A stretch of 64,000 nt of DNA from assembly GCF_003428645.1 (NCBI RefSeq), contig NZ_QVQH01000007.1, forward strand, positions 62,001-126,000, given 5' to 3'. Both the position numbers and the translations under genes were made by a program. The notes under the pieces were generated by a model. It saw only the letters and a program-made list of their open reading frames with translations, made no database searches and was not told the DNA's origin. Below, in pieces: positions 1 to 64,000 of this stretch. Every line of letters begins with the position of its first letter. Within the stretch, counting starts at the first letter, position 1. Source of the stretch: Geodermatophilus marinus (GTDB lineage: Bacteria > Actinomycetota > Actinomycetes > Mycobacteriales > Geodermatophilaceae).

Positions 1-197
1 TAGCCGGGCACGATGCCGCCGTCCTCGGCCACGTCGAGGGTGAGGGTGGCGATCTCGCCGTCCACCGACAGCCGCCAGTGCTGGTACTGCTCGGGGGAGG
101 TGTCGAAGGAGACCTCGGTGGTGGCCGCGGGCTCGGCGGCCGGACCCGGGCCCTCGGTCGTCGTCCCGTCGGTCGCACGGTGGTCGAGGGTCGTCAC
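1..197 (-). CDS. boxC: 2,3-epoxybenzoyl-CoA dihydrolase (BoxC), 5' part only
   Basis: Only the first ~65 codons are present; the gene runs off the left edge. After a variable Thr/Ala/Pro-rich leader the product has the motif FDTSPEQYQHWRL and then TLTLDVAEDGGIVPGY, which matches the start of BoxC (benzoyl-CoA-dihydrodiol lyase), an enoyl-CoA-hydratase-fold enzyme. BoxC opens the ring of 2,3-epoxybenzoyl-CoA with loss of formate in the aerobic box pathway. The start is GTG with GGAGG four bases upstream. The leftward direction suggests it opens a box operon (boxB and others) outside the window. The upstream region holds an inverted repeat also found before the ABC importer. Family call is from remembered BoxC N-termini; the catalytic part is not visible. 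Confidence 0.82.
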   Translation of the reverse strand, partial: MTTLDHRATDGTTTEGPGPAAEPAATTEVSFDTSPEQYQHWRLSVDGEIATLTLDVAEDGGIVPG

Positions 198-253
198 GGT
201 GCCTCCAGGGGGATTGCGGGCCCGCGGGCGCCACGGGCTCACGTCCCATCCTG

Positions 254-298
254 ACGTGCTACACGACCCGGTGCAAGAGGCAGGAGGAGTGTAGACGT
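254..298. promoter_or_regulatory. candidate operator A upstream of boxC
   Basis: Inverted arms ACGTGCTACAC (254-264) and GTGTAGACGT (289-298) are separated by 24 bases. The right arm read on the minus strand contains TACACT, a plausible -10 for boxC. The same arms with the same 24-base gap occur at 5843-5886 upstream of the importer operon, which argues for one regulator acting on both. Confidence 0.5.
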
Positions 299-372
299 GG
301 GCCGCGGTGCGGCCCGGATCGCCGGCCGCGGTGCCACGCTGGGAGCACCAGCCCAGCCCGAGGAGGACGGCG

Positions 373-1014
373 ATGACGGCGACGGACGTGCAGGCGGCGC
401 GGTTGCAATGGGTGCGCGACGGCGACCCGCGGTGGGACGCCGACCGGGAGCGGGTGTTCGCCGGCGTCCCGGAGGGCGTGTTCCGCACCGAGGCCCGCCG
501 GCCGGGGGAGCGGCTGCCCGGTGACTGGTGGCGGGCGGAGGACGCCGGGCGGGTCGTGGGCTACGGCTGGCTGGACGACGTGTGGGGCGACGCCGAGATC
601 CTGCTGGCGGTCGAGGACGGCGCCCGCGGGCGCGGCGTGGGTGCCTTCGTGCTGGCCCGCCTCGAGGAGGAGGCGGCCGCCCGCGGGCTCAACTACGTGG
701 TCAACGTGGTCCGGGACACGCACCCCGACCGGGACCGGGTGACCGCGTGGTTCCGCGCCCGCGGGTTCGCCGCCGACGACGAGGGCCGGCTGCGCAAGCG
801 GGTGGCCCCCGGGGACACCGGCCAGCGCCAGGAGGGCCGGCCCGGAACCGGCCGCGCGCAGCCGCCGGACGGCGACCGCCGGGCCCGGTACGACGCCGAG
901 CGGGCCCGGGCCGCGGCGCGCGGGCACGACGGGGCGGGCGACGGCGGCTCGGACCGCGGGCCCGGCGCGGAGGAGGCCGGCGGGTACGTCGACCCGGAGC
1001 ACCACCGCTACTGA
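373..1014 (+). CDS. GNAT-family N-acetyltransferase with charged C-terminal tail
   Basis: 213 aa. The first ~145 residues carry a GNAT fold signature: a strand ending in DAEILLAVEDG followed by the acetyl-CoA pyrophosphate loop GARGRGVGAFVL and the helix LARLEEEAAARG, then a substrate-side segment ending in FRARGFAADDEGRLRKR. The last ~65 residues are low-complexity Arg/Asp/Gly, ending in GGYVDPEHHRY, and look disordered. The ATG at 373 is chosen because GAGGAGG precedes it with proper spacing. The acceptor substrate cannot be read from sequence. It faces the importer operon (convergent with livF) and is probably unrelated to it. Confidence 0.75.
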   Translation: MTATDVQAARLQWVRDGDPRWDADRERVFAGVPEGVFRTEARRPGERLPGDWWRAEDAGRVVGYGWLDDVWGDAEILLAVEDGARGRGVGAFVLARLEEEAAARGLNYVVNVVRDTHPDRDRVTAWFRARGFAADDEGRLRKRVAPGDTGQRQEGRPGTGRAQPPDGDRRARYDAERARAAARGHDGAGDGGSDRGPGAEEAGGYVDPEHHRY

Positions 1015-1108
1015 CCCGGCCCGCCCGGGGCTGCCCCGCGCTGGCTGCTCCGGGCTGCCGTGGTGCAGGGCGCGGGCGGGGGCGCGTGGGAGCGGCCCGG
1101 GGACCGGA

Positions 1109-1810
1109 TCAGGCCACGCCGAGGAGGGCGTGGGCGACCGAGCTGTCGCTGCGGAACTCCCGGGTGGAGGACCGGTGCACGATCCGGCCCTTGTCCATCA
1201 CCGCGATGTCGTCGGCCACGGCGAAGGCCAGGTGCAGGTCCTGCTCCACGACCAGCAGCGTCACCCCCTCGGCCTTCATCCCGCCGATCGCCCCGCCGAT
1301 CTGGTCCACCACCGCCGGGGCCAGGCCGTCGGAGGGCTCGTCCATCAGCACCAGCCGCGGGTTGGTCAGCAGCGCCCGCGCGATCGCCAGCATCTGCTGC
1401 TCGCCGCCGGAGAGCTGCCCGGCCGCGTGCCGGCGCCGCTCGCCGAGCCGGGGCAGCAGCTCCAGCACCCGGGGCACGTCCCAGGGGCCGGCGCCCCGCC
1501 CGCGGCGCGCGGCGAGGTCGAGGTGCTCGGTCACCGTCAGCGGCGGCCACACCCGCCGGCCCTGCGGCACCAGGCCCACGCCCGCCCGCGCGACGACGTC
1601 CGGGCGGCGGCCGGTGACGTCGCGCCCGTCGATGCGGACCGTCCCCGCCGTGGCCGTCACCAGCCCCATGAGCGTGTGGACCAGCGTGGTCTTGCCGACG
1701 CCGTTGCGGCCGAGCAGCCCCAGCACCCGGCCCGCGCCGACGTCGAGGTCGACCCCCTGCAGCACCGTGCTGCGCCGGTAGCCCGACCGCAGCCCCCGGA
1801 CCTCGAGCAC
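1109..1810 (-). CDS. livF: branched-chain-type ABC transporter ATP-binding protein (LivF-like)
   Basis: 233 aa, the usual LivF length. Walker A GRNGVGKT at residues ~34-41, Q-loop VPQGRRVWP, signature LSGGEQQ, Walker B LVLMDEP and switch His in VVEQD. It energises import by the membrane pair LivH/LivM together with LivG. The GTG start directly abuts the TGA of livG (no gap), so translation is coupled. It is the last gene of the operon livK-H-M-G-F. Position beside boxC suggests the cargo is an aromatic acid rather than leucine; that is inference from context. Confidence 0.88.
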   Translation of the reverse strand: MLEVRGLRSGYRRSTVLQGVDLDVGAGRVLGLLGRNGVGKTTLVHTLMGLVTATAGTVRIDGRDVTGRRPDVVARAGVGLVPQGRRVWPPLTVTEHLDLAARRGRGAGPWDVPRVLELLPRLGERRRHAAGQLSGGEQQMLAIARALLTNPRLVLMDEPSDGLAPAVVDQIGGAIGGMKAEGVTLLVVEQDLHLAFAVADDIAVMDKGRIVHRSSTREFRSDSSVAHALLGVA

Positions 1811-2602
1811 TCAGCCCACCTCCCGGCGGGCGGGGCCCGCACCGTCGAGGAACAGCGCCTCCCGGCCGGTGCCCAGGTAGGCCTCCTGCACCGCGGTGTC
1901 GCCGCGGACCTCGTCCGGCGTCCCGGTCAGCAGGACGCGGCCCAGGTGCAGCACGGTGACCGAGCGGGCCAGGGCGAACACGACGTCGAGGTCGTGCTCG
2001 ACGACCACCACGGTCACCGACTCGGGCAGCGCCCGCAGCAGGTCGACCAGCCGGGCGCTCTCGGCCGGGGACATCCCGGCGGCCGGCTCGTCGAGCAGCA
2101 GCAGGGTGGGCTCGCAGGCCAGCGCGAGGGCCACCTCCACCTGCCGGCGCTCGCCGTGGGAGAGGGCGGCGACGGGCACGGTGGCGCGGTCGGCCAGCCC
2201 GACGTCGGCCAGCAGCGCCCGCGTCCGCTCCCGGGCGGCGGCCTGCCGGCGCGGCACCGGGGAGTGCCGGGACCCGTGCCGGCGCTGGGCGGCCAGCAGC
2301 ACGTTCTGCTCCACCGTCTGCGAGAGGAACAGGCTCGAGTGCTGCAGCGTCTGGCTGATCCCGCGCCGGGCGCGCTGGGGCTCGGAGAGCCGGGTGACGT
2401 CCTGCCCGGCGAGCCGGATCCGCCCCGCGGTCACCGGCATCTCGCCGGTGACCAGCTTGAACAGGGTGCTCTTGCCCGCCCCGTTGGGGCCGATGAGCGC
2501 GTGCCGCGCGCCGGCGGGGACGTCGAGGGTGACGTCGTCCACCGCCCTCAGCGCGCCGAACGACCGGGTCACGCCGGAGAGGGACAGCAGCGGTGCGGTC
2601 AC
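1811..2602 (-). CDS. livG: branched-chain-type ABC transporter ATP-binding protein (LivG-like)
   Basis: 263 aa. Walker A GPNGAGKS at ~38-45, signature-like LSHGERRQ, Walker B LLLLDEP, and VVVEHD with the switch histidine. The longer insert between Walker A and the signature is typical of LivG, the partner of LivF. The GTG start at 2602 overlaps the livM stop in GTGA; a longer frame upstream exists but would lie inside livM. It acts at the cytoplasmic face of the importer. Confidence 0.88.
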   Translation of the reverse strand: MTAPLLSLSGVTRSFGALRAVDDVTLDVPAGARHALIGPNGAGKSTLFKLVTGEMPVTAGRIRLAGQDVTRLSEPQRARRGISQTLQHSSLFLSQTVEQNVLLAAQRRHGSRHSPVPRRQAAARERTRALLADVGLADRATVPVAALSHGERRQVEVALALACEPTLLLLDEPAAGMSPAESARLVDLLRALPESVTVVVVEHDLDVVFALARSVTVLHLGRVLLTGTPDEVRGDTAVQEAYLGTGREALFLDGAGPARREVG

Positions 2603-3639
2603 GACGAGCCCTCCCGGGCAGGACGCCGCCGGCCGATCCCGGCCCGGACGCCGGCGAGGCCGGCCACCCCCTGGGGCAGCAGGTAGACGGCGAGCACGAA
2701 GACGACGCCCAGCAGCAGGGGGCCGTGGCCCTCGAGGGTCGGGCCGTAGGTGTCGCGGACCAGGACGACGACGGCGGCACCCAGGGCCGGGCCCCACAGC
2801 GTGCCGGCGCCGCCGAGGATGACCGCGAGCAGCAGGAGGGCGCTGGTGGAGAACCCGGCGTCGCTCGGGTTGACGATCCGCACCAGCCCGGCGAACAGCC
2901 CACCGGCCAGGCCCGCGAAGCCCCCGGCGAGCACGAAGGCGGCGTACTTGTAGCGGAACGGCGTGTAGCCCAGCGAGCGCATCCGCGCCTCGTTGTCCCG
3001 GATCCCGCGCAGCGCCGCCCCGAACGGGGACGCCGAGACCAGCCACAGCCCCAGCGCCCCGAGCAGCACCACGGCCAGGACGAACCAGTACACGTACCCG
3101 GCCAGGGTCAGCGGGGTGCCGGCCACCCGGATCGACGGGATGCCGAACAGGCCGTTGGAGCCGCCGGTGACCGTGTCGGCCGACTGCGCCAGCTGGTGGA
3201 CCAGCTCGCCGATGGCCAGCGTCAGCATGAGGAAGAAGACGCCGCTGCTGCGCACCGCCAGCCAGCCGGTCGCGGCCGCGCCCACCGCCCCCGCGACCGC
3301 GGCCAGGAGCACGGTGACCACGCCCTCGGCCGTCCAGTGCTCGGCGACCAGCCCGGCGGTGTAGGCGCCGATGCCGAACCAGGCGGCGTGGCCGAGCGAG
3401 GGCAGGCCGGTGATGCCGACCAGCAGGTCAAGGCTCATGGCGAACAGCGCGAAGACCAGGATCCGGGAGAGCGTGTTCGTGCCGAACGGGTCGACGAACA
3501 GCGGGACGGCCGCGAGCACCGCCAGCAGCACCAGCCCGAGGACGGCGGCCAGCGGGCGGGACCCGCGCCGTCGCGGCGTGCCCCCGGCGGCCGCCGTCGC
3601 GCCGGGTGTGCCGCGCGCGGGAGGGCTGTCCACGGTCAT
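2599..3639 (-). CDS. livM: branched-chain-type ABC transporter permease (LivM-like)
   Basis: 346 aa with a ~30-residue basic cytoplasmic N-terminus and about nine hydrophobic segments. Family landmarks include LVGITGLPSLGHAAWFGIGAY and the EAA-type loop RGIRDNEARMRSLGY. It forms the transmembrane channel with LivH. The ATG at 3639 overlaps the livH stop as ATGA. No fusion to an ATPase domain is present, unlike some LivM-LivG fusions. Confidence 0.88.
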   Translation of the reverse strand: MTVDSPPARGTPGATAAAGGTPRRRGSRPLAAVLGLVLLAVLAAVPLFVDPFGTNTLSRILVFALFAMSLDLLVGITGLPSLGHAAWFGIGAYTAGLVAEHWTAEGVVTVLLAAVAGAVGAAATGWLAVRSSGVFFLMLTLAIGELVHQLAQSADTVTGGSNGLFGIPSIRVAGTPLTLAGYVYWFVLAVVLLGALGLWLVSASPFGAALRGIRDNEARMRSLGYTPFRYKYAAFVLAGGFAGLAGGLFAGLVRIVNPSDAGFSTSALLLLAVILGGAGTLWGPALGAAVVVLVRDTYGPTLEGHGPLLLGVVFVLAVYLLPQGVAGLAGVRAGIGRRRPAREGSS

Positions 3640-4520
3640 GAGTGGGCCACCTTCCCGGCGAAGAGTCCACGGGGCCGGACGACCAGCACCAGCGCCAGGG
3701 TGCCGAAGAGGATGAAGGAGGCCAGGTCGGGCAGCAGCGCCCGCCCCAGCGACTCGACCTGCCCGATCACCAGCGCACCGATCAGCGCGCCGCGGATCGA
3801 GCCCAGACCGCCGATCACGATGACCACCAGGGCCAGGAGCAGGATCGTCTCGTCCAGCCCGGGGCGGGCGCCGTAGACCGGCGCGGCGAGCACGCCGGCG
3901 ACGGTGGCCAGCATCGACCCGAGGCCGAGGACGGCGACCTTCACCTTCCGGTTGTCGATCCCCATCGCCGACACCATCTCGCGGTCGGCGACGCTGGCCC
4001 GCACGAGCGCGCCGACCGACGTGCGCTCCACGACCAGCCACACGACCAGCGCCAGCGCCAGGCCGATGCCGATGAGCAGCAGCCGGTAGGTCGGGTAGGC
4101 GTCGCCGGCGACGTCCGTGCTGCCCCGGAGCCCCGGCGGCGGGCGCACCGAGCGGACGTCGTTGCCGTACACGATCGAGAGCACCTCGGCGACGATCAGC
4201 GAGATGCCCAGGGTCAGCAGCGCCTGGTCCAGGATCGGCCGCCGGGCCAGCGGCTCGGTCATCCCCGAGAGCACGCCGCCGGCGAGCAGGCCCACGAGCG
4301 CGGCGACGCCGAGCGCGGTGAGGAAGCCGCCCCACGACGCCCCGGCGAGGAAGGTGACCGACAGGTAGGAGCCGACCAGGAAGAAGGCGCCGTGCGCGAG
4401 GTTGAGCACGTCCATCATCCCGAAGACGATCGACAGGCCCACGGCGAGGATGAACAGCAGCGACCCGATGGCGAAGCCGTTGAGGATGCTGACCAGGTTC
4501 GCGTCGAACCAGCCGATCAT
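3636..4520 (-). CDS. livH: branched-chain-type ABC transporter permease (LivH-like)
   Basis: 294 aa, hydrophobic throughout. The pattern GFAIGSLLFILAVGLSIVFG followed by DVLNLAHGAFFLVG is the standard LivH N-terminus, and VVIVIGGLGSIRGALIGAL the standard late segment. Second gene of the importer operon, 67 bases after livK and overlapping livM by four bases. Substrate is set by the binding protein, not by this gene. Confidence 0.88.
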   Translation of the reverse strand: MIGWFDANLVSILNGFAIGSLLFILAVGLSIVFGMMDVLNLAHGAFFLVGSYLSVTFLAGASWGGFLTALGVAALVGLLAGGVLSGMTEPLARRPILDQALLTLGISLIVAEVLSIVYGNDVRSVRPPPGLRGSTDVAGDAYPTYRLLLIGIGLALALVVWLVVERTSVGALVRASVADREMVSAMGIDNRKVKVAVLGLGSMLATVAGVLAAPVYGARPGLDETILLLALVVIVIGGLGSIRGALIGALVIGQVESLGRALLPDLASFILFGTLALVLVVRPRGLFAGKVAHS

Positions 4521-4587
4521 CGAGGCACTCCTCTGCGCGAGACCGGGGACCGCGGGGGGTCAACCGCCCGCGGCCCCCGGCGTCCGG

Positions 4588-5820
4588 TCACGGCTGGGCG
4601 TAGACGCCGAGGTCCTCGACCACTGCGTTGACCAGCGTCCCGCCCTCGTCCACGACCTCGCGGAGGTAGATCGGCTGCTCCGGCGTCTGGTTGGTGAAGG
4701 TCCACGGACCGCGCGGGCTGTCCTCGACCTCCTCGACGGCGTCCAGCCCTTCGACGATCGCCTCGCCGCTGGTGCCACCGGCTTCCTCGAGCGCCCGGTC
4801 CAGCACGTTGGCCGCGTCGTAGGCCTGCAGGGCGTACGTCGTCGGCAGCTCGCCGTAGGCGTCCTGGTAGGCCTGCACGAACTCGGCGTTGGCCTCGTTG
4901 TCGATCTCGGTCGAGTAGTGCAGCGTCGTCCGGACGCCGACCGCGGACGGCCCCTGCGCGTCGAGCACGCTGCCCTCGGTGAGAAAGCCGGACCCGTAGA
5001 GCGGCACGCTGCCCTTCAGCCCGAAGGCGTCGTACTGCTGCACGAAGCTGACCGCCTCGCCACCGGCGTAGAAGACGAACGTCGCGGCCGCGCCGGAGGG
5101 CTGGATGGCCGAGAGGAACGGCTGGAAGTCCTGCGTCGTGCCGAACGGGGTGAGGGCCTGGCCGGCGACCGTGCCGCCCCCGGCCGTGTAGGCCTCGGTG
5201 AAGCCGTCGACGACCTCCTGGCCCGCGGCGTAGTCCGGTGCCATGACGTAGACCGGCCCGATGCCCTCGGCGGCCAGGTGCTCGCCCATCGCGGCGGCGA
5301 CCTGCTTGTTGGTGAACGACGACCGCCAGACGTAGTCGCTCGCGGCGTCCTGGGTGACCGCCTCCGCCCCGGCGTTGGCGACGATGAGCGGGACCTGCGC
5401 CTCGGTGACCTGCTCGGCGACGCCGAGCGCGGTCGCCGAGTTGACGATGCCGACCATCGCGTCGACGTTGCCCTCGGTGAGCAGGCGCTGGACGGCCGGG
5501 ACACCGGTGTCCGGCCCCTCGCCCTCGTCGGCGGTCACCGTCTCGACGGTGTAGCCGCCCAGCTCCCCGCCGTTCTGCTCCAGGAAGAGCTCCCAGCCCT
5601 GCTGCATGTCCTCGCCCAGCGGGGTGTAGACGCCCGCCTGCGGGATCACCAGGCCCACGCGGACGGTGCCGCCCTCCTCGCCCCCACCGCCCCCGCCGCC
5701 CCCGTCGTCCCCGCCGAGGCTGCCGCCGCCGCAGGCGGCGAGGGCGGTGACGAGGACGCCGGCGCCGGCACCGCGGAGGAGGCGGTGACCCAGGAGGGGG
5801 TGTGCGCGGTGCTTCGGCAT
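4588..5820 (-). CDS. ABC transporter substrate-binding lipoprotein (LivK/benzoate-type)
   Basis: 410 aa. The first 30 residues are a basic, hydrophobic signal ending in the lipobox LAAC (Cys30), so it should be lipid-anchored outside the membrane. A Gly-rich linker follows, then a periplasmic-binding fold of the LivK class: VRVGLVIPQAGVYTPLGEDM, MVGIVNSATALGVAEQ, YALQAYDAANVLDRAL. ATG 5820 is preferred over an in-frame GTG at 5826 because GGAGAG sits five bases upstream. First gene of the importer operon; related proteins near box genes import benzoate-like acids, which I infer here. Its promoter region carries candidate operator B. Confidence 0.85.
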   Translation of the reverse strand: MPKHRAHPLLGHRLLRGAGAGVLVTALAACGGGSLGGDDGGGGGGGGEEGGTVRVGLVIPQAGVYTPLGEDMQQGWELFLEQNGGELGGYTVETVTADEGEGPDTGVPAVQRLLTEGNVDAMVGIVNSATALGVAEQVTEAQVPLIVANAGAEAVTQDAASDYVWRSSFTNKQVAAAMGEHLAAEGIGPVYVMAPDYAAGQEVVDGFTEAYTAGGGTVAGQALTPFGTTQDFQPFLSAIQPSGAAATFVFYAGGEAVSFVQQYDAFGLKGSVPLYGSGFLTEGSVLDAQGPSAVGVRTTLHYSTEIDNEANAEFVQAYQDAYGELPTTYALQAYDAANVLDRALEEAGGTSGEAIVEGLDAVEEVEDSPRGPWTFTNQTPEQPIYLREVVDEGGTLVNAVVEDLGVYAQP

Positions 5821-5842
5821 GGGCACTCTCCGGTGAGGTCAC

Positions 5843-5886
5843 GACGTGCTACAGCGACACGCCTGGTGGCGACAGAGCCTGTAGTG
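5843..5886. promoter_or_regulatory. candidate operator B upstream of importer operon
   Basis: Arms GACGTGCTACAG (5843-5854) and CTGTAGTG (5879-5886) are 24 bases apart, as at operator A near boxC. The left arm shares the 11-mer GACGTGCTACA with A. The right arm overlaps the proposed -10 of the importer promoter, which would suit a repressor. Confidence 0.5.
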
Positions 5887-5905
5887 CCCGTTCTGAGTGT
5901 GTCAA
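5878..5905 (-). promoter_or_regulatory. probable promoter of the livKHMGF operon
   Basis: On the minus strand TTGACA (5905-5900) is followed after 16 bases by TACAGG (5883-5878). The -35 is perfect; the -10 is weak. The distance to the livK ATG at 5820 is ~58 bases and includes the left operator arm. Confidence 0.5.
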
Positions 5906-6006
5906 CAGTCACACCCGGCCCGGGACCGGACGAGTCCGAGTCGTGACCTGCGCCTCCACCGGCCGGGCCCGCCGGCGGCGGTGGCACGGGGTGCCACCAT
6001 GAGCCC

Positions 6007-6852
6007 GTGGAGGTCGTGGAGGGTCCGTTCGTCACGCGCCGGCAGGAGCTGGGGGCGGCGAGCGCGCGCAGCCTGCTGCTCACCGTGCTCGGAGAGTTCG
6101 TGCTGCCCGGCGGGCGCCCGGTGTGGACCGCCAGCCTCATCGAGCTGCTGGCCGACCTGGACGTCGCGGAGAAGGCCGCGCGCCAGGCGATCATGCGCAC
6201 CGCCGACAGCGGCTGGATCGCGGCCAGCCGGATCGGGCGGGAGACGCGGTGGTCGCTCACGGCGGCCGGCACGCGGCTGCTGCGCGAGGGCACCGAGCGG
6301 ATCTACGGCTTCGCCGCCGGCGACCGGTCCTGGGACGGCCGCTGGCTGGTGCTCACCGTCGGGGTGCCGGAGAACAACCGGGCGCTGCGCCAGCGGCTGC
6401 GCACCCAGCTCGGCTGGGCGGGGCTGGGCTGCCTGGACGCCGGTACCTGGGTGACCCCGCGGGTGGACCGCGAGCAGGAGGCCCGCCGGGTCCTCGACGA
6501 GCTGGGCCTGCGGGCCGGCAGCTGGTCGTTCGTGGCGACCGCGGGGGCGGTCGGTGACGAGCGCACCCTGGCCCGCACCGCCTGGGACCTCGACGCCATC
6601 GAGCGCCGCTACGAGGACTTCCTCGACCTGGTCGGCCGGCGCCGCCCGCGCACCGACCGGCAGGCCCTGGTCGCGCAGGTCCGCCTCGTGCAGGAGTGGC
6701 GGCGCTTCCCGTTGCTCGACCCCGGGCTGCCGCGCGAGCTGCTGCCCCCGCGGTGGAGCGGCAACCGGGCGGCGGAGGTCTTCCGCGAGCGGCACGCCGG
6801 GTGGGCGCCGCGCGCCCAGCGGGCCTGGGAGGAGCTGACCGAGGGCCGCTGA
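6007..6852 (+). CDS. PaaX-family transcriptional regulator 1
   Basis: 281 aa with the PaaX layout. The N-terminal winged helix has the family run ARSLLLTVLGEFVLPGG and AEKAARQAIMRTADSGWI. A ferredoxin-like middle holds LVLTVGVPENNRALRQRLRTQLGWAGLG. The C-terminal domain holds WDLDAIERRYEDFL, the run LVQEWRRFPLLDPGLP and DLLP-type LLPPRWSG. Known PaaX proteins are repressors released by an aryl-CoA ester (phenylacetyl-CoA). No paa genes are in the window, so the ligand may be another aryl-CoA such as benzoyl-CoA. It diverges from the importer operon across the interval containing operator B, making it the first candidate to bind operators A and B. The GTG at 6007 is the best start; no clear SD is visible. 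Confidence 0.82.
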   Translation: MEVVEGPFVTRRQELGAASARSLLLTVLGEFVLPGGRPVWTASLIELLADLDVAEKAARQAIMRTADSGWIAASRIGRETRWSLTAAGTRLLREGTERIYGFAAGDRSWDGRWLVLTVGVPENNRALRQRLRTQLGWAGLGCLDAGTWVTPRVDREQEARRVLDELGLRAGSWSFVATAGAVGDERTLARTAWDLDAIERRYEDFLDLVGRRRPRTDRQALVAQVRLVQEWRRFPLLDPGLPRELLPPRWSGNRAAEVFRERHAGWAPRAQRAWEELTEGR

Positions 6853-6854
6853 GC

Positions 6855-7403
6855 TCACGCCGGCACGGGGTGGCGCTCCAGCCACGCCCGGCCGGCGTCG
6901 GTGAGGACCCGCATGTCCCGGTCGGCCTGCAGCAGCGGCGGGTCCTGCCGGTAGAGGCGGGCCACCAGGTGGCTGTCCGGGGCGAGCTGGCGGGCGATCT
7001 GGTGGGCCTCCAGCTTGTGCAGGCGGCCGCCGGGTGCCTCCGCGAAGCGCCGCAGCAGCGCGGCCTGCGCCTGCTCCGGGTCGGCCCGCTCCCGGTGCGG
7101 CGCGGGGGCGGGCTCCTCGTCGAGCAGGGTGGTGACCGCGCGGGAGAAGGTCTGCACCAGGTCCCGGATCCGGTCGTCGCGCGACGGTGCCAGCGCTGCG
7201 CCGCCCGAGCCCTGCCAGGTGCGCTGCGGGTGCCGCCGCAGGTACTCCTGCTCGAGCTCGAGCATCCGCTCGGTGTGCGTGCGGAACTGCTCCGCGGTGC
7301 CGTGCAGGAACACCCAGTGCCGCATCGCGTGCGCGTGCACGCCCTGCCGCTCGAGCTCCTCGTCGGAGAGCTGGCTCGCCGGGACCCCCGGTCGGTCGGT
7401 CAT
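6855..7403 (-). CDS. hypothetical actinobacterial protein (DUF6158-like)
   Basis: 182 aa, soluble, charged. The N-terminus reads ASQLSDEELERQGVHAHAMRHWVFLHGT followed by a helical EYLRRHP segment, which resembles, from memory, the small DUF6158 family of actinobacteria. The second half, with LLRRFAEAPGGRLHKLEAHQIARQLAPDS, could be a winged-helix-like or coiled region. ATG with GAGGAGG upstream gives a firm start. It ends two bases from the PaaX gene (convergent). No function is known to me and its link to the neighbouring catabolic genes is unclear. Confidence 0.6.
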   Translation of the reverse strand: MTDRPGVPASQLSDEELERQGVHAHAMRHWVFLHGTAEQFRTHTERMLELEQEYLRRHPQRTWQGSGGAALAPSRDDRIRDLVQTFSRAVTTLLDEEPAPAPHRERADPEQAQAALLRRFAEAPGGRLHKLEAHQIARQLAPDSHLVARLYRQDPPLLQADRDMRVLTDAGRAWLERHPVPA

Positions 7404-7466
7404 CGCGGCCTCCTCGTCGTCGGGTGCGGGACCCGGTCGGACTCTCTGGCACCGGGCCGACCGTCG

Positions 7467-8411
7467 TCAACCGCGCGGCGCGGGCGCCGGCGCCGCCGGT
7501 GCGCGCCGCCGGACCGGGGCGACCACGAGGGCCACGCCGACGGTGGTCACGGCGATGCCGGCCAGGGACACCGGCGAGAGCCGCTCGCCGAACAGCAGCC
7601 AGGCCTCCAGGGCCGTCGCCGGTGGCACCAGGTAGTAGAGGCTGGAGACTCCGGCGGCCGTGCCGCGGCGCAGCAGGTACAGCAGCAGGAGCACCGCGCC
7701 GAGCGAGAGGACGACGACCAGCCAGGCGAACGCGGCGACGAACTCGGCCGTCCAGCGGATGGTGGTGTCCTCGGTGGCGACGGCGAGCACGAGCAGCAGG
7801 GTCGCCGCGGCGGTGTACTGCACCGCGGTGCCCCACACCAGCGGGACGGCGTCCCCGTGCCGCTTCTGGTACAGCGTGCCGGCGGTGCCCGCGGCGAGGC
7901 CGACGACGCAGGCCAGCAGGCCGGCCACCGGCAGCGGCCCGGTCGCGGCGTCGGCGCCGAGCACGCCCGGCCCGACCGTGAGCGCGACGCCGGCGACGCC
8001 GAGCACCAGGCCGGCCCACTGCCGGGCGGTGGCCCGCTCGCCGAGCAGCGGCGCGGCGAGGACGGCGACCAGCACCGGCTGGAGGCTGACCACGACCGCC
8101 GACACGCCGGCCGGGACGCCCACGGAGATGGCGTAGAAGACCCCGCCCAGGTAGCCCGCGTGCAGCAGGAGGCCGGCGACGGAGGCGTGCCGGAGCTGGG
8201 TGCGCGAGGCCGGCCGGGCCGAGCGCAGGGCCAGCGCCAGCCCGGCGAGCAGCACGGCCGCCAGCGCCAGCCGCACGCCGAGGAAGGTGAACGGCTCGGC
8301 GTAGGGCAGGCCGTACTTGGCACCGACGAACCCGGTGCTCCACAGCAGGACGAACAGCGCCGGACCGCCGAGGCGGACCGCGGGGGAACCCGGGCCGGGG
8401 GGCGAGGTCAC
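7467..8411 (-). CDS. EamA/DMT-family transporter
   Basis: 314 aa with ten predicted membrane segments arranged as two five-helix EamA repeats. Typical repeat signatures are ALFVLLWSTGFVGAKYGLP in the first half and SLYYLVPPATALEAWLLFGERLS near the end of the second. DMT proteins export small metabolites. The GTG start overlaps the stop of the upstream fused oxygenase as GTGA, so it is the last gene of the ligase-oxygenase operon and may export an intermediate or take up the substrate; direction is not decidable from sequence. Confidence 0.82.
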   Translation of the reverse strand: MTSPPGPGSPAVRLGGPALFVLLWSTGFVGAKYGLPYAEPFTFLGVRLALAAVLLAGLALALRSARPASRTQLRHASVAGLLLHAGYLGGVFYAISVGVPAGVSAVVVSLQPVLVAVLAAPLLGERATARQWAGLVLGVAGVALTVGPGVLGADAATGPLPVAGLLACVVGLAAGTAGTLYQKRHGDAVPLVWGTAVQYTAAATLLLVLAVATEDTTIRWTAEFVAAFAWLVVVLSLGAVLLLLYLLRRGTAAGVSSLYYLVPPATALEAWLLFGERLSPVSLAGIAVTTVGVALVVAPVRRRAPAAPAPAPRG

Positions 8412-10762
8412 GGGCGCCAGCGTGCATGCCGCGTCCCGGTCGTGCCGCTCCGGATCAGCTCCAGCCGCGGCCGCGGGCCGTCGCTGCGGCCGGTCTGCGG
8501 GGGCCGGCTGCCGGCCCGGAACGGGGCCGGCCACGTGACGCCCGGCCCGGCGTACCCCTGCTCGGCGGCCGCGTGCAGGGTCCACTGGGGGTCGTAGAGG
8601 TGCGGGCGGCCCAGGGCGCAGAGGTCCGCGCGGCCGGCGAGCAGGACGGAGTTGACGTCGTCCCAGCTGGAGATGGCGCCCACCGCGATGACCGCGACGC
8701 CGAGCTCCCGGCCCACCTCGTTGCGGATCCGGTCGGCGTACGGCGTCTGGTAGCTGCGCCCGAACGCCGGCCGCTCGCCCTTGACCACCTGGCCGGTGGA
8801 GACGTCGATGCCGTCGGCGCCGTGCTCGGCGAACGCCCGGGCGACCCGCACCGCGTCGTCGACGTCGGTGCCGCCCTCGAACCAGTCGGTGGCCGAGATG
8901 CGCACCGTCATCGGTCGGTCGGCCGGCCAGGCCGCGCGGACGGCGTCGAAGACCTCCAGCGGGTAGCGCAGCCGGTTCGGCAGCGGCCCGCCGTAGCGGT
9001 CGGTGCGGTGGTTGGCCAGCGGGGAGATGAAGGAGGACAGCAGGTAGCCGTGCGCGCAGTGCAGCTCGAGGACGTCGAAGCCGGCCCGCGCCGCGGCGTG
9101 CGTGCTGTCGACGAACTGCTGGAGGATCGCGGCCAGGTCGTCCTCGGTGAGCTCCCGGGGGACGGCGTTGGCGGGGGAGTAGGGCACCGCGGAGGGGCCG
9201 ACGACGTCCCAGCCGCCCTCGGGCAGCGGCTCGTCGATGCCCTCCCACATGAGCTTGGTAGAGCCCTTGCGGCCGGAGTGGCCGAGCTGCACGCCGATCC
9301 GCGCGTCGGAGGCCGCGTGCACGAAGTCGACCACCCGCGCCCAGACCGCCTCCTGCTCGGGCGCGTAGAGGCCGGTGCAGCCGGGGGTGATCCGGCCCTC
9401 GGGGGAGACGCAGACCATCTCGGTCATCACCAGCCCGGCGCCGCCGAGCGCCTTGCTGCCCAGGTGCACCAGGTGGAAGTCGGTGGGCAGGCCGTCGGCG
9501 GCGGAGTACATGTCCATCGCCGAGACCACGACCCGGTTCTTCAGCTCCAGCCCGCCGAGGCGGAAGGGGTGGAACATCGGCGGCCGGGGCTCGGCCGGTT
9601 CCGGCTGGCTGCGGGCGAACCAGGCGTCGACGGCGGCCACGAACTCCGGGTCGCGCAGCCGCAGGTTGTCGTGGGTGACCCGCCGGCTGCGGGTGATGAT
9701 GTTGAACGCGAACTGCTCGGGGTCCTGGTGCACGTAGCGGCCGATCTCCTCGAACCACTCGAGGCTGGCCTGGGCGGCGCGCTGGGTGGAGAGCACGACC
9801 GGCCGGCGCTCCTCCTCGTAGGCGGCCAGCGCGGTGGGCACGTCGGGCTGCTCGTGCAGGCAGGCGGCCAGGGCGAGGGCGTCCTCCATCGCCAGCTTCG
9901 TGCCCGACCCGATGGAGAAGTGCGCGGTGTGCGCCGCGTCGCCGAGCAGCACCAGGTTGCCGTGCCGCCAGGTCTCGTTGCGCAGGGTGAGGAAGTTCAG
10001 CCACTTGGAGTTGTTGGCGAACAGCCGGTGCCCGTCGAGGACGCCGGCGAACAGCTGCTCGACCAGCGCGATCGACTTGGTGTCGCTCTCGCCGGGCGGC
10101 AGGTCGAGGGCGGCGACGTCGGCGAAGGCGCGCTGCCAGACGTCCTCGTGCATCTCCACGATGAAGGTGCTGCCGGTGCGGTCGTAGGGGTAGCCGTGGA
10201 TCTGCATGACGCCGTACGGCGTCTCCTCCACGTAGAACTTGAAGGCCTCGAAGACCAGGTCGGTGCCCAGCCACATGTAGCGGCAGTTGCGGGTCTCCAA
10301 CGTGGGCCGGAACACCTCGGCGTAGCGGGTGCGCACCGCCGACCGGGCGCCGTCGCCGGCCACCACCAGGTCGTGGTCCGCGCGGAGCCGCTCGACGTCG
10401 GGCGCCTCGGTGCGGAAGCGCAGCGCGACCCCGAGGTCGGCGCAGCGGCGCTGCAGGATGCCGAGCAGCTCCTTGCGGCTCATGGCGGCGAAGCCGTGCC
10501 CGCCGGAGGTGGTGACCCGGCCGCGGTGGTGCACGTCGATGTCGTCCCAGCGGGCGAAGTGCCGCTCCATCTCCCGGTAGACCGCCGGGTCGGCGTGCTC
10601 GATGCCGCCGAGCGTCTCGTCGGAGAACACGACGCCGAAGCCGAAGGTGTCGTCGGGGGCGTTGCGCTCCCACACGGTGACCTCGTGCGCGGCGTCGAGC
10701 TGCTTGACCAGCGCGGCGAGGTAGAGCCCGCCGGGCCCGCCGCCGACGACCGCGATCCGCAT
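8408..10762 (-). CDS. fused aryl-CoA monooxygenase / OYE-type reductase (2-aminobenzoyl-CoA or salicylyl-CoA type)
   Basis: 784 aa in two domains. Residues 1 to ~390 form a class A flavin monooxygenase: dinucleotide motif VVGGGPGGLYLA, FGFGVVFSDETL, and the ribityl motif LLGDAAHTAHFSIGSG. Residues ~395-784 are an Old Yellow Enzyme barrel: FHPFRLGGLELKNRVV, VQLGHSGRKGS, HCAHGYLLSSFISPLANHRTDRYGG, and the C-terminal phosphate-binding GRADLCALGRPHLYDP. This fusion is known from 2-aminobenzoyl-CoA monooxygenase/reductase of Azoarcus evansii, which hydroxylates and then reduces the ring without cleaving it. Databases also call it salicylyl-CoA 5-hydroxylase/oxidoreductase. The adjacent aryl-CoA ligase, Rid protein and BadI-like hydrolase favour the aminobenzoate reading. 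Both domains look intact. Confidence 0.85.
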   Translation of the reverse strand: MRIAVVGGGPGGLYLAALVKQLDAAHEVTVWERNAPDDTFGFGVVFSDETLGGIEHADPAVYREMERHFARWDDIDVHHRGRVTTSGGHGFAAMSRKELLGILQRRCADLGVALRFRTEAPDVERLRADHDLVVAGDGARSAVRTRYAEVFRPTLETRNCRYMWLGTDLVFEAFKFYVEETPYGVMQIHGYPYDRTGSTFIVEMHEDVWQRAFADVAALDLPPGESDTKSIALVEQLFAGVLDGHRLFANNSKWLNFLTLRNETWRHGNLVLLGDAAHTAHFSIGSGTKLAMEDALALAACLHEQPDVPTALAAYEEERRPVVLSTQRAAQASLEWFEEIGRYVHQDPEQFAFNIITRSRRVTHDNLRLRDPEFVAAVDAWFARSQPEPAEPRPPMFHPFRLGGLELKNRVVVSAMDMYSAADGLPTDFHLVHLGSKALGGAGLVMTEMVCVSPEGRITPGCTGLYAPEQEAVWARVVDFVHAASDARIGVQLGHSGRKGSTKLMWEGIDEPLPEGGWDVVGPSAVPYSPANAVPRELTEDDLAAILQQFVDSTHAAARAGFDVLELHCAHGYLLSSFISPLANHRTDRYGGPLPNRLRYPLEVFDAVRAAWPADRPMTVRISATDWFEGGTDVDDAVRVARAFAEHGADGIDVSTGQVVKGERPAFGRSYQTPYADRIRNEVGRELGVAVIAVGAISSWDDVNSVLLAGRADLCALGRPHLYDPQWTLHAAAEQGYAGPGVTWPAPFRAGSRPPQTGRSDGPRPRLELIRSGTTGTRHARWRP

Positions 10763-10782
10763 GCCGCCCCCTCCTACGCCGC

Positions 10783-12396
10783 TCACCGGAGCCGGAACCG
10801 CTGCAGCTTGCCGGTGGCCGTGCGCGGCAGCTCGGTGCGGAACTCGACGGCCCGCGGGCACTTGTACGGGGCGATCACCCGCTTGCAGTGGGCCTGCAGC
10901 TCCTCGGGCGGCACCTCGCCGGTGTGCTCCGGGTCGAGGACGACGAAGGCCTTGACGATCGTGCCGCGGTCGGGGTCCGGGGCGCCGACCACGGCGCACT
11001 CCACCACGGCGGGGTGTTGCAGCAGCGCCTGCTCGACCTCGGGGCCGGCGATGTTGTACCCGGCCGAGACGATCATGTCGTCGGTGCGCGCCCGGTAGGT
11101 GAAGTAGCCGTCGGTGTCGCGGACGTAGGTGTCGCCGGTGTGGTTCCAGCCGTGCCGGACGTAGGACTCCTGCCGGTCGCCGAAGAGGTAGCGGCAGCCG
11201 GTGGGCCCCCGCACGGCGAGGTGACCCTCGGTGCCGTCGGGCACCGGCTCGCCGTCGTCGTCCAGCACCGCGGCGGTGTAGCCGGGGACGGCGCGGCCGG
11301 TGCAGCCGGGCCGGATGTCGTCGTCGGCCGCGGAGACGAAGATGTGCAGCATCTCGGTGGCCCCGATGCCGTCGATCACCCGCAGGCCGGTGGCGTCGTG
11401 CACGGCGTGCCAGGTGGCCGCCGGCAGGTTCTCGCCGGCCGAGACCGCCCGGCGCAGCCCGGCCAGCCGGTCGGCCTTCCCGCCGGCGACGACCGCCTTG
11501 TACGCCGTCGGCGCGGTGAACAGCACCGTGACGCCGTGGTCGGCGATCGCGTCGGCGAGCTGATCGGGGGTGGCGCGCTCGAGCAGCAGCACGCTGGCCC
11601 CGACGCGCAGCGGGAAGACGACCAGCCCGCCGAGGCCGTAGGTGAACGCCAGGGGCGGGGTGCCGGTGAACACGTCCTCGGGCTCGGGGCGCAGCACGTG
11701 GGCGCCGAAGGTGTCGGCGATGGCCAGCACGTCGCGGTGGAAGTGCATGGTCGCCTTCGGCTTGCCGGTGGTGCCGGAGGTGAAGGCCAGCAGCGCGACG
11801 TCGTCGGCGGCGGTGTCCGCCGGGGCGGGCGGCGCGTCCCGCCGGGCCGCGGCGCGGGCGGTGAGGTCGCCGGGGCCGTCGCCGCCGAACGGGGCGACCA
11901 CCATGCCCGGTACGGCCGCCCGCTCGAGGTCCTCGGTCAGCCGGGCGTCGCACAGGGCGAGGGCCGGCCGGCACATCTCCCCGATCGTGGCCAGCTCCCC
12001 GGCGCGCAGGGCCGGCATCGTGGTCACCACGACCCCGCCGGCGCGCAGGACCGCGAACCAGCAGGCCACCAGCCAGGGCTCGTTGAACCCGCGCAGCAGG
12101 ACGCGGTTGCCCGGCACCAGGCCGAGCTCGTCGACGAGGACCGCGGCGATCCGGTCGGCCCGGTCGCGCAGCTCGCCGTAGCTCCAGGTGCCGCCGCCCG
12201 GGGTGCGCAGGCACGGCCGGTCGGCGCCGAGCCGGTCGATCGTGGCGTCGAGCAGCGCGACGGCGCAGTTGAGCCGCTCGGGGTAGCCCAGGTCGCCGAG
12301 GTCGAGGACCGGCCAGGTCTCCGGCGGGGGCAGGTTGTCCCGGCAGAAGGTGTCGACGTGCGCCGAGGGCGCGAGGGTCGGGGCGTGCACCGTCAT
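10783..12396 (-). CDS. aryl-CoA ligase (2-aminobenzoate/benzoate-CoA ligase family)
   Basis: 537 aa acyl-adenylate-forming enzyme. P-loop FTSGTTGKPKATMHFH, A5-like DGIGATEMLHIF, hinge/A8 region YRARTDDMIVSAGYNIAGPEVE, and catalytic lysine near the end in PRTATGKLQRFRLR. The segment RQESYVRHGWNHTGDTY is characteristic, from memory, of 2-aminobenzoate-CoA ligases. It would activate the aromatic acid with ATP and CoA for the fused oxygenase encoded 20 bases downstream. The ATG at 12396 has GGGAGG seven bases upstream. A promoter with TTGACT and CATACT lies ~50 bases ahead, overlapped by candidate operator C. Confidence 0.85.
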   Translation of the reverse strand: MTVHAPTLAPSAHVDTFCRDNLPPPETWPVLDLGDLGYPERLNCAVALLDATIDRLGADRPCLRTPGGGTWSYGELRDRADRIAAVLVDELGLVPGNRVLLRGFNEPWLVACWFAVLRAGGVVVTTMPALRAGELATIGEMCRPALALCDARLTEDLERAAVPGMVVAPFGGDGPGDLTARAAARRDAPPAPADTAADDVALLAFTSGTTGKPKATMHFHRDVLAIADTFGAHVLRPEPEDVFTGTPPLAFTYGLGGLVVFPLRVGASVLLLERATPDQLADAIADHGVTVLFTAPTAYKAVVAGGKADRLAGLRRAVSAGENLPAATWHAVHDATGLRVIDGIGATEMLHIFVSAADDDIRPGCTGRAVPGYTAAVLDDDGEPVPDGTEGHLAVRGPTGCRYLFGDRQESYVRHGWNHTGDTYVRDTDGYFTYRARTDDMIVSAGYNIAGPEVEQALLQHPAVVECAVVGAPDPDRGTIVKAFVVLDPEHTGEVPPEELQAHCKRVIAPYKCPRAVEFRTELPRTATGKLQRFRLR

Positions 12397-12446
12397 GTCG
12401 GGGCCTCCCAGGGGCGGCGGGGTGATCCGGACCACACCGTGCGACC

Positions 12447-12474
12447 AGTATGGCGCTCGGGTGACGGGAGTCAA
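12447..12474 (-). promoter_or_regulatory. promoter of the ligase-oxygenase-EamA operon
   Basis: Minus-strand TTGACT (12474-12469), 16-base spacer, CATACT (12452-12447). The predicted transcript starts ~45 bases before the ligase ATG. Operator C overlaps the -35. Confidence 0.55.
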
Positions 12475-12476
12475 CA
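12461..12476. promoter_or_regulatory. candidate operator C
   Basis: On the minus strand TGTTGACTCCCGTCAC contains the inverted repeat TGAC-N4-GTCA. Thirteen of 16 positions match site D at 14850-14865 in front of the SDR-Rid operon. It lies between the divergent ligase operon and the second PaaX gene. Confidence 0.5.
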
Positions 12477-12502
12477 CCGCGGCATGACAGCAGGCGGGCG
12501 GC

Positions 12503-12508
12503 TATCCT
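12503..12508 (+). promoter_or_regulatory. -10 box of a leaderless PaaX2 transcript
   Basis: TATCCT ends six bases before the GTG at 12515, so transcription should start at or beside the start codon. There is no Shine-Dalgarno sequence, consistent with leaderless initiation. Confidence 0.5.
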
Positions 12509-12514
12509 GTCGCC

Positions 12515-13351
12515 GTGACCGCCGTCGAGCAGGCGACCTCGCCGGCCGGGGCGGGGTTGCAGCCGCGCCAGCTGATCGTGACGCTCTACGGGCTCTACGC
12601 CCGCGAGCGCGGCGGCTGGCTCTCGGTGGCCGCGGTGGTCCGGCTGATGGCCGACCTCGGGGTGGACGAGCCCGCCGTCCGCTCGTCGGTGTCCCGGCTC
12701 AAGCGGCGGGGGTGGCTGGCGGCCCGGCGGGAGGCCGACGTGGCCGGCTACGCCCTGACCGACCCGGCCCGCGAGGTGCTGGCCGACGGCGACGCGCGGA
12801 TCTTCGCCCGGCGGCGCGCGGAGCCCTCCGACGGCTGGCTGCTCGTGGTGTTCTCGGTCCCGGAGTCCGAGCGCGAGCGGCGGCACCGGCTGCGCGCGGA
12901 GCTGACCCGGCTGGGGTTCGGCACCGTCGCGCCGGGGGTGTGGATCGCTCCCGGCCACCTGGCCGAGGAGGCCGCCGAGGTGCTGCGCCGGCGTGGCCTG
13001 GCCGGGTACGTGGAGCTGTTCACCCGCGCCTGCGTGCCCGGGGGGTCGGTGCGCGCCTCCGTCGCGCGCTGGTGGGACCTCGACGCGCTGCACGACCGGT
13101 ACGCCGGTTTCCTCGACCGGCACGCCGGCGCCGACGCCGGGAGCGGGTGGCCCGACCCCGCGCGGGCGTTCCCCGACTACGTCCGGCTGCTCACCGACTG
13201 GCGGGCCCTGCCCTACGCCGACCCCGGGCTGCCGCTGGACCTGCTGCCGGCCGACTGGAACGGCGCGCGGGCGGCGGACCTGTTCGCGCGGCTGCGCGAG
13301 CGCCTCGCCGGCCCGGCCGCCGAGCACGCCCGGGCGCTGATCGAGGGCTGA
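12515..13351 (+). CDS. PaaX-family transcriptional regulator 2
   Basis: 278 aa, same three-part PaaX layout as the regulator at 6007 but clearly divergent in sequence. Winged helix RQLIVTLYGLYARERGGWLSV and EPAVRSSVSRLKRRGWL; middle domain LLVVFSVPESERERRHRLRAELTRLGFG; C-terminal WDLDALHDRYAGFL, LLTDWRALPYADPGLPLDLLPADWNG. It probably represses the divergently transcribed ligase-oxygenase operon, and perhaps the SDR-Rid and BadI-like genes, until an aryl-CoA accumulates. Ligand identity is inference. Confidence 0.85.
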   Translation: MTAVEQATSPAGAGLQPRQLIVTLYGLYARERGGWLSVAAVVRLMADLGVDEPAVRSSVSRLKRRGWLAARREADVAGYALTDPAREVLADGDARIFARRRAEPSDGWLLVVFSVPESERERRHRLRAELTRLGFGTVAPGVWIAPGHLAEEAAEVLRRRGLAGYVELFTRACVPGGSVRASVARWWDLDALHDRYAGFLDRHAGADAGSGWPDPARAFPDYVRLLTDWRALPYADPGLPLDLLPADWNGARAADLFARLRERLAGPAAEHARALIEG

Positions 13352-13468
13352 ACGACCCGCCGGACGCCGCCCCGGGCCCGACCCGGTGCCGAGCACGCCC
13401 CGGCGGACGCGCCACCCACCGGGTCCGCCGCGGGTCCTGCGTCTCGCCGGGGTCCTACATCTCGCCGG

Positions 13469-13514
13469 GGGTCCTACGTCTGTGAGTGCAACTGCACTCA
13501 CAGACGTAGGACCC
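13469..13514. terminator. 22-bp perfect palindrome (family copy 1)
   Basis: Arms 13469-13490 and 13493-13514 are exact reverse complements around a two-base AC centre; the core is GTCCTACGTC and TGAGTGCA. It sits between convergent genes (PaaX2 and Rid), so a bidirectional terminator is likely. Two degenerate copies of the motif GTCCTACATCTCGCC precede it directly. Related palindromes occur at 15696, 30313 and 35374. Confidence 0.6.
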
Positions 13515-13560
13515 GCGGTGGCGACCTGGGTCGGTGGGCGCGGTCGAGCCGCCGGGGAGT

Positions 13561-13680
13561 ATGCCGCGGTCGGGCCGGGGGTGCCGTGGTCGGGCCGGGG
13601 GTGCCGTGGTCGGGCCGGGGGTGCCGTGGTCGGGCCGGGGGTGTCGCGGTCAGGCCGGGGGTGTCGCGGTCAGGCCGGGA
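13561..13680. repeat. six tandem 20-bp units at the 3' end of the Rid gene
   Basis: Units begin at 13561, 13581, 13601, 13621, 13641 and 13661, each a variant of GTGCCGTGGTCGGGCCGGGG; the last two are GTGTCGCGGTCAGGCCGGGG-like. The final unit contains the Rid stop codon, so the repeat appears to have grown by duplication of the gene end. With the palindrome this accounts for the whole 318-base intergenic stretch; no gene is seen in it. Confidence 0.75.
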
Positions 13681-14071
13681 GGACGGCGGTGCCCTGCACC
13701 TCGACGAGCGCCTCGTCGTCCCAGAGCCGGGCCACCCCGATCCCGGCCATCGCCGGGTAGGCCTGGCCCACCAGCCGGCGCCACACGGCACCGATCTCAC
13801 GGGCGTGCGCCCGGTAGTCGGCGAGGTCGACGGCGTAGACGGTGAGCGCGGCCAGGTGCCCGGGCTCCCCGCCCGCGGCCCGCAGCGCGGTGAGCAGGTT
13901 GCCCAGCGCCCGCTCGAACTGCGCGACCACGCCGTCGCCGACGATGCGCCCCTCCGCGTCCAGGGCGGTCTGGCCGGCGAGGAACACCAGGCGGCCGGCC
14001 CCGGCGACCACGGCGTGCGCGAAGCCCGACGGCCGGGCGAGCTCGGGCGGGTCGACCCGTTCCAGGCTCAC
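13670..14071 (-). CDS. RidA/YjgF/YER057c/UK114-family protein
   Basis: 133 aa with the Rid chorismate-mutase-like fold: GRLVFLAGQTALDAEGRIVG, then QFERALGNLLTALRAAGGEPGHLAALTVYAVDL, then YPAMAGIGVARLWDDEALVEVQGTAV. Canonical RidA deaminases have PARS with an essential arginine where this protein has PAMA, so classical imine deamination is uncertain; several Rid subfamilies share this loss. Its GTG overlaps the SDR stop as GTGA, making a two-gene operon. In the proposed aminobenzoate route it could assist loss of the ring amino group, but that is a guess given the missing arginine. Confidence 0.8.
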   Translation of the reverse strand: MSLERVDPPELARPSGFAHAVVAGAGRLVFLAGQTALDAEGRIVGDGVVAQFERALGNLLTALRAAGGEPGHLAALTVYAVDLADYRAHAREIGAVWRRLVGQAYPAMAGIGVARLWDDEALVEVQGTAVLPA

Positions 14072-14826
14072 GACTGCACCGCCCCTCCGTCGACGTTGAT
14101 GCCCTGCCCGGTCACCGCCGCGTTCGCCACGCACAGCAGCACGACGTCGGCCACCTCCTCGGGCGTGACCAGCCGGCCGATCGGCTGCTTGCGGGCCAGC
14201 GCGTCGCGCGCCTGCTCCGGGGTGCGGCCGGTGGTGGCGCTGATGCCGGCCACCGTGCGGTCGGTCATCGGGGTGTCCACGTAGCCGGGGCAGACCGCGT
14301 TCACGGTCACCCCCCGGCCGGCCACCTCCGCGGCGGCCGAGCGCACCAGGCCCAGCAGGCCGTGCTTGCTCGCGGTGTAGGCGGCCACGTAGGGGTCCCC
14401 GCGCCTGGCCGCCACGGACGCGACCGCGACCACCCGCCCCCAGCCGGCCTCGGCCATGCCGGGCAGCACCCGGCGCAGCAGCCGGAACGGTGCGGTGAGG
14501 TTCACCTCCAGCATGCGGGCCCAGTCCTCGTCGGTGGTGCGGGCCAGCGGCGCGGACACGGCGACGCCGGCGTTGAGCACGAGCACCTCGACCGGGCCGC
14601 CCCACTCCCGCTCGACCCGGCCGGCGGCGGCGTCCGCAGCACCCGGGTTGGTGAGGTCGGCGGGGACGACGAGCGACGGGCCCGGCAGCTGCGCGGCCAC
14701 CGCCTCGAGCTCCGCCGCCGTGCGGGCGACCAGCGCGACCGCGTGGCCCTCGGCGGAGAGCCGGCGGGCGACCGCGGCGCCGATGCCGCGCCCCGCCCCC
14801 GTGACCAGGCAGCGGCGGGCGGGCAC
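14068..14826 (-). CDS. short-chain dehydrogenase/reductase
   Basis: 252 aa classical SDR. Nucleotide motif TGAGRGIG near residue 9, LVLNAGVA, catalytic Ser in VAVASVAARRG, catalytic YTASK, and PGYVDTPM after it. The C-terminus GQGINVDGGAVQS is the usual beta-hydroxyacyl-CoA/oxoacyl type. A role in oxidising or reducing the alicyclic CoA intermediate is plausible from context. GTG start at 14826; the upstream interval holds candidate operator D and the divergent BadI-like gene. Confidence 0.82.
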   Translation of the reverse strand: MPARRCLVTGAGRGIGAAVARRLSAEGHAVALVARTAAELEAVAAQLPGPSLVVPADLTNPGAADAAAGRVEREWGGPVEVLVLNAGVAVSAPLARTTDEDWARMLEVNLTAPFRLLRRVLPGMAEAGWGRVVAVASVAARRGDPYVAAYTASKHGLLGLVRSAAAEVAGRGVTVNAVCPGYVDTPMTDRTVAGISATTGRTPEQARDALARKQPIGRLVTPEEVADVVLLCVANAAVTGQGINVDGGAVQS

Positions 14827-14849
14827 GGCGGCGAGCTTGCCAGCCCCTC

Positions 14850-14865
14850 GTGACGACCGTCAACA
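14850..14865. promoter_or_regulatory. candidate operator D
   Basis: Minus strand TGTTGACGGTCGTCAC, with TGAC-N4-GTCA inverted repeat, matching operator C at 13 of 16 positions. It contains a TTGACG that can serve as the -35 of the SDR-Rid operon and lies 31 bases before the BadI-like start. Confidence 0.5.
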
Positions 14866-14896
14866 TGACGACATACCGCCGACAGAGGGGGCGACC

Positions 14897-15694
14897 GTGC
14901 GGCCCGAGGAGTTCACCGACGTTCACTACGAGGTGGAGGAGGACAACCACGCCGTCATCACCATCGACCGCCCGGAGCGGATGAACAGCTTCCGCGGCCG
15001 GACGGTGGACGAGCTGATCTCCGCCTTCAAGCACGCCTGGGCCGACCGCCGGGTCGCCGCCGTCGTCCTCACCGCGGCCGGCGAGCGCGCCTTCTGCACC
15101 GGGGGCGACGTCAAGGAGCGCGCCGAGACCGGCGGCTACGGCGAGACCGAGTGGGGGACGTTCGAGATCGAGCGGCTGCACCGGATCATCCGCGACATCC
15201 CCAAGCCCGTGATCGCCGCGGTCAACGGCATCGCGATCGGCGGCGGCCACGTGCTGCACGTGCTCTGCGACCTCACCGTGGCCTGCGAGGAGGCCACCTT
15301 CGCGCAGTCCGGGCCGCGGGTCGGCAGCTTCGACGCCGGCTTCGGCACCGCCTACCTCGCCCGCGTGGTGGGCGAGAAGCGGGCCCGCCAGATCTGGTTC
15401 CTCCTCGACCGCTACGACGCCGCCACCGCCGAGCGGTGGGGGCTGGTCAACGAGGTCGTCCCGCGCGAGCAGCTGCTCGAGACCGCCCGCGGGTACGCCC
15501 GGAAGATCGGCTCGTACTCGCCGACGGCCATCCGCTTCCTCAAGCACTCGTTCAACGCCGACAGCGACCACCTCGGCGGCATCTCGCACCTGGCGTTCGA
15601 CGGCCTGGAGCAGTTCGTCCACAGCGAGGAGGGCATGGAGGGCGCCCGGGCCTTCGCCGAGAAGCGGCCGCCGGACTTCCGCCGGTTCCGCTGA
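14897..15694 (+). CDS. BadI/MenB-like crotonase-fold enzyme, probable 2-ketocyclohexanecarboxyl-CoA hydrolase
   Basis: 265 aa. Motifs in order: DRPERMNSFRGRTVDELI, RAFCTGGDVKE, IRDIPKPVIAAVNGIAIGGG, LCDLTVACE, SGPRVGSFDAGFGTAYLARV and VGEKRARQIW, SPTAIRFLKHSFN, and EKRPPDFRRF. These match both BadI (hydrolytic ring cleavage of 2-oxocyclohexanecarboxyl-CoA) and MenB (the reverse-type Dieckmann chemistry in menaquinone synthesis). No men genes are in view, while aryl-CoA catabolic genes surround it, so ring cleavage is preferred. GTG start at 14897 follows a G-rich SD. It diverges from the SDR-Rid operon and shares operator D's interval. Confidence 0.75.
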   Translation: MRPEEFTDVHYEVEEDNHAVITIDRPERMNSFRGRTVDELISAFKHAWADRRVAAVVLTAAGERAFCTGGDVKERAETGGYGETEWGTFEIERLHRIIRDIPKPVIAAVNGIAIGGGHVLHVLCDLTVACEEATFAQSGPRVGSFDAGFGTAYLARVVGEKRARQIWFLLDRYDAATAERWGLVNEVVPREQLLETARGYARKIGSYSPTAIRFLKHSFNADSDHLGGISHLAFDGLEQFVHSEEGMEGARAFAEKRPPDFRRFR

Positions 15695-15695
15695 C

Positions 15696-15737
15696 GTCCT
15701 ACACCCGCCCTTGACCGCTGCGACGGGCGTGTAGGAC
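15696..15737. terminator. imperfect palindrome after the BadI-like gene (family copy 2)
   Basis: GTCCTACAC (15696-15704) pairs with GTGTAGGAC (15729-15737), with further partial pairing of the Cys-rich-coding-like inner GC blocks. It begins two bases after the BadI-like stop, as expected for a terminator. It shares the GTCCTAC ends with the perfect palindromes elsewhere. Confidence 0.5.
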
Positions 15738-15776
15738 ATTCGCGGCGGCGGTCGTGGCTCGGGGACGGGAGACGTC

Positions 15777-17573
15777 ATGGGCGTGCAGACGTTCGCTGCT
15801 CCGCGGATCGAGGCCGAGCGGCCCGGCGACGGCCGGTTGCTGCTCCGCTCGGCCGAGCCGCTGGGCGACCACCCGGTCGGCGTCGTGCACTCCTTTCGGG
15901 CCGGCAGCGAGGCCCACCCCGACCGGCTGCTGGTCGCCGAGCGGGGTGCCGACGGGGAGTGGGCCCGCTCGACGTGGGGCGAGGTGCGCGCGCGGGCCGA
16001 CCGGCTGGCGCAGGGCCTGCTCGACCGGGGGCTGGCCGACCGGCCGGTGCTGGTGCTGTCGGGCAACAGCCGGCTGCACCTGACCGTGGCGCTGGCCGCG
16101 ATGACCGTCGGCGCCCCCGTCGTCCCGACCAGCGTCGCGTACTCGCTGCAGAGCGCCGACCACGCCAAGCTCCGCGCGATGGCCGACCTGGTCGACCCCG
16201 GCCTGGTCGTGGCCGAGGACGCCTCGTTCGCGCGGGCGGTCGAGGCCGTCACCGCGGGCCGGGCGGGGGCGCGGGAGGTGCTCGGGCCGCTGGGCACCGA
16301 CCCGGCGGAGTTCGGCGCCGACCCCACCCCCGAGGTGGACCGCCGCTGCGGGGCGCTGGCCCGGGACGACGTCGCCAAGATCCTCTTCACCTCCGGGTCG
16401 ACGGGCTCCCCCAAGGGCGTGCTCACCACCCACGGGATGCTCAGCGCCAACCAGCAGCAGCTGCGCCAGGTCTGGCCCTTCCTCGCCGAGGAGCCGCCGG
16501 TCCTGCTCGACTGGCTGCCCTGGAGCCACACCTTCGGCGGCAGCCACGACCTGAACCTGGTGCTCACCCACGGCGGCACGCTGTGGATCGATGACGGCCG
16601 CCCGGCCCCCGCGCTGGTGGACCGGACGGTGCGCAACCTCGCCGACGCGCGCCCCACCCTCTTCTTCAACGTGCCCGCCGGGTACGCCGCGCTGCTGCCG
16701 CACCTCGAGCGCGACCGAGCCGCGGCGGCGGCCTTCCTCGACCGGCTGCGTTTTGCCTTCTTCGCCGCCGCGGCCCTGCCCCAGCAGCTGTGGGACCGGA
16801 TGGCCGCGCTGGCCGCCGCGCACGGCGCGGACATGGTCATGACCACCTCGTGGGGGCTGACCGAGACCGCACCGGCGGCGACGAGCGCCCACTACCGGAT
16901 CACCCGCAGCGACGTGCTCGGGGTCCCGCTGCCCGGCGTCGAGCTCGCGCTGGTGCCGGTGGGCGCCAAGACTGAGGTCCGGGTGAAGGGCCCCAACGTC
17001 ACACCCGGCTACCACCGCCGGCCCGACCTCACCGCCGCCGCCTTCGACGAGCACGGCTTCTTCCGCACCGGGGACGCCGTCGCCCTGGCCGACGACGACG
17101 ACCCGGCCGCCGGGCTGGTGTTCCGGGGCCGTACCGCCGAGGACTTCAAGCTGATGACCGGCACCTTCGTCAGCGTCGGCACGCTGCGCCCGGCCCTGCT
17201 CTCGGCGGCGCAGGGCCTGCTCGCCGACGCCGTGATCTGCGGGCAGGACGGCCCGTGCGTGACCGCCCTCGCCTGGCCCGCGCCCGACGCCGCGGCCCGG
17301 GTCTCCGCCGAGGGGGTGCCGGACGACGCGCTGCGCGCCGAGCTGGCGGCCGCCCTGGCGCGGCTGGCGGCCGGGAGCAGCGGGTCCTCCCAGCACGTCG
17401 AGCGGTTGCTGCTGCTCACCGAGCCGGCCCAGCTCGACGCCGGGGAGATCACCGACAAGGGCTACGTCAACCAGGCCGCCGTCCGGGAGCGCCGCGCCGG
17501 CCTCGTCGCGCTGCTCGCCACCGAGCCGCCGCCCCCGCAGGTGGTCCTCCGGCCGCAGGGGCAGGGTGCCTGA
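15777..17573 (+). CDS. feruloyl-CoA synthase-like acyl-CoA ligase
   Basis: 598 aa adenylate-forming enzyme. P-loop FTSGSTGSPKGVLTTHGM at ~205, LLDWLPWSHTFGGSHDLN, SWGLTETAPAAT, and a C-terminal core GRTAEDFKLMTGTFVSVG in place of the usual TGR-D-IK-GG hinge. That substitution and the length of ~600 aa are features of the feruloyl-CoA synthase family, which activates hydroxycinnamates before side-chain removal to vanillin-type aldehydes. No feruloyl-CoA hydratase-lyase gene is adjacent. ATG at 15777 has only a weak SD. The next gene overlaps by eight bases. Confidence 0.75.
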   Translation: MGVQTFAAPRIEAERPGDGRLLLRSAEPLGDHPVGVVHSFRAGSEAHPDRLLVAERGADGEWARSTWGEVRARADRLAQGLLDRGLADRPVLVLSGNSRLHLTVALAAMTVGAPVVPTSVAYSLQSADHAKLRAMADLVDPGLVVAEDASFARAVEAVTAGRAGAREVLGPLGTDPAEFGADPTPEVDRRCGALARDDVAKILFTSGSTGSPKGVLTTHGMLSANQQQLRQVWPFLAEEPPVLLDWLPWSHTFGGSHDLNLVLTHGGTLWIDDGRPAPALVDRTVRNLADARPTLFFNVPAGYAALLPHLERDRAAAAAFLDRLRFAFFAAAALPQQLWDRMAALAAAHGADMVMTTSWGLTETAPAATSAHYRITRSDVLGVPLPGVELALVPVGAKTEVRVKGPNVTPGYHRRPDLTAAAFDEHGFFRTGDAVALADDDDPAAGLVFRGRTAEDFKLMTGTFVSVGTLRPALLSAAQGLLADAVICGQDGPCVTALAWPAPDAAARVSAEGVPDDALRAELAAALARLAAGSSGSSQHVERLLLLTEPAQLDAGEITDKGYVNQAAVRERRAGLVALLATEPPPPQVVLRPQGQGA

Positions 17574-18435
17574 CGTGCTCGACGGCCACCTCCTCGTGGA
17601 CGCGCACGTGCACGTCCCGCTGCTCTCCTCGTTGGCGCCGGCCTGGCTGGACTGGGCCCGCCGGTTCGGCCGGCCCGGCATCCTGGAGGAGGCCTGGCGG
17701 CCCGACGGCACGCCGGACCCCGCCGCGCTGGACCGGCTGTTCGCCGCCGAGGGGGTCGACGTCGCCCTGCTGTTCTGCGAGTACAGCCCCAAGGCCACCG
17801 GCTACCAGCTCTTCGACGACCTGCTGCCGGTCGTCGAGCACAACCCGCGCCGCTTCCGGCCGGTGGCCAACGTCAACCCGCACCTGCACTTCCCGATCGC
17901 CCGCGAGCTGACCCGCCAGCTCGACGCCGGGGCGGCCGCGCTGAAGATCCACCCGGTGCACGGCGGTTTCCGCGCCGACGACGCCGCCCTGTACCCCGCC
18001 TACGCCGTCCTGGTGGAGCGGGGGGTGCCGCTGGTGGTGCACTGCGGCACCAGCAGCTTCCCCGGCTCCACCAACGCCCTCGCCGACCCGCAGACCCTCG
18101 ACGCCGTCCTCCGCGACTTCCCCGACCTGCAGGTCGTGCTCGCCCACGGGGGCCGAGGCTGGTGGTACGACGCGGCGGCGTTCCTCGCCGTGTCCCGCCC
18201 CAACGTCTGGATCGAGCTCTCCGGCCTGCCCCCCAAGCGGCTGCCCGAGTACTACGCCCGCTTCGACCTCGGCCGGCTGGCCCGCCGGTGGATCTACGGC
18301 ACCGACTGGCCCGGCGTCCCGGGGCAGGCGGCCAACGCCCGCGCCGTGGCCTCGCTCGGGCTGCCCGAGGACGTCGTCGGCCTCGTGCTCGGGGGCAACG
18401 CGGTGCGGGTCTACGCCGGCCTCGACCCCGGCTAG
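17566..18435 (+). CDS. metal-dependent amidohydrolase (amidohydrolase-2 family)
   Basis: 289 aa. HxH metal motif DAHVH (His14, His16), then AALKIHPVHGGF, PLVVHCGTSSF, VLAHGGRGWWYDAA and YGTDWPGVPGQ, giving the metal ligands and final Asp of the TIM-barrel amidohydrolase family. Relatives include aromatic-acid decarboxylases and lactone hydrolases (LigI/LigJ types). Which reaction applies cannot be told; overlap with the feruloyl-CoA synthase-like gene suggests a shared pathway for lignin-derived aromatics. GTG 17566 is used; a second GTG at 17575 would also serve. Confidence 0.7.
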   Translation: MPDVLDGHLLVDAHVHVPLLSSLAPAWLDWARRFGRPGILEEAWRPDGTPDPAALDRLFAAEGVDVALLFCEYSPKATGYQLFDDLLPVVEHNPRRFRPVANVNPHLHFPIARELTRQLDAGAAALKIHPVHGGFRADDAALYPAYAVLVERGVPLVVHCGTSSFPGSTNALADPQTLDAVLRDFPDLQVVLAHGGRGWWYDAAAFLAVSRPNVWIELSGLPPKRLPEYYARFDLGRLARRWIYGTDWPGVPGQAANARAVASLGLPEDVVGLVLGGNAVRVYAGLDPG

Positions 18436-18511
18436 GGACCCCCTGCGGTGGCGGGCCGCCGACGATCCGTCAGGATGTCCTGAGCACACCTGGGGGAAGG
18501 AGGGTCGAGCC

Positions 18512-19111
18512 GTGGGCAAGCACCGGGCACCTGACGCGGACCCCACCGATTTCGACGCGGCCACCACCGCGCTCGCCGACGTCACCGGCGACTACGAGGT
18601 CGACGCCGCGCACACCCGCATCGGCATCCGCGCCCGGCACGCCATGGTCACGACCGTCCGCGGGGCGTTCACCGAGTTCGCCGGCACCGCGCACCTGGAC
18701 GTGGCCAAGCCCGCGGCGAGCTCGGTGACCCTGCGGATCCGGACCGAGAGCATCGACACCGGCCAGCCGGACCGGGACGCGCACCTGCGCTCGGCCGACT
18801 TCCTCGACGTCACGACGTTCCCGGAGATCGTCTTCGTCTCCACCGGGGTCGAGCAGATCGAGGACGACGTCTACACCGTCGCCGGGGACCTCACGATCCG
18901 GGACACCACCCGGCCGGTGGCGGTCGACTTCACCCTCACCGGCTCGGCGAAGGACCCGTTCGGCAACACCCGGGTCGGCTTCGAGGGCGCGCTGGCCATC
19001 AGGCGCAGCGAGTGGGGGCTGACCTGGAACACCCCGCTGGACACCGGGGGCGTGCTGGTCAGCGACCGCATCCAGGTGGAGTTCGACGTCTCGGCGGTCC
19101 GGGTCGCGTAG
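18512..19111 (+). CDS. YceI-family protein
   Basis: 199 aa. Family pattern GDYEVDAAHTRIGIRARHAMVTTVRGAF, then LRIRTESIDTGQPDRDAHLRSADFLDV, then TRPVAVDFTLTGSAKDPFG and ALAIRRSEWGLTWN. YceI proteins are lipocalin-like barrels that bind polyisoprenoids or other lipids. No signal peptide is visible, so it is probably cytoplasmic. Strong SD GAAGGAGGG before GTG. Confidence 0.85.
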   Translation: MGKHRAPDADPTDFDAATTALADVTGDYEVDAAHTRIGIRARHAMVTTVRGAFTEFAGTAHLDVAKPAASSVTLRIRTESIDTGQPDRDAHLRSADFLDVTTFPEIVFVSTGVEQIEDDVYTVAGDLTIRDTTRPVAVDFTLTGSAKDPFGNTRVGFEGALAIRRSEWGLTWNTPLDTGGVLVSDRIQVEFDVSAVRVA

Positions 19112-19140
19112 GCGGCGCCAGCCGGGCGCCCCGCCGGGTG

Positions 19141-20034
19141 CTACTGCTGCGCCCAGCGGCGGATGAACCCGACGGTGGCGCGGTCGACCTCCTCGGGGTG
19201 CGAGGCGCTGAGGAAGTGCCGGCCCCCGTCGACGACGCGCAGCTCGGCGTGCGGGCTGTTCACGAACAGCGAGATCTCGTCCTCGGCGTTCTCGACGGAG
19301 TAGACCGGGTCGGCCGTGCCGTGCATCCACAGGACCGGGCACCGCACGCCGTCCAGCCGGCCGTGCAGGCCGTCGCGGTCCCGGAGGTTGATGGTGCTCA
19401 GCCGCAGGCGCCGCCGGCCGGCGTCCCCGGCGTAGTTCTCCCGGTGGACGGCGTGCCAGAACTCGCGCTCGGCGGGGGGCACGTCCTCGCCCAGGCCCTC
19501 GGCGAGGACGGCGTCGACGAGCTCGTCCGGGATGACCCAGTCCTCGCCGACGCTGCCGGCGAGCGCGTCGACGGCCGGGGTGCAGAAGCCGACGCCGTCC
19601 CAGCACCCGAGGTCCCGGCTGCGCCGGCTCTCGGAGTCCATCGAGGTGCCCAGCGGGACGATGCCGCGGACGGTGCCGGGGGCCAGCACCGCCATGCGGG
19701 CCGCCACCCACCCGCCCTGCGAGGTGCCCAGGACGAACGCCTCGCGGACGCCGAGCGCGTCGAGGACCTGCAGGTCGGCGATCGCCGAGTCCCAGTAGGT
19801 GAACTGCTCCCAGGTGGCGCGGGTCCGGCCGTGGCCGTACGGCTCCAGCGCGAGCAGGTTGGCGGTCGCGGTGAGCTCCTCGTCGGCGAACTGCGGCCGG
19901 AACAGCTCGACGGAGGTGGTGAACGAGTTGACCAGCACGAGTGTCGGCAGGGCGGGGTCGAGCGGCCCGCTGGTCCGGTAGCCGATGGTCGAGCCGCCGA
20001 GGTGGGGCACGGTGATCGTCTGCGTCTCGGTCAT
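19141..20034 (-). CDS. alpha/beta hydrolase
   Basis: 297 aa. LVLVNSFTTSVELFRPQF takes the place of the HG oxyanion motif; the nucleophile elbow is GTSQGG (Ser), and later VLWMHGTADPVYSVENA gives the Asp region and GGRHFLSASHPEEV the His. This is a complete catalytic triad layout. Substrate unknown. Convergent with yceI-like gene; 124 bases downstream of the next minus-strand hydrolase gene. Confidence 0.75.
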   Translation of the reverse strand: MTETQTITVPHLGGSTIGYRTSGPLDPALPTLVLVNSFTTSVELFRPQFADEELTATANLLALEPYGHGRTRATWEQFTYWDSAIADLQVLDALGVREAFVLGTSQGGWVAARMAVLAPGTVRGIVPLGTSMDSESRRSRDLGCWDGVGFCTPAVDALAGSVGEDWVIPDELVDAVLAEGLGEDVPPAEREFWHAVHRENYAGDAGRRRLRLSTINLRDRDGLHGRLDGVRCPVLWMHGTADPVYSVENAEDEISLFVNSPHAELRVVDGGRHFLSASHPEEVDRATVGFIRRWAQQ

Positions 20035-20157
20035 GGTCCCGCCGTCCTCCGGGGAGCTGCACCCGGCCGCGGCCGGCGACCGGCCGGGTCATCGTGGCCC
20101 GGCGCGTCGGCGCCGGTCAACCGCGGGCATCCCCGGCCGGCCGGGGCGCCCCGGCGC

Positions 20158-21027
20158 TCACCGGCCCGGCCAGAGGGCCAGCAGCGTGCGGACCGCGGTG
20201 ACCAGGGCCAGGGGCTGGTCGAGCATCGGGTGGTGCCCGGCCTCCGGCAGGTCGACGACGGTCAGCCCCCCGGGGGCCAGCCCGGCCATCTCCGCGGCCA
20301 TGCCGGGCCCGACCAGCCCGCGCTCGCAGCGGAACAGCGCCGCGGGGGTGGCCAGCCGGGGCAGCACGTCGCGCAGGTCGGGCCGCGGGCCGAAGAAGCC
20401 CGGGTCGAACTTCCACGTCCACCCGCCCTCCGCGCGGCGCAGCGACCCGCGGGCCACGTGCGCCATGACGTAGGGGAGGTACTCCTCCTGCGGCGGCAGC
20501 GTGCGGAAGCGGACCACCGCCTCCCCGGGGTCGGCGTAGACCCGGTGGGTGCGGGCGATGCCCCCGGCGCGGGACTCCTCGGGCGGGCGGGCGGCCAGCG
20601 GCGAGTCGATGACCGCGGCGCCGGCGAGCGCCGGGCCGTGCTCGACCGCGGCCGTGAGGGTGACCCAGCCGCCCATGCTGTGCCCGAGCACCACCGGGCG
20701 GTCGAGCCCCTCGGCGGCGGCCACGGCGAGCACCTCCCGGGCCCACAGGGACATCGTGTACTCCGGGCGCCAGGAGCTGTCGCCGTGACCGGAGAGGTCC
20801 ACCGCCACCACGCGGTGCGAGCCGAGCAGCGGGGCGACGTGGTCCCACCAGCCGGAGTGGGCGGCGCCGCCGTGCACCAGCACCAGCCCGGGGGCGTCGC
20901 CGTCCCCCCAGGCGCGGTAGTGCACCCGCGCGCCGGCCACCTCCACGTCGCGGTGCTCCGGTGCGCGGGCCAGGGCGCGGTCGAACCAGGCGGGGGCGCC
21001 GGCGTCCGGGGCGGCGGGGCGGGACAT
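20158..21027 (-). CDS. alpha/beta hydrolase
   Basis: 289 aa. Oxyanion HGGAAHSGWWDHV, DLSGHGDS, nucleophile elbow GHSMGG, and late PEAGHHPMLDQP with the catalytic His. This arrangement is typical of carboxylesterases and C-C bond hydrolases of aromatic pathways (MhpC-like), but the cap domain has no diagnostic residues I can assign. The ATG at 21027 has GAGGAG upstream; an upstream in-frame start at 21099 has none. Confidence 0.75.
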   Translation of the reverse strand: MSRPAAPDAGAPAWFDRALARAPEHRDVEVAGARVHYRAWGDGDAPGLVLVHGGAAHSGWWDHVAPLLGSHRVVAVDLSGHGDSSWRPEYTMSLWAREVLAVAAAEGLDRPVVLGHSMGGWVTLTAAVEHGPALAGAAVIDSPLAARPPEESRAGGIARTHRVYADPGEAVVRFRTLPPQEEYLPYVMAHVARGSLRRAEGGWTWKFDPGFFGPRPDLRDVLPRLATPAALFRCERGLVGPGMAAEMAGLAPGGLTVVDLPEAGHHPMLDQPLALVTAVRTLLALWPGR

Positions 21028-21079
21028 GGGCGTGCTCCTCGGGAACGGGTGGCCCCCGGCCGGGGACCGCTCCCGGACG

Positions 21080-22600
21080 TTACGCACGCGCCTGCGCACC
21101 CGGCGGACCGGTCCGCCGGGCCCCGCGGCCCCGCGCGCCGGGCCGCGGGGCGCCGGCCGGGTCCGGCCCGACCGCGTCCCCGCCCGCGTCCCGGCCGGCG
21201 AGCAGCCAGGCCGCCAGCGCCGCGAGCACGGCGGTGCCGCAGCCGACGGCGCCGATCACCGTGTACGCGCCCCCCGCCGGCAGCCCCCCGCCGGCGGGTG
21301 TCGCCGCGGCCAGCACGGTCCCGGTCAGGGCGCTGCCGACCGAGAAGCCGGCGTAGCGGAGCACCTGGTTGAGCGCCATCGCGCTGCCGGTCTCCCGCGG
21401 CGGGGCGCACGCCACGACCACCCCGGCGGCCGCGGCGAAGACGGTGCTCACCCCGAGCCCGGTGACCGCGGCGACGGCGGCGAGGGTCCACAGGTCGGCC
21501 CGGTGCGCCGCGAAGACCGCCTCGGCGGTGGCCACGAGCAGCGCACCGGCGGCCAGCACCGACCGCGGGCGGACCCGCTCCCCGAGCCGGCGCGACAGCG
21601 GGCCGGCGAGCATGCCGGCCAGCGAGAACGGCAGCAGCAGCAGGCCCGCGACCAGGCCGGAGGCGCCGAGCCCCGCGCCGCTGCCGGCGGGCGCCTGCGC
21701 CAGCGTGGGGAGCGAGCCCAGCAGCAGGTAGTTCGACAGGCCGATCAGCAGCACCGTGACGTGCCCGGCGGCCGGCAGCCGGCCGCGGGCCAGCCGCAGG
21801 TCGATGAGCGGGGCGGTCACCCGCAGGGCGACGGCGACCCAGGCGGCCAGCAGCAGGAGCGAGGCCGTGCCCAGGACGAGCACCCGCACCGAGGACCAGC
21901 CCCAGGTCCCGCCCTCGCCGAGGGTCACCAGCGCGCCGGCGATGCCGGCGCCGAGCAGCAGCGCGCCCGGCAGGTCGAACCGCCGCGGCGCGGCGGGGGC
22001 GGCCGGCGGCAGGACCGCGGCCGCGGCGGCGAGGGCACCGGCGCAGACGGCCGTCGCCGTCCAGAACGCGGCGGCCGTCCCGGCGGTGGTGGCGATGGCC
22101 CCGGCGATCGGGTAGCCCAGGCCGACGCCGGAGACGACGGTGATCGACAGCACCGCGATGGCGCGGGCGGCGCGGGGCGCGGGGAGCGCGTCGCGGGCGG
22201 TGGCGACGAGCAGGGGCATGAGCCCGAGCCCGAAGCCCTGCAACCCCCGGCCGGCCAGGAAGGCGCCGAAGGGCAGCGGCAGCGCGGTGAGGACGCCGCC
22301 GAGCACGACCAGGACCAGGGCGCCGAGCGCGACGGCCCGGCGGCGGGGACCGTTGCCGAGCCGACCGAGCACCGGGGTCGCCACGACGCCGACCAGCAGC
22401 GGCATGGTGAGCGACCACTGGGCGGCGTGCAGCGGCACGTCGTACCGGTCGGCGACGGCCGGGATGAGCGGCGCCCCGACGCTGCTGGTCACCGCCACCA
22501 CCGTGGCGAGCAGGACCAGCACGGGGACCAGCGCGGGGGAGGGCCGCGCGGGCCCCGCGGTGCGGCCGGCCCCGGGGGCGCCGGCGGGTCGGTGCGTCAG
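21080..22600 (-). CDS. MFS transporter (14-TM DHA2-like), CTG start proposed
   Basis: About 506 aa, 13-14 membrane segments. Motif A variant GRLGNGPRRRAVALG and motif C-like GVGLGYPIAGAIA support drug:H+ antiporter type MFS. Between the divergent mdlC region and the first helix there is no in-frame ATG, GTG or TTG near a ribosome site; a GAGGAGG lies seven bases before CTG at 22600, which is taken as the start. A GTG inside the first helix would damage it. Likely exports a hydrophobic compound; substrate not readable. Confidence 0.72.
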   Translation of the reverse strand: MTHRPAGAPGAGRTAGPARPSPALVPVLVLLATVVAVTSSVGAPLIPAVADRYDVPLHAAQWSLTMPLLVGVVATPVLGRLGNGPRRRAVALGALVLVVLGGVLTALPLPFGAFLAGRGLQGFGLGLMPLLVATARDALPAPRAARAIAVLSITVVSGVGLGYPIAGAIATTAGTAAAFWTATAVCAGALAAAAAVLPPAAPAAPRRFDLPGALLLGAGIAGALVTLGEGGTWGWSSVRVLVLGTASLLLLAAWVAVALRVTAPLIDLRLARGRLPAAGHVTVLLIGLSNYLLLGSLPTLAQAPAGSGAGLGASGLVAGLLLLPFSLAGMLAGPLSRRLGERVRPRSVLAAGALLVATAEAVFAAHRADLWTLAAVAAVTGLGVSTVFAAAAGVVVACAPPRETGSAMALNQVLRYAGFSVGSALTGTVLAAATPAGGGLPAGGAYTVIGAVGCGTAVLAALAAWLLAGRDAGGDAVGPDPAGAPRPGARGRGARRTGPPGAQARA

Positions 22601-22705
22601 GCCGGTGCCTCCTCGTCGCGCGGGTCGGGCTGCGGGTGCCGGTTGTACCCCACGACCGGCCGGGGGCCGGCCGCGGGCCGGGGCGGCCGGTCGGGGCGGC
22701 GGGGC

Positions 22706-22711
22706 TAGCCT
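22706..22711 (+). promoter_or_regulatory. -10 box upstream of mdlC
   Basis: TAGCCT in the context GGGGCTAGCCTGCCGGGG, 41 bases before the GTG. The same GGCTAG context is seen at 42281 and 46295. Confidence 0.4.
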
Positions 22712-22751
22712 GCCGGGGCAGCCCGGGGAGGACCGCCTGGAGGAGGACGCC

Positions 22752-24353
22752 GTGACCACCGTCCGCGAGACCGTGCACGACCTGCTGCGGACGTGGGGGC
22801 TGACCACCGTCTTCGGCAACCCCGGCTCCAACGAGCTGCCCTTCCTCGACGGCTTCCCGGCCGACTTCCGCTACGTGCTCGGGCTGCACGAGGGCGCGGT
22901 GCTGGCGATGGCCGACGGGTGGGCCCAGGCCAGCGGCCGCCCGGCGCTGGTGAACCTGCACTCGGCCGCCGGCCTGGGCAACGCCATGGGCAACCTGGCC
23001 AACGCCCGGGCTTCGGGGACGCCGCTGGTGGTCACCGCCGGCCAGCAGTCCCGGGCGCTGTCCGGGCTCGGGGCGGTCCTGGCCGAGCCGGCGATGACCC
23101 GCGTGCCCGAGCCCCAGGTGACGTGGTCGTTCGAGCCGGCCCGGGCGCAGGACGTGCCGCGCGCGCTGTCCGAGGCCGTGCACCTGGCCACGCTGCCGCC
23201 GACCGGCCCGGTGTTCGTCTCCCTGCCCCTGGACGACTGGGCGCAGCCGGTCGGGGACGACGAGGTCGCCCACCTGGCCGGCCGCCGGGTGCGCGCCGCG
23301 GGTGCCCTGGACCCGGAGCTGCTGGCCGAGCTGGCCGGCCGGCTGGCCGCGGCCCGCGAGCCGGTGCTCGTCGTGGGTCCCGAGGCCGACGACGAGCGGG
23401 TGGTGCCCCGGGTGGTCGCCCTCGCCGAGCGGCTGCAGGCCCGGGTGTTCACCGCGCCCAGCCCGCCGCGCTCGCCGTTCCCCACCCGGCACCCGCTCTG
23501 GCAGGGCGTGCTGCCGGCCAGCATCGGCGGGGTCAGCGGCGCGCTGGCCGGGGCCGACCAGGTGCTGGTGCTCGGCGCCCCGGTGTTCCGCTACCACGCC
23601 CAGGTGCCCGGGCCCTGGCTGCCGGCCGGGGCGCAGCTGGTCGCGGTGGGCAGCGACCCGCGGTCGGCGGCGCGGGCGGCGTTCGGGGACGCCGTCGTCG
23701 CCGACGTCGGCACCGCCGCGGGGCAGCTGCTGGCCGCACTGGAGGACGCGCCCCCCCGCCCGCCGCGGCCGGCGCCCGGGCGCGCGCCCGCGGTCGAGCC
23801 CGCGGCCGCGCCGTTCCCCGCCGACGCGGTCTTCACCGCCCTCCTGCACGGGCTGCCCGACGGCGTGCGGCTGGTCAACGAGTCGACGTCCAACACCGGC
23901 CAGTTCTGGGCGCACCTGCACCTGGCCGGCGCCCGGCGCTTCTTCTTCCCCGCGGCCGGCGGGCTCGGCTTCGGGCTGCCCGCCGCGGTCGGGGTCGCGC
24001 TGGCCGACCCCTCCCGCCCGGTGGTCGCCGTCCTCGGGGACGGCGCGTTCCAGTACGGCGTCCAGGGGCTCTGGACGGCGGCGCAGCTGGACCTGCCGGT
24101 GACCTTCGTGGTGCTGGCCAACGGGGTGTACGGGGCGCTGTCGGGGTTCGTCGGCCAGCTCGGGGTCACCGGCGTCCCGGGGCTGGAGCTGCCCGGGCTG
24201 GACGCCGCCGCGGTCGCGGCCGGCTACGGGGTGCCCGCCGTGCGGGTGGGCAGCGCCGAGGAGCTGACCGCCGAGCTCAAGGCGGTCGGCGCGGCGACCG
24301 GGCCGCGGGTGGTCGAGGTGCCGGTCGCGGTCGAGACCCGGCGGATCGGCTGA
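22752..24353 (+). CDS. mdlC: benzoylformate decarboxylase
   Basis: 533 aa ThDP enzyme. It contains the MdlC active-site residues: NPGSNELPFLDGF (Ser26-equivalent), NLHSAAGLGNAMGN (His70-equivalent), PTRHPLWQG (His281-equivalent), plus VTAGQQSRALSG, LGAPVFRYH and NESTSNTGQFW. The ThDP/Mg site is GDGAFQYGVQGLW through LANGVYG. It converts phenylglyoxylate to benzaldehyde and CO2 in mandelate breakdown; benzaldehyde leads to benzoate, which joins the box pathway at the left edge. GTG start with AGGAGG. A two-component system follows eight bases later. No mandelate dehydrogenase or benzaldehyde dehydrogenase is seen in the window. Confidence 0.88.
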   Translation: MTTVRETVHDLLRTWGLTTVFGNPGSNELPFLDGFPADFRYVLGLHEGAVLAMADGWAQASGRPALVNLHSAAGLGNAMGNLANARASGTPLVVTAGQQSRALSGLGAVLAEPAMTRVPEPQVTWSFEPARAQDVPRALSEAVHLATLPPTGPVFVSLPLDDWAQPVGDDEVAHLAGRRVRAAGALDPELLAELAGRLAAAREPVLVVGPEADDERVVPRVVALAERLQARVFTAPSPPRSPFPTRHPLWQGVLPASIGGVSGALAGADQVLVLGAPVFRYHAQVPGPWLPAGAQLVAVGSDPRSAARAAFGDAVVADVGTAAGQLLAALEDAPPRPPRPAPGRAPAVEPAAAPFPADAVFTALLHGLPDGVRLVNESTSNTGQFWAHLHLAGARRFFFPAAGGLGFGLPAAVGVALADPSRPVVAVLGDGAFQYGVQGLWTAAQLDLPVTFVVLANGVYGALSGFVGQLGVTGVPGLELPGLDAAAVAAGYGVPAVRVGSAEELTAELKAVGAATGPRVVEVPVAVETRRIG

Positions 24354-24361
24354 GCGCACCG

Positions 24362-25825
24362 GTGGCCGGCCCGCCCGCCGACGACCGGGTGCTCCGCGCG
24401 CTGGTCGACGTCTGCGCCGACGGGCTGGCGGTGACCGACCCGGCGGGCCGGCTGCTCGCCGTGAACGCGGCCGGTGCGGCGGTGCTCGGCGTCCCCGCCG
24501 GCGCCGTCCCCGTCGGCACCGTGCTGCCGTTCGCGGTGGGGCGGGGCCGGGTCGCCTGGAGGGCCCCGCACGGCCGGCGGCGGGACCTCGAGTACCGCGC
24601 CGACGCGCTGGGCGACGGCCGGGTCGCGGTCTGGTTCGCCGACGTCACCGGCTCCGTGCGCCAGCAGGAGCGGCTCACCGCGATCGTCCGGGCCGCGGCC
24701 TCGGTGGCCGACGCCGGGTCGCTGCGGGTCACCCTGGACGCGGTGGCGCGGGAGATCGCGATGACCGCCTCGATCGCCGCGGTGCAGATCCTGGCGCTGG
24801 ACGACCCGCGCGACGAGGTGCGGGTGCTGGGCATGGCCGGGTTCGGCGACGCCGCGGACTTCACCGCGCGGCTGGCGGCCTGCCGCGAGCGGGGGGCGGC
24901 GGTGCGGTTCACCGAGGCGCTCGACCGGCGGCGGGCGGTCGTCGTCCCGCACCGGCGGGCGGCGATCCTCGGCGACCCGCGGTGGGCGCCGCTGCACGAG
25001 ATCATGGCCCGTCCCGACTGGGACACCTTCGTCTCGATGCCGATGGTGGTGCGCGGCCGGGCGCTGGGCGTCATCAACGCCTACTACGTGCCGGGAGAGG
25101 ACCCCGGGCCCGGCTCGCTGGACTTCCTCGAGGCCATGGCCGGGTCGGCCGCCGTCGCGATCGACACCGCGGCGCTGCTGGCCCAGACCCGGTCGCGGGC
25201 GCAGTCCGACGAGCGCCGGCGCCTGGCCCGGGACCTGCACGACTCCGCCGTCCAGCAGGTGTTCTCGATGCGGATGCAGGCCGAGGCGCTGCGGGCCTCG
25301 CTGGAGCGGCCCGGGCCCGACCCGGCGGCGGTCCGCGCCGCCGCCGGGGAGCTGGCCGCGCTGGCGGCCAGCGCGCTGGCCGACCTGCGCGGGCTGGTCT
25401 TCGAGCTGCGGCCGCTGGACCTCGCCGAGCACGGGCTGGCCGAGGCGGTGCGCGCCCACGCCGCCGGCATGGAGGCCCGCACCGGCCTGGCGGTCGAGGT
25501 GGTCGCCGACGACCGCCGGGAGCCCGACGTCGAGGTGGACGTGCAGGAGGACCTGTACCGGATCGTCCAGGAGGCGCTGCACAACGTGGTGAAGCACGCG
25601 GGGGCGTCCGGGGTGCGGGTGGTGCTGGCCGCGCTGCCCGGCGGGGGCGCGCGGATCACGGTGGACGACGACGGCCGCGGCGCCGGGACACCGGCCGGCC
25701 CCGGGCGGCTGGGGCTGGTGTCGATGCGGGAGCGGGCCGAGCGCTGGGGCGGCCGGCTGGTCGCCGGTCCCCGCCCGGGCGGCGGCTGGCGGGTCGAGGT
25801 GGAGCTGCCCGGGGCGCCGCGGTGA
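24362..25825 (+). CDS. NarL-type sensor histidine kinase (PAS-GAF-HisKA_3)
   Basis: 487 aa, soluble, no membrane segments. PAS-like domain at ~10-100 (DGLAVTDPAGRLLAVNAAG), GAF domain ~110-275, dimerisation helix with phospho-acceptor His in ARDLHDSAVQQVFSMRM, then HATPase with EALHNVVKHA and DDDGRGAG. A cytoplasmic PAS/GAF sensor suggests an internal small-molecule or redox signal. GTG at 24362 chosen; SD weak, so translation may depend on mdlC. The partner regulator overlaps its stop. Confidence 0.85.
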   Translation: MAGPPADDRVLRALVDVCADGLAVTDPAGRLLAVNAAGAAVLGVPAGAVPVGTVLPFAVGRGRVAWRAPHGRRRDLEYRADALGDGRVAVWFADVTGSVRQQERLTAIVRAAASVADAGSLRVTLDAVAREIAMTASIAAVQILALDDPRDEVRVLGMAGFGDAADFTARLAACRERGAAVRFTEALDRRRAVVVPHRRAAILGDPRWAPLHEIMARPDWDTFVSMPMVVRGRALGVINAYYVPGEDPGPGSLDFLEAMAGSAAVAIDTAALLAQTRSRAQSDERRRLARDLHDSAVQQVFSMRMQAEALRASLERPGPDPAAVRAAAGELAALAASALADLRGLVFELRPLDLAEHGLAEAVRAHAAGMEARTGLAVEVVADDRREPDVEVDVQEDLYRIVQEALHNVVKHAGASGVRVVLAALPGGGARITVDDDGRGAGTPAGPGRLGLVSMRERAERWGGRLVAGPRPGGGWRVEVELPGAPR

Positions 25826-26481
25826 GCGGCATCGGGCTGGTGCTGGTCGACGACCACGCGGTGGTGCGCCGCGGCGTGCAGGCCTACCTCACCGCCGTCC
25901 CGGGGATGCGGGTGCTGGGGGAGGCCGCCGACGGGCAGGAGGCGGTGGAGCTGCTGGCGCGCCGGGCGGCGACCGGTGAACCGCTGCCCGACGTCGTCCT
26001 CATGGACCTGCAGATGCCCCGCGTGGACGGCGTCGCGGCGACCGCGGCGATCACCCGGGCGCACCCGTCGGTGCGGGTCGTCGTCCTCACCAGCTTCGGG
26101 GAGGCCGAGCGGGTGCACGCCGCGCTGGCCGCCGGGGCGGCCGGGTACGTGCTCAAGGACGCCGACCCCGCCGAGGTGGCCACCGCGGTCCGGGCGGCCG
26201 CCGCGGGGGAGGTGCACCTGGACGCCGCGGTCGCCCGGCAGCTCGCCCGCCGGATGGCCGCCCCCCGCGCCGGGCTCAGCGCCCTCACCGACCGGGAGCG
26301 CGAGGTGCTGGCGCTGGTCGCCCGGGGCCACTCGAACCGGGAGATCGCCGACCGGCTCGCGATCAGCGAGCGCACCGCCCGGACCCACGTGAGCAACGTG
26401 CTCGGCAAGCTGCAACTGGCCAGCCGCACCCAGGCCGCGCTGCTGGCCATCAAGGAAGGCCTGGTCCCCCCACCGGGCTGA
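25822..26481 (+). CDS. NarL/LuxR-family response regulator
   Basis: 219 aa. Receiver domain with acidic pair VDDH, phospho-Asp in VVLMDLQMP, Thr in VLTSF and Lys in VLKDADP. C-terminal LuxR helix-turn-helix: LTDREREVLALVARGHSNREIADRLAISERTARTHVSNVLGKL. GTGA overlap with the kinase gene. Likely targets are mdlC and/or the Rieske operon that starts 222 bases downstream; two GCGACATC direct repeats lie in that gap. Confidence 0.88.
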   Translation: MSGIGLVLVDDHAVVRRGVQAYLTAVPGMRVLGEAADGQEAVELLARRAATGEPLPDVVLMDLQMPRVDGVAATAAITRAHPSVRVVVLTSFGEAERVHAALAAGAAGYVLKDADPAEVATAVRAAAAGEVHLDAAVARQLARRMAAPRAGLSALTDREREVLALVARGHSNREIADRLAISERTARTHVSNVLGKLQLASRTQAALLAIKEGLVPPPG

Positions 26482-26555
26482 CGGCGGTCGCGGCGCCGGC
26501 GGCACCGCCGAGCACCGGCCACGGTCCGGGGCGCGGGTGCCGTCCCCGGCCGACC

Positions 26556-26586
26556 GCGACATCCGACGTAGGCCGGTGGCGACATC
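26556..26586. promoter_or_regulatory. direct repeat GCGACATC before the Rieske operon
   Basis: GCGACATC at 26556-26563 and 26579-26586 are 23 bases apart, about two helical turns, 31 bases upstream of a TACCGT -10-like hexamer at 26617-26622. A dimeric activator such as the adjacent response regulator could bind. The rest of 26482-26703 shows nothing coding. Confidence 0.35.
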
Positions 26587-26703
26587 GCGCCGATCCGCGG
26601 GTGCGCGCACGATGCCTACCGTGACGTGAGCGCGGTCACCGCCCGCGCCCGTCGTCGCGGGACCGGCCCGGCGACCCCGACACCGGCGGCAGGAGGCTGC
26701 GAG

Positions 26704-27822
26704 ATGAGCGCCAACCCGATCGTCATGGACGGCTGGTACATCGGCGCCTGGACCGACGAGGTCGGCCGCACCCTGCTGCAGCGCTGGATCTGCGGCCGGC
26801 CGGTGTGCTTCTACCGGCTCTCCGACGGCACCGCGAACGCCGTCGAGGACCGCTGCCCGCACCGCCGCTACCCGCTGTCCCTGGGCAGGCTGGGCGACGA
26901 CGACGTCATCACCTGCAACTACCACGGTTACCGGATCGACGGGCAGGGGACCTGCGTCGGCGTGGCCGAGCAGCCCGACGTCCCCAGGAACGCGCGGGTG
27001 CACCGCTTCCCGGTCGTCGAGCGGCACGGCGTGGTGTGGATCTGGCCCGGCGACCCCGACCGGGCCGACCCCGCCGACGTCCCCGACCTCCCCTGGCTGG
27101 CCGACGAGGGCTGGACCCACGTCAAGGGCATGGTGCCGCTCAAGGCCCGCCAGGTCCTGCTGGTCGAGAACCTGCTCGACCTCACGCACGAGACGTTCCT
27201 GCACCCCACCTCGATCGGCAACGCCGCGGTCGCCGCCACCCCGATCGAGGTCGTGGGGGAGGGCAACCGGGTGTCGTTCATCCGGCACATGATCGGCATC
27301 GAGGCGCCGCCGTTCTACCGGTCCTCGATGGGGGTCACCACCGACATCGACCGCTGGCAGGACGGCGACTTCTTCGCCCCGGGCACGTTCGTCCTCAACA
27401 TCCGGATCGCCCCCACCGGCACGGAGGAGCCCGAGGGCTTCCACATGAAGGTCTTCTACGGGATGACCCCGGCCACGGCGACGGAGACGCACGACTTCTT
27501 CGCCCTCGGCCGGGACTACCGGATCGAGGACCGGGAGCTGTCGGAGTTCCAGCTCGCGCAGCAGCTGGCGGTCATGCAGGAGGACATCGACGCCCTGGAG
27601 GTGCAGGAGGTCATGGTCGCCACCGACCCGGGGATGGTCGAGTCCAGCATCCGGTCCGACGTCGCCGGCATCCGCGGCCGCCGGCTGCTGGACAAGATGG
27701 TCAAGGCCGAGGCCGCCGCCCGCGGGGAGGCCCCGGCCCGGCCGGCGAGGCCGCAGCGCCCCGCGGCCGCCGCCGGCGGGCAGGCGCCGGCCGCCCGCCC
27801 CGAGCCGGCGCGGCAGGCATGA
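26704..27822 (+). CDS. Rieske oxygenase, VanA-like (vanillate O-demethylase oxygenase type)
   Basis: 372 aa. Rieske [2Fe-2S] motif CPHRRYPLSLG then CNYHGYRIDG. The catalytic domain has NLLDLTHETFLHPTSIGN with the 2-His-1-carboxylate iron ligands as in VanA. The size and single-subunit character fit aromatic-ether demethylases. The last ~45 residues are an Ala/Pro/Arg-rich tail not part of the fold. No VanB-type reductase is next to it, so electrons must come from elsewhere. ATG at 26704; its stop overlaps the next start as ATGA. Product of such a reaction (protocatechuate from vanillate) is the substrate of the LigAB pair at the operon end. Confidence 0.78.
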   Translation: MSANPIVMDGWYIGAWTDEVGRTLLQRWICGRPVCFYRLSDGTANAVEDRCPHRRYPLSLGRLGDDDVITCNYHGYRIDGQGTCVGVAEQPDVPRNARVHRFPVVERHGVVWIWPGDPDRADPADVPDLPWLADEGWTHVKGMVPLKARQVLLVENLLDLTHETFLHPTSIGNAAVAATPIEVVGEGNRVSFIRHMIGIEAPPFYRSSMGVTTDIDRWQDGDFFAPGTFVLNIRIAPTGTEEPEGFHMKVFYGMTPATATETHDFFALGRDYRIEDRELSEFQLAQQLAVMQEDIDALEVQEVMVATDPGMVESSIRSDVAGIRGRRLLDKMVKAEAAARGEAPARPARPQRPAAAAGGQAPAARPEPARQA

Positions 27823-28523
27823 GCACCTTCGTCCTCGTCCACGGGGCCTGGCACGGCGGCTGGTGCTGGGACCGCGTCGCCCCGCTGCTGCGCGCGGCCG
27901 GCCACGACGTGCACACCCCCACCCTCACCGGGCTGTCGGAGCGGGCGCACCTGCTCGCGCCCACCGTCGGGCTCGACACCCACGTCGAGGACGTCGTCCG
28001 GCTGCTCGACGTCCTCGGCCTGCGTGACGTCGTCCTCGTCGGGCACAGCTACGCCGGGCAGGTCGTCACCGGCGTCGCCGACCGGCGGCCGGACGCGCTC
28101 GCGCGGCGGGTCTACCTCGACGCCTTCGTCGGCGAGGACGGCGAGGCCGCCCGCGACCTGCTGCCCGAGCAGGTCGAGCACCACTGGGCGGAGTCGGCCG
28201 AGCAGCAGGGCTTCGGCTGGCTGGTCCCGGTGCGCAAGCTCTCGGTGCTCGGGGTGACCGACCAGGCCGACGTCGACTGGCTCACGCCGAAGCTCACCCC
28301 GCACCCGTGGAAGACCTACACCGACCCGCTGCGGCTCACCGGGGCCGCCGGGCGGGTGCCGGCCGCGTTCGTCGAGTGCGTGACCTGGATGCGGGTGTTC
28401 GCCGCCCAGGCCGAGCGGGCCCGCGCCCGGGGCTGGCCGGTGCACGAGCTCGACACCGGGCACGAGGCGATGGTGACCGCGCCCAAGGCGCTGGCCGACG
28501 TCCTGCTCGAGATCGCCCGCTGA
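27819..28523 (+). CDS. alpha/beta hydrolase (EstC-like)
   Basis: 234 aa. HGAWHGGWCWDRVAPLL oxyanion motif, nucleophile elbow GHSYAG, and HELDTGHEAMVTAPK at the end with the catalytic His. This subfamily includes small esterases and plant hydroxynitrile lyase or methylesterase relatives. In this operon, between a demethylase and a ring-cleavage dioxygenase, it may hydrolyse an aromatic ester or a ring-fission product; that is inference. ATGA overlap with the oxygenase gene. Confidence 0.75.
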   Translation: MSTFVLVHGAWHGGWCWDRVAPLLRAAGHDVHTPTLTGLSERAHLLAPTVGLDTHVEDVVRLLDVLGLRDVVLVGHSYAGQVVTGVADRRPDALARRVYLDAFVGEDGEAARDLLPEQVEHHWAESAEQQGFGWLVPVRKLSVLGVTDQADVDWLTPKLTPHPWKTYTDPLRLTGAAGRVPAAFVECVTWMRVFAAQAERARARGWPVHELDTGHEAMVTAPKALADVLLEIAR

Positions 28524-28548
28524 CCGCCCCCCGACCCCTGGAGGACCC

Positions 28549-28823
28549 GTGGAGTTCCTCGTCCGCTCCGAGAACCGCCTGCCGCCGGAGACGCCGGCCG
28601 AGCGCCGCGAGGAGCTGCGCGCCGCCGAGCGGGCCCGGGCCGTGGAGCTGCGCGCCGCCGGGGTGCTCAAGCGGCTCTGGCGGGTGCCGGGCCGCAACGC
28701 CACCATCGGCCTCTACGAGGCCCCGGACGCCGCCGCCCTCCACGACGCGCTGGTCTCGCTGCCGATGTCGCCGTGGCTGGACGTGCACGTCGAGGCCCTC
28801 GCCCAGCACCCGCAGGAGCGGAC

Positions 28824-28827
<4 letters not shown>
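28549..28827 (+). CDS. muconolactone isomerase-family protein
   Basis: 92 aa, the CatC length. MEFLVRSENRLP, LKRLWRVPGRNATIGLYEAPDAAALHDALVSLPMSPWLDVHVEALAQHPQ match the CatC ferredoxin-like barrel. In the beta-ketoadipate pathway CatC isomerises muconolactone, but no catA or catB is nearby and the neighbours encode a meta-cleavage dioxygenase, so the substrate may be a different lactone or enol. GTG start with GGAGG. Overlaps the next small gene by GTGA. Confidence 0.8.
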
Positions 28828-29022
<195 letters not shown>

Positions 29023-29033
<11 letters not shown>

Positions 29034-29412
29034 CACGCCGGCCGGCAGCCGGTTCGACCTGCCGGGGACGCCGGTCTTCGACGGGCAGACCAGCCGCCGC
29101 GGCCTGCGGATGAACAAGATGTTCATGAGCCTGCGGTCGGAGGCCAACCGCACGCGCTTCCTCGCCGACGAGGCCGGCTACTGCCGCGAGTTCGGCCTCA
29201 CGCCGGAGCAGGAGCGCGCCGTCCTCGACCGGGACTGGCAGGCGATGATCGACCTCGGCGGGAGCATCTTCTACGTCTACAAGCTGGCCGTGATGGACGG
29301 CCGGTCCATGCAGTACCTCGGCGGTGTGTTCACCGGCATGACCGAGGAGGAGTTCGTGGCGGCCATGCGGGCCGGCGGGCGACGCGACACGGGAGGACGG
29401 CGGGATGGCTGA
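29023..29412 (+). CDS. ligA: LigA-like protocatechuate 4,5-dioxygenase alpha subunit
   Basis: 129 aa. Core LRMNKMFMSLRSEANRTRFLADEAGYCREFGLTPEQERAVLDRD and then DLGGSIFYVYKLAVMDGRSMQYLGGVFTGMTEEEF is the LigA fold that caps the beta subunit active site. A ~28-residue N-terminal extension carries SRFDLPGTPVFDG. Overlaps the beta-subunit gene by eight bases, as expected for a two-subunit enzyme. Confidence 0.82.
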
Positions 29413-30262
29413 GGTGGTCTGGGGTCTGGCGACCTCGCACGTGCCCTCGATCGGGGCGGCCATGGACCGCGGGAAGACCGAGGACCCGAACTGGAAGGCG
29501 CTGTTCGACGGCTACGCCCCGGCCCGCGCCTGGCTGGCCGAGCACCGCCCCGACGTGGCGGTCGTCGTCTACAACGACCACGCCAACGGCATCGACCTCG
29601 ACGTCGTCCCGACCTTCGCGATCGGCACCGCCGAGCACTACCCGGTCGCCGACGAGGGCTTCGGCCGGCGGCCGGTGCCCGACGTGGTGGGGGACGCCGA
29701 CCTGTCGCTGCACCTGCTGGAGAGCCTGGTCGACGAGGGCTTCGACCTGACCGTCTTCCAGGAGCTGGACGTCGACCACGGCCTCACCGTGCCCCTGTCG
29801 GTGTGGACGCCGGACCCCGGCGAGGCCTGGCCGTGCCCGGTGGTGCCGCTGCTGGTCAACGTCATCCAGTACCCGCAGCCCACCGCCGCCCGCTGCTACG
29901 CCCTCGGCCAGGCGCTGGGCCGCGCGATCCGCAGCTACCCGGAGGACCAGAAGGTGGCCCTGCTGGGCACCGGCGGCATGTCCCACCAGCTGGCCGGGGC
30001 GCGGGCCGGGTTCATCAACCCCGAGTTCGACGCCATGTGGATGGAGGCGATCGAGACCGACCCGGCGCGCCTGGCCGCGCTGTCCCGCGAGGAGCTGATC
30101 CGCCAGGCCGGGTCGGAGGGCATCGAGCTGATCATGTGGCTGATCATGCGCGGGGCGATGGACGAGCGGATCACCAAGGTGCACAGCTCCTACTTCGTGC
30201 CGGCGTCCAACACCGCCGCGGGGATCGCGCTGTTCGACAACCGGGCGCCCCAGCCGGCCTGA
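29405..30262 (+). CDS. ligB: LigB-like protocatechuate 4,5-dioxygenase beta subunit
   Basis: 285 aa class III extradiol dioxygenase. Iron ligands His12 (ATSHVPSIG) and His59 (YNDHANGI), and the catalytic-base His in GTGGMSHQLAG, are in the LigB positions; an acidic C-terminal helix supplies the Glu ligand. It opens protocatechuate or a related catechol at the 4,5 (meta) bond. Gallate or methylgallate are alternatives. Last gene of the operon starting at 26704; a palindromic terminator follows at 30313. Downstream lig steps (dehydrogenase, hydratase, aldolase) are not in the window. Confidence 0.83.
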   Translation: MAEVVWGLATSHVPSIGAAMDRGKTEDPNWKALFDGYAPARAWLAEHRPDVAVVVYNDHANGIDLDVVPTFAIGTAEHYPVADEGFGRRPVPDVVGDADLSLHLLESLVDEGFDLTVFQELDVDHGLTVPLSVWTPDPGEAWPCPVVPLLVNVIQYPQPTAARCYALGQALGRAIRSYPEDQKVALLGTGGMSHQLAGARAGFINPEFDAMWMEAIETDPARLAALSREELIRQAGSEGIELIMWLIMRGAMDERITKVHSSYFVPASNTAAGIALFDNRAPQPA

Positions 30263-30312
30263 GCCCGGCCGCAGCGGGGGCGTCCGGGCGCGGCTGCATC
30301 CCGGGGTCCGTC

Positions 30313-30354
30313 GTCCTACGTCTCTGAGTGCAGGTGCACTCAGAGACGTAGGAC
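30313..30354. terminator. 20-bp perfect palindrome (family copy 3)
   Basis: Arms 30313-30332 and 30335-30354 around GG; core GTCCTACGTC with TGAGTGCA, as in the copies at 13469 and 35374. Lies between convergent ligB and the NIPSNAP-like gene, fitting a bidirectional terminator. Confidence 0.6.
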
Positions 30355-30403
30355 CCGCGAGGGGGACGTCGCCCGGCCCGCGCGACCCCGCCCGGCCCGG
30401 GGC

Positions 30404-30703
30404 TCAGCCGACCCGGGAGACGAACGAGTTGAGCTGGCCGGTGACGCAGCCGGGGAAGGTCTCGAACGCCCGAGCCCGCTCGGGGGAGGCGTTGTAGACC
30501 TCCTCGACCGCGCGGAACCCGGCCTCGTCGCCGTCGTGCTCCACCGCCCACACGAACGCGTCGTTCGGCTCGTCGGCGAACGCGGCGACCACCCGGAACC
30601 CGAACGACGCCCGCACCGGCAGCAGGGTCGGGAACCAGGCGAGGAAGTCGGCCATCCGGCCCGGCTCGATGGTGTAGCGGCGCAGCTGCACGGTCGTGGT
30701 CAC
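30404..30703 (-). CDS. NIPSNAP-family small protein
   Basis: 99 aa. VQLRRYTIEPGRMADFLAWFPTLLPVRASFGFRVVAAFADEPNDAFVWAVEHDGDEAGFRAVEEVYNAS is a single NIPSNAP/dimeric alpha-beta barrel unit. Such proteins often accompany catabolic genes but rarely have a known reaction. GTG at 30703 is used; the frame extends six codons further without a good SD. Confidence 0.7.
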   Translation of the reverse strand: MTTTVQLRRYTIEPGRMADFLAWFPTLLPVRASFGFRVVAAFADEPNDAFVWAVEHDGDEAGFRAVEEVYNASPERARAFETFPGCVTGQLNSFVSRVG

Positions 30704-30783
30704 CGGGGCAGTGTCGCGCACCCGGTCCGGCGCGGCGGACGGCGTGGTTGGCTGGCCCCCCGCCCGCCGTCGAAGGGACCGCC

Positions 30784-31560
30784 ATGCCCGTCCTGCCCGA
30801 GCTCGCCGCCGCCCTCGCCGGTGGCCGGATCGAGGTCGTCGACCTCACCGCGCCGCTGTCGTCGGGGACGCCGGTCATCGCGCTGCCGGAGCAGTTCGCC
30901 CAGACCGCCCGGTTCGAGCTGACCGAGCTCTCCCGCTACGACGACCGCGGGCCGGCCTGGTACTGGAACGACATCCGCACCGGCGAGCACACCGGGACCC
31001 ACCTCGACGCGCCGAACCACTGGGTGACCGGCCGGGACGGCGAGGACGTCGCGTCCATCGCCCCCGCCCGGCTGGTGGGGCCGGCCGCCGTCCTGGACCT
31101 CTCCGCCGAGGCCGCCGCCGACCCCGACTTCCTGCTCGAGGTCGACCACGTGCGCGCCTGGGAGGCCGAGCACGGCCCGCTCCCCGAGGGCGGCTGGCTG
31201 CTCTACCGCACCGGGTGGGACGCCCGCAGCGACTCCCAGGAGCGGTTCGTCAACGCCGACGAGAGCGGGCCGCACACCCCCGGGGTCTCGCCGGCGTGCG
31301 CCCGCTGGCTGGCCGAGGAGGCCCCGGTCGTCGGCCTGGGCGTCGAGACCGTCGGCACCGACGCCGGCGCCGCGGGCGGCTTCGACCCGCCCTTCCCGTG
31401 CCACGCCGCGCTCATGGGCAGCGGCAGGTACGGCCTCACCCAGCTGCGCAACCTGGCCCTGCTCCCGCCGACCGGCGCGGTGCTCGTCGCCGCCCCGCTG
31501 CCGATCGTCGGCGGGTCCGGGTCGCCGGCGCGGGTGCTGGCGCTCGTCGAGCGGGGCTGA
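30784..31560 (+). CDS. cyclase-family metal hydrolase (kynurenine formamidase-like)
   Basis: 258 aa. The metal-binding signature HTGTHLDAPNHW, preceded by WYWNDIRTGE, and the later HTPGVSPACARWLAEE and VGLGVETVGTD are typical of the cyclase/formamidase fold. Kynurenine formamidase (KynB) leads toward anthranilate, which would suit the aminobenzoate block, but the family also contains isatin hydrolase and others. Three bases separate it from the ThDP enzyme gene. ATG start with AAGGGA upstream. Confidence 0.72.
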   Translation: MPVLPELAAALAGGRIEVVDLTAPLSSGTPVIALPEQFAQTARFELTELSRYDDRGPAWYWNDIRTGEHTGTHLDAPNHWVTGRDGEDVASIAPARLVGPAAVLDLSAEAAADPDFLLEVDHVRAWEAEHGPLPEGGWLLYRTGWDARSDSQERFVNADESGPHTPGVSPACARWLAEEAPVVGLGVETVGTDAGAAGGFDPPFPCHAALMGSGRYGLTQLRNLALLPPTGAVLVAAPLPIVGGSGSPARVLALVERG

Positions 31561-31563
31561 GCG

Positions 31564-33192
31564 GTGGCGACGGTCGCCGAGGCGGTCGGCGCCGCGCTGG
31601 TCCGGCACGGTGCGGACACCGTGTTCGGCGTGGTGGGCTCGGGCAACTTCGCCGTCACCAACGCCATGGTGGCCGCCGGGGCCCGGTTCGTCGCCGCGCG
31701 GCACGAGGGCGGCGCGGCCACGATGGCCGACGCCTACGCGCGGGCCAGCGGCACCCCGGGCGTGCTCAGCGTGCACCAGGGGTGCGGCCTGACCAACGCC
31801 CTCACCGGCATCACCGAGGCCGCCAAGAGCCGCACCCCGCTGGTCGTCCTGGCCGCCGAGGCGACCTCGCCGCTGTCCAACTTCGCCGTCGACCAGGCCG
31901 GCCTGGCGGCGGCGGTCGGCGCGGTGCCGCGGCGGGTCTCCTCGGCGGCGACGGCGCTGGAGGACGTCGCCGCGGCGGTCGCGACCGCGGTGGGCGAGCG
32001 CCGCACCGTGCTGCTCAACCTGCCCCTCGACGTGCAGGTGGACGACGTCCCGCACGGCGCCACCGACCCGGTGGTGCCGGCGCCGGCGCTGCCGGCCCCG
32101 GCCGCGGCCGACGTCGACCGGCTGGCCGCCGTGCTGCAGACCGCCGCCCGCCCGGTGTTCGTCGCCGGCCGCGGCGCCCGGCACGCCCGCGCGGCGCTCG
32201 AGGAGCTCGCCGACCGGTGCGGAGCCCTCCTCGCCACCTCGGCGGTCGCCCGCGGGTTGTTCGCCGGCAACCCGTGGTCGCTGGGCACCTCCGGCGGCTT
32301 CGCCTCGCCGCTGGCCGCCGAGCTGATCCGGGAGGCGGACCTGCTCGTCGCCTGGGGCTGCTCGCTGACCATGTGGACCACCCGGCACGGCCGGCTGGTC
32401 GGCCCGGGCACCCGGGTGGCGCAGGTGGACCTCGAGCCGGGGGCGATCGGCCGCAACCAGCCGGCGGACACCGGCGTGGTGGGCGACGTCCGGCGGACGG
32501 CAGAGGCGGTGGGCGCCGTCCTCGGGACGACGTGCCCCGGCTACCGCTCCCCGGAGCTCGCCGACCGCCTGGCCGCCGGGGTGCGCTGGCGCGACGTCCC
32601 CTTCACCCCGGCGGCGCACGCCGACCGGATCGACCCGCGCACCCTCACCACCGCCCTCGACGACCTGCTGCCCGAGCAGCGGCTGGTGGCGGTGGACTCC
32701 GGCAACTTCATGGGCTACCCCAGCGCCTTCCTCGACGTCCCCGACGCCGACGGGTCGGTGTTCACCCAGGCCTTCCAGTCGGTCGGCCTCGGCCTGGCCA
32801 CCGCCATCGGGGCCGCGCTGGCCCGGCCGGACCGGCTGACCGTGGCCGCCCTCGGCGACGGCGGTGCGCTCATGGGCGCCTCGGAGCTGGAGACCGTGGT
32901 GCGGCTCGGGCTGCCCCTGGTCGTGGTGGTCTACGACGACGCCGCCTACGGCGCCGAGGTGCACCACTTCGGGCCCGACGGGCACCCGCTCGACACGGTG
33001 CGCTTCCCGGACGCCGACCTCGCCGCCGTCGCCCGCGGGCACGGGTTCGAGGCGCACGTCGTGCGGGCCGAGCGCGACCTCGAGCCGGTGGCGCGCTGGC
33101 TGGCCGGCCCGCGGTCCCGGCCGCTGCTCCTCGACGCCAAGGTGGCCGCCGACGAGCCGTCGTGGTGGCTGGCCGAGGCCTTCGGCCACTGA
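31564..33192 (+). CDS. ThDP-dependent enzyme (acetolactate synthase/benzoylformate decarboxylase superfamily)
   Basis: 542 aa, three ThDP-fold domains. Catalytic Glu in VAARHEGGAATMADAYAR; central domain LAAVLQTAARPVFVAGRGARHARAALEEL. The cofactor motif is GDGGALMGASELE ending in VVYDDAAYG, where most family members have Asn instead of Asp-Asp. It lacks the MdlC histidines, so it is not a second benzoylformate decarboxylase. The upstream cyclase gene is translationally close, suggesting one pathway on a 2-oxo acid. GTG start. Confidence 0.72.
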   Translation: MATVAEAVGAALVRHGADTVFGVVGSGNFAVTNAMVAAGARFVAARHEGGAATMADAYARASGTPGVLSVHQGCGLTNALTGITEAAKSRTPLVVLAAEATSPLSNFAVDQAGLAAAVGAVPRRVSSAATALEDVAAAVATAVGERRTVLLNLPLDVQVDDVPHGATDPVVPAPALPAPAAADVDRLAAVLQTAARPVFVAGRGARHARAALEELADRCGALLATSAVARGLFAGNPWSLGTSGGFASPLAAELIREADLLVAWGCSLTMWTTRHGRLVGPGTRVAQVDLEPGAIGRNQPADTGVVGDVRRTAEAVGAVLGTTCPGYRSPELADRLAAGVRWRDVPFTPAAHADRIDPRTLTTALDDLLPEQRLVAVDSGNFMGYPSAFLDVPDADGSVFTQAFQSVGLGLATAIGAALARPDRLTVAALGDGGALMGASELETVVRLGLPLVVVVYDDAAYGAEVHHFGPDGHPLDTVRFPDADLAAVARGHGFEAHVVRAERDLEPVARWLAGPRSRPLLLDAKVAADEPSWWLAEAFGH

Positions 33193-33215
33193 CCCGCGGC
33201 TCCGGCGGGGGCGGG

Positions 33216-34184
33216 TCAGTCGGCGAAGACCGCGGTGAGCGCGGTGGCCACGTCGCGGTGGCCGTGCACCAGCCGGCAGCGGCCGCGGCCGACCCGGGCC
33301 AGGTCGCGGCCGAGGTCGACGTCGTCCTCCCCGGAGGTGTCCAGCAGGACGTCGAGCCGCGGCAGCCGGGCGGCGACCAGCCGCGGGTCGGGCCCGGCGT
33401 TGTGCACGCAGTCCGACAGAAGCAGCACCCGGGCGTCGCGCGGCGGCACCCCGGCCAGCTGCGCCGCCGCGGTCTCCAGCGCGAAGGACACGTTGGTCAG
33501 CCCCTGCGCCGGCACCCGCACCAGCAGGTCGAGGACGGCGAGCGGGTCGGTGGTCTCCCCGAGCCGCACGAGGACGGCGGCGTCGGACCAGAACGCCACC
33601 ACGGCCAGCCGGTCGCGGCCCAGCTCCCCGGCCAGCGCACCGACCGTGGCCGCGGCGGTGCGCACCCGCTCGCCGCGCATCGACCCGGAGACGTCGACGA
33701 CCAGCACCACCGACCGCCGGCGGCGCACCCGCTCGCGGACGACGACGTCCTCGTCCTCGGGCACCGGCGTCCCGGCGACCGCCTCCAACGTGCGCTCCAG
33801 GTCCAGCTCGTCGGACCCGCCGCTCCACCGCAGGCTGGTCAGCTCACCGAGGCCCCGGCGGTCCCGGCGGTCGCGCGGCGGGTGGGTGACCGCGAGCCGG
33901 CGGGCGATCTCCCGGGCGCGGCGGCGCACCTGGCCGTCGTCCGTGCCGGGCGCGGCCAGGTCGGCCAGCGGGACGAGCTCGGCCGGCTCGTCGGTCGTGC
34001 CGCGCGCGGTGCCGGCGGGCCGGGGTGCGCCCGGCCCGCCCCGGCGCCGGTCGCCGGAGGACAGCGCCAGCCCGCCGCCGCCGGCCGAGGGCCGGTACAG
34101 CGAGGGCTCCTCGGTCAGCTGCTTGGGGCGCCGCCGCAGCGGGCGCATCCCGGACGCCCGCCCGCCGGACCCGCGCCGGGTCAC
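33216..34184 (-). CDS. VWA-domain protein (CoxE-like)
   Basis: 322 aa. N-terminal ~160 residues are basic and low-complexity; then a von Willebrand A domain with MIDAS motif VVDVSGSM, TNVSFALETAAAQLAGV and LLLSDCVHNAG. Partner of the MoxR-type ATPase 24 bases upstream. CoxD/CoxE-type pairs mature or insert metal centres into enzymes, and MoxR/VWA pairs act as chaperones. No CO dehydrogenase genes are visible, so the client is unknown. Confidence 0.78.
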   Translation of the reverse strand: MTRRGSGGRASGMRPLRRRPKQLTEEPSLYRPSAGGGGLALSSGDRRRGGPGAPRPAGTARGTTDEPAELVPLADLAAPGTDDGQVRRRAREIARRLAVTHPPRDRRDRRGLGELTSLRWSGGSDELDLERTLEAVAGTPVPEDEDVVVRERVRRRRSVVLVVDVSGSMRGERVRTAAATVGALAGELGRDRLAVVAFWSDAAVLVRLGETTDPLAVLDLLVRVPAQGLTNVSFALETAAAQLAGVPPRDARVLLLSDCVHNAGPDPRLVAARLPRLDVLLDTSGEDDVDLGRDLARVGRGRCRLVHGHRDVATALTAVFAD

Positions 34185-34208
34185 CGGCGAGTCGGCCTCG
34201 ACCGCCCT

Positions 34209-35234
34209 TCAACCGGGCTGGGCCGCCGCGGGGGAGAGCAGGAAGTGGTCCTCCCACACCTGCCGCAGCACCGCCTCGGCGGTCGCCTCCAGCGCCTCGT
34301 CGAGGAAGATCCGGCCGGACAGGGCCAGCAGCAGCGCGTCGAGGACGACCGCGGTGTACTCCTCGGGCAGGTCGCGGGGAGGCTGCACCGAGGGGGCGTC
34401 CGGCAGCCGGACCCCGCGCATGGCGGCCAGCTGCGCGGCGACCAGCGCCAGGTCGATCGCCCCGCGCACGCTGCTGCCCTGGCGGACGTCGTCCCGATCC
34501 CGGGTCGCCCGGGTCAGGGCCACCGCGTCGGCGACCAGCCGCGGCGACTCCAGGCCGGTGCGGCGGCCGACGATGCCGCGCTCGGCCTCGGCGTCCTGGT
34601 AGCCGATCGACAGCCGGCACAGCCGGTCGTAGACCGACGTCGACAGCCGGGTGGTGCCCACGTTGTCGTAGGGGTTCATGGAGGCGACCACCCGGAAGGT
34701 GGGCAGCGCGGTGACCGTGCCGACCCGGGGGACGGCGATCCGGCGCTCGGCCATCGCGGTGAGCAGCGTGTTGAGGGTGTCCTCGGGCGCCCGGTTGAAC
34801 TCCTCCACGTAGAGGAAGCCGCCCGAGCGCATCGCCTCGACCAGCGGGCCGGGCACGAAGTTGTCCTCGGTGTAGTCCTCGCGCAGCACCCGGGCCGGGT
34901 TGTGGTGCCCGACCAGCCGGGTCGGGGTGAGGTCGGCGTTGCCCTCGACGAACACCAGGGGGATGCCCCACTCCAGGGTGATGGAGCGCAGCAGCGTCGT
35001 CTTCGACGTCCCCGGCGGGCCCTCCAGCAGGACGTCGCGGCCCGCCGACACCGCTGCCAGCAGCAGGTCCAGCTCCCGCTCCCGGCCGACCAGGTGACGG
35101 GCGACCCGGGCGCGGACCTCGCGGACCGAGGCGCCCTCGACCCCGGTCACCCGGCTGCCGGTCACGGCCGTCTCCGGGGCCGTGCCCTCCACGGGTGCGT
35201 CGTCCGGGGCGCGGGTGCGGGCGTCGTCGTCCAC
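34209..35234 (-). CDS. MoxR-family AAA+ ATPase
   Basis: 341 aa. Walker A LLEGPPGTSKTT, Walker B-like GGFLYVEEFNRAPEDTLNTLL, sensor-1 VASMNPYDNVG, arginine region VYDRLCRL. The ~50 first residues are acidic and probably flexible. GTG at 35234 is picked because GGGAGG lies four bases upstream. First gene of a two-gene operon with the VWA protein. Confidence 0.8.
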   Translation of the reverse strand: MDDDARTRAPDDAPVEGTAPETAVTGSRVTGVEGASVREVRARVARHLVGRERELDLLLAAVSAGRDVLLEGPPGTSKTTLLRSITLEWGIPLVFVEGNADLTPTRLVGHHNPARVLREDYTEDNFVPGPLVEAMRSGGFLYVEEFNRAPEDTLNTLLTAMAERRIAVPRVGTVTALPTFRVVASMNPYDNVGTTRLSTSVYDRLCRLSIGYQDAEAERGIVGRRTGLESPRLVADAVALTRATRDRDDVRQGSSVRGAIDLALVAAQLAAMRGVRLPDAPSVQPPRDLPEEYTAVVLDALLLALSGRIFLDEALEATAEAVLRQVWEDHFLLSPAAAQPG

Positions 35235-35373
35235 GGGGCCTCCCACCGAGAAGGTGCTCAGGGTTTGACGGGCCCCGAGCCTAACCGCGGCCGCCGCCCC
35301 GCCCGCGCGCGGTCCCAGGGTCCCGCCGGCCCGGTGCCCGGGTCCCCGCGGGCCCGGGCACCTGCACCCCGGA

Positions 35374-35417
35374 GGTCCTACGTCATTGAGTGCTGTGGCA
35401 CTCAATGACGTAGGACC
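35374..35417. terminator. 20-bp perfect palindrome (family copy 4)
   Basis: Arms 35374-35393 and 35398-35417 around TGTG; core GTCCTACGTC and TGAGTGC. Located downstream of the minus-strand NlpC gene and upstream of the MoxR operon, so it can end NlpC transcription. Confidence 0.6.
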
Positions 35418-35495
35418 CGGGCCGCGCTCGTCCCGGGCCGCGCTGGACCCGGGCCGCGCCGGTCCCGGGCCGCGCCGGTCCCGGGCCGCTCCGCC
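35416..35495. repeat. five tandem 16-bp units
   Basis: Units start at 35416, 35432, 35448, 35464 and 35480, variants of CCCGGGCCGCGCCGGT. They fill the space between the palindrome and the NlpC stop, a layout repeated at 13469-13680. Confidence 0.75.
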
Positions 35496-35503
35496 GGGCG
35501 GGG

Positions 35504-36694
35504 TCAGGCGACGCGGCGGGCGGAGTTGTAGCCGCCCATCGCGTCCACGGAGGCCACCTTGACCGGCTGCCCGTAGGTGGAGGCGTGCACCATCTGCCCG
35601 TTGCCGATGTAGATGCCGACGTGGCTGACCGGGCTGTAGAAGAAGACCAGGTCGCCGGGCTGCAGCGCCGAGCGGGAGACCGGTGTGCCCAGCTGCGACT
35701 GCATGCGGCTGGAGTGCGGCAGCGGGACGCCCGCGGCGGCGAAGGCGTACTGCACCAGGCCCGAGCAGTCGAAGGCGTTCGGCCCGGCGGCGGCCCACAC
35801 GTAGGGGTCGCCGATCTGGGCCATCGCGGTGTCCACCGCCACCTGCGCCGCCCTCCCCGGGGCCGGCGCGGCCGACCCGCCCCCGCCCGACGGGGCCGGC
35901 GCCGCCGCCTGCTGCCCGTCGTCCTCCGCGGCCGCCGCCGCGCTGGACTCCGCGGCGGCCGCCTGCTCGGCGGCGTGCCGCTCGGCCGCGGCCTGCGCCG
36001 CGGCCTGCTCCTCGGCGGCCAGCCGGTCGTACTCGGCCCGGAACTCGGCGACCTGCCGGTCCAAGTCGGCCTGCTGGGCGCTCACCCGGTCCAGCAGCTG
36101 CTGTGCGTCGGCCCGGGTGCGCTCGGCCGCCGCGGCGGCGCGGTCGGCCTCGGCCGCGGCCCGGTCGGCGTCGTGGGCGGCGCGGTCGGCGTCCCGCCCG
36201 GCCCGCTCGGCACCGTCGAGCAGGCCGTTGTTGTGGTCGGCGATGGTCTGCAGCGTGCCGACCCGGTCCAGCGCCTCCTCCGGGGAGCCGCTGGACAGCA
36301 CGGCCGACAGCGGGCCCAGCCGGTCGCCGGTCCAGGCGCCGCGGGCGACGGCCCGCACCCGGTCCCGGGCGTCGGCCAGCGCGGCCCGCGCCGCCGCCAC
36401 GGCGGCCTGCGCGTCGGCGACCGCGGCCTCGGCCGCGAGGACCCCCGCGGCGGCCTGCTCGGCGGCACCCTGGGCGGCGCGCAGCCGCTCCCGGGCCTCG
36501 TTGAACTCCTCGGTGACCACCTCGAGCCGGTGGGCGCGGTCGGCGACCAGGGCCGCGGCCTCGGCGGAGGTGGCCGGGTCGTCGGGGGCGGCGAGCGCCG
36601 GCAGGGGGCTGAGGACCAGCCCGCCGGCGGCGAGCAGACCCACCAGGACCCGGGGGGCGGACGGACGGCGGGCAGGGGTGGGCACTCGCGCCAT
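35504..36694 (-). CDS. NlpC/P60 peptidoglycan endopeptidase
   Basis: 396 aa. Signal peptide of ~35 residues ending PALAAPDD, a long coiled coil (~50-265) rich in Ala, Arg and Glu, a Gly/Pro/Ser linker, then an NlpC/P60 domain: catalytic Cys in NAFDCSGLVQYAF, His in VSHVGIYIG, third residue near MVHASTYG. Cell-wall remodelling enzyme of the RipA type. Its mRNA leader contains a c-di-AMP riboswitch, so expression should answer to turgor/wall signalling. ATG at 36694; SD GAGGAC is rather distant. Confidence 0.88.
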   Translation of the reverse strand: MARVPTPARRPSAPRVLVGLLAAGGLVLSPLPALAAPDDPATSAEAAALVADRAHRLEVVTEEFNEARERLRAAQGAAEQAAAGVLAAEAAVADAQAAVAAARAALADARDRVRAVARGAWTGDRLGPLSAVLSSGSPEEALDRVGTLQTIADHNNGLLDGAERAGRDADRAAHDADRAAAEADRAAAAAERTRADAQQLLDRVSAQQADLDRQVAEFRAEYDRLAAEEQAAAQAAAERHAAEQAAAAESSAAAAAEDDGQQAAAPAPSGGGGSAAPAPGRAAQVAVDTAMAQIGDPYVWAAAGPNAFDCSGLVQYAFAAAGVPLPHSSRMQSQLGTPVSRSALQPGDLVFFYSPVSHVGIYIGNGQMVHASTYGQPVKVASVDAMGGYNSARRVA

Positions 36695-36713
36695 GGCCGG
36701 TGGGGCGTCCTCT

Positions 36714-36902
36714 CTTCCACGGCCGCCTACCGGGTTAGCTGACGGGTTCGGGCGGGAAGGCGCCCGGCCGCCGCGGCCGGTGAGGGCCGAGGCGTGCTTC
36801 ACCCCAGGACTGCGGTGGGTCCCCGGTCCCCGGTTCCGGCGGCGTGGCCGGCGCCGGGGTTCGGCGGCGTCCGGGCGGTGCCACCAGTCGGTGACGGAAC
36901 GG
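36714..36902 (-). ncRNA. c-di-AMP (ydaO/yuaA) riboswitch
   Basis: The minus-strand leader contains the conserved strings CGGGGACCCA, GGGGTGAA, CCTTCCCGCCCGAACCCGTC and then AGCTAACCCGGTAGGC, in the order and spacing I know from actinobacterial ydaO riboswitches before cell-wall hydrolase genes. The closing helix pairs the 5' TTCC near 36898 with GGAA near 36716. c-di-AMP binding normally turns such genes off. The rest of the 317-base gap to hppD shows no gene. Confidence 0.88.
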
Positions 36903-37011
36903 CCCGTCCGGACGCGGACACGCTAGAGGTGCGGTCGTTCCGGAACCAACCGCGGGCCCGACACCCCGGGCGGGTCTCACGCTGCGTGACCACGCCGCCC
37001 GGTGTGAGCGC

Positions 37012-38935
<1,924 letters not shown>

Positions 38936-40170
38936 CGGGGCAGCGCCAGGGCCCCGACCAGCCCCAGCGCCAGGACGGCGGTGCTCAGCGCGAACGCCGC
39001 CTGGAACGAGACCACGTCGGTCAGCCACCCGGCCGCCAGCGGCCCGACGATCGCGCCCAGGTCGGCCGACATCTGGAAGACGGCGACCACCCGGCCGCCG
39101 CGCGCGGGGCTGACGTCGCCGACCAGCGCGGCCGGCACGCTGGCCAGCAGGGCCGCCCCCAGCCCGAAGACCGCCATCGAGGCGAGGAAGGCCCACAGCG
39201 CGGGCGGCAGCACGAGCACGGCCATCGAGCCGGTCGCCAGCGCCGCGCCGAGCACCAGCGACGGGCGCCGGCCCCAGGTGTCGGCCAGCCGGCCGGCCCG
39301 CAGCAGCGCCAGGGCCTGTGCCAGGGACCCGGCCAGCAGCCCGGCGCCGGCCCAGGCCACGGTCCGGCCGAGCTCCTCGGTGACGTACAGGGGCACCAGG
39401 GAGTTGCGCACCCCGAAGAGCACCCAGCCGACCCCGAGGTTGGCCGCGAGCGCGGCCAGGTAGAGCCGCGAGCGCAGGGCCCGGGCCAGCGGCAGGGGGT
39501 CGGCGGTCGCCGCGGCGCCGGCCGCCCCGTCCCCGTCGCCGCCGGGGGCCGCGCGCAGGAACAGCATGCTGACCGCGCCGGCCACCAGGAGGAACCCGGC
39601 GTAGAGCAGGAAGGGCAGGCGCGGGGAGAGCTCGGCGAGCAGCCCGCCGGCGGCCGGCCCGGCGATCCCGCCGAGGATGAAGCCGCCCTGCCAGGTGGCC
39701 GCGGCCCGGCCGCGCTGGTCCGGCGGCGCGACCCGCAGCAGGAGCGACAGCGCCGAGACGGTGAACATCGCGCTGCCCACCCCGCCGGCCGCCCGCAGCG
39801 CCAGGAACAGGGGGAAGGAGCCGGCCAGCCCGGCCGCGCCGGTGGTGAGCGCGACCGTGACCAGCCCGGTGGCCAGCACGGTCCGCTCGCCGAAGCGCTC
39901 GACCAGGCTGCCGCCGCCGAAGGCGGAGACGAAGCGGAAGAAGGCGAAGGCGCTGACCGCCAGGCCGACCGCGGTCGTGCCCACCCCGAACGAGCGGGCG
40001 AACAGCGGGATGGCCGGCGCGACGATGCCGAACCCGAGGGCGACCACGAAGGCCACCACCGCCAGGACGCCGACCTCGCGGGGCATTCCCCCGGGACCCC
40101 GCTGCTGCACGGGCACGGATCGTCGCACGCGGTCGCCGCACCGCCCGACCGGGCGTCCGGCCGGCGCGGC

Positions 40171-40416
40171 TCAGCGCGGCGGGGCGACCTCCCGCACCGG
40201 CGCCTGCCACGGCACGCCGAGCTCGTCCCGGTGCGCGTAGAGCGCCTCCCGGTCGGGCAGCGGGTGGCGCGCCGGGCACAGCAGCGTGCCCACCTCGCCG
40301 ACGTAGACCGGGTGCGGGCGGGCCGGCACCTCGTAGCGGCCGGCCCGCTGCACCAGTCGCTGCCCGCACTCCGGGCAGTGGAGGTTGTGCACTGAATGGA
40401 TCCACACGGCTACCAC
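40171..40416 (-). CDS. small hypothetical protein with CPECG knuckle
   Basis: 81 aa. HNLHCPECGQRLVQRAGRYEVPARPHPVYVGEVGTLLCPARHPL contains one zinc-knuckle half (CPEC) and further Cys and His that may complete a site. GTG 40416 is chosen for the AGGG seven bases upstream. I do not recognise a family. Confidence 0.55.
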   Translation of the reverse strand: MVAVWIHSVHNLHCPECGQRLVQRAGRYEVPARPHPVYVGEVGTLLCPARHPLPDREALYAHRDELGVPWQAPVREVAPPR

Positions 40417-40492
40417 GCGTCGACCCTGACGGCCCCGCCCGCCGGGATCCAGCCCGGGGGGCGGGTGCAACGGACCGTCATCCGATCGCAAA

Positions 40493-40529
40493 GGCGCCCG
40501 TCCGGTCCCCGGCGGGCGCCCCCTAGGCT
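40493..40529 (+). promoter_or_regulatory. hairpin and -10 of a leaderless gamma-CA transcript
   Basis: GGCGCCCG (40493-40500) pairs with CGGGCGCC (40513-40520); TAGGCT (40524-40529) follows and ends six bases before the GTG at 40536, as at the PaaX2 gene. No SD is present. Confidence 0.45.
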
Positions 40530-40535
40530 GCCCCG

Positions 40536-41060
40536 GTGCCGCTGTTCAGCTTCGAGGGCCGGTCCCCGCAGGTGCACCCGGAGGCGTGGGTCGCCCCCAC
40601 CGCGACGCTCGTCGGCGACGTCGTCGTCGAGGCCGGGGCCTCCGTCTGGTACGGCGCCGTGCTGCGCGCCGACTTCGGCCGGATCGTGGTCCGGGCCGGG
40701 GCGAACGTGCAGGACAACTCGGTGCTGCACGGCGGCGACGACCCGGTCACCGAGATCGGTCCCGGCGCCACGGTCGGGCACATGTGCGTCGTCCACGGCG
40801 CGGTGGTCGGCGCCGAGGCGCTGGTCGGCAACGGGGCCACCGTGCAGGACGGCGCCCGGATCGGCCGGCGGGCCCTCGTCGGCGCGCACAGCCTCGTCCC
40901 GCCCGGCGCGGAGGTGCCCGACGGGACGGTGGCGCTCGGGGCGCCGGCCCGGGTGCGCGGCCCGCTGACCGAGGGCGCGGCCCGCTGGGTGGACGGCAAC
41001 CCCGCCATCTACCAGGAGCTGGCGCGCCGGCACGCCGCCGGGGCCACCGAGGTCGGCTGA
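40536..41060 (+). CDS. gamma-carbonic anhydrase family protein
   Basis: 174 aa left-handed beta-helix with hexapeptide repeats. The zinc histidines are seen as VQDNSVLHGGD and ATVGHMCVVHGA; RADFG-type AVLRADFGRIVVRAG matches YrdA/CaiE-like proteins. Enzymatic carbonic anhydrase activity is not guaranteed in this family. Leaderless GTG start. Confidence 0.85.
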   Translation: MPLFSFEGRSPQVHPEAWVAPTATLVGDVVVEAGASVWYGAVLRADFGRIVVRAGANVQDNSVLHGGDDPVTEIGPGATVGHMCVVHGAVVGAEALVGNGATVQDGARIGRRALVGAHSLVPPGAEVPDGTVALGAPARVRGPLTEGAARWVDGNPAIYQELARRHAAGATEVG

Positions 41061-41213
41061 CCGCCGCGGGGAGGCAGCCGTCCCGGGGGAGCCGGGGCGG
41101 GTGGGCCGGCCGCACCGTGAGATGCGCGACGCACCACCCGGACGGGCGCGTCGTCATGTCGTCATGACGTATGGTCGCGGAGACCCGGCCCCACACATCC
41201 CGAGGAGCAGCCG

Positions 41214-42242
41214 GTGCGCATCGGCATCCTGACCGGCGGCGGCGACTGCCCCGGCCTCAACGCCGTCATCCGGTCCGTCGTCCGCAGCTCGACGGCTCAC
41301 TACGGCAGCGAGGTCGTGGGCTTCCGCGACGGCTGGCGCGGCCTGCTGGAGAACCGGACGACGCCGCTGGACGTCGCCGCCGTGGACGGCCTGCTCACCC
41401 GCGGGGGGACGACGCTCGGCTCGGCGCGGGTCGCCCCGCAGCGGCTGCGCGACGAGCTGCCCGGGATGAAGGCCGTGCTGGCCCGGCACGGCATCGACGT
41501 GCTGATCCCGATCGGCGGGGAGGGCACGCTCACCGCCGCCCACCTGCTCTCCTCGGCCGGGGTCCCGGTCGTCGGCATCCCGAAGACGATCGACAACGAC
41601 ATCGACTGCACCGACCTCACCTTCGGCTTCGACACCGCCGTGAGCATCGCCACCGACCTCATCGACCGGCTGCACACCACCGCCGAGTCCCACCAGCGGG
41701 TGCTGCTGGTCGAGGTGATGGGCCGGCACGCCGGCTGGATCGCCCTGCACGCCGGCCTGGCCTCCGGGGCCCACCTGACCCTGGTGCCCGAGGAGCCCTT
41801 CGACGTCGCCGAGGTCGCCGAGGTGGTCGAGGAGCGCTTCGCCCGCGGGGACAGCCACGTGATCGGCGTCGTCGCCGAGGGGGCGCACCCGCTGCCCGGC
41901 ACGATGCTCGTGCGGGACGGCGGCGTGGACGAGTACGGCCACCGGCGGTTCACCGGCGTGGCCCAGCAGCTGGGGGAGGAGCTGGAGCGGCGCACCGGCA
42001 AGGAGGTGCGGACCACCGTCCTCGGGCACGTGCAGCGCGGCGGCACCCCGACGTCCTTCGACCGGGTGCTGGCCACCCGCTTCGGCCTGCACGCGACGAT
42101 CGCCGCCCACGAGGGCCGGCACGGGCAGATGGTCGCGCTGCGCGGGACCGAGATCGAGCTGGTGCCGCTGGCCGACGCGGTCGCCCGGCTGAAGACCGTG
42201 ACGCCGTCCCGGCTGGCCGAGACCGGCGCCTTCACCGGCTGA
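41214..42242 (+). CDS. pfkA: 6-phosphofructokinase
   Basis: 342 aa. [16 protein letters not shown] phosphate loop, [23 protein letters not shown], the FGFDTA helix, [10 protein letters not shown], and [14 protein letters not shown] for fructose-6-phosphate binding. The GGEGT motif is that of the actinobacterial/group III enzymes, usually ATP-linked; phosphoryl donor should be tested. GTG start with AGGAGCAGCC upstream. Confidence 0.9.
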
Positions 42243-42280
42243 GCCCCACCGGCCGACCTGCCGCCGGCGGCCCGCGGGGC

Positions 42281-42286
42281 TAGCGT
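42281..42286 (+). promoter_or_regulatory. -10 box of the dienelactone hydrolase gene
   Basis: TAGCGT in GGGGCTAGCGTCCGGGG, 35 bases before the GTG; matches the same string before the receiver-reductase fusion gene (46295). Confidence 0.4.
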
Positions 42287-42321
42287 CCGGGGCGAGCGAC
42301 CGGCGAGGCGAGGAGGCCCGC

Positions 42322-43026
42322 GTGCCCGAGACGGCCATCCCGGGCGGGGCCAGCGCCCCGCGGCTGCGCGCCCACCTGGCGGTGCCCCCGGTCGGGGAGG
42401 GCCCCTGGCCCGGTGTCGTGGTCGTGCACGAGGTGTTCGGGCTGACCGACGACGTGCGCGAGCACGCCGACCGGCTGGCCGCGGCCGGCTACCTCGCCGT
42501 CGCCCCGGACCTGCTCTCCGCCGGCGGGTTCCGCTGCCTGCGGCGCGTGTTCGCCGACCTGTCCCGGCAGGAGGGCCCGGCCTTCGGGGACCTCGAGGCC
42601 GCCCGCTCCTGGCTGGCCGGCCGGGAGGACTGCACCGGCCGGGTCGGCGTGCTCGGCTTCTGCCTGGGCGGCGGATTCGCGCTCCTGGCCGCCACGCGCG
42701 GCTTCGACGTCGCCGCACCCCACTACGGTCCGCTGCCCGACGACCCGGCCGCGGTCCTGGCCGGTGCCTGCCCGGTGGTGGCGAGCTACGGGCGACGGGA
42801 CCCGGCGCTCCGGGGGGCCGCCGCGCGGGTCGAGGCGGCGCTGACCGAGCACGGGGTGCCGCACGACGTCCGCGAGTACCCGGACGCCGGGCACTCGTTC
42901 ATGAACCGGTACGACGCCGGCCCGCTCACCGTCCTGGCCCGTCTCGCCGGGGTGGGCTACCACCACGCGTCGGCCGAGGACGCCTGGGGGCGCGTGCTGC
43001 GGTTCCTGGACCGGCACCTGCGCTGA
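42322..43026 (+). CDS. dienelactone hydrolase family protein
   Basis: 234 aa. [26 protein letters not shown], nucleophile elbow GFCLGGGF (Cys), and [14 protein letters not shown] (His): the Cys-Asp-His triad of DLH. Classical substrates are dienelactones from chlorocatechol, but most genomic copies have no known substrate. GTG start with GGCGAGGAGG upstream. Confidence 0.82.
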
Positions 43027-43029
43027 AGG

Positions 43030-43401
43030 TCACCCGCCGCCCGGTGGCCGCTCCCGCGGGACGTCGTCCCCCCGCCGGGCCCCGGCCACGAGCAGGGGGA
43101 CGCCGAGGACGAGCACGGCCAGCAGCGCGACCGCCCGGGGGCCCAGCGCGAAGGCGAGGGCGACGGCCGCGATCCACCCGGTGACCACCGCGGCCAGCAT
43201 CCGGCGGCAGCGGTCGCGGACCAGCCGCTGGCCCGCACGCCGGAAGGACGGGTCGTCGCGCTCGAGGTCGTCCCGCAGCGCGGCGAGCACCTCGTCGTCG
43301 GCCGGCCGGGGTGCCGGGAGCCGGCCGGCGCGAGGAGCCTCCACCGGTCGCGGCGCCGGCCGGGCGGCGCCGGCCGGGCGCACCCGCCGGCCGGTCCTCA
43401 C
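43030..43401 (-). CDS. DUF3040-like small membrane protein
   Basis: 123 aa. [28 protein letters not shown] precedes two hydrophobic segments ([18 protein letters not shown] and [18 protein letters not shown]). This is the DUF3040 layout common in actinobacteria. Its GTG overlaps the ctaD stop as GTGA, so it is co-transcribed with cytochrome oxidase subunit I. Confidence 0.68.
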
Positions 43402-45158
43402 GTCGGGTCCGGGTCCTCGGAGCCGCTGCGCCTGCCCGAGGTCAGCCCCAGCTCGCTGACCCCGCCGACGGGCTCGTGCCGCCCCCCGGTGTGCCGCTCG
43501 GCCTCGAGCCGGTCGAGCAGGTGCGGGTGGTGGGCCTCGAACGCCGGGCGCTCGGAGCGGATCCGCGGGATCTCGGTGAAGTTGTGCCGCGGCGGCGGCG
43601 ACGAGGTCGCCCACTCCAGCGAGTTGCCGTGGCCCCAGGGGTCGTCGCGCAGGGCGAGCGGACCGTTGCGCCAGGACTTCCAGACGTTGTAGAGGAACGG
43701 GATGATCGAGGCCCCGAGCACGAAGCTGAAGATCGTGGAGATCGTGTTCAGCGTCGTGAACCCGTCGGTGGGCAGGTAGTTCACGTAGCGGCGTGGGTAG
43801 CCCTCGTTGCCCAGCCAGTGCTGGACCAGGAACGTGCCGTGGAAGCCGACGAAGACCATCCAGAACTGCAGCTTGCCCAGCCGCTCGTCCATCATCCGGC
43901 CGCACATCTTCGGGAACCAGAAGTACATGCCGGCGTAGGCGGCGAAGACCACGGTGCCGAAGACCACGTAGTGGAAGTGCGCGACGACGAAGTACGTGTC
44001 GTTGAGGTGCCAGTCCAGCGGCGGGGAGGCCAGCAGCACGCCGGTCAGGCCGCCGAGCAGGAAGGTGACCAGGAAGCCGAGGGAGAAGAGCATCGGCGTC
44101 TCGAAGGTCAGCTGACCCCGCCACATGGTGCCGATCCAGTTGAAGAACTTGATGCCGGTCGGCACCGCGATCAGGTAGGTCAGGAACGCGAAGAACGGCA
44201 GCAGCACCGCGCCGGTGGCGTACATGTGGTGCGCCCACACGGTGATGGAGAGGAAACCGATCAGCAGCGTCGCCCCGACCATGCCCTTGTAGCCGAACAG
44301 CGGCTTGCGGCTGAACACCGGGATGACCTCGGTGATGATGCCGAAGAACGGCAGCGCGATGATGTAGACCTCGGGGTGCCCGAAGAACCAGAACAGGTGC
44401 TGCCACAGCATCGGCCCGGCCATCTCGGCCGAGTAGACCATCGCGCCCAGCTGCCGCTCGGCCAGCAGGGCGAAGAGCGCCGCGGTGAGGATCGGGAAGG
44501 CGAAGAGCACGAGCAGGCTGGTGACCAGGGTGTTCCAGCAGAAGATCGGCATCCGGAACATCGTCATGCCCGGCGCCCGCAGGCAGATGATCGTGGTGAT
44601 GAAGTTGACGCCGCCGAGGATGGTGCCCAGGCCGGAGACGGCCAGGCCGGCGATCCACAGGTCCCCACCGGGGCCGGGCGAGTGCACCACGGTCGACAGC
44701 GGGGTGTAGGCGTACCAGCCGAAGTCGGCGGCGCCGCCGGGGGTGAAGAACCCGGCCACGGCGAGCGTGCTGCCGAAGAGGAACAGCCAGTAGGAGAAGG
44801 CGTTCAGCCGCGGGAACGCCACGTCGGGCGAGCCGATCTGCAGCGGCATGATGAGGTTGCCGAAGGCGAAGAACAGCGGCGTGGCGAAGAACAGCAGCAT
44901 CACCGTGCCGTGCATGGTGAACAGCTGGTTGTACTGCTCGGGCGAGAGGAACTGCAGCCCCGGCTGGGCGATCTCCCCGCGGATCAGCATGGCCATGAGG
45001 CCGCCGATCACGAACCAGAAGAACGAGGTGGCCAGGTACATCAGGCCGATGGTCTTGTGGTCGGTGGTCCGCAGCAGGTTCGACAGCCGCCCGCCCTTGG
45101 CGGCCGGCTGGGCGCCGGCCGGTCGGCTGACGATCGGCCGGGGCGCGATGGCGGTCAC
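43398..45158 (-). CDS. ctaD: cytochrome c oxidase subunit I
   Basis: 586 aa, 12 membrane helices. Copper/heme ligands in [15 protein letters not shown] and [10 protein letters not shown], the K-channel region, and [11 protein letters not shown] with the heme a/a3 histidines. Belongs to the aa3-type oxidase; ctaC and ctaE are not here. GTG start overlaps the end of a 14-codon upstream ORF. Mostly ordinary apart from its tail [16 protein letters not shown]. Confidence 0.95.
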
Positions 45159-45199
45159 GCGGCACGCTCCCCGGTGCGGGCCGGGCGGGGACGGGTCAT
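45155..45199 (-). CDS. 14-codon upstream ORF before ctaD
   Basis: ATG at 45199 with GGGGGAACC before it encodes [14 protein letters not shown] and stops at the TGA inside the ctaD GTGA start. The stop-start coupling suggests that ctaD translation is re-initiation from this leader. Too short to be a functional protein by itself. Confidence 0.4.
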
Positions 45200-45375
45200 G
45201 GTTCCCCCAGCTGCTCGGCCGCCCGGCGGTCGGCCGTGCTGCGCCGGTCCACCGGTTCGGCGGTGCACCCGCCCGGGGGTCCGGGCGGTACCCCCATCAT
45301 GGACCTGACCCCGGGAGAGGCAAGCGGGGATCGCGCGCCAGTTCGGCCCGAGCGGGGATCCGTCGCGGGCGGGGG

Positions 45376-45717
45376 TCAGTGCAGGCGGGAGCGCCAGTCG
45401 GCGGGGACCCGCCCGGCCGGGCCCGGCGCGGGCTGGTCGGTCGGCCGGGACCGGGGCGGGGCCAGCTCCGGGCCGCGGACCGCCCGCTCGGCGGAGAAGT
45501 CCCAGAACCAGGCCTCGCCGGGCTCGAAGCTGCGGACGACCGGGTGCCCGGCCTCGGCCGCGTGCGCCCGGGCGTGCCGGGACGGCGAGGAGTCGCAGCA
45601 GCCGACGTGCCCGCACGTCGCGCACCGGCGCAGGTGGAACCACCACCCGCCGAGCTCCTCGCACTCCACGCACCCGGTGCCGCTCGGCGGCACGGAAGGG
45701 TCGATCGCTGCGGTCAT
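45376..45717 (-). CDS. UBP-type zinc finger protein
   Basis: 113 aa. CVECEELGGWWFHLRRCATCGHVGCCDSSPSRHARAHAAEAGHPVVRSFEPGEAWFWDF contains all Cys and His of the ZnF-UBP fold, including the ubiquitin-tail pocket-like GEAWFWDF. In eukaryotes this fold binds the ubiquitin C-terminus; the bacterial ligand is unknown. From memory such genes often sit beside receiver-reductase fusions and their kinases, as here. Confidence 0.82.
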   Translation of the reverse strand: MTAAIDPSVPPSGTGCVECEELGGWWFHLRRCATCGHVGCCDSSPSRHARAHAAEAGHPVVRSFEPGEAWFWDFSAERAVRGPELAPPRSRPTDQPAPGPAGRVPADWRSRLH

Positions 45718-45881
45718 CGCCGGCCTCCGTCGTGGGTCCGCCGCCCACCGTAGGGACGCCGGGGCCCCACCGGAAGGTGCCGCCGGTCCGCGGCCCGGGT
45801 CGACGCGGGCGCCGCGGGGGCGTTCGATGGGGGCAGGTCACCAGGAGGGGAGCCGTGGGGGTCGGTCACCGGGAGGGGCGC

Positions 45882-46250
45882 ATGGGCACCGTCGCGCTGG
45901 GCGCGCAGGACTTCGCGGCGACCGTCGGGCGGCCGGGCATCGTGCTGGTCGACTTCCGCACCGAGCTGTCCGGCTCCAGCCGGGCCTTCGCGACCGTCTT
46001 CGACGCCGCCGCGCACCGGCACCCCGACCTGGTGTTCGCCACGGTCGACACCGAGGCCGAGGCCGACCTCACCGCGCGGGTCGGGGTCCGGGCCGCCCCG
46101 ACGCTCATGGTCTTCCGCGACGGCGTGACCGTCTTCGCCGAGCCGGGGTGGCTGCCCGGGGACTCGGTGGACCTGCTCATCGCCACCGTCCGCAGCCTGG
46201 ACATGGACGCGGTGCGGGCCCAGTTCCCGGAGCCGGTCACCGGCCCCTGA
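45882..46250 (+). CDS. thioredoxin-fold protein without active-site cysteines
   Basis: 122 aa. IVLVDFRTELSGSSRAFATVFDAAAHRHPDLVFATVDTEAEADLTARVGVRAAPTLMVFRDGVTVFAEPGWLPG follows thioredoxin residue by residue, cis-Pro included (AAPTLMVF), but the WCGPC position reads SGSS. It cannot do dithiol chemistry. ATG 45882 has GGGAGGGG upstream; a GTG at 45855 with AGGAGGGG is an equally placed alternative start. Confidence 0.78.
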   Translation: MGTVALGAQDFAATVGRPGIVLVDFRTELSGSSRAFATVFDAAAHRHPDLVFATVDTEAEADLTARVGVRAAPTLMVFRDGVTVFAEPGWLPGDSVDLLIATVRSLDMDAVRAQFPEPVTGP

Positions 46251-46294
46251 CCGCGGGCGGCCCCGCGGGTCTGTCGGCGGGCCGTGCCCGGGGC

Positions 46295-46300
46295 TAGCGT
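46295..46300 (+). promoter_or_regulatory. -10 box of the receiver-reductase operon
   Basis: TAGCGT in GGGGCTAGCGTGGCCG; 103 bases before the ATG at 46404. Confidence 0.35.
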
Positions 46301-46403
46301 GGCCGTCGCCGCGGCCGACGCCGTCCGCGGGCCGTCAGCCCCCGGGCCGCCCGCACGGCCCGGCTTGCCGCCCGGAGCACCCGGCGGTGCGACAGGAGGA
46401 CCC

Positions 46404-48062
46404 ATGCCCAAGCCGGTGCTGCTCAGCGTGGACGACGACCCCGGCGTCTCCCGCTCGGTCGCCCGTGACCTGCGCCGCCGGTACGGCGAGGAGTTCCGCG
46501 TGCTGCGCGCCTCCTCCGGCACCGAGGCGCTCGACGCGCTGCGCGAGCTGACCCTGCGCGGCGACCCGGTGGCGGCGCTGCTGGCCGACTACCGCATGCC
46601 GGGGATGGACGGCATCGAGTTCCTCGAGCAGGCGATGGACCTGATGCCGCGCGCCCGGCGCGCGCTGCTCACCGCCTACGCCGACACCGACGCGGCCATC
46701 GCCGCGATCAACGTGGTCGACGTCGACCACTACCTGCTCAAGCCGTGGGACCCGCCCGAGGAGAAGCTGTACCCGGTCCTCGACGCGATGATCGACACGT
46801 GGCGGTCGACCCCGGATGCCGCGGCGGACGGCGTGAAGCTGGTCGGGCACCGCTGGTCGGCGCCGTCGGCCCGCGCCCGCGACCTGCTGGCCCGCAACGC
46901 CGTCCCGTACCGCTGGTACAGCGTGGAGGAGCCCGAGGGCCGGCGGCTGCTCGAGGCGGCCGGCGCCGGCCCGGAGCAGCTCCCGGTCGTGGTCACCCCG
47001 GACGCCCGCGTGCTCGTGGCCCCCAGCGAGGCCGAGCTCGCCGCGGTGGCCGGGCTCGCGGTCGACCCCCGCGAGCAGTTCTACGACCTGGTGGTCGTCG
47101 GGGGTGGCCCGGCGGGGCTCGGGGCGGCGGTGTACGGGGCCTCGGAGGGGCTGCGCACCGTGCTCGTGGAGCGCGAGGCGACCGGCGGGCAGGCCGGGCA
47201 GAGCAGCCGGATCGAGAACTACCTCGGCTTCCCCGACGGCGTCTCCGGCGGGCAGCTCGCCGACCGCGCCCGCCGGCAGGCGGTCAAGTTCGGCGCCGAG
47301 CTGCTGCTGGCCCGCGACGTGGTGTCGCTGGAGGCGCACGGGCCCAAGCGGGTGCTGCAGCTCGACGACGGCCGGCGGATCGGCGCGCACGCCGTCGTGC
47401 TCGCCACCGGCGTCTCCTACCGCAGCCTGGGGGTGCCCGGGGTCGACGACCTCACCGGCCGGGGGGTCTTCTACGGCTCGGCGATGACCGAGGCCGCCGA
47501 GTGCGCCGACCGCGACGTCCTCATCGTCGGCGGGGCCAACTCGGCCGGCCAGGCGGCGGTCTTCTTCTCGCGGTACGCCCGGTCGGTGTGCCTGCTCGTG
47601 CGCGGCCCCTCGCTGGAGGCCTCCATGTCGGCGTACCTGGTCGACCAGCTCGCCGCGCTGCCCACCGTGTCGGTGCGGACCTGCACCACGGTGGCCGCCG
47701 TGCACGGCGACGGGCACCTGGAGGCGGTCACGCTCGCCGACGGCACCACGGGCGAGCGCGAGACCGTCCCCGCCGGCCACCTGTTCGTCTTCATCGGCGG
47801 GGCACCGCGCACCGGGTGGCTCGACGGCACCGTCGTCCGCGACGAGCGCGGTTTCGTGCCCACCGGCCCGGCCCTGGTGACCGGCGGCCGGCGCCCGCCG
47901 GGCTGGACGCCCGACCGGGACCCCTACCTGCTGGAGTCCAGCCTCCCGGGGGTGTTCGTCGCCGGGGACGTGCGGGCCGAGTCGGTCAAGCGGGTCGCCT
48001 CGGCGGTCGGCGAGGGCGCGATGGCCGTCACCCTCGTGCACCGGTACCTGGGGGAGACGTGA
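46404..48062 (+). CDS. receiver domain / glutaredoxin-like / thioredoxin-reductase-like fusion
   Basis: 552 aa in three parts. Residues 1-130 are a response-regulator receiver: SVDDDPG, phospho-Asp62 in LLADYRMPGMDG, Lys in YLLKPW. Residues ~140-220 resemble glutaredoxin (VKLVGHRWSAPSARARDLL through QLPVVVTPD), but the CPxC site reads SAPS. Residues ~230-552 are a thioredoxin-reductase-like flavoprotein: VVVGGGPAGLGAAVYGASEG, GGQAGQSSRIENYLGFP, VIVGGANSAG-like LIVGGANSAGQAA, and C-terminal FVAGDV. The CxxC redox pair of true reductases is replaced in GVFYGSAMTEAAE. Strong SD. The next gene, a sensor kinase, overlaps by GTGA and is the probable phosphodonor. Confidence 0.85.
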   Translation: MPKPVLLSVDDDPGVSRSVARDLRRRYGEEFRVLRASSGTEALDALRELTLRGDPVAALLADYRMPGMDGIEFLEQAMDLMPRARRALLTAYADTDAAIAAINVVDVDHYLLKPWDPPEEKLYPVLDAMIDTWRSTPDAAADGVKLVGHRWSAPSARARDLLARNAVPYRWYSVEEPEGRRLLEAAGAGPEQLPVVVTPDARVLVAPSEAELAAVAGLAVDPREQFYDLVVVGGGPAGLGAAVYGASEGLRTVLVEREATGGQAGQSSRIENYLGFPDGVSGGQLADRARRQAVKFGAELLLARDVVSLEAHGPKRVLQLDDGRRIGAHAVVLATGVSYRSLGVPGVDDLTGRGVFYGSAMTEAAECADRDVLIVGGANSAGQAAVFFSRYARSVCLLVRGPSLEASMSAYLVDQLAALPTVSVRTCTTVAAVHGDGHLEAVTLADGTTGERETVPAGHLFVFIGGAPRTGWLDGTVVRDERGFVPTGPALVTGGRRPPGWTPDRDPYLLESSLPGVFVAGDVRAESVKRVASAVGEGAMAVTLVHRYLGET

Positions 48063-49528
48063 GCACCGCCGAGCGCGGCCTGGCGCCGGCCGAGCTGCGC
48101 GAGCTGTTCCTCTTCGCCGACCTCGACGACGAGCAGCTGGACTGGGTCGCCGCGCACGCCGACGTCGTCGGGTACGACGAGGGGGCGGAGATCTCGACCG
48201 AGGGCGGCCCGGCCGAGTGCTTCCACGTGCTCCTCGACGGGACCATCAGCATGGTCCGGACCGTGGGCGGCACCGAGGTCGAGACCGTGCGCTCGTCCCA
48301 GCGCGGCGTCTACTCGGGGGCGGTGCAGTTCTACGTCGGCGACCGGATCGAGCAGGTCTACCCGGCCACGGTGCGGGCGGTCACCGACGTCCGGGTGCTC
48401 GCGCTGCCGGCGGCCGGCTTCGCCGAGGTGTTCCGGCAGTGGTACCCGATGGCGGTGCACCTGCTGGAGGGGCTGTTCTTCGGGCAGCGCAACCTCGCCG
48501 AGCTGGTGACCCAGCGGGAACGCCTGCTGGCCCTGGGCAAGCTGTCGGCGGGGCTGACCCACGAGCTGAACAACCCCGCCGCCGCCGCGTCCCGGGCGGC
48601 GGCGGCGCTGCGCGAGCGGGTGGCGGGCATGCGGCACAAGCTCGCGCTGCTGTCGGAGGGCCGGCTCGACGGCGCTGTGATGCGCGCCCTCACCGCGCTG
48701 CAGGAGGACCTCGTGGCCCGCGTCGCCGACGCGCCCGAGCTCACCGCGCTGGAGCGCTCCGACCGGGAGGACGAGCTCGCCGACTGGATCACCGACCACG
48801 GCGTGGGCGGGGCCTGGGAGCTCGCGGCGGTCTTCGTGCCCGCCGGCCTCGGCCCCGACGACCTCGACCGGGTGGCCGGCGCGGTCGCCGCGGACTCCCT
48901 GGAGCCGGCGCTGCGGTGGCTGTCCTACACCGTGGAGACCGAGTCGCTGCTGGTGGAGATCATCGAGAGCACGGCGCGGATCTCGAACCTGGTGGACGCC
49001 GCCAAGCAGTACTCGCAGGTCGACCGGGCGCCGCACCAGCCCACCGACCTGCACGCGGGGCTGGACGCCACCCTCGTCGTCCTCGGCGCGAAGATCCCGC
49101 CCGGCGTCACCGTGGTGAAGGAGTACGACCGCTCGCTGCCGGCCGTGCCGGCGTTCGCCGCCGAGCTCAACCAGGTGTGGACCAACCTGGTGGTCAACGC
49201 CCTCGACGCCATGGCGGGCGACGACATGGCGGGGGACGGCGGGGACGGCACCGGCACGCTGACCCTGCGCACCGGCCGGGACGGCGACTGCGCGCTGGTC
49301 GAGGTGGTCGACACCGGCCCCGGCGTGCCCGAGGAGCTGCGCCGGCGGGTGTTCGAACCGTTCTTCACCACCAAGCCCTTCGGCAAGGGCACCGGGCTGG
49401 GGCTGGACTACGCCTACCGGACCGTGGTCAGCCGGCACGGGGGTGACCTCCGGCTGCGCTCGCGGCCGGGCGAGACCCGTTTCCAGGTGCTGCTGCCGCT
49501 GGCCGAGCGGCCGGGCGCCGGGGGCTGA
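48059..49528 (+). CDS. histidine kinase with cyclic-nucleotide-binding domain
   Basis: 489 aa. Residues ~10-150 form a cNMP-binding/Crp-like sensor (GAEISTEGGPAECFHVLLDGTISMVRTVGG). HisKA with acceptor His in GLTHELNNPAAAASRAA; HATPase with ELNQVWTNLVVNALDAM, VDTGPGVPEE and PFFTTKPFGKGTGLGLDYA. No membrane segment. Its receiver partner is the fusion protein it overlaps. The cNMP-like domain lacks obvious proof of nucleotide binding; the signal could be another ligand. Confidence 0.83.
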   Translation: MSTAERGLAPAELRELFLFADLDDEQLDWVAAHADVVGYDEGAEISTEGGPAECFHVLLDGTISMVRTVGGTEVETVRSSQRGVYSGAVQFYVGDRIEQVYPATVRAVTDVRVLALPAAGFAEVFRQWYPMAVHLLEGLFFGQRNLAELVTQRERLLALGKLSAGLTHELNNPAAAASRAAAALRERVAGMRHKLALLSEGRLDGAVMRALTALQEDLVARVADAPELTALERSDREDELADWITDHGVGGAWELAAVFVPAGLGPDDLDRVAGAVAADSLEPALRWLSYTVETESLLVEIIESTARISNLVDAAKQYSQVDRAPHQPTDLHAGLDATLVVLGAKIPPGVTVVKEYDRSLPAVPAFAAELNQVWTNLVVNALDAMAGDDMAGDGGDGTGTLTLRTGRDGDCALVEVVDTGPGVPEELRRRVFEPFFTTKPFGKGTGLGLDYAYRTVVSRHGGDLRLRSRPGETRFQVLLPLAERPGAGG

Positions 49529-49540
49529 CCGCCCGGCGGG

Positions 49541-50005
49541 TCAGTCGCCCGCCAGGGCCAGCAGGACGCCGATGGTGAGCCCGACGGTGGTGTGCCCGAC
49601 CACGCCGCGGGCGTGGCTGACCAGGGGGTAGTCGGTCATCGTCGGCAGGGCCGTCCCCTCGTCGACCACCGCCCAGGCGGCGGCGCCCACGGTGAGCCCG
49701 GCGGCGACCGGGTGCAGCCCGCGCCGGGCCAGCAGCGCGGCCAGCACCCCGTAGGTGGTGCCGAAGGTCCGGTGCACGGCGAGGCCCACCCGGCCGGCGG
49801 TCGCGTCGTCGAGGTCGCGACCGGCGACCGCCCCCAGCTGGTGGCCGAGCTGGACGAGGGTGCCACCCGGCGCGATCTCGTCCTCCCGCTTGCGGGAGTC
49901 CTCGCTCTGGCGGGCGTGGAAGACGCCGGTGACGGCGTCCATGGTGCGGCTGGCGACGTAGCCGGCCAGCGCGCCGGTGACGAGGGTGCGGCGCAGCGGT
50001 GCCAT
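49541..50005 (-). CDS. small membrane protein, DUF1440-like
   Basis: 154 aa, four hydrophobic segments. LVTGALAGYVASRTMDAVTGVFHARQSEDSRKREDEIAPGGT, then GVLAALLARRGLHPVAAG, VGAAAWAVVDEGTALPTM and VGHTTVGLTIGVLLALAG. It resembles YagU/DUF1440-type proteins from memory. Good SD GGGAGGA. Function unknown. Confidence 0.6.
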   Translation of the reverse strand: MAPLRRTLVTGALAGYVASRTMDAVTGVFHARQSEDSRKREDEIAPGGTLVQLGHQLGAVAGRDLDDATAGRVGLAVHRTFGTTYGVLAALLARRGLHPVAAGLTVGAAAWAVVDEGTALPTMTDYPLVSHARGVVGHTTVGLTIGVLLALAGD

Positions 50006-50163
50006 GGGGTCCTCCCGGGAGGCCGAGAGCGGGCGGGTGCCCGGAGCCTCCCGCCGCCCCGACCCGGTCCGGTAGTGCCGGAGGTCATCGGGCACGGGGT
50101 GCAGGACCGGGCCGGGCGGGTAGCCACCGGGAGCTCACCGCCCCTGCACGTCTGGAGACGCCC

Positions 50164-51780
50164 GTGACGGCTCGGCCGCCCACCCGCGACGCACCCGGCG
50201 AGGCCGACCCGGACACCGACCAGCCCGACCCCCGCCGCTGGCGGGCGCTGTCGGTCACCCTCGTCGCCGGGTTCATGAGCCTGCTCGACGTCAGCATCGT
50301 CTCGGTGGCGCTGCCCTCGCTGCAGGCGGACCTCGCGGCCTCGCCGGCCACCGTGCAGTGGGTCGTCTCCGGGTACGCGCTGACCTTCGCGCTGGTGCTG
50401 GTGACCGCCGGCCGGCTCGGGGACGCCTTCGGCCGCCGGCGGATGTTCCTCGTCGGGCTGGCGCTGTTCGTGCTGTGCAGCGCGGCGGCCGGCGCCGCCC
50501 CCACCGTGGGGCTGCTCGTCGCCGCGCGCCTGGCGCAGGGGGTGGCGGCCGGGTGCCTCGCCCCGCAGAACTCCGGCCTGATCCAGCAGCTGTTCCGCGG
50601 TGGCGAGCGCGGCCGCGCGTTCGGCCTGTTCGGGGCCACCGTGGGCCTGTCCACCGCGATCGGGCCGGTGCTCGGCGGGCTCATCCTCGGGCTCGCCGGC
50701 GGCCCGGGCGGCTGGCGGTGGATCTTCTACGTCAACGTGCCGATCGGCGTGGTGGCCTTCGTGCTGGCCTGGCGGCTGCTGCCCCGCGGCGGCACCGGCC
50801 GGCCGGGCCGGGTGGACGGCGGCGGCGTGCTGCTGCTCGGGGCCGGCGCGCTGGCCCTGCTGCTGCCGCTGGTCCAGGCGGAGTCCGGGGGGCTGGGTCG
50901 CCTGTGGTGGCTGTTCCCGGTCGGCGGGGCCGTGCTGGCCGGGTTCGTCGCCTGGGAGCGCCGGGTGGTCGCCCGCGGCGGTGAGCCGGTGTTCGACCCG
51001 CGGCTGGTGACCCGGACCCGCGGCTACGGCATCGGCGCGGCGCTGGCCACCGCCTACTTCGTCGGCTTCAGCGGCATCTGGCTGGTCTTCGCGCTGTTCT
51101 TCCAGACCGGCCTGGGGTTCACCCCGCTGCAGTCCGGCCTGGCCGTCACCCCGTTCGCGCTGGGCTCCGCGGTCGCGGCGGTGGTGGCCGGCCGGCTGGT
51201 CGAGCGGTTCGGGCGGTGGCTGACCGTGCTGGGGCTCACCGGCGTCCTGGCCGGGCTCGGCGCGGTCGTGGCGGTGCTGCTCGTCGTGCCCGAGGGGGCG
51301 GTGGGCTGGGCGGTCCTCCCCGCGCTGCTCCTCGCGGGCCTGGGCGGCGGGATGGTCATCTCGCCCAACATCACCATGACGCTGCGCGAGGTGCCGGTGC
51401 GGCTGGCCGGCTCGGCCGGGGGCGGCCTGCAGACCGCCCAGCGGTTCGGCGGCGCCATCGGCACGGCGGCCCTGCCGGGGCTCTACTACGTGGTGCTCGC
51501 CGCCAGCGGGGAGGACCACCCGACCGCGGCGGCCGCCGGGCTGGCCGCGGCGCTCGTCGGCGTGGCCGTCGCGCTCGCGCTCGGGGTCGCCGACCTGCGG
51601 CGCGGGGCGGGCGGCGGCGACGATCACGACGACGATCACGACGGCGGGGGCGAGCGAGACGGCGGGGGCGAGCGAGACGGGGAGGGCGGCGGCGAGCGCG
51701 CCGGGGCGGGGGACCGGCGCCGGTCGGGGACGCCCGGCCACGACCACCTGCACGCCCACGGCCACGCGGCCCACGGCTGA
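50164..51780 (+). CDS. DHA2-family (EmrB/QacA) MFS exporter with His/Asp-rich tail
   Basis: 538 aa, 14 membrane segments. LLDVSIVSVALPSLQADL, motif A GRLGDAFGRRRMFLVG, motif C-like GPVLGGLILGLAGG, and LGGGMVISPNITMTLREVP are family marks. The last ~50 residues form a hydrophilic tail with DDHDDDHDGG repeats and end in GHDHLHAHGHAAHG, unlike normal DHA2 proteins, and may bind metal. GTG start with GGAG. Probably exports drugs or aromatic metabolites. Confidence 0.83.
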   Translation: MTARPPTRDAPGEADPDTDQPDPRRWRALSVTLVAGFMSLLDVSIVSVALPSLQADLAASPATVQWVVSGYALTFALVLVTAGRLGDAFGRRRMFLVGLALFVLCSAAAGAAPTVGLLVAARLAQGVAAGCLAPQNSGLIQQLFRGGERGRAFGLFGATVGLSTAIGPVLGGLILGLAGGPGGWRWIFYVNVPIGVVAFVLAWRLLPRGGTGRPGRVDGGGVLLLGAGALALLLPLVQAESGGLGRLWWLFPVGGAVLAGFVAWERRVVARGGEPVFDPRLVTRTRGYGIGAALATAYFVGFSGIWLVFALFFQTGLGFTPLQSGLAVTPFALGSAVAAVVAGRLVERFGRWLTVLGLTGVLAGLGAVVAVLLVVPEGAVGWAVLPALLLAGLGGGMVISPNITMTLREVPVRLAGSAGGGLQTAQRFGGAIGTAALPGLYYVVLAASGEDHPTAAAAGLAAALVGVAVALALGVADLRRGAGGGDDHDDDHDGGGERDGGGERDGEGGGERAGAGDRRRSGTPGHDHLHAHGHAAHG

Positions 51781-51820
51781 CCGGCGTCCGGCTGCCGCGC
51801 GCGGTGGTCCTCGACTCCTC

Positions 51821-51870
51821 GCGGGTCGGGTGGCGGGTCGGGTGGCGGGTCGGGTGGCGGGTCGGGTGGC
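51821..51870. repeat. 12-bp tandem repeat
   Basis: Four copies of GCGGGTCGGGTG in direct succession between convergent genes. Together with the hairpin at 51871 it fills the 125-base gap. Confidence 0.75.
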
Positions 51871-51897
51871 GGGCCGGGGCGCGGTACGCCCCGGCCC
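51871..51897. terminator. 11-bp GC stem-loop, bidirectional terminator
   Basis: GGGCCGGGGCG and CGCCCCGGCCC pair around CGGTA, between the exporter and the convergent LLM gene. No U-tract, as is usual for actinobacteria. Confidence 0.6.
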
Positions 51898-51905
51898 GCC
51901 GACGC

Positions 51906-53084
51906 TCACGCCTGGCCGGCCTTCTCCTTCTCGTACCGCTCGGTCATCGTGGCCACCGCCTGCATCTGGGCGGCGGCGTAGTCCTCCCGCTTGCCCATCG
52001 CCCACTCCTTGGCGTCCAGCGTCCGCTGCGCGTGGGACACGTCCCCGCCCTGGAAGTGCGGCATGACGTGCTGGGCGATGAGCTCCCAGGAGCGCTTGGT
52101 GGCCTGCGGGTTCGCCCACTCGTGGCCCAGCAGCAGCATGGCGCCGAAACCGCCGGACTGGTCCCACAGCCGCTGCACCTGGGCCCGGGCGTCCTCGACC
52201 GTGCCGATCGCGCCGATGCCGGCCTCGTTGATGAAGTCGATCATCTCCTTGGCGTCGCCGCCCTCGACCGCCATCTGCGGGAACGCGGCGGTCTTCTGGA
52301 AGTACCGGAACCACGTCTCGATGCCGTGCTGGACGTCGGCGTAGGCCTGCTCGCGGGTCTCGGCCACGTGCATGAGCCCGACCAGGCGCCAGTCGCGGCG
52401 GGAGACGGTCTGCCCGAAGTGGGCGGCCCGCTCCTCGACCACGTTCCAGTGGTGGGCGAGGGCGTCGAAGCCGTCCTTGGTCAGGGTCGCCCCGATCGAG
52501 AGCAGCCCGACCCCGTGCCGGCCGGCCATCCGCGGCCCGGTCGGGGAGGCGACCGCGGCGACGGCGATCTCGAAGCAGGGCTGGGTGTAGGGCCGCAGGT
52601 GCAGCCGTGCGTCGACCAGCTCGTGCGTGCGGGTCTTCGCGGTGACCGTCTCGCCGCGCAGCAGCCGCATGATGATGTCGAGGTCGACCTCGAGCAGCTC
52701 GCGGGTGTCGGTCGGGGTGAGCCCCAGCATCATCGAGTCGGTGGGCAGCGACCCGGGACCGCAGCCGAGCATGGCCCGCCCGCGGGTGAGGTGGTCGAGC
52801 AGGACCATGCGCTCGGCCACCCACAGCGGGTTGTGGTAGGCGATCGAGGTGACGCCGGTGCCGAGCTTGATGTGCCGCGTCCGCTCGGCGGCCGCGGCGA
52901 TGAAGATCTCCGGCGAGGCGATGATCTCCGTGCCCGCCGAGTGGTGCTCCCCGATCCAGGCCTCGTCGTAGCCCAGCCGGTCGAGGTGCTCGACCAGCTC
53001 CAGATCGCGCTGCAGGGCCAGCGTGGGGTTCTCCCCGGCGGGGTGGAACGGGGCGAGGAACGTGCCGAAGCGCAGCCTGTCCAT
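51906..53084 (-). CDS. LLM-class flavin-dependent oxidoreductase
   Basis: 392 aa bacterial-luciferase-like barrel. LRFGTFLAPFHPAGENPTLALQRDLELVEHLDRLGYDEAWIGEHH, RTRHIKLGTGVTSIAYHNPLWVAERMVLLDHLTRGRAMLGCGPGS match the family; relatives are annotated as limonene or other monooxygenases using reduced FMN or F420. Substrate not readable. ATG start with GGAGAG. Confidence 0.83.
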   Translation of the reverse strand: MDRLRFGTFLAPFHPAGENPTLALQRDLELVEHLDRLGYDEAWIGEHHSAGTEIIASPEIFIAAAAERTRHIKLGTGVTSIAYHNPLWVAERMVLLDHLTRGRAMLGCGPGSLPTDSMMLGLTPTDTRELLEVDLDIIMRLLRGETVTAKTRTHELVDARLHLRPYTQPCFEIAVAAVASPTGPRMAGRHGVGLLSIGATLTKDGFDALAHHWNVVEERAAHFGQTVSRRDWRLVGLMHVAETREQAYADVQHGIETWFRYFQKTAAFPQMAVEGGDAKEMIDFINEAGIGAIGTVEDARAQVQRLWDQSGGFGAMLLLGHEWANPQATKRSWELIAQHVMPHFQGGDVSHAQRTLDAKEWAMGKREDYAAAQMQAVATMTERYEKEKAGQA

Positions 53085-53150
53085 GTGCTCTCCTCGGAAG
53101 GGGACCTGGGTCCCGCGAACGTAACCGAGGTCACACCCCGAGCGGGAGTC

Positions 53151-53444
53151 TCAGGGCCCCGGCGACGGCGGGTGCAGGCGGCCGAACAGGCCGAGCAGCT
53201 GGTCGCGCACCGGCTCCGGCAGCGTCGGCGGCGGCAGCTGCGCCAGCGCGGCCGTGGTGGCGCGCACCTGCGCCAGGTACTCCACGCACGGGTCGCACAG
53301 CGCCAGGTGCGCGACGACGGCCCGCTCCACCGCCGGGGGCAGCGCGCCCTCGAGGTGCTCGGTGACGAGCTCGACGAACTCCTGGCAGGCCACCTCGAGG
53401 ACGGCGTCGCCCCCGGACCCGTCGACGCGCCGCGGTTCACCCAC
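53151..53444 (-). CDS. zf-HC2 anti-sigma factor
   Basis: 97 aa. The ZAS signature H-x3-C-x2-C is present in AVVAHLALCDPCVEYLAQV, preceded by CQEFVELVTEHLEGALP. It lacks a membrane segment, so it is a soluble anti-sigma like RsrA-type proteins. GTG overlaps the sigma-factor stop by eight bases; SD AAGGAG. It should hold the adjacent ECF sigma inactive until a redox or other signal. Confidence 0.8.
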   Translation of the reverse strand: MGEPRRVDGSGGDAVLEVACQEFVELVTEHLEGALPPAVERAVVAHLALCDPCVEYLAQVRATTAALAQLPPPTLPEPVRDQLLGLFGRLHPPSPGP

Positions 53445-54219
53445 CGCCGTCTCCTTCCGTGCGGCCCCGGTAGAGCCCTTCCAGGCGGGCCCGGAGCCGG
53501 GCCCGCCCCCGGTGCAGCAGGATGCGCTGGTTGCCGGGGGTGAGGGCCAGCCGGGCGCACACCTCGTCCGAGGAGAGCCCGAGCACGTCCCGCAGCTCGA
53601 CCACCGCGCGCTGCCGCGGGGGCAGCTCGTCGAGGGCGGCGCGCAGCTCGCGGCGCACCTCGGCGGCCACGGCGGCGTCCTCGGGCGGGGGCTCCCAGGC
53701 GACCGGTGCGCCGGCGTCGGTCCAGTGCCGCGGCCATCGGTCACCGGCGCCGCGGAAGCGGGCCGGGTCGACCGTCGGCCCGCCACCGTCCCCCTCGCCG
53801 TCCCCCGGGAAGGCCGACGACCACGGCAGCGTGCGGGCCTCCCGGCGGCCGCGGGTGCGCGCCAGGTTCTCGAGGATGCGGAACGCCCAGGTGCGCAGCG
53901 AGGAGCGGCCCTCGAAGCGGTCGAGCTGGCGGACCACCGCCAGCCAGGTCTCCTGCACGACCTCCTCGGCCGACGCCCGGGACGAGACGTGCAGCATCGC
54001 CACCCGCAGCATGACCGGGGACCACGTGTCGACGAGCTCGGCGAAGGCCCGCTGGTCCCCCGCGCGGAGCCGGGCCAGCAGCCCGGCCTGGTCGTCGCTG
54101 CCCCCGGGGCGGGCGGCGGCGACCGCCACCGTGACGGGCGGGGCGGCCGCCCGGCGGGCTCCCGGGCCCGGCGGGTCGGGCTCGGGTGGCGCCGGGCGCG
54201 GCTGGGGCGGCTCGGTCAT
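53437..54219 (-). CDS. ECF sigma factor
   Basis: 260 aa. Region 2 RAFAELVDTWSPVMLRVAMLHVSSRASAEEVVQETWLAVVRQLDRFEGRSSLRTWAFRILENLARTRGRRE; region 4 ALDELPPRQRAVVELRDVLGLSSDEVCARLALTPGNQRILLHRGRARLR. The ~55-residue linker between them is long and acidic/Gly-rich. ATG with GGAGG. Paired with the anti-sigma gene downstream. Confidence 0.87.
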   Translation of the reverse strand: MTEPPQPRPAPPEPDPPGPGARRAAAPPVTVAVAAARPGGSDDQAGLLARLRAGDQRAFAELVDTWSPVMLRVAMLHVSSRASAEEVVQETWLAVVRQLDRFEGRSSLRTWAFRILENLARTRGRREARTLPWSSAFPGDGEGDGGGPTVDPARFRGAGDRWPRHWTDAGAPVAWEPPPEDAAVAAEVRRELRAALDELPPRQRAVVELRDVLGLSSDEVCARLALTPGNQRILLHRGRARLRARLEGLYRGRTEGDGGG

Positions 54220-54281
54220 GCGCGGCCTCCACGCGGTCGGCCGGGAGGGCCGCCCCAGGATGGTGGCCGCGCCGCCCGGTG

Positions 54282-56126
54282 TCACCGGCCGTTGGTCCCG
54301 CGCCGCGCCCGCTCGGCCTGGTCGATCGCCCACGCGGCGTTGACCAGGCCGATGTGGCTGAACGCCTGCGGGACGTTGCCCAGCAGCTCACCGGTGGTGG
54401 CGTCGACCTCCTCGGCCAGCAGGCCGAGGTCGCTGACGTACCCGGCCGCCCGGGCGAAGACCTCCCGTGCCCGCTCGACCTGGCCCGACATCGCCAGCGC
54501 CTGGGCCAGCCAGAAGGTGCACAGCAGGAAGGTGCCCTCCTCCCCGGCCAGCCCGTCGACGCCGTCGTCCGTGCGGTAGCGGTAGACCAGCCCGCGCTCG
54601 TCGGTCAGCCGGTCGGCGACCGCGTCGATCGTGGCCAGCACCCGCGGGTCGTCGGCGGGCAGGAACCCGACGATCGGCATCATCAGGTTCGAGGCGTCCA
54701 GGGCGGTGGTGCCCGGGTACTGGGTGAAGGCCTGCGCCTGCTCGGACCAGCCCTGCTCGAGCACCACCGCGGCGATCTCGTCGCGGGCCCGCTTCCAGCC
54801 GTCGACCCGGTCCTCGGCGTCCAGCACCGCGGCCAGCGACACGGCCCGGTCGAGGGCGACCCAGCACATCACCTTGGAGTAGAGGAAGTGCTGCGGCTCC
54901 CCGCGCACCTCCCAGATGCCCTGGTCGCGGTCGCGCCAGCGGACGGCGGCGGCGTCGGCGCAGGCCACCAGGAACCGGCGGGTGTCCTCGTCGAGGGAGG
55001 GGAGCTGGTCGGCCAGCCGGGCGGCCGCGCCGAGCAGCTCGCCGTACACGTCGACCTGCCGCTGGTCCCAGGCGCCGTTGCCCACGCGGACCGGCCGGCT
55101 GTCCCGCCAGCCGCGGAGGTGGCGCAGGGTGCGCTCGGTCAGGTCGTGCTCCCCGCCGACGCCGAACATGATCTGCAGCGACTGCTCGGGCCCCACCCCG
55201 CCGGCGCCCGCGGTGGTCATGAACGCGAAGAAGTCCTCGGCCTCGTCCGGGCAGGCGGCCACCCACAGCGCCTCCATGGTGAAGCTGGCATCGCGCACCC
55301 AGGCGTAGCGGTAGTCCCAGTTGCGCTCGCCGCCGACCCCTTCCGGCAGCGAGGTGGTGGCCGCGGCGACGACCGCCCCGCTCGGCTGGTAGGACAGCCC
55401 CTGCAGCACCCGGCCGCTGGTGTGCACGAGGTCGGCCCACGGCCCGTCGTAGGCCTGGTGCAGGTCGCACCAGGACTCCCAGGCGGCGAGGGTGCGGTCG
55501 AGCAGGGCCGCGAGGTCCTCCTGCGCCCAGACGTGCGCGGGGACGGCGTCGCCCAGGGTGCTGCGCTGCAGCGCCAGGTGGACGACGTCGCCGGCCCGCA
55601 GCCGCAGCCGGGCACGGGCCCGGCCGTCGGCGACGCGGACGTCGCCGGGCAGCGTGAGCACCAGCCAGTCGGCGCCGCCCCGGGCGGTCACCCCGCCGTC
55701 GACGTGCGACAGCAGCGGGACGACGAGGCCGTACTCGGGCCGCGGCCGGTAGTCGACGTCCACCTCGACCTCGCCGTCGGTGCACGCCAGCCGGCGGACC
55801 AGCACATGCGGCACGTCCCGGCCGAGGCGGTGCCCGCCGTTGTCGGGGCCGAGGCCGAGGGCGTCGGTGAGGACCAGGGTGCCCCCGGCGGTGCTGAAGG
55901 TCGTCTGCAGGGCCAGCGAGCGCCCGGCGTACCGGCGGCTCGAGCGCCACCCGGCGGTCGGGTGCACCGACCAGTGGCCGGCGTCGTCGTCGAGCAGCCG
56001 GCCGAACACCGATGCGCTGTCGAAGCGCGGGAAGCACAGCCACTCGACCGAGCCCGCGCGGTCGACGAGCGCGCTGGAGTGCCGGTCGGAGAGGAAGGCG
56101 TGGTCGGCGATGGGCGTGGAGCTCAT
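54282..56126 (-). CDS. glycoside hydrolase family 15 protein (glucoamylase/trehalase type)
   Basis: 614 aa. N-terminal beta-sandwich (FLSDRHSSALVDRAGSVEWLCFPRFDSASVFGRLLD), then the alpha6/alpha6 barrel with GERNWDYRYAWVRDASFTMEAL, the catalytic acid region RDQGIWEVRGEPQHFLYSKVMCWVALDRA, and the base region EEVDATTGELLGNVPQAFSHIGLVNAA. No signal peptide, so cytoplasmic; actinobacterial members act on trehalose or alpha-glucans. ATG start. Confidence 0.87.
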   Translation of the reverse strand: MSSTPIADHAFLSDRHSSALVDRAGSVEWLCFPRFDSASVFGRLLDDDAGHWSVHPTAGWRSSRRYAGRSLALQTTFSTAGGTLVLTDALGLGPDNGGHRLGRDVPHVLVRRLACTDGEVEVDVDYRPRPEYGLVVPLLSHVDGGVTARGGADWLVLTLPGDVRVADGRARARLRLRAGDVVHLALQRSTLGDAVPAHVWAQEDLAALLDRTLAAWESWCDLHQAYDGPWADLVHTSGRVLQGLSYQPSGAVVAAATTSLPEGVGGERNWDYRYAWVRDASFTMEALWVAACPDEAEDFFAFMTTAGAGGVGPEQSLQIMFGVGGEHDLTERTLRHLRGWRDSRPVRVGNGAWDQRQVDVYGELLGAAARLADQLPSLDEDTRRFLVACADAAAVRWRDRDQGIWEVRGEPQHFLYSKVMCWVALDRAVSLAAVLDAEDRVDGWKRARDEIAAVVLEQGWSEQAQAFTQYPGTTALDASNLMMPIVGFLPADDPRVLATIDAVADRLTDERGLVYRYRTDDGVDGLAGEEGTFLLCTFWLAQALAMSGQVERAREVFARAAGYVSDLGLLAEEVDATTGELLGNVPQAFSHIGLVNAAWAIDQAERARRGTNGR

Positions 56127-56247
56127 GGGGGTCTCCCGGGGCGGACGGCGCTGGTGTGCCCCCTGTCCCGCCGGCGCCGCCGGCCGTTACGCGTAACACC
56201 CGCGCCGGCCGCCGTGACCAGGGGCCACCGAACGCGAGGAGGTCCCG

Positions 56248-57639
56248 ATGTCCGCTGCGGTGCAGGAGGTCGACGTCGTCGTGGTGGGCGGCGGCCCCGC
56301 CGGGGAGGTGGTGGCCGGCCGGTGCGCCGACCACGGCCTGTCCACGGTGCTGGTCGAGCGCGAGCTGGTCGGCGGCGAGTGCTCGTACTGGGGGTGCATC
56401 CCGAGCAAGACGCTGCTGCGGCCGGGCGACGTCCTGGCCGCGGCCCGCCGGGTCCCCGGGGCCGCGGCCGCGGTGGCCGGACCGGTCGACGTCCCCGCCG
56501 CGCTGGCCCGCCGGGACCTCATGACCGCGCGCTGGGACGACGCCGGGCAGCAGCGCTGGCTGGCCGGGCACGGCGTCCGGCTGGTGCGCGGCACCGGCCG
56601 GCTGGCCGGGCCGCGGCGGGTGGCCGTGGCGGGCGGGCCGGTGCTGGTATCGCGGCGGGCGGTCGTGCTCGCGACCGGCAGCAGCGCCGTCCTGCCCCCG
56701 GTGCCCGGGCTGGCCGAGGTGCGGCCGTGGGACAACCGGGCCGCCACGGCGGCCAAGGAGGTGCCCGCGCGGCTGCTGGTGATGGGCGGGGGCGCGGTCG
56801 GTCTGGAGCTGGCCCAGGCGTTCCGCCGGCTCGGCTCGGCCGAGGTCACGGTCGTGGAGGGCACGCCCCGGCTGCTGCCGCGCGAGGAGCCGTTCGCCGG
56901 GGAGCAGGTGCTGGCCGCGCTGACCCGCGAGGGCGTCGCCGTGCGCCTGGGCACGCTCGTGGCGTCCGTCGCGCGGGCCGGCTCCGACGGCCCGGTGACC
57001 GCGACGCTCTCCGACGGGACGGCGGTGACCGCCGACGAGCTGCTGGTCGCGGTCGGCCGCCGGCCGGCGACCGCGGACGTCGGGCTGGGGACGGTGGGCC
57101 TGGCCCCCGGTCGCCCGGTCGAGGTGGACGACCGGATGCGCGCCACCGGCGTGCCGGAGGGCTGGCTGTACGCGATCGGCGACTGCACCGGCCGGGCCGC
57201 GTTCACGCACATGGGCAAGTACCAGGCGCGGGTCGCCGCCTCCGCGCTCACCGGCGGTGACCTCACCGACCGGGCCGGCCGCGACGCCGTACCCCGGGTC
57301 ACCTTCACCGACCCGCAGGTCTGCGCGGTCGGGCTGACCGCCGCGGCGGCCGGCGACCGCGGGCTCGCGGTCCGGGTCGTCGACGTGGCCACCGGCGAGG
57401 TGCCCGGCGCCTACGTCCTGGGGGACGGCGCCGAGGGCACCACCCGCCTCGTCGTCGACGCCGACCGCGGCGTCCTCGTGGGCGCCACGATCACCGGCAG
57501 CGGCGTGCAGGAGCTCCTGCACTCGGCCACCGTCGCCGTGGCCTGCCGGGTGCCGCTGGGCGAGCTGCGGCACGCCGTCCCCCCGTTCCCGACCGTCTCG
57601 GAGGTGTGGCTGCACGCCCTCGAGGCGCTCGGCGTCTGA
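56248..57639 (+). CDS. pyridine nucleotide-disulfide oxidoreductase (dihydrolipoyl dehydrogenase-like)
   Basis: 463 aa. FAD motif VVVGGGPAGEVVAGR, redox disulfide GGECSYWGCIPSK, NAD motif VMGGGAVGLELAQAFRRLG, second FAD motif YAIGDCTGRAAFTHMG. In the dimer-interface tail true Lpd has HPT with the catalytic His; here it reads PPFPTVSE, Phe replacing His. It therefore may be a mercuric-, mycothione- or transhydrogenase-like relative rather than Lpd. ATG with GAGGAGG. The antiporter follows 13 bases later. Confidence 0.8.
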   Translation: MSAAVQEVDVVVVGGGPAGEVVAGRCADHGLSTVLVERELVGGECSYWGCIPSKTLLRPGDVLAAARRVPGAAAAVAGPVDVPAALARRDLMTARWDDAGQQRWLAGHGVRLVRGTGRLAGPRRVAVAGGPVLVSRRAVVLATGSSAVLPPVPGLAEVRPWDNRAATAAKEVPARLLVMGGGAVGLELAQAFRRLGSAEVTVVEGTPRLLPREEPFAGEQVLAALTREGVAVRLGTLVASVARAGSDGPVTATLSDGTAVTADELLVAVGRRPATADVGLGTVGLAPGRPVEVDDRMRATGVPEGWLYAIGDCTGRAAFTHMGKYQARVAASALTGGDLTDRAGRDAVPRVTFTDPQVCAVGLTAAAAGDRGLAVRVVDVATGEVPGAYVLGDGAEGTTRLVVDADRGVLVGATITGSGVQELLHSATVAVACRVPLGELRHAVPPFPTVSEVWLHALEALGV

Positions 57640-57652
57640 CCGGAGGCCCGCC

Positions 57653-58885
57653 GTGCCCGACGTGTCGTTCACCAACCTGCTCGTCGTCACCGCGGTGGCG
57701 GCCCTCGTGCCGCTGGCGCTCGGCTGGGCGCCCCGGCTGCGGGTGCCCGCCGTCGTCCTGGAGATCGTCGCCGGGGTGGTGCTGGGGCCCTCGGTGCTGG
57801 GCTGGGTCGAGGTCGACCTGCCGGTCGCCGTCCTGTCCGTCACCGGCCTGGCCTTCCTGCTGCTGCTCGCGGGCCTTGAGATCGACCTGCGCGGGGTGCG
57901 GGGGCAGGCCCTCGGTCCGGCCGGCGCCGGCTACCTGCTCAGCGCCGGGCTCGCCCTGGTGGTGGGCCTCGGCGCCGGCGCGCTCGGCTGGACGGCCAGC
58001 CCGCTGTTCCTCGCCGTGGCGCTGACCGCCACCGCGCTGGGGCTGGTCGTCCCCGTCCTCAAGGACGCCGGGCAGGTGGCCTCCCCGGTCGGTCAGGCGA
58101 CCATCGCCGGGGCGTCGGTCGCCGACTTCTCCGCCATCGTCCTGCTGACCCTGCTCTTCTCGACCTCGGGGGGCGGGGCGGGGGCCACGGCGGCCGTGCT
58201 CGTCGGCTTCGGCGTGCTGGTGGCGGTGCTCGCGGTCGCGCTCGGCCGGGCCGGCATGTCGATGCGCCTGGGTGAGGTGCTGGTACGGCTGCAGGACACG
58301 ACGGCGGAGATCCGGGTGCGGCTGGTCGTCGTGCTGCTGTTCGCCTTCGTCGTCCTCGCCGAGCGGGTCGGGTTCGAGCTGCTGCTCGGCGCCTTCCTGG
58401 CCGGCGCGCTGGTCGGCGTCCTCGACCGCGACTCGGCGAGCCACCCGCACTTCCGCGTCAAGCTGGAGGCGATCGGGTTCGGCTTCCTGATCCCGGTGTT
58501 CTTCGTCAGCAGCGGGGTGCGGCTGGACCTGCGCGGCCTGCTCGAGGAGCCGTCGGCGCTGCTGCGGGTGCCGGTGTTCCTCGCCGTGCTGCTCCTGGTG
58601 CGCGGCGTGCCGGCGCTGCTGCACGCGCGGACCCTGGGGCGGCGCGGTGCCGCCGCCGTCGGGCTGCTGCAGGCCACCTCGCTGCCGTTCCTGGTGACCG
58701 CGGTGCAGATCGGGGAGGCCACCGGCCGGCTGGACCCGGTGACCGGCGCGGCGCTGGTCTGCGCCGGGCTGCTCTCGGTGCTGGTCTACCCGGCGCTGGC
58801 CCTCGGCCTGCTGGGGCGGACGTCGTCGCCCGAGGCCACCGCCGAGCCGGGGGCGCGGCGCGCGGTGGAGATGCAGTTCCGCTGA
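57653..58885 (+). CDS. cation:proton antiporter (CPA2/KefB type)
   Basis: 410 aa, 12 membrane segments. PAVVLEIVAGVVLGPSVLG, LLLAGLEIDLRGVR, and SVADFSAIVLL-like GASVADFSAIVLLTLLF with the transport Asp. No cytoplasmic TrkA-N domain is attached. GTG start with CGGAGG. Exchanges K+ or Na+ for protons; ordinary. Confidence 0.85.
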   Translation: MPDVSFTNLLVVTAVAALVPLALGWAPRLRVPAVVLEIVAGVVLGPSVLGWVEVDLPVAVLSVTGLAFLLLLAGLEIDLRGVRGQALGPAGAGYLLSAGLALVVGLGAGALGWTASPLFLAVALTATALGLVVPVLKDAGQVASPVGQATIAGASVADFSAIVLLTLLFSTSGGGAGATAAVLVGFGVLVAVLAVALGRAGMSMRLGEVLVRLQDTTAEIRVRLVVVLLFAFVVLAERVGFELLLGAFLAGALVGVLDRDSASHPHFRVKLEAIGFGFLIPVFFVSSGVRLDLRGLLEEPSALLRVPVFLAVLLLVRGVPALLHARTLGRRGAAAVGLLQATSLPFLVTAVQIGEATGRLDPVTGAALVCAGLLSVLVYPALALGLLGRTSSPEATAEPGARRAVEMQFR

Positions 58886-58989
58886 GCCGGCGGGCGGCTC
58901 GACCCGGCCGGTGCAGACGGCGGGACCGCCGGGTGGGCATTCCTCCGGACCACCGGACGTCTCCGCGGGAACGCGGGCAAGGCCCCGGC

Positions 58990-59144
58990 CCCGACGACCT
59001 CGACCTCCCCGGGCTCCTCGACGTCATCGAGGCGGAGATGAAGGACGCCCCCGACCGCCTGCAGTGGGCGATGAACCACTGCCTGGCCCAGCTCGGATCG
59101 AGCACGCCGAGCACCGCGCCCGGGCGATCGACATCGGGGAGCGC
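58990..59144 (+). pseudogene. fragment of the DNA-alkylation-repair gene
   Basis: 155 bases align to 60867-61022 of the intact gene with five substitutions and one deleted base (about 96% identity). The deletion after CCTGGCCCAGCTCGG shifts frame. The 30 bases before it (58961-58990) match 60069-60098, the left half of the hairpin before the intact gene, with two mismatches. So hairpin half and gene middle are fused, lacking the repeat array and gene start. No SD or start codon; non-functional. Confidence 0.85.
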
Positions 59145-59204
59145 GGCCCGTGCGCTCGCCCACCGGCACGCGGAGCCGGCCCGTGCGGGGCGGGGGGGAG
59201 CCGG

Positions 59205-59609
59205 TCAGGCCGGCGGCGGCCCGACGACCTCCACGCGGCACCGGGTTCCGGGCGCCCGCGCCAGCCGGGCGTCCGCCGTGACCAGCGCAACGGCGAGTGC
59301 CTCGGCCAGGGCGACGTAGGCGGCGTCGTACGAGCTCAGGTTCTCCCGCAGTTCCCAGCAGCGCCCGAGCAGGGCCCGGTGGGGCGCTCGCCGCACCGGC
59401 AGGTCGGTCAGGTCGGTCAGGGCCTGCTCCGCGCGCCGGAGGGGCAGGTGCCCACCCCGCTGCTGCCGGCGGAGCACGGACAGCACCTCGAGGTCCAGGA
59501 GCTCCGGCGCCGCCAGTGTCTCCCCGCGCAGCCGGGCGCGAGCGAGGTCGCCGTCGGCGCCGTCGTCCGCCAGTGCGGTCACCAGCACGCTGGCATCAAC
59601 GACGATCAC
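59205..59609 (-). CDS. vapC: VapC-like PIN-domain toxin
   Basis: 134 aa. Acidic PIN residues in VVDASVLV, LLDLEVLSVLRR, SSYDAAYVALAEAL and LVTADARL. Such toxins are RNases that cut tRNA or rRNA. GTG 59609 overlaps the antitoxin gene by 14 bases. Confidence 0.83.
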   Translation of the reverse strand: MIVVDASVLVTALADDGADGDLARARLRGETLAAPELLDLEVLSVLRRQQRGGHLPLRRAEQALTDLTDLPVRRAPHRALLGRCWELRENLSSYDAAYVALAEALAVALVTADARLARAPGTRCRVEVVGPPPA

Positions 59610-59826
59610 GGTCCGCCCGGATCGTGGACACCGACGCGGCGAACGGCACGGAGCCGCCGGCTCGGCCGCCGGCACGCTCCAGCACCTCGTCCACCGTGGC
59701 GAGGCCGGCCTCCTCGATCAGCCGCGCACGCAGGTACTCCTGCAGCGACTGGTGCGCGGCCGCGGCCCGGCGCCGGAGCACGGCGTGGGTCTCGGCCGGC
59801 ACGTCCTTGATCTGCACGCTGGGCAT
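59596..59826 (-). CDS. vapB: VapB-like FitA-type antitoxin
   Basis: 76 aa. MPSVQIKDVPAETHAVLRRRAAAAHQSLQEYLRARLIEEA is a ribbon-helix-helix domain; the tail (VDEVLERAGGRAGGSVPF) would wrap the toxin. Immediately upstream lies a perfect palindrome suited for autoregulation. Confidence 0.83.
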   Translation of the reverse strand: MPSVQIKDVPAETHAVLRRRAAAAHQSLQEYLRARLIEEAGLATVDEVLERAGGRAGGSVPFAASVSTIRADRDRR

Positions 59827-59833
59827 GGCGCCA

Positions 59834-59856
59834 TTCTGGCGCTGGCGGCGCCAGAA
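59834..59856. promoter_or_regulatory. VapB operator palindrome
   Basis: TTCTGGCGC (59834-59842) and GCGCCAGAA (59848-59856) are exact reverse complements around TGGCG, seven bases upstream of vapB. The outer GGCATGG and CCATGCC extend the symmetry. Confidence 0.65.
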
Positions 59857-60068
59857 CGCCAGCCCATGCCGGCCCTGCGGGTCCGATGGCCGGCTGCTCC
59901 TGCTCCTGATCCACCCGGCGCCGGGCCTGCCGGGGTGACGCCGCGACGCGAGGATCCCGCCCCGCCGAGCGCGGGGAGCGGCGAGCGGCGAGCGGTGGTG
60001 ATTCAGATTCGCGGGAACCGGCGCCGGGCTCGACCCCGCCGGCGGGCGCTTCTGGTAGCCACGAGCGC

Positions 60069-60117
60069 CTCCGCGGGAACGCGGTCAAGGCCTCGGCCTT
60101 GCTGCGTTCCCGCGGAG
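60069..60117. repeat. long hairpin leading into the 14-bp array
   Basis: CTCCGCGGGAACGC (60069-60082) pairs exactly with GCGTTCCCGCGGAG (60104-60117), and the inner AAGGCC pairs with GGCCTT. The right arm is the first array unit. A copy of the left half occurs at 58961 beside the gene fragment. Confidence 0.75.
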
Positions 60118-60306
60118 ACGTTCCCGCGGAGACGTTCCCGCGGAGACGTTCCCGCGGAGACGTTCCCGCGGAGACGTTCCCGCGGAGACGTTCCCGCGGA
60201 GACGTTCCCGCGGAGACGTTCCCGCGGAGACGTTCCCGCGGAGACGTTCCCGCGGAGACGTTCGTTCCCGCGGAGACGTTCCCGCGGAGACGTTCCCGCG
60301 GAGACG
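60107..60306. repeat. 14 tandem copies of a 14-bp unit
   Basis: TTCCCGCGGAGACG repeats exactly: units 1-11 run 60107-60260, a TTCG insertion follows at 60261-60264, and units 12-14 run 60265-60306. No spacers, so not CRISPR. The unit contains CCGCGG and has no stop in any frame. The 608-base gap 59827-60434 holds this array, the hairpin and the vapB operator; I see no gene in it. Confidence 0.92.
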
Positions 60307-60434
60307 TCGGTCGCTGGGGGCCGGTCCGTCGCGGCGTGCTCGCCTTCGAGCCGGACCGAGGGCAGGATCGGCCGCACAGGAGCCCCGAACCGTCGTCGTG
60401 GTCTGGTTCCCTGCGCGGTGGAGAGGAGGCCGAG

Positions 60435-61121
60435 ATGACGCAGACGGCCGCGACCGGGCTGACGGTCGCCGAGGTGATGGCCGAGCTGGCCGCGCTCGAG
60501 GACCCCAGGATCCGCGAGGTGAACGAGCGGCACGGCGACGACCACGGCGTGAACCTAGGCGCCCTGCGGGCGCTCGCCAAGCGGCTGAAGACCCAGCAGG
60601 ACCTCGCGCGCGACCTGTGGGCGACCGGGGAGTCGGCGGCGCGGCTGCTGGCGATCCTGATCTGCCGCCCGAAGGCGTTCGAGCGCGAGGAGCTGGACGC
60701 CATGCTGCGCCAGGCGCGGACGCCCAAGGTGCACGACTGGCTGGTGAGCTACGTGGTCGCGAGGAGCCCGCACGCGGAGGAGCTGCGCCGGGCCTGGTCC
60801 GCCGACCCGGACCCGGTGGTCGCGAGCGCCGGCTGGGCGCTGACCACGGCGCGTGTGGCGAGGAAGCCCGACGGCCTCGACCTCCCCGGGCTCCTCGACG
60901 TCATCGAGGCGGAGATGAAGGGTGCCCCGGACCGCCTGCAGTGGGCGATGAACCACTGCCTGGCCCAGATCGGGATCGAGCACGCCGAGCACCGCGCCCG
61001 GGCGATCGACATCGGGGAGCGCCTGGAGGTGCTGAAGGACTACCCGACGCCCCCGAACTGCACGTCCCCGTACGCGCCGATCTGGATCACCGAGATGGTG
61101 AGCCGGCAGGGCAACGGGTAG
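60435..61121 (+). CDS. DNA alkylation repair protein (AlkD-like HEAT family)
   Basis: 228 aa, all-helical HEAT-repeat pattern: TVAEVMAELAALEDPRIREVNERHGDDHGVNLGALRALAKRL, then DLARDLWATGESAARLLAILI, KVHDWLVSYVVARSP and WAMNHCLAQIGIEHAEHRARAIDIGERL. AlkD glycosylases remove bulky cationic purines without base flipping. Start ATG 60435 with AGAGGAGG; the frame is open through the repeat array but the SD fixes the start. A damaged partial copy lies at 58990. Confidence 0.8.
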   Translation: MTQTAATGLTVAEVMAELAALEDPRIREVNERHGDDHGVNLGALRALAKRLKTQQDLARDLWATGESAARLLAILICRPKAFEREELDAMLRQARTPKVHDWLVSYVVARSPHAEELRRAWSADPDPVVASAGWALTTARVARKPDGLDLPGLLDVIEAEMKGAPDRLQWAMNHCLAQIGIEHAEHRARAIDIGERLEVLKDYPTPPNCTSPYAPIWITEMVSRQGNG

Positions 61122-61261
61122 GCGCCTCGCCCCGAGGCGGGACCAGCCGGCCGGACGGCTGACCCGGAGCCACGTCCGCAGGGTGAGCCGGACGGCTGCC
61201 CTCGAGCGACCCGCTCACCCGAGGCGCCTCCGCGACCGCGACAGCTGAGAAGAGGACGGCG

Positions 61262-61723
61262 ATGGGCGAGACCAGCGGCACCCGTGCCCCCGTGACCTAC
61301 GAGCGCTGCGCGCACATCGAGGGACCCTTCTACCACGGGACGAGGTCCGCGCTCGAGGTCGGCGACGAGCTGCTCCCCGGCCACGGCTCGAACTTCCAGG
61401 AGGGCCGGGTGTCGAACCACGTCTACTTCGCCGCCCTCGTGGGCACGGCCGCATGGGGAGCCGAACTGGCGGCAGCGCTGGCCGGGGACGGGGAGCGGGG
61501 ACGCATCTACGTCGTGGAGCCCCTGGGCCCCTTCGAGGACGACCCGAACGTGACCGACAAGAGGTTCCCCGGCAACCCCACGCAGTCCTACCGCACCCGC
61601 CACCCGCTGCGCGTCGTCGACGAGGTGGCCGGCTGGCAGGGGCATGCCCCGGAGCTGGTGGAGGGGATGCTGGACCACCTGGCCCGGCTGCGGGAGCAGG
61701 GACTCGACGTCATCGAGGACTAA
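61262..61723 (+). CDS. arr: NAD+--rifampin ADP-ribosyltransferase
   Basis: 153 aa. GPFYHGTRSALEVGDELLPGHGSNF, RVSNHVYFAALVGTAAWGAELA, IYVVEPLGPFEDDPNVTDKRFPGNPTQSYRTRHPLRVV are the Arr signature almost throughout. Arr inactivates rifamycins by ADP-ribosylation. ~15 residues longer than the best known proteins at the N-terminus. Independent ATG with AGAAGAGGA upstream; 140 bases after the repair gene with nothing coding between. Confidence 0.92.
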   Translation: MGETSGTRAPVTYERCAHIEGPFYHGTRSALEVGDELLPGHGSNFQEGRVSNHVYFAALVGTAAWGAELAAALAGDGERGRIYVVEPLGPFEDDPNVTDKRFPGNPTQSYRTRHPLRVVDEVAGWQGHAPELVEGMLDHLARLREQGLDVIED

Positions 61724-61756
61724 GCGCACCCCTCGCTCCCCGGGCCGCCGCGCCGG

Positions 61757-63364
61757 TCAGGCCCGCACGGTCACCTCCGGCTCCACCCGCGGCGGCGGGA
61801 CAGCGCGGGCCGTCGCGCCGGCGCCCAGCCGCTCGGCGATCCGGTCAGCCACCCGCAGCGCGTTGGCGACGATCGTCAGCGTCGGGTTCACCGCCGTGCT
61901 GGAGACGAAGAACGACGAGTCGGCGACGTAGAGGTTGTCCACCTCGTGCATCCGGCAGTCGAGGTCCAGCGGGGCGGACGACGGGTCCGGGCCGAAGCGG
62001 ATCGTCCCGTTCTGGTGCGCCACCCCGCCGATGCCGAGCTGGCCGCCGGCGTAGGTGCGGTTCTCGTGCACGTCGGACTCGCAGCGCATCGCGTCCAGCA
62101 GGCCCTCCAGCCGCATCCGCAGCCGGGCCACCTCGGCCGCGTTGGTCCGCCGGTAGTGCAGGCTGATCCGCCCGTCGCGGTCGACGGTCACCCGGTTCTC
62201 GTCCAGCGGCAGGTCCTCGGTGGTCAACCAGAAGTCGATCGAGTGCCGGGCCAGGTCGGCCGGGTCCCGGGCGTCGGGGACGTCGAAGCCGATGAGGACG
62301 GCGTCGCTCTTGCCGTTCATCTGGATGGAGCCGACCGGGTACTCCCAGCCGGGGTCGAACGGGTCGGACCAGTAGAAGTCGTTGACCCCGAGCGTCTTCT
62401 GGAACCGGGTCGGGTTCGGCGTCCGCGAGAACGCGACCAGGCCCGAGTTGTTGTGCAGCATCAGGTGCCGGCCGACGTGCCCGGAGCCGTTGCCCAGGCC
62501 GGCCGGGTGCCGGTCCGACGTCGAGGACAGCAGCAGCGCCGCCGAGTTGATCGCCCCGGCGGCGAGGACGACGACGTCGGCGGTGTACTCCTCCCGCTCG
62601 CCGTCCCGGTCGACGACGACCCGCGAGACGCTGCGCCCGGTCGGGTCGGTCTCCAGCCGGACGACCCGGGCGCGGGTCCGCAGCTGCACGTCCGGGTACC
62701 GCAGCGCGGGCTCGACGGTCATCACCTGCGCGTCGGCCTTGCCGTTGACCAGGCACGGGAACCCGTCGCAGGTCGCGCAGCGGATGCACGCCGACAGGTG
62801 CGGTCGGGCCTCGTCGAGCAGGATGCCGTTGGGCAGGGAGAAGGGGTGCAGCCCGGCCGCGGTGAGGTCGGCACGCAGCTGGGCGATGCGCGGCTCGTCG
62901 CTGATCGCCGGCCACGGGTAGGGCCCGCTCGCCGGCGGGTCGTCCGGGTCCTCGCCGCGGGTGCCGTGCACCTGGTACAGCGCCTCGGCGCGGTCGTAGT
63001 ACGGCGCGAGGTCGGCGTAGGAGATCGGCCAGGCCGGGGAGACGCCGTCCACGTGCTGCACGGGGCCGAAGTCGCGCTCCCGGAAGCGGTAGAGGATCGC
63101 GCCGTAGAACTTGGTGTTCCCGCCGACGTAGTAGTGCTGCTTCGGGGTGAACCGGCGGCCGTCGGCGCCGTCGGTCCACTGCCCGCTGTTGGCGTAGCGC
63201 TTGTCCGCCCACAGCGCCTGCGGGTCCCAGTTCTGCGGTTCGCGGCGCAGCCGGTCGCCGCGCTCCAGCAGCAGCACCCTCTTCCCGGTCGGGGCGAGCG
63301 CCCAGGCGACGGCACCACCGCCGGCACCCGACCCGATGACGACGACGTCGGCGTGCTCGCTCAT
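61757..63364 (-). CDS. GMC-family oxidoreductase
   Basis: 535 aa flavoprotein. VVVIGSGAGGGAVAWALAPTGKRVLLLERG (FAD), QHYYVGGNTKFYGAILYRFRE, AAGAINSAALLLSS, and C-terminal VADSSFFVSSTAVNPTLTIVANALRVADR with the catalytic-region Asn. A cysteine cluster C193-x2-C196-x2-C199-x4-C204 in SACIRCATCDGFPCLV could bind an iron-sulfur cluster, as in some sugar/alcohol dehydrogenases of this family. ATG; the upstream neighbour is a cyclase-family gene 13 bases away, so one operon. Confidence 0.83.
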   Translation of the reverse strand: MSEHADVVVIGSGAGGGAVAWALAPTGKRVLLLERGDRLRREPQNWDPQALWADKRYANSGQWTDGADGRRFTPKQHYYVGGNTKFYGAILYRFRERDFGPVQHVDGVSPAWPISYADLAPYYDRAEALYQVHGTRGEDPDDPPASGPYPWPAISDEPRIAQLRADLTAAGLHPFSLPNGILLDEARPHLSACIRCATCDGFPCLVNGKADAQVMTVEPALRYPDVQLRTRARVVRLETDPTGRSVSRVVVDRDGEREEYTADVVVLAAGAINSAALLLSSTSDRHPAGLGNGSGHVGRHLMLHNNSGLVAFSRTPNPTRFQKTLGVNDFYWSDPFDPGWEYPVGSIQMNGKSDAVLIGFDVPDARDPADLARHSIDFWLTTEDLPLDENRVTVDRDGRISLHYRRTNAAEVARLRMRLEGLLDAMRCESDVHENRTYAGGQLGIGGVAHQNGTIRFGPDPSSAPLDLDCRMHEVDNLYVADSSFFVSSTAVNPTLTIVANALRVADRIAERLGAGATARAVPPPRVEPEVTVRA

Positions 63365-63377
63365 GGCGGACCTCTCC

Positions 63378-64000
63378 TCAGGTGATCGCGAGCGGGGTGA
63401 CCCAGGCGCCGGTGGCGCCGAGCAGCTTGGCGTGGCTGACCACGAGGCAGAACTCGCGCAGCCCGGCGGCGGCCGCCTCGGCCAGCCGCAGGTTCTCCAG
63501 CACGACCACGCCGTGCCGGACGTTCAGCGTCTGAGGGACGACGAACGGCTCATCGGGGTCCTCCGGAGGCACCGGCCCGTAGCTCCAGGTGTCGCACCCG
63601 GTGAGCGCGACCCGCTGCGCGGCCAGCCACCCCGCCAGCTCCAGGCCCGGGCCGGGCTCGCCCGCGCCGTAGCCGGCCGGGTCGTCGTCCCAGAGCCGCC
63701 CCCAGCCGGTGTGGAACAGCACGGCGTCCCCCGGCCGCAGCCGCCGGCCGCCGAGCGCGGCCTCGGCGTCGGCGACGGTGACCACGTCGCCGGGCTCGAG
63801 GGCGGCGACCCCGCGGGCCGCGGCCACGTCGAGCAGCAGCCCGCGGGTGACGACCTGCGGCAGGGAGTCCACGCCCAGCCGGCTGGTGCCGTGCTCCTCG
63901 GCGATGTCGGCCAGCCGGTGGCCGTTGTACGTGCGGTCGCCGACCTGCAGGTGGTTGAGCGCGTCCAGGTGCGTGCCCATCTGCTGGGTGGCGGTGACCT
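63378..64000 (-). CDS. cyclase-family metal hydrolase, 5' end outside window
   Basis: C-terminal ~207 residues. The metal motif reads QQMGTHLDALNHL (GTHxDAxxH), followed by VTRGLLLDVAAARGVAALEPGDVVTVADAE, VLFHTGWGRLWDDDPAGY, GCDTWSYGPVPPED and LLGATGAWVTPLAI. It belongs to the same fold as the protein at 30784 but a different subfamily. The visible ATG at 63980 is inside the metal motif and not the start; the gene continues past 64000. Confidence 0.8.
   Translation of the reverse strand, partial: VTATQQMGTHLDALNHLQVGDRTYNGHRLADIAEEHGTSRLGVDSLPQVVTRGLLLDVAAARGVAALEPGDVVTVADAEAALGGRRLRPGDAVLFHTGWGRLWDDDPAGYGAGEPGPGLELAGWLAAQRVALTGCDTWSYGPVPPEDPDEPFVVPQTLNVRHGVVVLENLRLAEAAAAGLREFCLVVSHAKLLGATGAWVTPLAIT

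What the first reader, a model, noticed from the sequence alone, without database searches (positions are those of the whole stretch)
8408..15694. Candidate complete aerobic aryl-CoA pathway: ligase, fused monooxygenase-reductase, Rid, SDR, BadI-like ring hydrolase
Seen: ligase, fused FAD-monooxygenase/OYE enzyme, EamA exporter, PaaX regulator, Rid, SDR and BadI/MenB-like genes lie in one block of three adjacent transcription units. Known: the fusion makes 2-amino-5-oxocyclohex-1-enecarboxyl-CoA from 2-aminobenzoyl-CoA; BadI hydrolyses 2-oxocyclohexanecarboxyl-CoA to an open-chain CoA ester. Inference: after loss of the amino group the product is a 2-oxo acid CoA that the BadI-like enzyme can cut, so ring opening would need no dioxygenase. 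I do not know this route described as a whole in actinobacteria.
Basis: partly seen in the sequence, partly recalled or inferred. Interest (0 to 1): 0.75.

Follow-up and report, generated by a model that had tools for sequence, protein, structure and literature searches.

The report
Anthranilate breakdown with swapped ring-opener
A soil actinobacterium carries a gene set that most likely breaks down anthranilate through CoA esters, in which the usual later enzymes are replaced by a ring-opening enzyme borrowed from another pathway, so that the ring could be cut by water instead of by an oxygen-splitting dioxygenase.

Summary
The genes are real. The first half is a known pathway: anthranilate-CoA ligase plus fused monooxygenase/ene-reductase, studied in Azoarcus and, among actinobacteria, in Arthrobacter Rue61a. 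New here is the lower half. In 92 non-duplicate loci (chosen for closeness to the window) the core is followed by one of three sets that did not mix under my rules: A thioesterase/cupin/FAH hydrolase (39), B acyl-CoA dehydrogenase and/or PRK08258 crotonase, often with SDR (27), C SDR+BadI-like (12, window included); 14 have none in reach. BadI copies at least 77% like the window's occur in 18 of 112 family genomes, all 18 with the fusion. In a 39-row tree the fusion-linked BadI copies form one clade. A 13-base element shared by the ligase/PaaX and SDR/BadI gaps ties BadI to the ligase and recurs at equivalent promoters in 14 of 27 set-B loci. Isatin hydrolase and a TPP enzyme 15 kb away suggest anthranilate as substrate. 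Against a simple reading: BadI is below the badI cut-off and lacks a tyrosine present in the annotated BadI and MenB proteins compared; Rid lacks the arginine essential for RidA. No enzyme activity, nor any step after ring opening, is shown.

The parts
8408..10762 (-). Fused 2-aminobenzoyl-CoA monooxygenase (residues ~1-390) / OYE-type reductase (~394-750), 784 aa
   Evidence: NF006101 1245.7 bits over cut-off 1078; Pfam FAD_binding_3 + Oxidored_FMN; 68% identical to the Arthrobacter pAL1 enzyme
10783..12396 (-). Aryl-CoA ligase, most likely anthranilate-CoA ligase, 537 aa
   Evidence: Best solved-structure hit anthranilate-CoA ligase 4wv3, E 6e-83; 57% identical to the ligase gene next to the pAL1 fusion, the gene tested in PMC3534580 by my reading of the gene order; benzoate-CoA ligase family TIGR02262 341 bits, cut-off 375 not reached
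12462..12474 (.). Predicted operator TGACGGGAGTCAA between ligase and PaaX
   Evidence: One of only two TNACGNNNGTCAA sites in 64 kb, expected 0.11 (pattern made from these sites); conserved in relatives
12515..13351 (+). PaaX-family regulator, candidate repressor of the cluster, 278 aa
   Evidence: Pfam PaaX, PaaX_M, PaaX_C; TIGR02277 160 bits, below cut-off 264.55
13670..14071 (-). Rid-family protein without the RidA arginine (Met108 in its place), 133 aa
   Evidence: Pfam Ribonuc_L-PSP; Rid gene in 77 of 92 non-duplicate fusion loci; none in the 11 monooxygenase-only stretches fetched; Met in 77 of 82 rows at the Arg105 column
14068..14826 (-). SDR dehydrogenase, overlaps the Rid gene by 4 bases (14068-14071), 252 aa
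   Evidence: Pfam adh_short; same protein group in 12 of 12 set-C, 12 of 27 set-B, 1 of 39 set-A loci
14851..14863 (.). Predicted operator TGACGACCGTCAA between SDR and BadI-like gene
   Evidence: Second of two sites in the window; conserved in relatives
14897..15694 (+). BadI-like crotonase, candidate ring hydrolase, 265 aa
   Evidence: TIGR03210 286.8 bits, best of 23 badI hits in the genome but below cut-off; one clade with other fusion-linked BadI, 100/96 support
30784..31560 (+). Isatin hydrolase (would feed anthranilate), 15 kb away
   Evidence: 73% identical to the cyclase-family protein close to the fusion in G034 (L038), whose best solved-structure hit is isatin hydrolase 5nmp, E 2e-82
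31564..33192 (+). TPP enzyme, candidate isatinate decarboxylase
   Evidence: 56% identical to the TPP enzyme near the fusion in L114, a group found in 16 of 92 fusion loci; decarboxylase role inferred, no solved isatinate decarboxylase among its hits
7467..8411 (-). EamA-family exporter, accessory
   Evidence: Pfam EamA; beside the fusion in 2 of 12 non-duplicate set-C loci
15777..18435 (+). PRK12582-type ligase (15777-17573) and amidohydrolase (17575-18435) after BadI, membership unsure
   Evidence: the ligase recurs after BadI in L150 (=L061) and L162; the amidohydrolase also sits with a monooxygenase-only gene in L171

Best explanation
An aerobic anthranilate pathway through CoA esters with a swapped lower half. 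The ligase makes 2-aminobenzoyl-CoA; [quoted passage not shown] The enamine is hydrolysed, with or without help of the dedicated Rid protein, to 2,5-dioxocyclohexanecarboxyl-CoA, a beta-keto thioester. The BadI-like crotonase then cuts the ring between C1 and C2 by a reverse Dieckmann reaction, giving 4-oxopimeloyl-CoA; the SDR reduces the second ketone before or after the cut. PaaX represses the ligase-fusion and Rid-SDR/BadI units through a shared operator. Shown: genes, linkage, clade, shared element. Inferred: every reaction, its order, and repression by PaaX.
For: Fusion over the NF006101 cut-off; ligase nearest to anthranilate-CoA ligase among solved structures; isatin hydrolase and TPP enzyme in the window and near the fusion in 20 and 16 of 92 loci. 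BadI: 18 of 18 family genomes with BadI >=77% have the fusion, 26 of 112 overall; 10 of 10 with BadI >=72% in the order sample of 397, 61 overall; 17 fusion-linked rows form one clade 100/96 in a 39-row tree. Sets A, B, C did not mix in 92 non-duplicate loci, as expected if they act on the same intermediate. Operator: two in 64 kb, in the ligase/PaaX and SDR/BadI gaps; 4 in 5.2 Mb for a narrower form, two of them here; in set B 20 of 22 sites are intergenic and all 20 flank LIG, sdr, FUS or acad, in 14 of 27 loci (p 3e-16); the 8 of 12 set-C loci with a PaaX gene have it at both promoters, the 4 without PaaX have none. The genome has a separate true MenB, and its best matches to the set-B crotonase are 36-37%. 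Precedents: C7H8O4-CoA in Arthrobacter on anthranilate; EchA20, a MenB/BadI-like hydrolase, in aerobic steroid breakdown.
Against: BadI is below the badI cut-off and has Val241 where the 3 badI-annotated and 4 MenB proteins compared have Tyr; all 32 rows of its wider clade lack it. Rid lacks the arginine on which RidA activity depends. BadI homologues of 58-70% are mostly without the fusion: 0 of 5 genomes in the family sample and 6 of 26 in the order sample have it, one of the 6 about 25 kb away and five far off or on another contig. In 3 of 18 genomes BadI and fusion are on different contigs (one, G022, fits a contig break). Operator counts in the window alone are weak in the fair test, and 13 of 27 set-B loci have no intergenic site. 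In G250 (L145, not among the 12 set-C loci) no ligase or Rid and only a weak SDR match was found near. Downstream enzymes are not identified.
Confidence: 0.57

Rival explanations
1. The ligase-fusion unit degrades anthranilate, but BadI (with or without the SDR) serves an alicyclic acid (cyclohexanecarboxylate-type) route that merely lies next to it.
For: BadI homologues of 67-70% in other actinobacteria sit with dehydrogenase, SDR or ligase homologues and no fusion in the fetched stretch (L151-L155, L158, L159); a proteobacterial badI sits with aliA/aliB.
Against: The BadI copies linked to the fusion form their own clade and share the operator with the ligase promoter; the SDR falls in one protein group with that of set-B loci without BadI. 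No close relative of the set-B dehydrogenase lies in the window.
Confidence: 0.2
2. The block degrades salicylate or another 2-substituted benzoate through the CoA ester (salicylyl-CoA 5-hydroxylase type), as the database name of the fusion suggests.
For: NCBI names the fusion family bifunctional salicylyl-CoA 5-hydroxylase/oxidoreductase.
Against: Rue61a, with this enzyme family, grows on anthranilate and not on salicylate; monooxygenase-only homologues (one in this genome, L045) are a separate group with no Rid in the 11 stretches fetched; isatin-to-anthranilate genes accompany the fusion in some loci.
Confidence: 0.12
3. BadI acts in the pathway but not as the ring hydrolase, for example as a hydratase or isomerase, and the ring is opened by another enzyme.
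For: Missing tyrosine present in annotated BadI and MenB; set-B loci use a different crotonase (PRK08258) and/or an acyl-CoA dehydrogenase in its place.
Against: Ser144 and Asp146 are shared by all 39 rows and Gly139 by 38 of 39 (their catalytic role is recalled from MenB); the clade groups with BadI rather than MenB.
Confidence: 0.11

Closest known systems
Aerobic 2-aminobenzoyl-CoA pathway of Azoarcus evansii (Schuhle 2001; recalled, and as described in the review PMC4539516, passages)
   Same: Ligase and fused monooxygenase/reductase, then 'beta-oxidation'; a Rid protein ('translation inhibitor') and the proposal of non-oxygenolytic later steps are recalled. A gene set of this kind is seen in Paracoccus denitrificans PD1222.
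   Different: Paracoccus has SDR, crotonase, acyl-CoA dehydrogenase, thioesterase and hydroxyacyl-CoA dehydrogenase genes around the fusion; here SDR plus BadI.
Anthranilate CoA route of Arthrobacter sp. Rue61a, plasmid pAL1 (PMC3534580, passages; map)
   Same: Actinobacterium; ligase 57%, fusion 68%, Rid 53% identical; PaaX regulators on both sides.
   Different: Lower genes are thioesterase, cupin and FAH-family hydrolase; no SDR or BadI in the stretch shown.
BadI, 2-ketocyclohexanecarboxyl-CoA hydrolase
   Same: 52-53% identity to three badI-annotated proteobacterial proteins; SDR partner next door; groups on the BadI side of the tree.
   Different: Below the curated cut-off; lacks the tyrosine; keeps a Lys-x-Arg as in MenB (Lys/Arg-x-Arg) that those BadI proteins lack; aerobic context.
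EchA20/IpdF of steroid catabolism (PMC5380842, passages)
   Same: Aerobic, actinobacterial, MenB/BadI-like crotonase opens a ring of a CoA ester hydrolytically.
   Different: Steroid rings; by that paper EchA20 is only 28% identical to MenB and 24% to BadI.

Membership tests
2-aminobenzoyl-CoA monooxygenase/reductase | One chain with FAD monooxygenase and OYE-type reductase, over the curated family score | tested here: met
   1245.7 bits, cut-off 1078; both Pfam domains
[quoted passage not shown]
   Needs enzyme assay
Anthranilate-CoA ligase | Closest solved relative is an anthranilate-CoA ligase | tested here: met
   4wv3 ranks first, E 6.4e-83; benzoate-CoA ligase 4rlf next, 4.3e-79: a narrow lead
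Anthranilate-CoA ligase | Activity on anthranilate | not testable with these tools
   Shown only for the Rue61a enzymes (PMC3534580, passages)
BadI | Score over the TIGR03210 cut-off | tested here: not met
   286.8 bits, cut-off 467.6
BadI | Groups with BadI, apart from MenB | tested here: met
   Branch of 35 rows holding the three annotated BadI and the window, 100/100; 4 MenB rows apart (midpoint root, one very long MenB row)
BadI | Tyrosine present in annotated BadI and MenB near the C-terminus | tested here: not met
   Val241; Tyr in 3 of 3 badI-annotated and 4 of 4 MenB proteins
BadI | Hydrolyses an alicyclic beta-keto thioester | not testable with these tools
   Needs enzyme assay
MenB | Score over the TIGR01929 cut-off | tested here: not met
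   303.9 bits, cut-off 342.7; another gene on contig C70 scores 417.9
RidA | Arginine at position 105 | tested here: not met
   Met108; Met in 77 of 82 rows, Leu, Thr or Val in 5, Arg in none
RidA | Conserved glutamate (Glu120 of TdcF) | tested here: inconclusive
   Glu124 invariant in 82 of 82 rows; taken as the equivalent by position, without an alignment to TdcF
Rid4 to Rid7 (arginine-free Rid groups) | Membership in one of these subfamilies | not tested
   No subfamily models were at hand; only the missing arginine is shared
Salicylyl-CoA 5-hydroxylase (SdgC type, recalled) | Monooxygenase without reductase domain | tested here: not met
   OYE domain at 396-732

The most novel reading that the evidence does not exclude
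A BadI-like hydrolase was recruited once from an alicyclic-acid pathway and has since moved between several lineages of the anthranilate-CoA core, giving an aerobic aromatic route whose ring is opened by water. The Rid protein of this core defines an arginine-free Rid group with a real substrate: a cyclic enamine whose carboxyl is a thioester, so that the arginine that binds the free carboxylate in RidA has nothing to bind and was lost.
Probability: 0.37. Interest if true: 0.7.

Novelty: new variant of a known kind. Interest (0 to 1): 0.5.

Why it matters
The fate of 2-amino-5-oxocyclohexenecarboxyl-CoA is given only as 'beta-oxidation' in the review passages seen. Three alternative gene sets behind one core give concrete, separately testable answers, and BadI makes one of them chemically explicit. 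Arginine-free Rid groups are called mysterious in print (PMC4433059), and this core gives one kind of them a predicted substrate. A predicted operator links the genes and would help annotation. The first half of the protein is widespread: 546 stretches in a capped scan encode relatives (only the best 80 were read, the reductase half of the rest was not checked).

Tried and rejected
MenB duplicate: rejected, because a true MenB is elsewhere and the tree separates them. EamA, the branched-chain-type ABC transporter (1109-5826), the second PaaX (6007-6852), DUF6158 (6855-7403) and the amidohydrolase as core parts: not kept. The transporter block is near the fusion in the genus, in Blastococcus (L061) and in L149, but also beside a monooxygenase-only gene in G026 (L171), as is the amidohydrolase. 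Pfam gave only a broad family for the amidohydrolase and its one solved relative is uncharacterised. Tyrosine loss as a mark of the fusion-linked clade: rejected, its wider clade lacks it too. Fair test of the operator: a pattern from the ligase promoter alone with one mismatch gives 2 hits in the window, both here, expected 0.61, and 11 of 100 shuffles reach 2, so the window count by itself is weak; the weight is on set B. Set A has only 6 sites in 840 kb although 32 of its 39 loci have a PaaX. Rid control: I fetched 11 of the 14 monooxygenase-only hits listed (not G002, G020, G029); the G006 stretch (L174) was cut so that the neighbouring fusion cluster, whose Rid is about 9 kb from the monooxygenase-only gene (L033), stays outside, so 0 of 11 holds for the fetched stretches. 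Structure prediction was not used. Gene calling in the relatives was my own GC-based script, so small genes may be missed; families were single-linkage groups at 42% identity over 70% length. The fusion tree is a FastTree run with warnings on long branches.
Full report
WHAT IS THERE. The window is from a 5.2-Mb genome of 71 contigs; close named relatives are Geodermatophilus telluris, G. sabuli and Blastococcus. All genes of the finding exist as intact reading frames with typical codon-position GC: EamA 7467-8411, fusion 8408-10762, ligase 10783-12396 (all minus), PaaX 12515-13351 (plus), Rid 13670-14071 and SDR 14068-14826 (minus), BadI-like 14897-15694 (plus). After BadI come a PRK12582-type ligase and an amidohydrolase; beyond EamA lie DUF6158, a second PaaX and a branched-chain-type ABC transporter.

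UPPER HALF: ANTHRANILATE. The fusion exceeds the curated score of NF006101 and has both domains. That family carries a salicylyl-CoA name, but other evidence points to anthranilate. (i) The best solved-structure hit of the ligase is an anthranilate-CoA ligase, narrowly ahead of benzoate-CoA ligases. (ii) Arthrobacter Rue61a pAL1 carries Rid, ligase and fusion 53, 57 and 68% identical to those of the window; in PMC3534580 (passages) two Rue61a ligases were expressed and act on anthranilate, the strain grows on anthranilate and not on salicylate, and a CoA ester of C7H8O4 was seen only in anthranilate-grown cells. (iii) A cyclase-family gene lies near the fusion in 20 and a TPP-enzyme gene in 16 of 92 non-duplicate loci; the cyclase protein of L038 matches solved isatin hydrolase at E 2e-82, and the window holds both genes at 30784-33192, 73% and 56% identical to those of L038 and L114. 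Isatin hydrolysis and decarboxylation would yield anthranilate; isatin, isatinic acid and anthranilic acid were detected in Variovorax on indoleacetate (PMC9613470, passages). (iv) Eleven stretches around monooxygenase-only homologues, one in this genome, show no Rid, against Rid in 77 of 92 fusion loci. These are 11 of the 14 such hits listed, and the G006 stretch was cut short of a neighbouring fusion cluster that has a Rid about 9 kb away.

LOWER HALF: THREE ALTERNATIVE SETS. Three are duplicates, leaving 92. Beyond a core of Rid, PaaX, ligase and fusion (not all in every locus), they carry set A, TesB-like thioesterase, cupin and FAH hydrolase (39); set B, acyl-CoA dehydrogenase and/or PRK08258 crotonase, with SDR in 12 of 27 (27); or set C, SDR and BadI (12); 14 have none within reach, some cut by contig ends, and one of these (L031, G022) has its BadI on another contig. 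No locus scored as more than one set under rules that require at least two of the three A genes, one of the two B genes, or BadI; two non-duplicate set-C loci also have an FAH-family gene some genes away, and one set-A locus an SDR. Set A is the pAL1 type; set B resembles Paracoccus denitrificans, and by recall Azoarcus evansii. The 80 named loci were chosen by similarity to the window's fusion, so the proportions are not a census. G086 has set B (L146), while three genomes of its genus (G083, G085, G087) have BadI.

BADI BELONGS TO THE BLOCK. In the family sample of 112 genomes, 23 have a BadI hit at E 1e-90: 18 at 77% identity or more, all with the fusion, and 5 at 58-70%, none with it; 26 genomes have the fusion. 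Fifteen of the 18 have both within 10 kb; the other three (G022, G098, G099) have them on different contigs, and in G022 the second contig begins with Rid-SDR-BadI (L162), as a contig break would give. In the order sample of 397 genomes, 36 have a BadI hit at E 1e-80: 10 at 72% or more, all with the fusion, and 26 at 58-70%, of which 6 have the fusion (one, G161, about 25 kb away; five far off or on another contig); 61 genomes have the fusion. Fisher values for the upper groups are 6e-15 and 4e-9; the identity lines were drawn after seeing the data, relatedness is not corrected for, and the two samples overlap. The BadI tree (39 rows) puts all 17 fusion-linked rows (16 different; G161 counted in, on a long branch) in one clade (100/96), sister to 8 copies without the fusion nearby, most of which lie beside dehydrogenase, SDR or ligase homologues (L151-L155, L158, L159; L143). 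On the fusion tree, with the rows of no set left out and L031 put to C, the set-C label needs 5 changes, or 4 without the long-branched L145 (the first count with 'none' rows in was 6). One BadI clade on scattered fusion branches suggests that BadI, or the whole set, moved between lineages, or was lost repeatedly; a fast tree cannot decide.

SHARED OPERATOR. Aligned divergent promoters showed TNACGNNNGTCAA in both the ligase/PaaX and the SDR/BadI gaps. The window holds two such sites, at 12462-12474 and 14851-14863, expected 0.11; the pattern was made from these sites, so this count is not independent. A pattern from the ligase promoter alone, one mismatch allowed, is weaker (2 hits, expected 0.61, 11 of 100 shuffles as many). 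The independent test is set B, not used to make the pattern: 22 sites, 20 of them intergenic where 13% of the sequence is intergenic (p 3e-16), and all 20 flank ligase, SDR, fusion or dehydrogenase genes; they fall in 14 of 27 loci, 13 have none. In set C, 17 of 17 sites are in the two promoters (two of them one palindrome read on both strands); the 8 loci with PaaX have both, the 4 without PaaX have none. Set A has 6 sites in 840 kb. In the whole genome a narrower form occurs 4 times, two of them here, while the reversed control occurs 7 times.

HOW IT LIKELY WORKS. [quoted passage not shown] Loss of ammonia gives 2,5-dioxocyclohexanecarboxyl-CoA, whose acid is C7H8O4, the formula seen in Rue61a. 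This is a beta-keto thioester like the substrate of BadI. Cutting C1-C2 with water gives 4-oxopimeloyl-CoA; the SDR may reduce the other ketone before or after. These reactions and their order are inferred. An aerobic precedent for a MenB/BadI-like hydrolase exists: EchA20 (PMC5380842, passages).

WHAT SPEAKS AGAINST. BadI scores below the badI and menB cut-offs. At the MenB Tyr258 position (number recalled) it has Val241; the 3 badI-annotated and 4 MenB proteins have Tyr, the 32 rows of its wider clade do not. Rid has Met108 where RidA has Arg105; Met in 77 of 82 rows, never Arg. PMC4433059, PMC5619798 and PMC8113886 (passages) hold this arginine decisive for deaminase activity, and the first calls the arginine-free groups mysterious. 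My reading, an inference, is that the arginine binds the substrate's carboxylate, which here is a thioester. Whether this Rid belongs to one of the named arginine-free groups was not tested. The steps after ring opening are not identified, so 'complete pathway' is not shown.

NOVELTY. The upper route is known in proteobacteria and in an actinobacterium. I found no report of the BadI variant in the searches, which cover open-licence PubMed Central papers only and of which I saw listings and, for a few papers, passages; Schuhle 2001 and the pAL1 paper were not held. I rate it a new variant of a known kind.

Noticed in passing
window 22752-24353, 26704-30262: Further aromatic catabolism genes: benzoylformate decarboxylase (over its NCBIfam cut-off), a VanA-like Rieske oxygenase and protocatechuate 4,5-dioxygenase subunits.
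   Followed up: partly
window 30446-30524: ARAGORN reports a tRNA-Cys with the unusual anticodon aca on the minus strand inside a likely coding frame (30404-30703); probably a false hit.
   Followed up: no
window 13460-13520 and 15692-15740: Hairpins around the words CCTACGTCTGTGAGTGCA and CCTACAC, after PaaX and after BadI, and a short tandem repeat at about 13575-13680, read by eye; possible terminators or a repeat family.
   Followed up: no
L171, L174, L045: Monooxygenase-only homologues (46-49% identical to the fusion's first half) with PaaX and ligase homologues, in L171 and L174 also an FAH-family gene; candidate salicylyl-CoA loci. In L171 the same ABC transporter/PaaX/DUF6158 block as in the window lies beside it.
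   Followed up: partly
L064-L069, L071, L072, L080: Amycolatopsis loci hold Rid and fusion but no ligase of this family in reach; the ligase may lie elsewhere.
   Followed up: no
window 37012-38301: Two-domain glyoxalase/HPPD-like protein.
   Followed up: no
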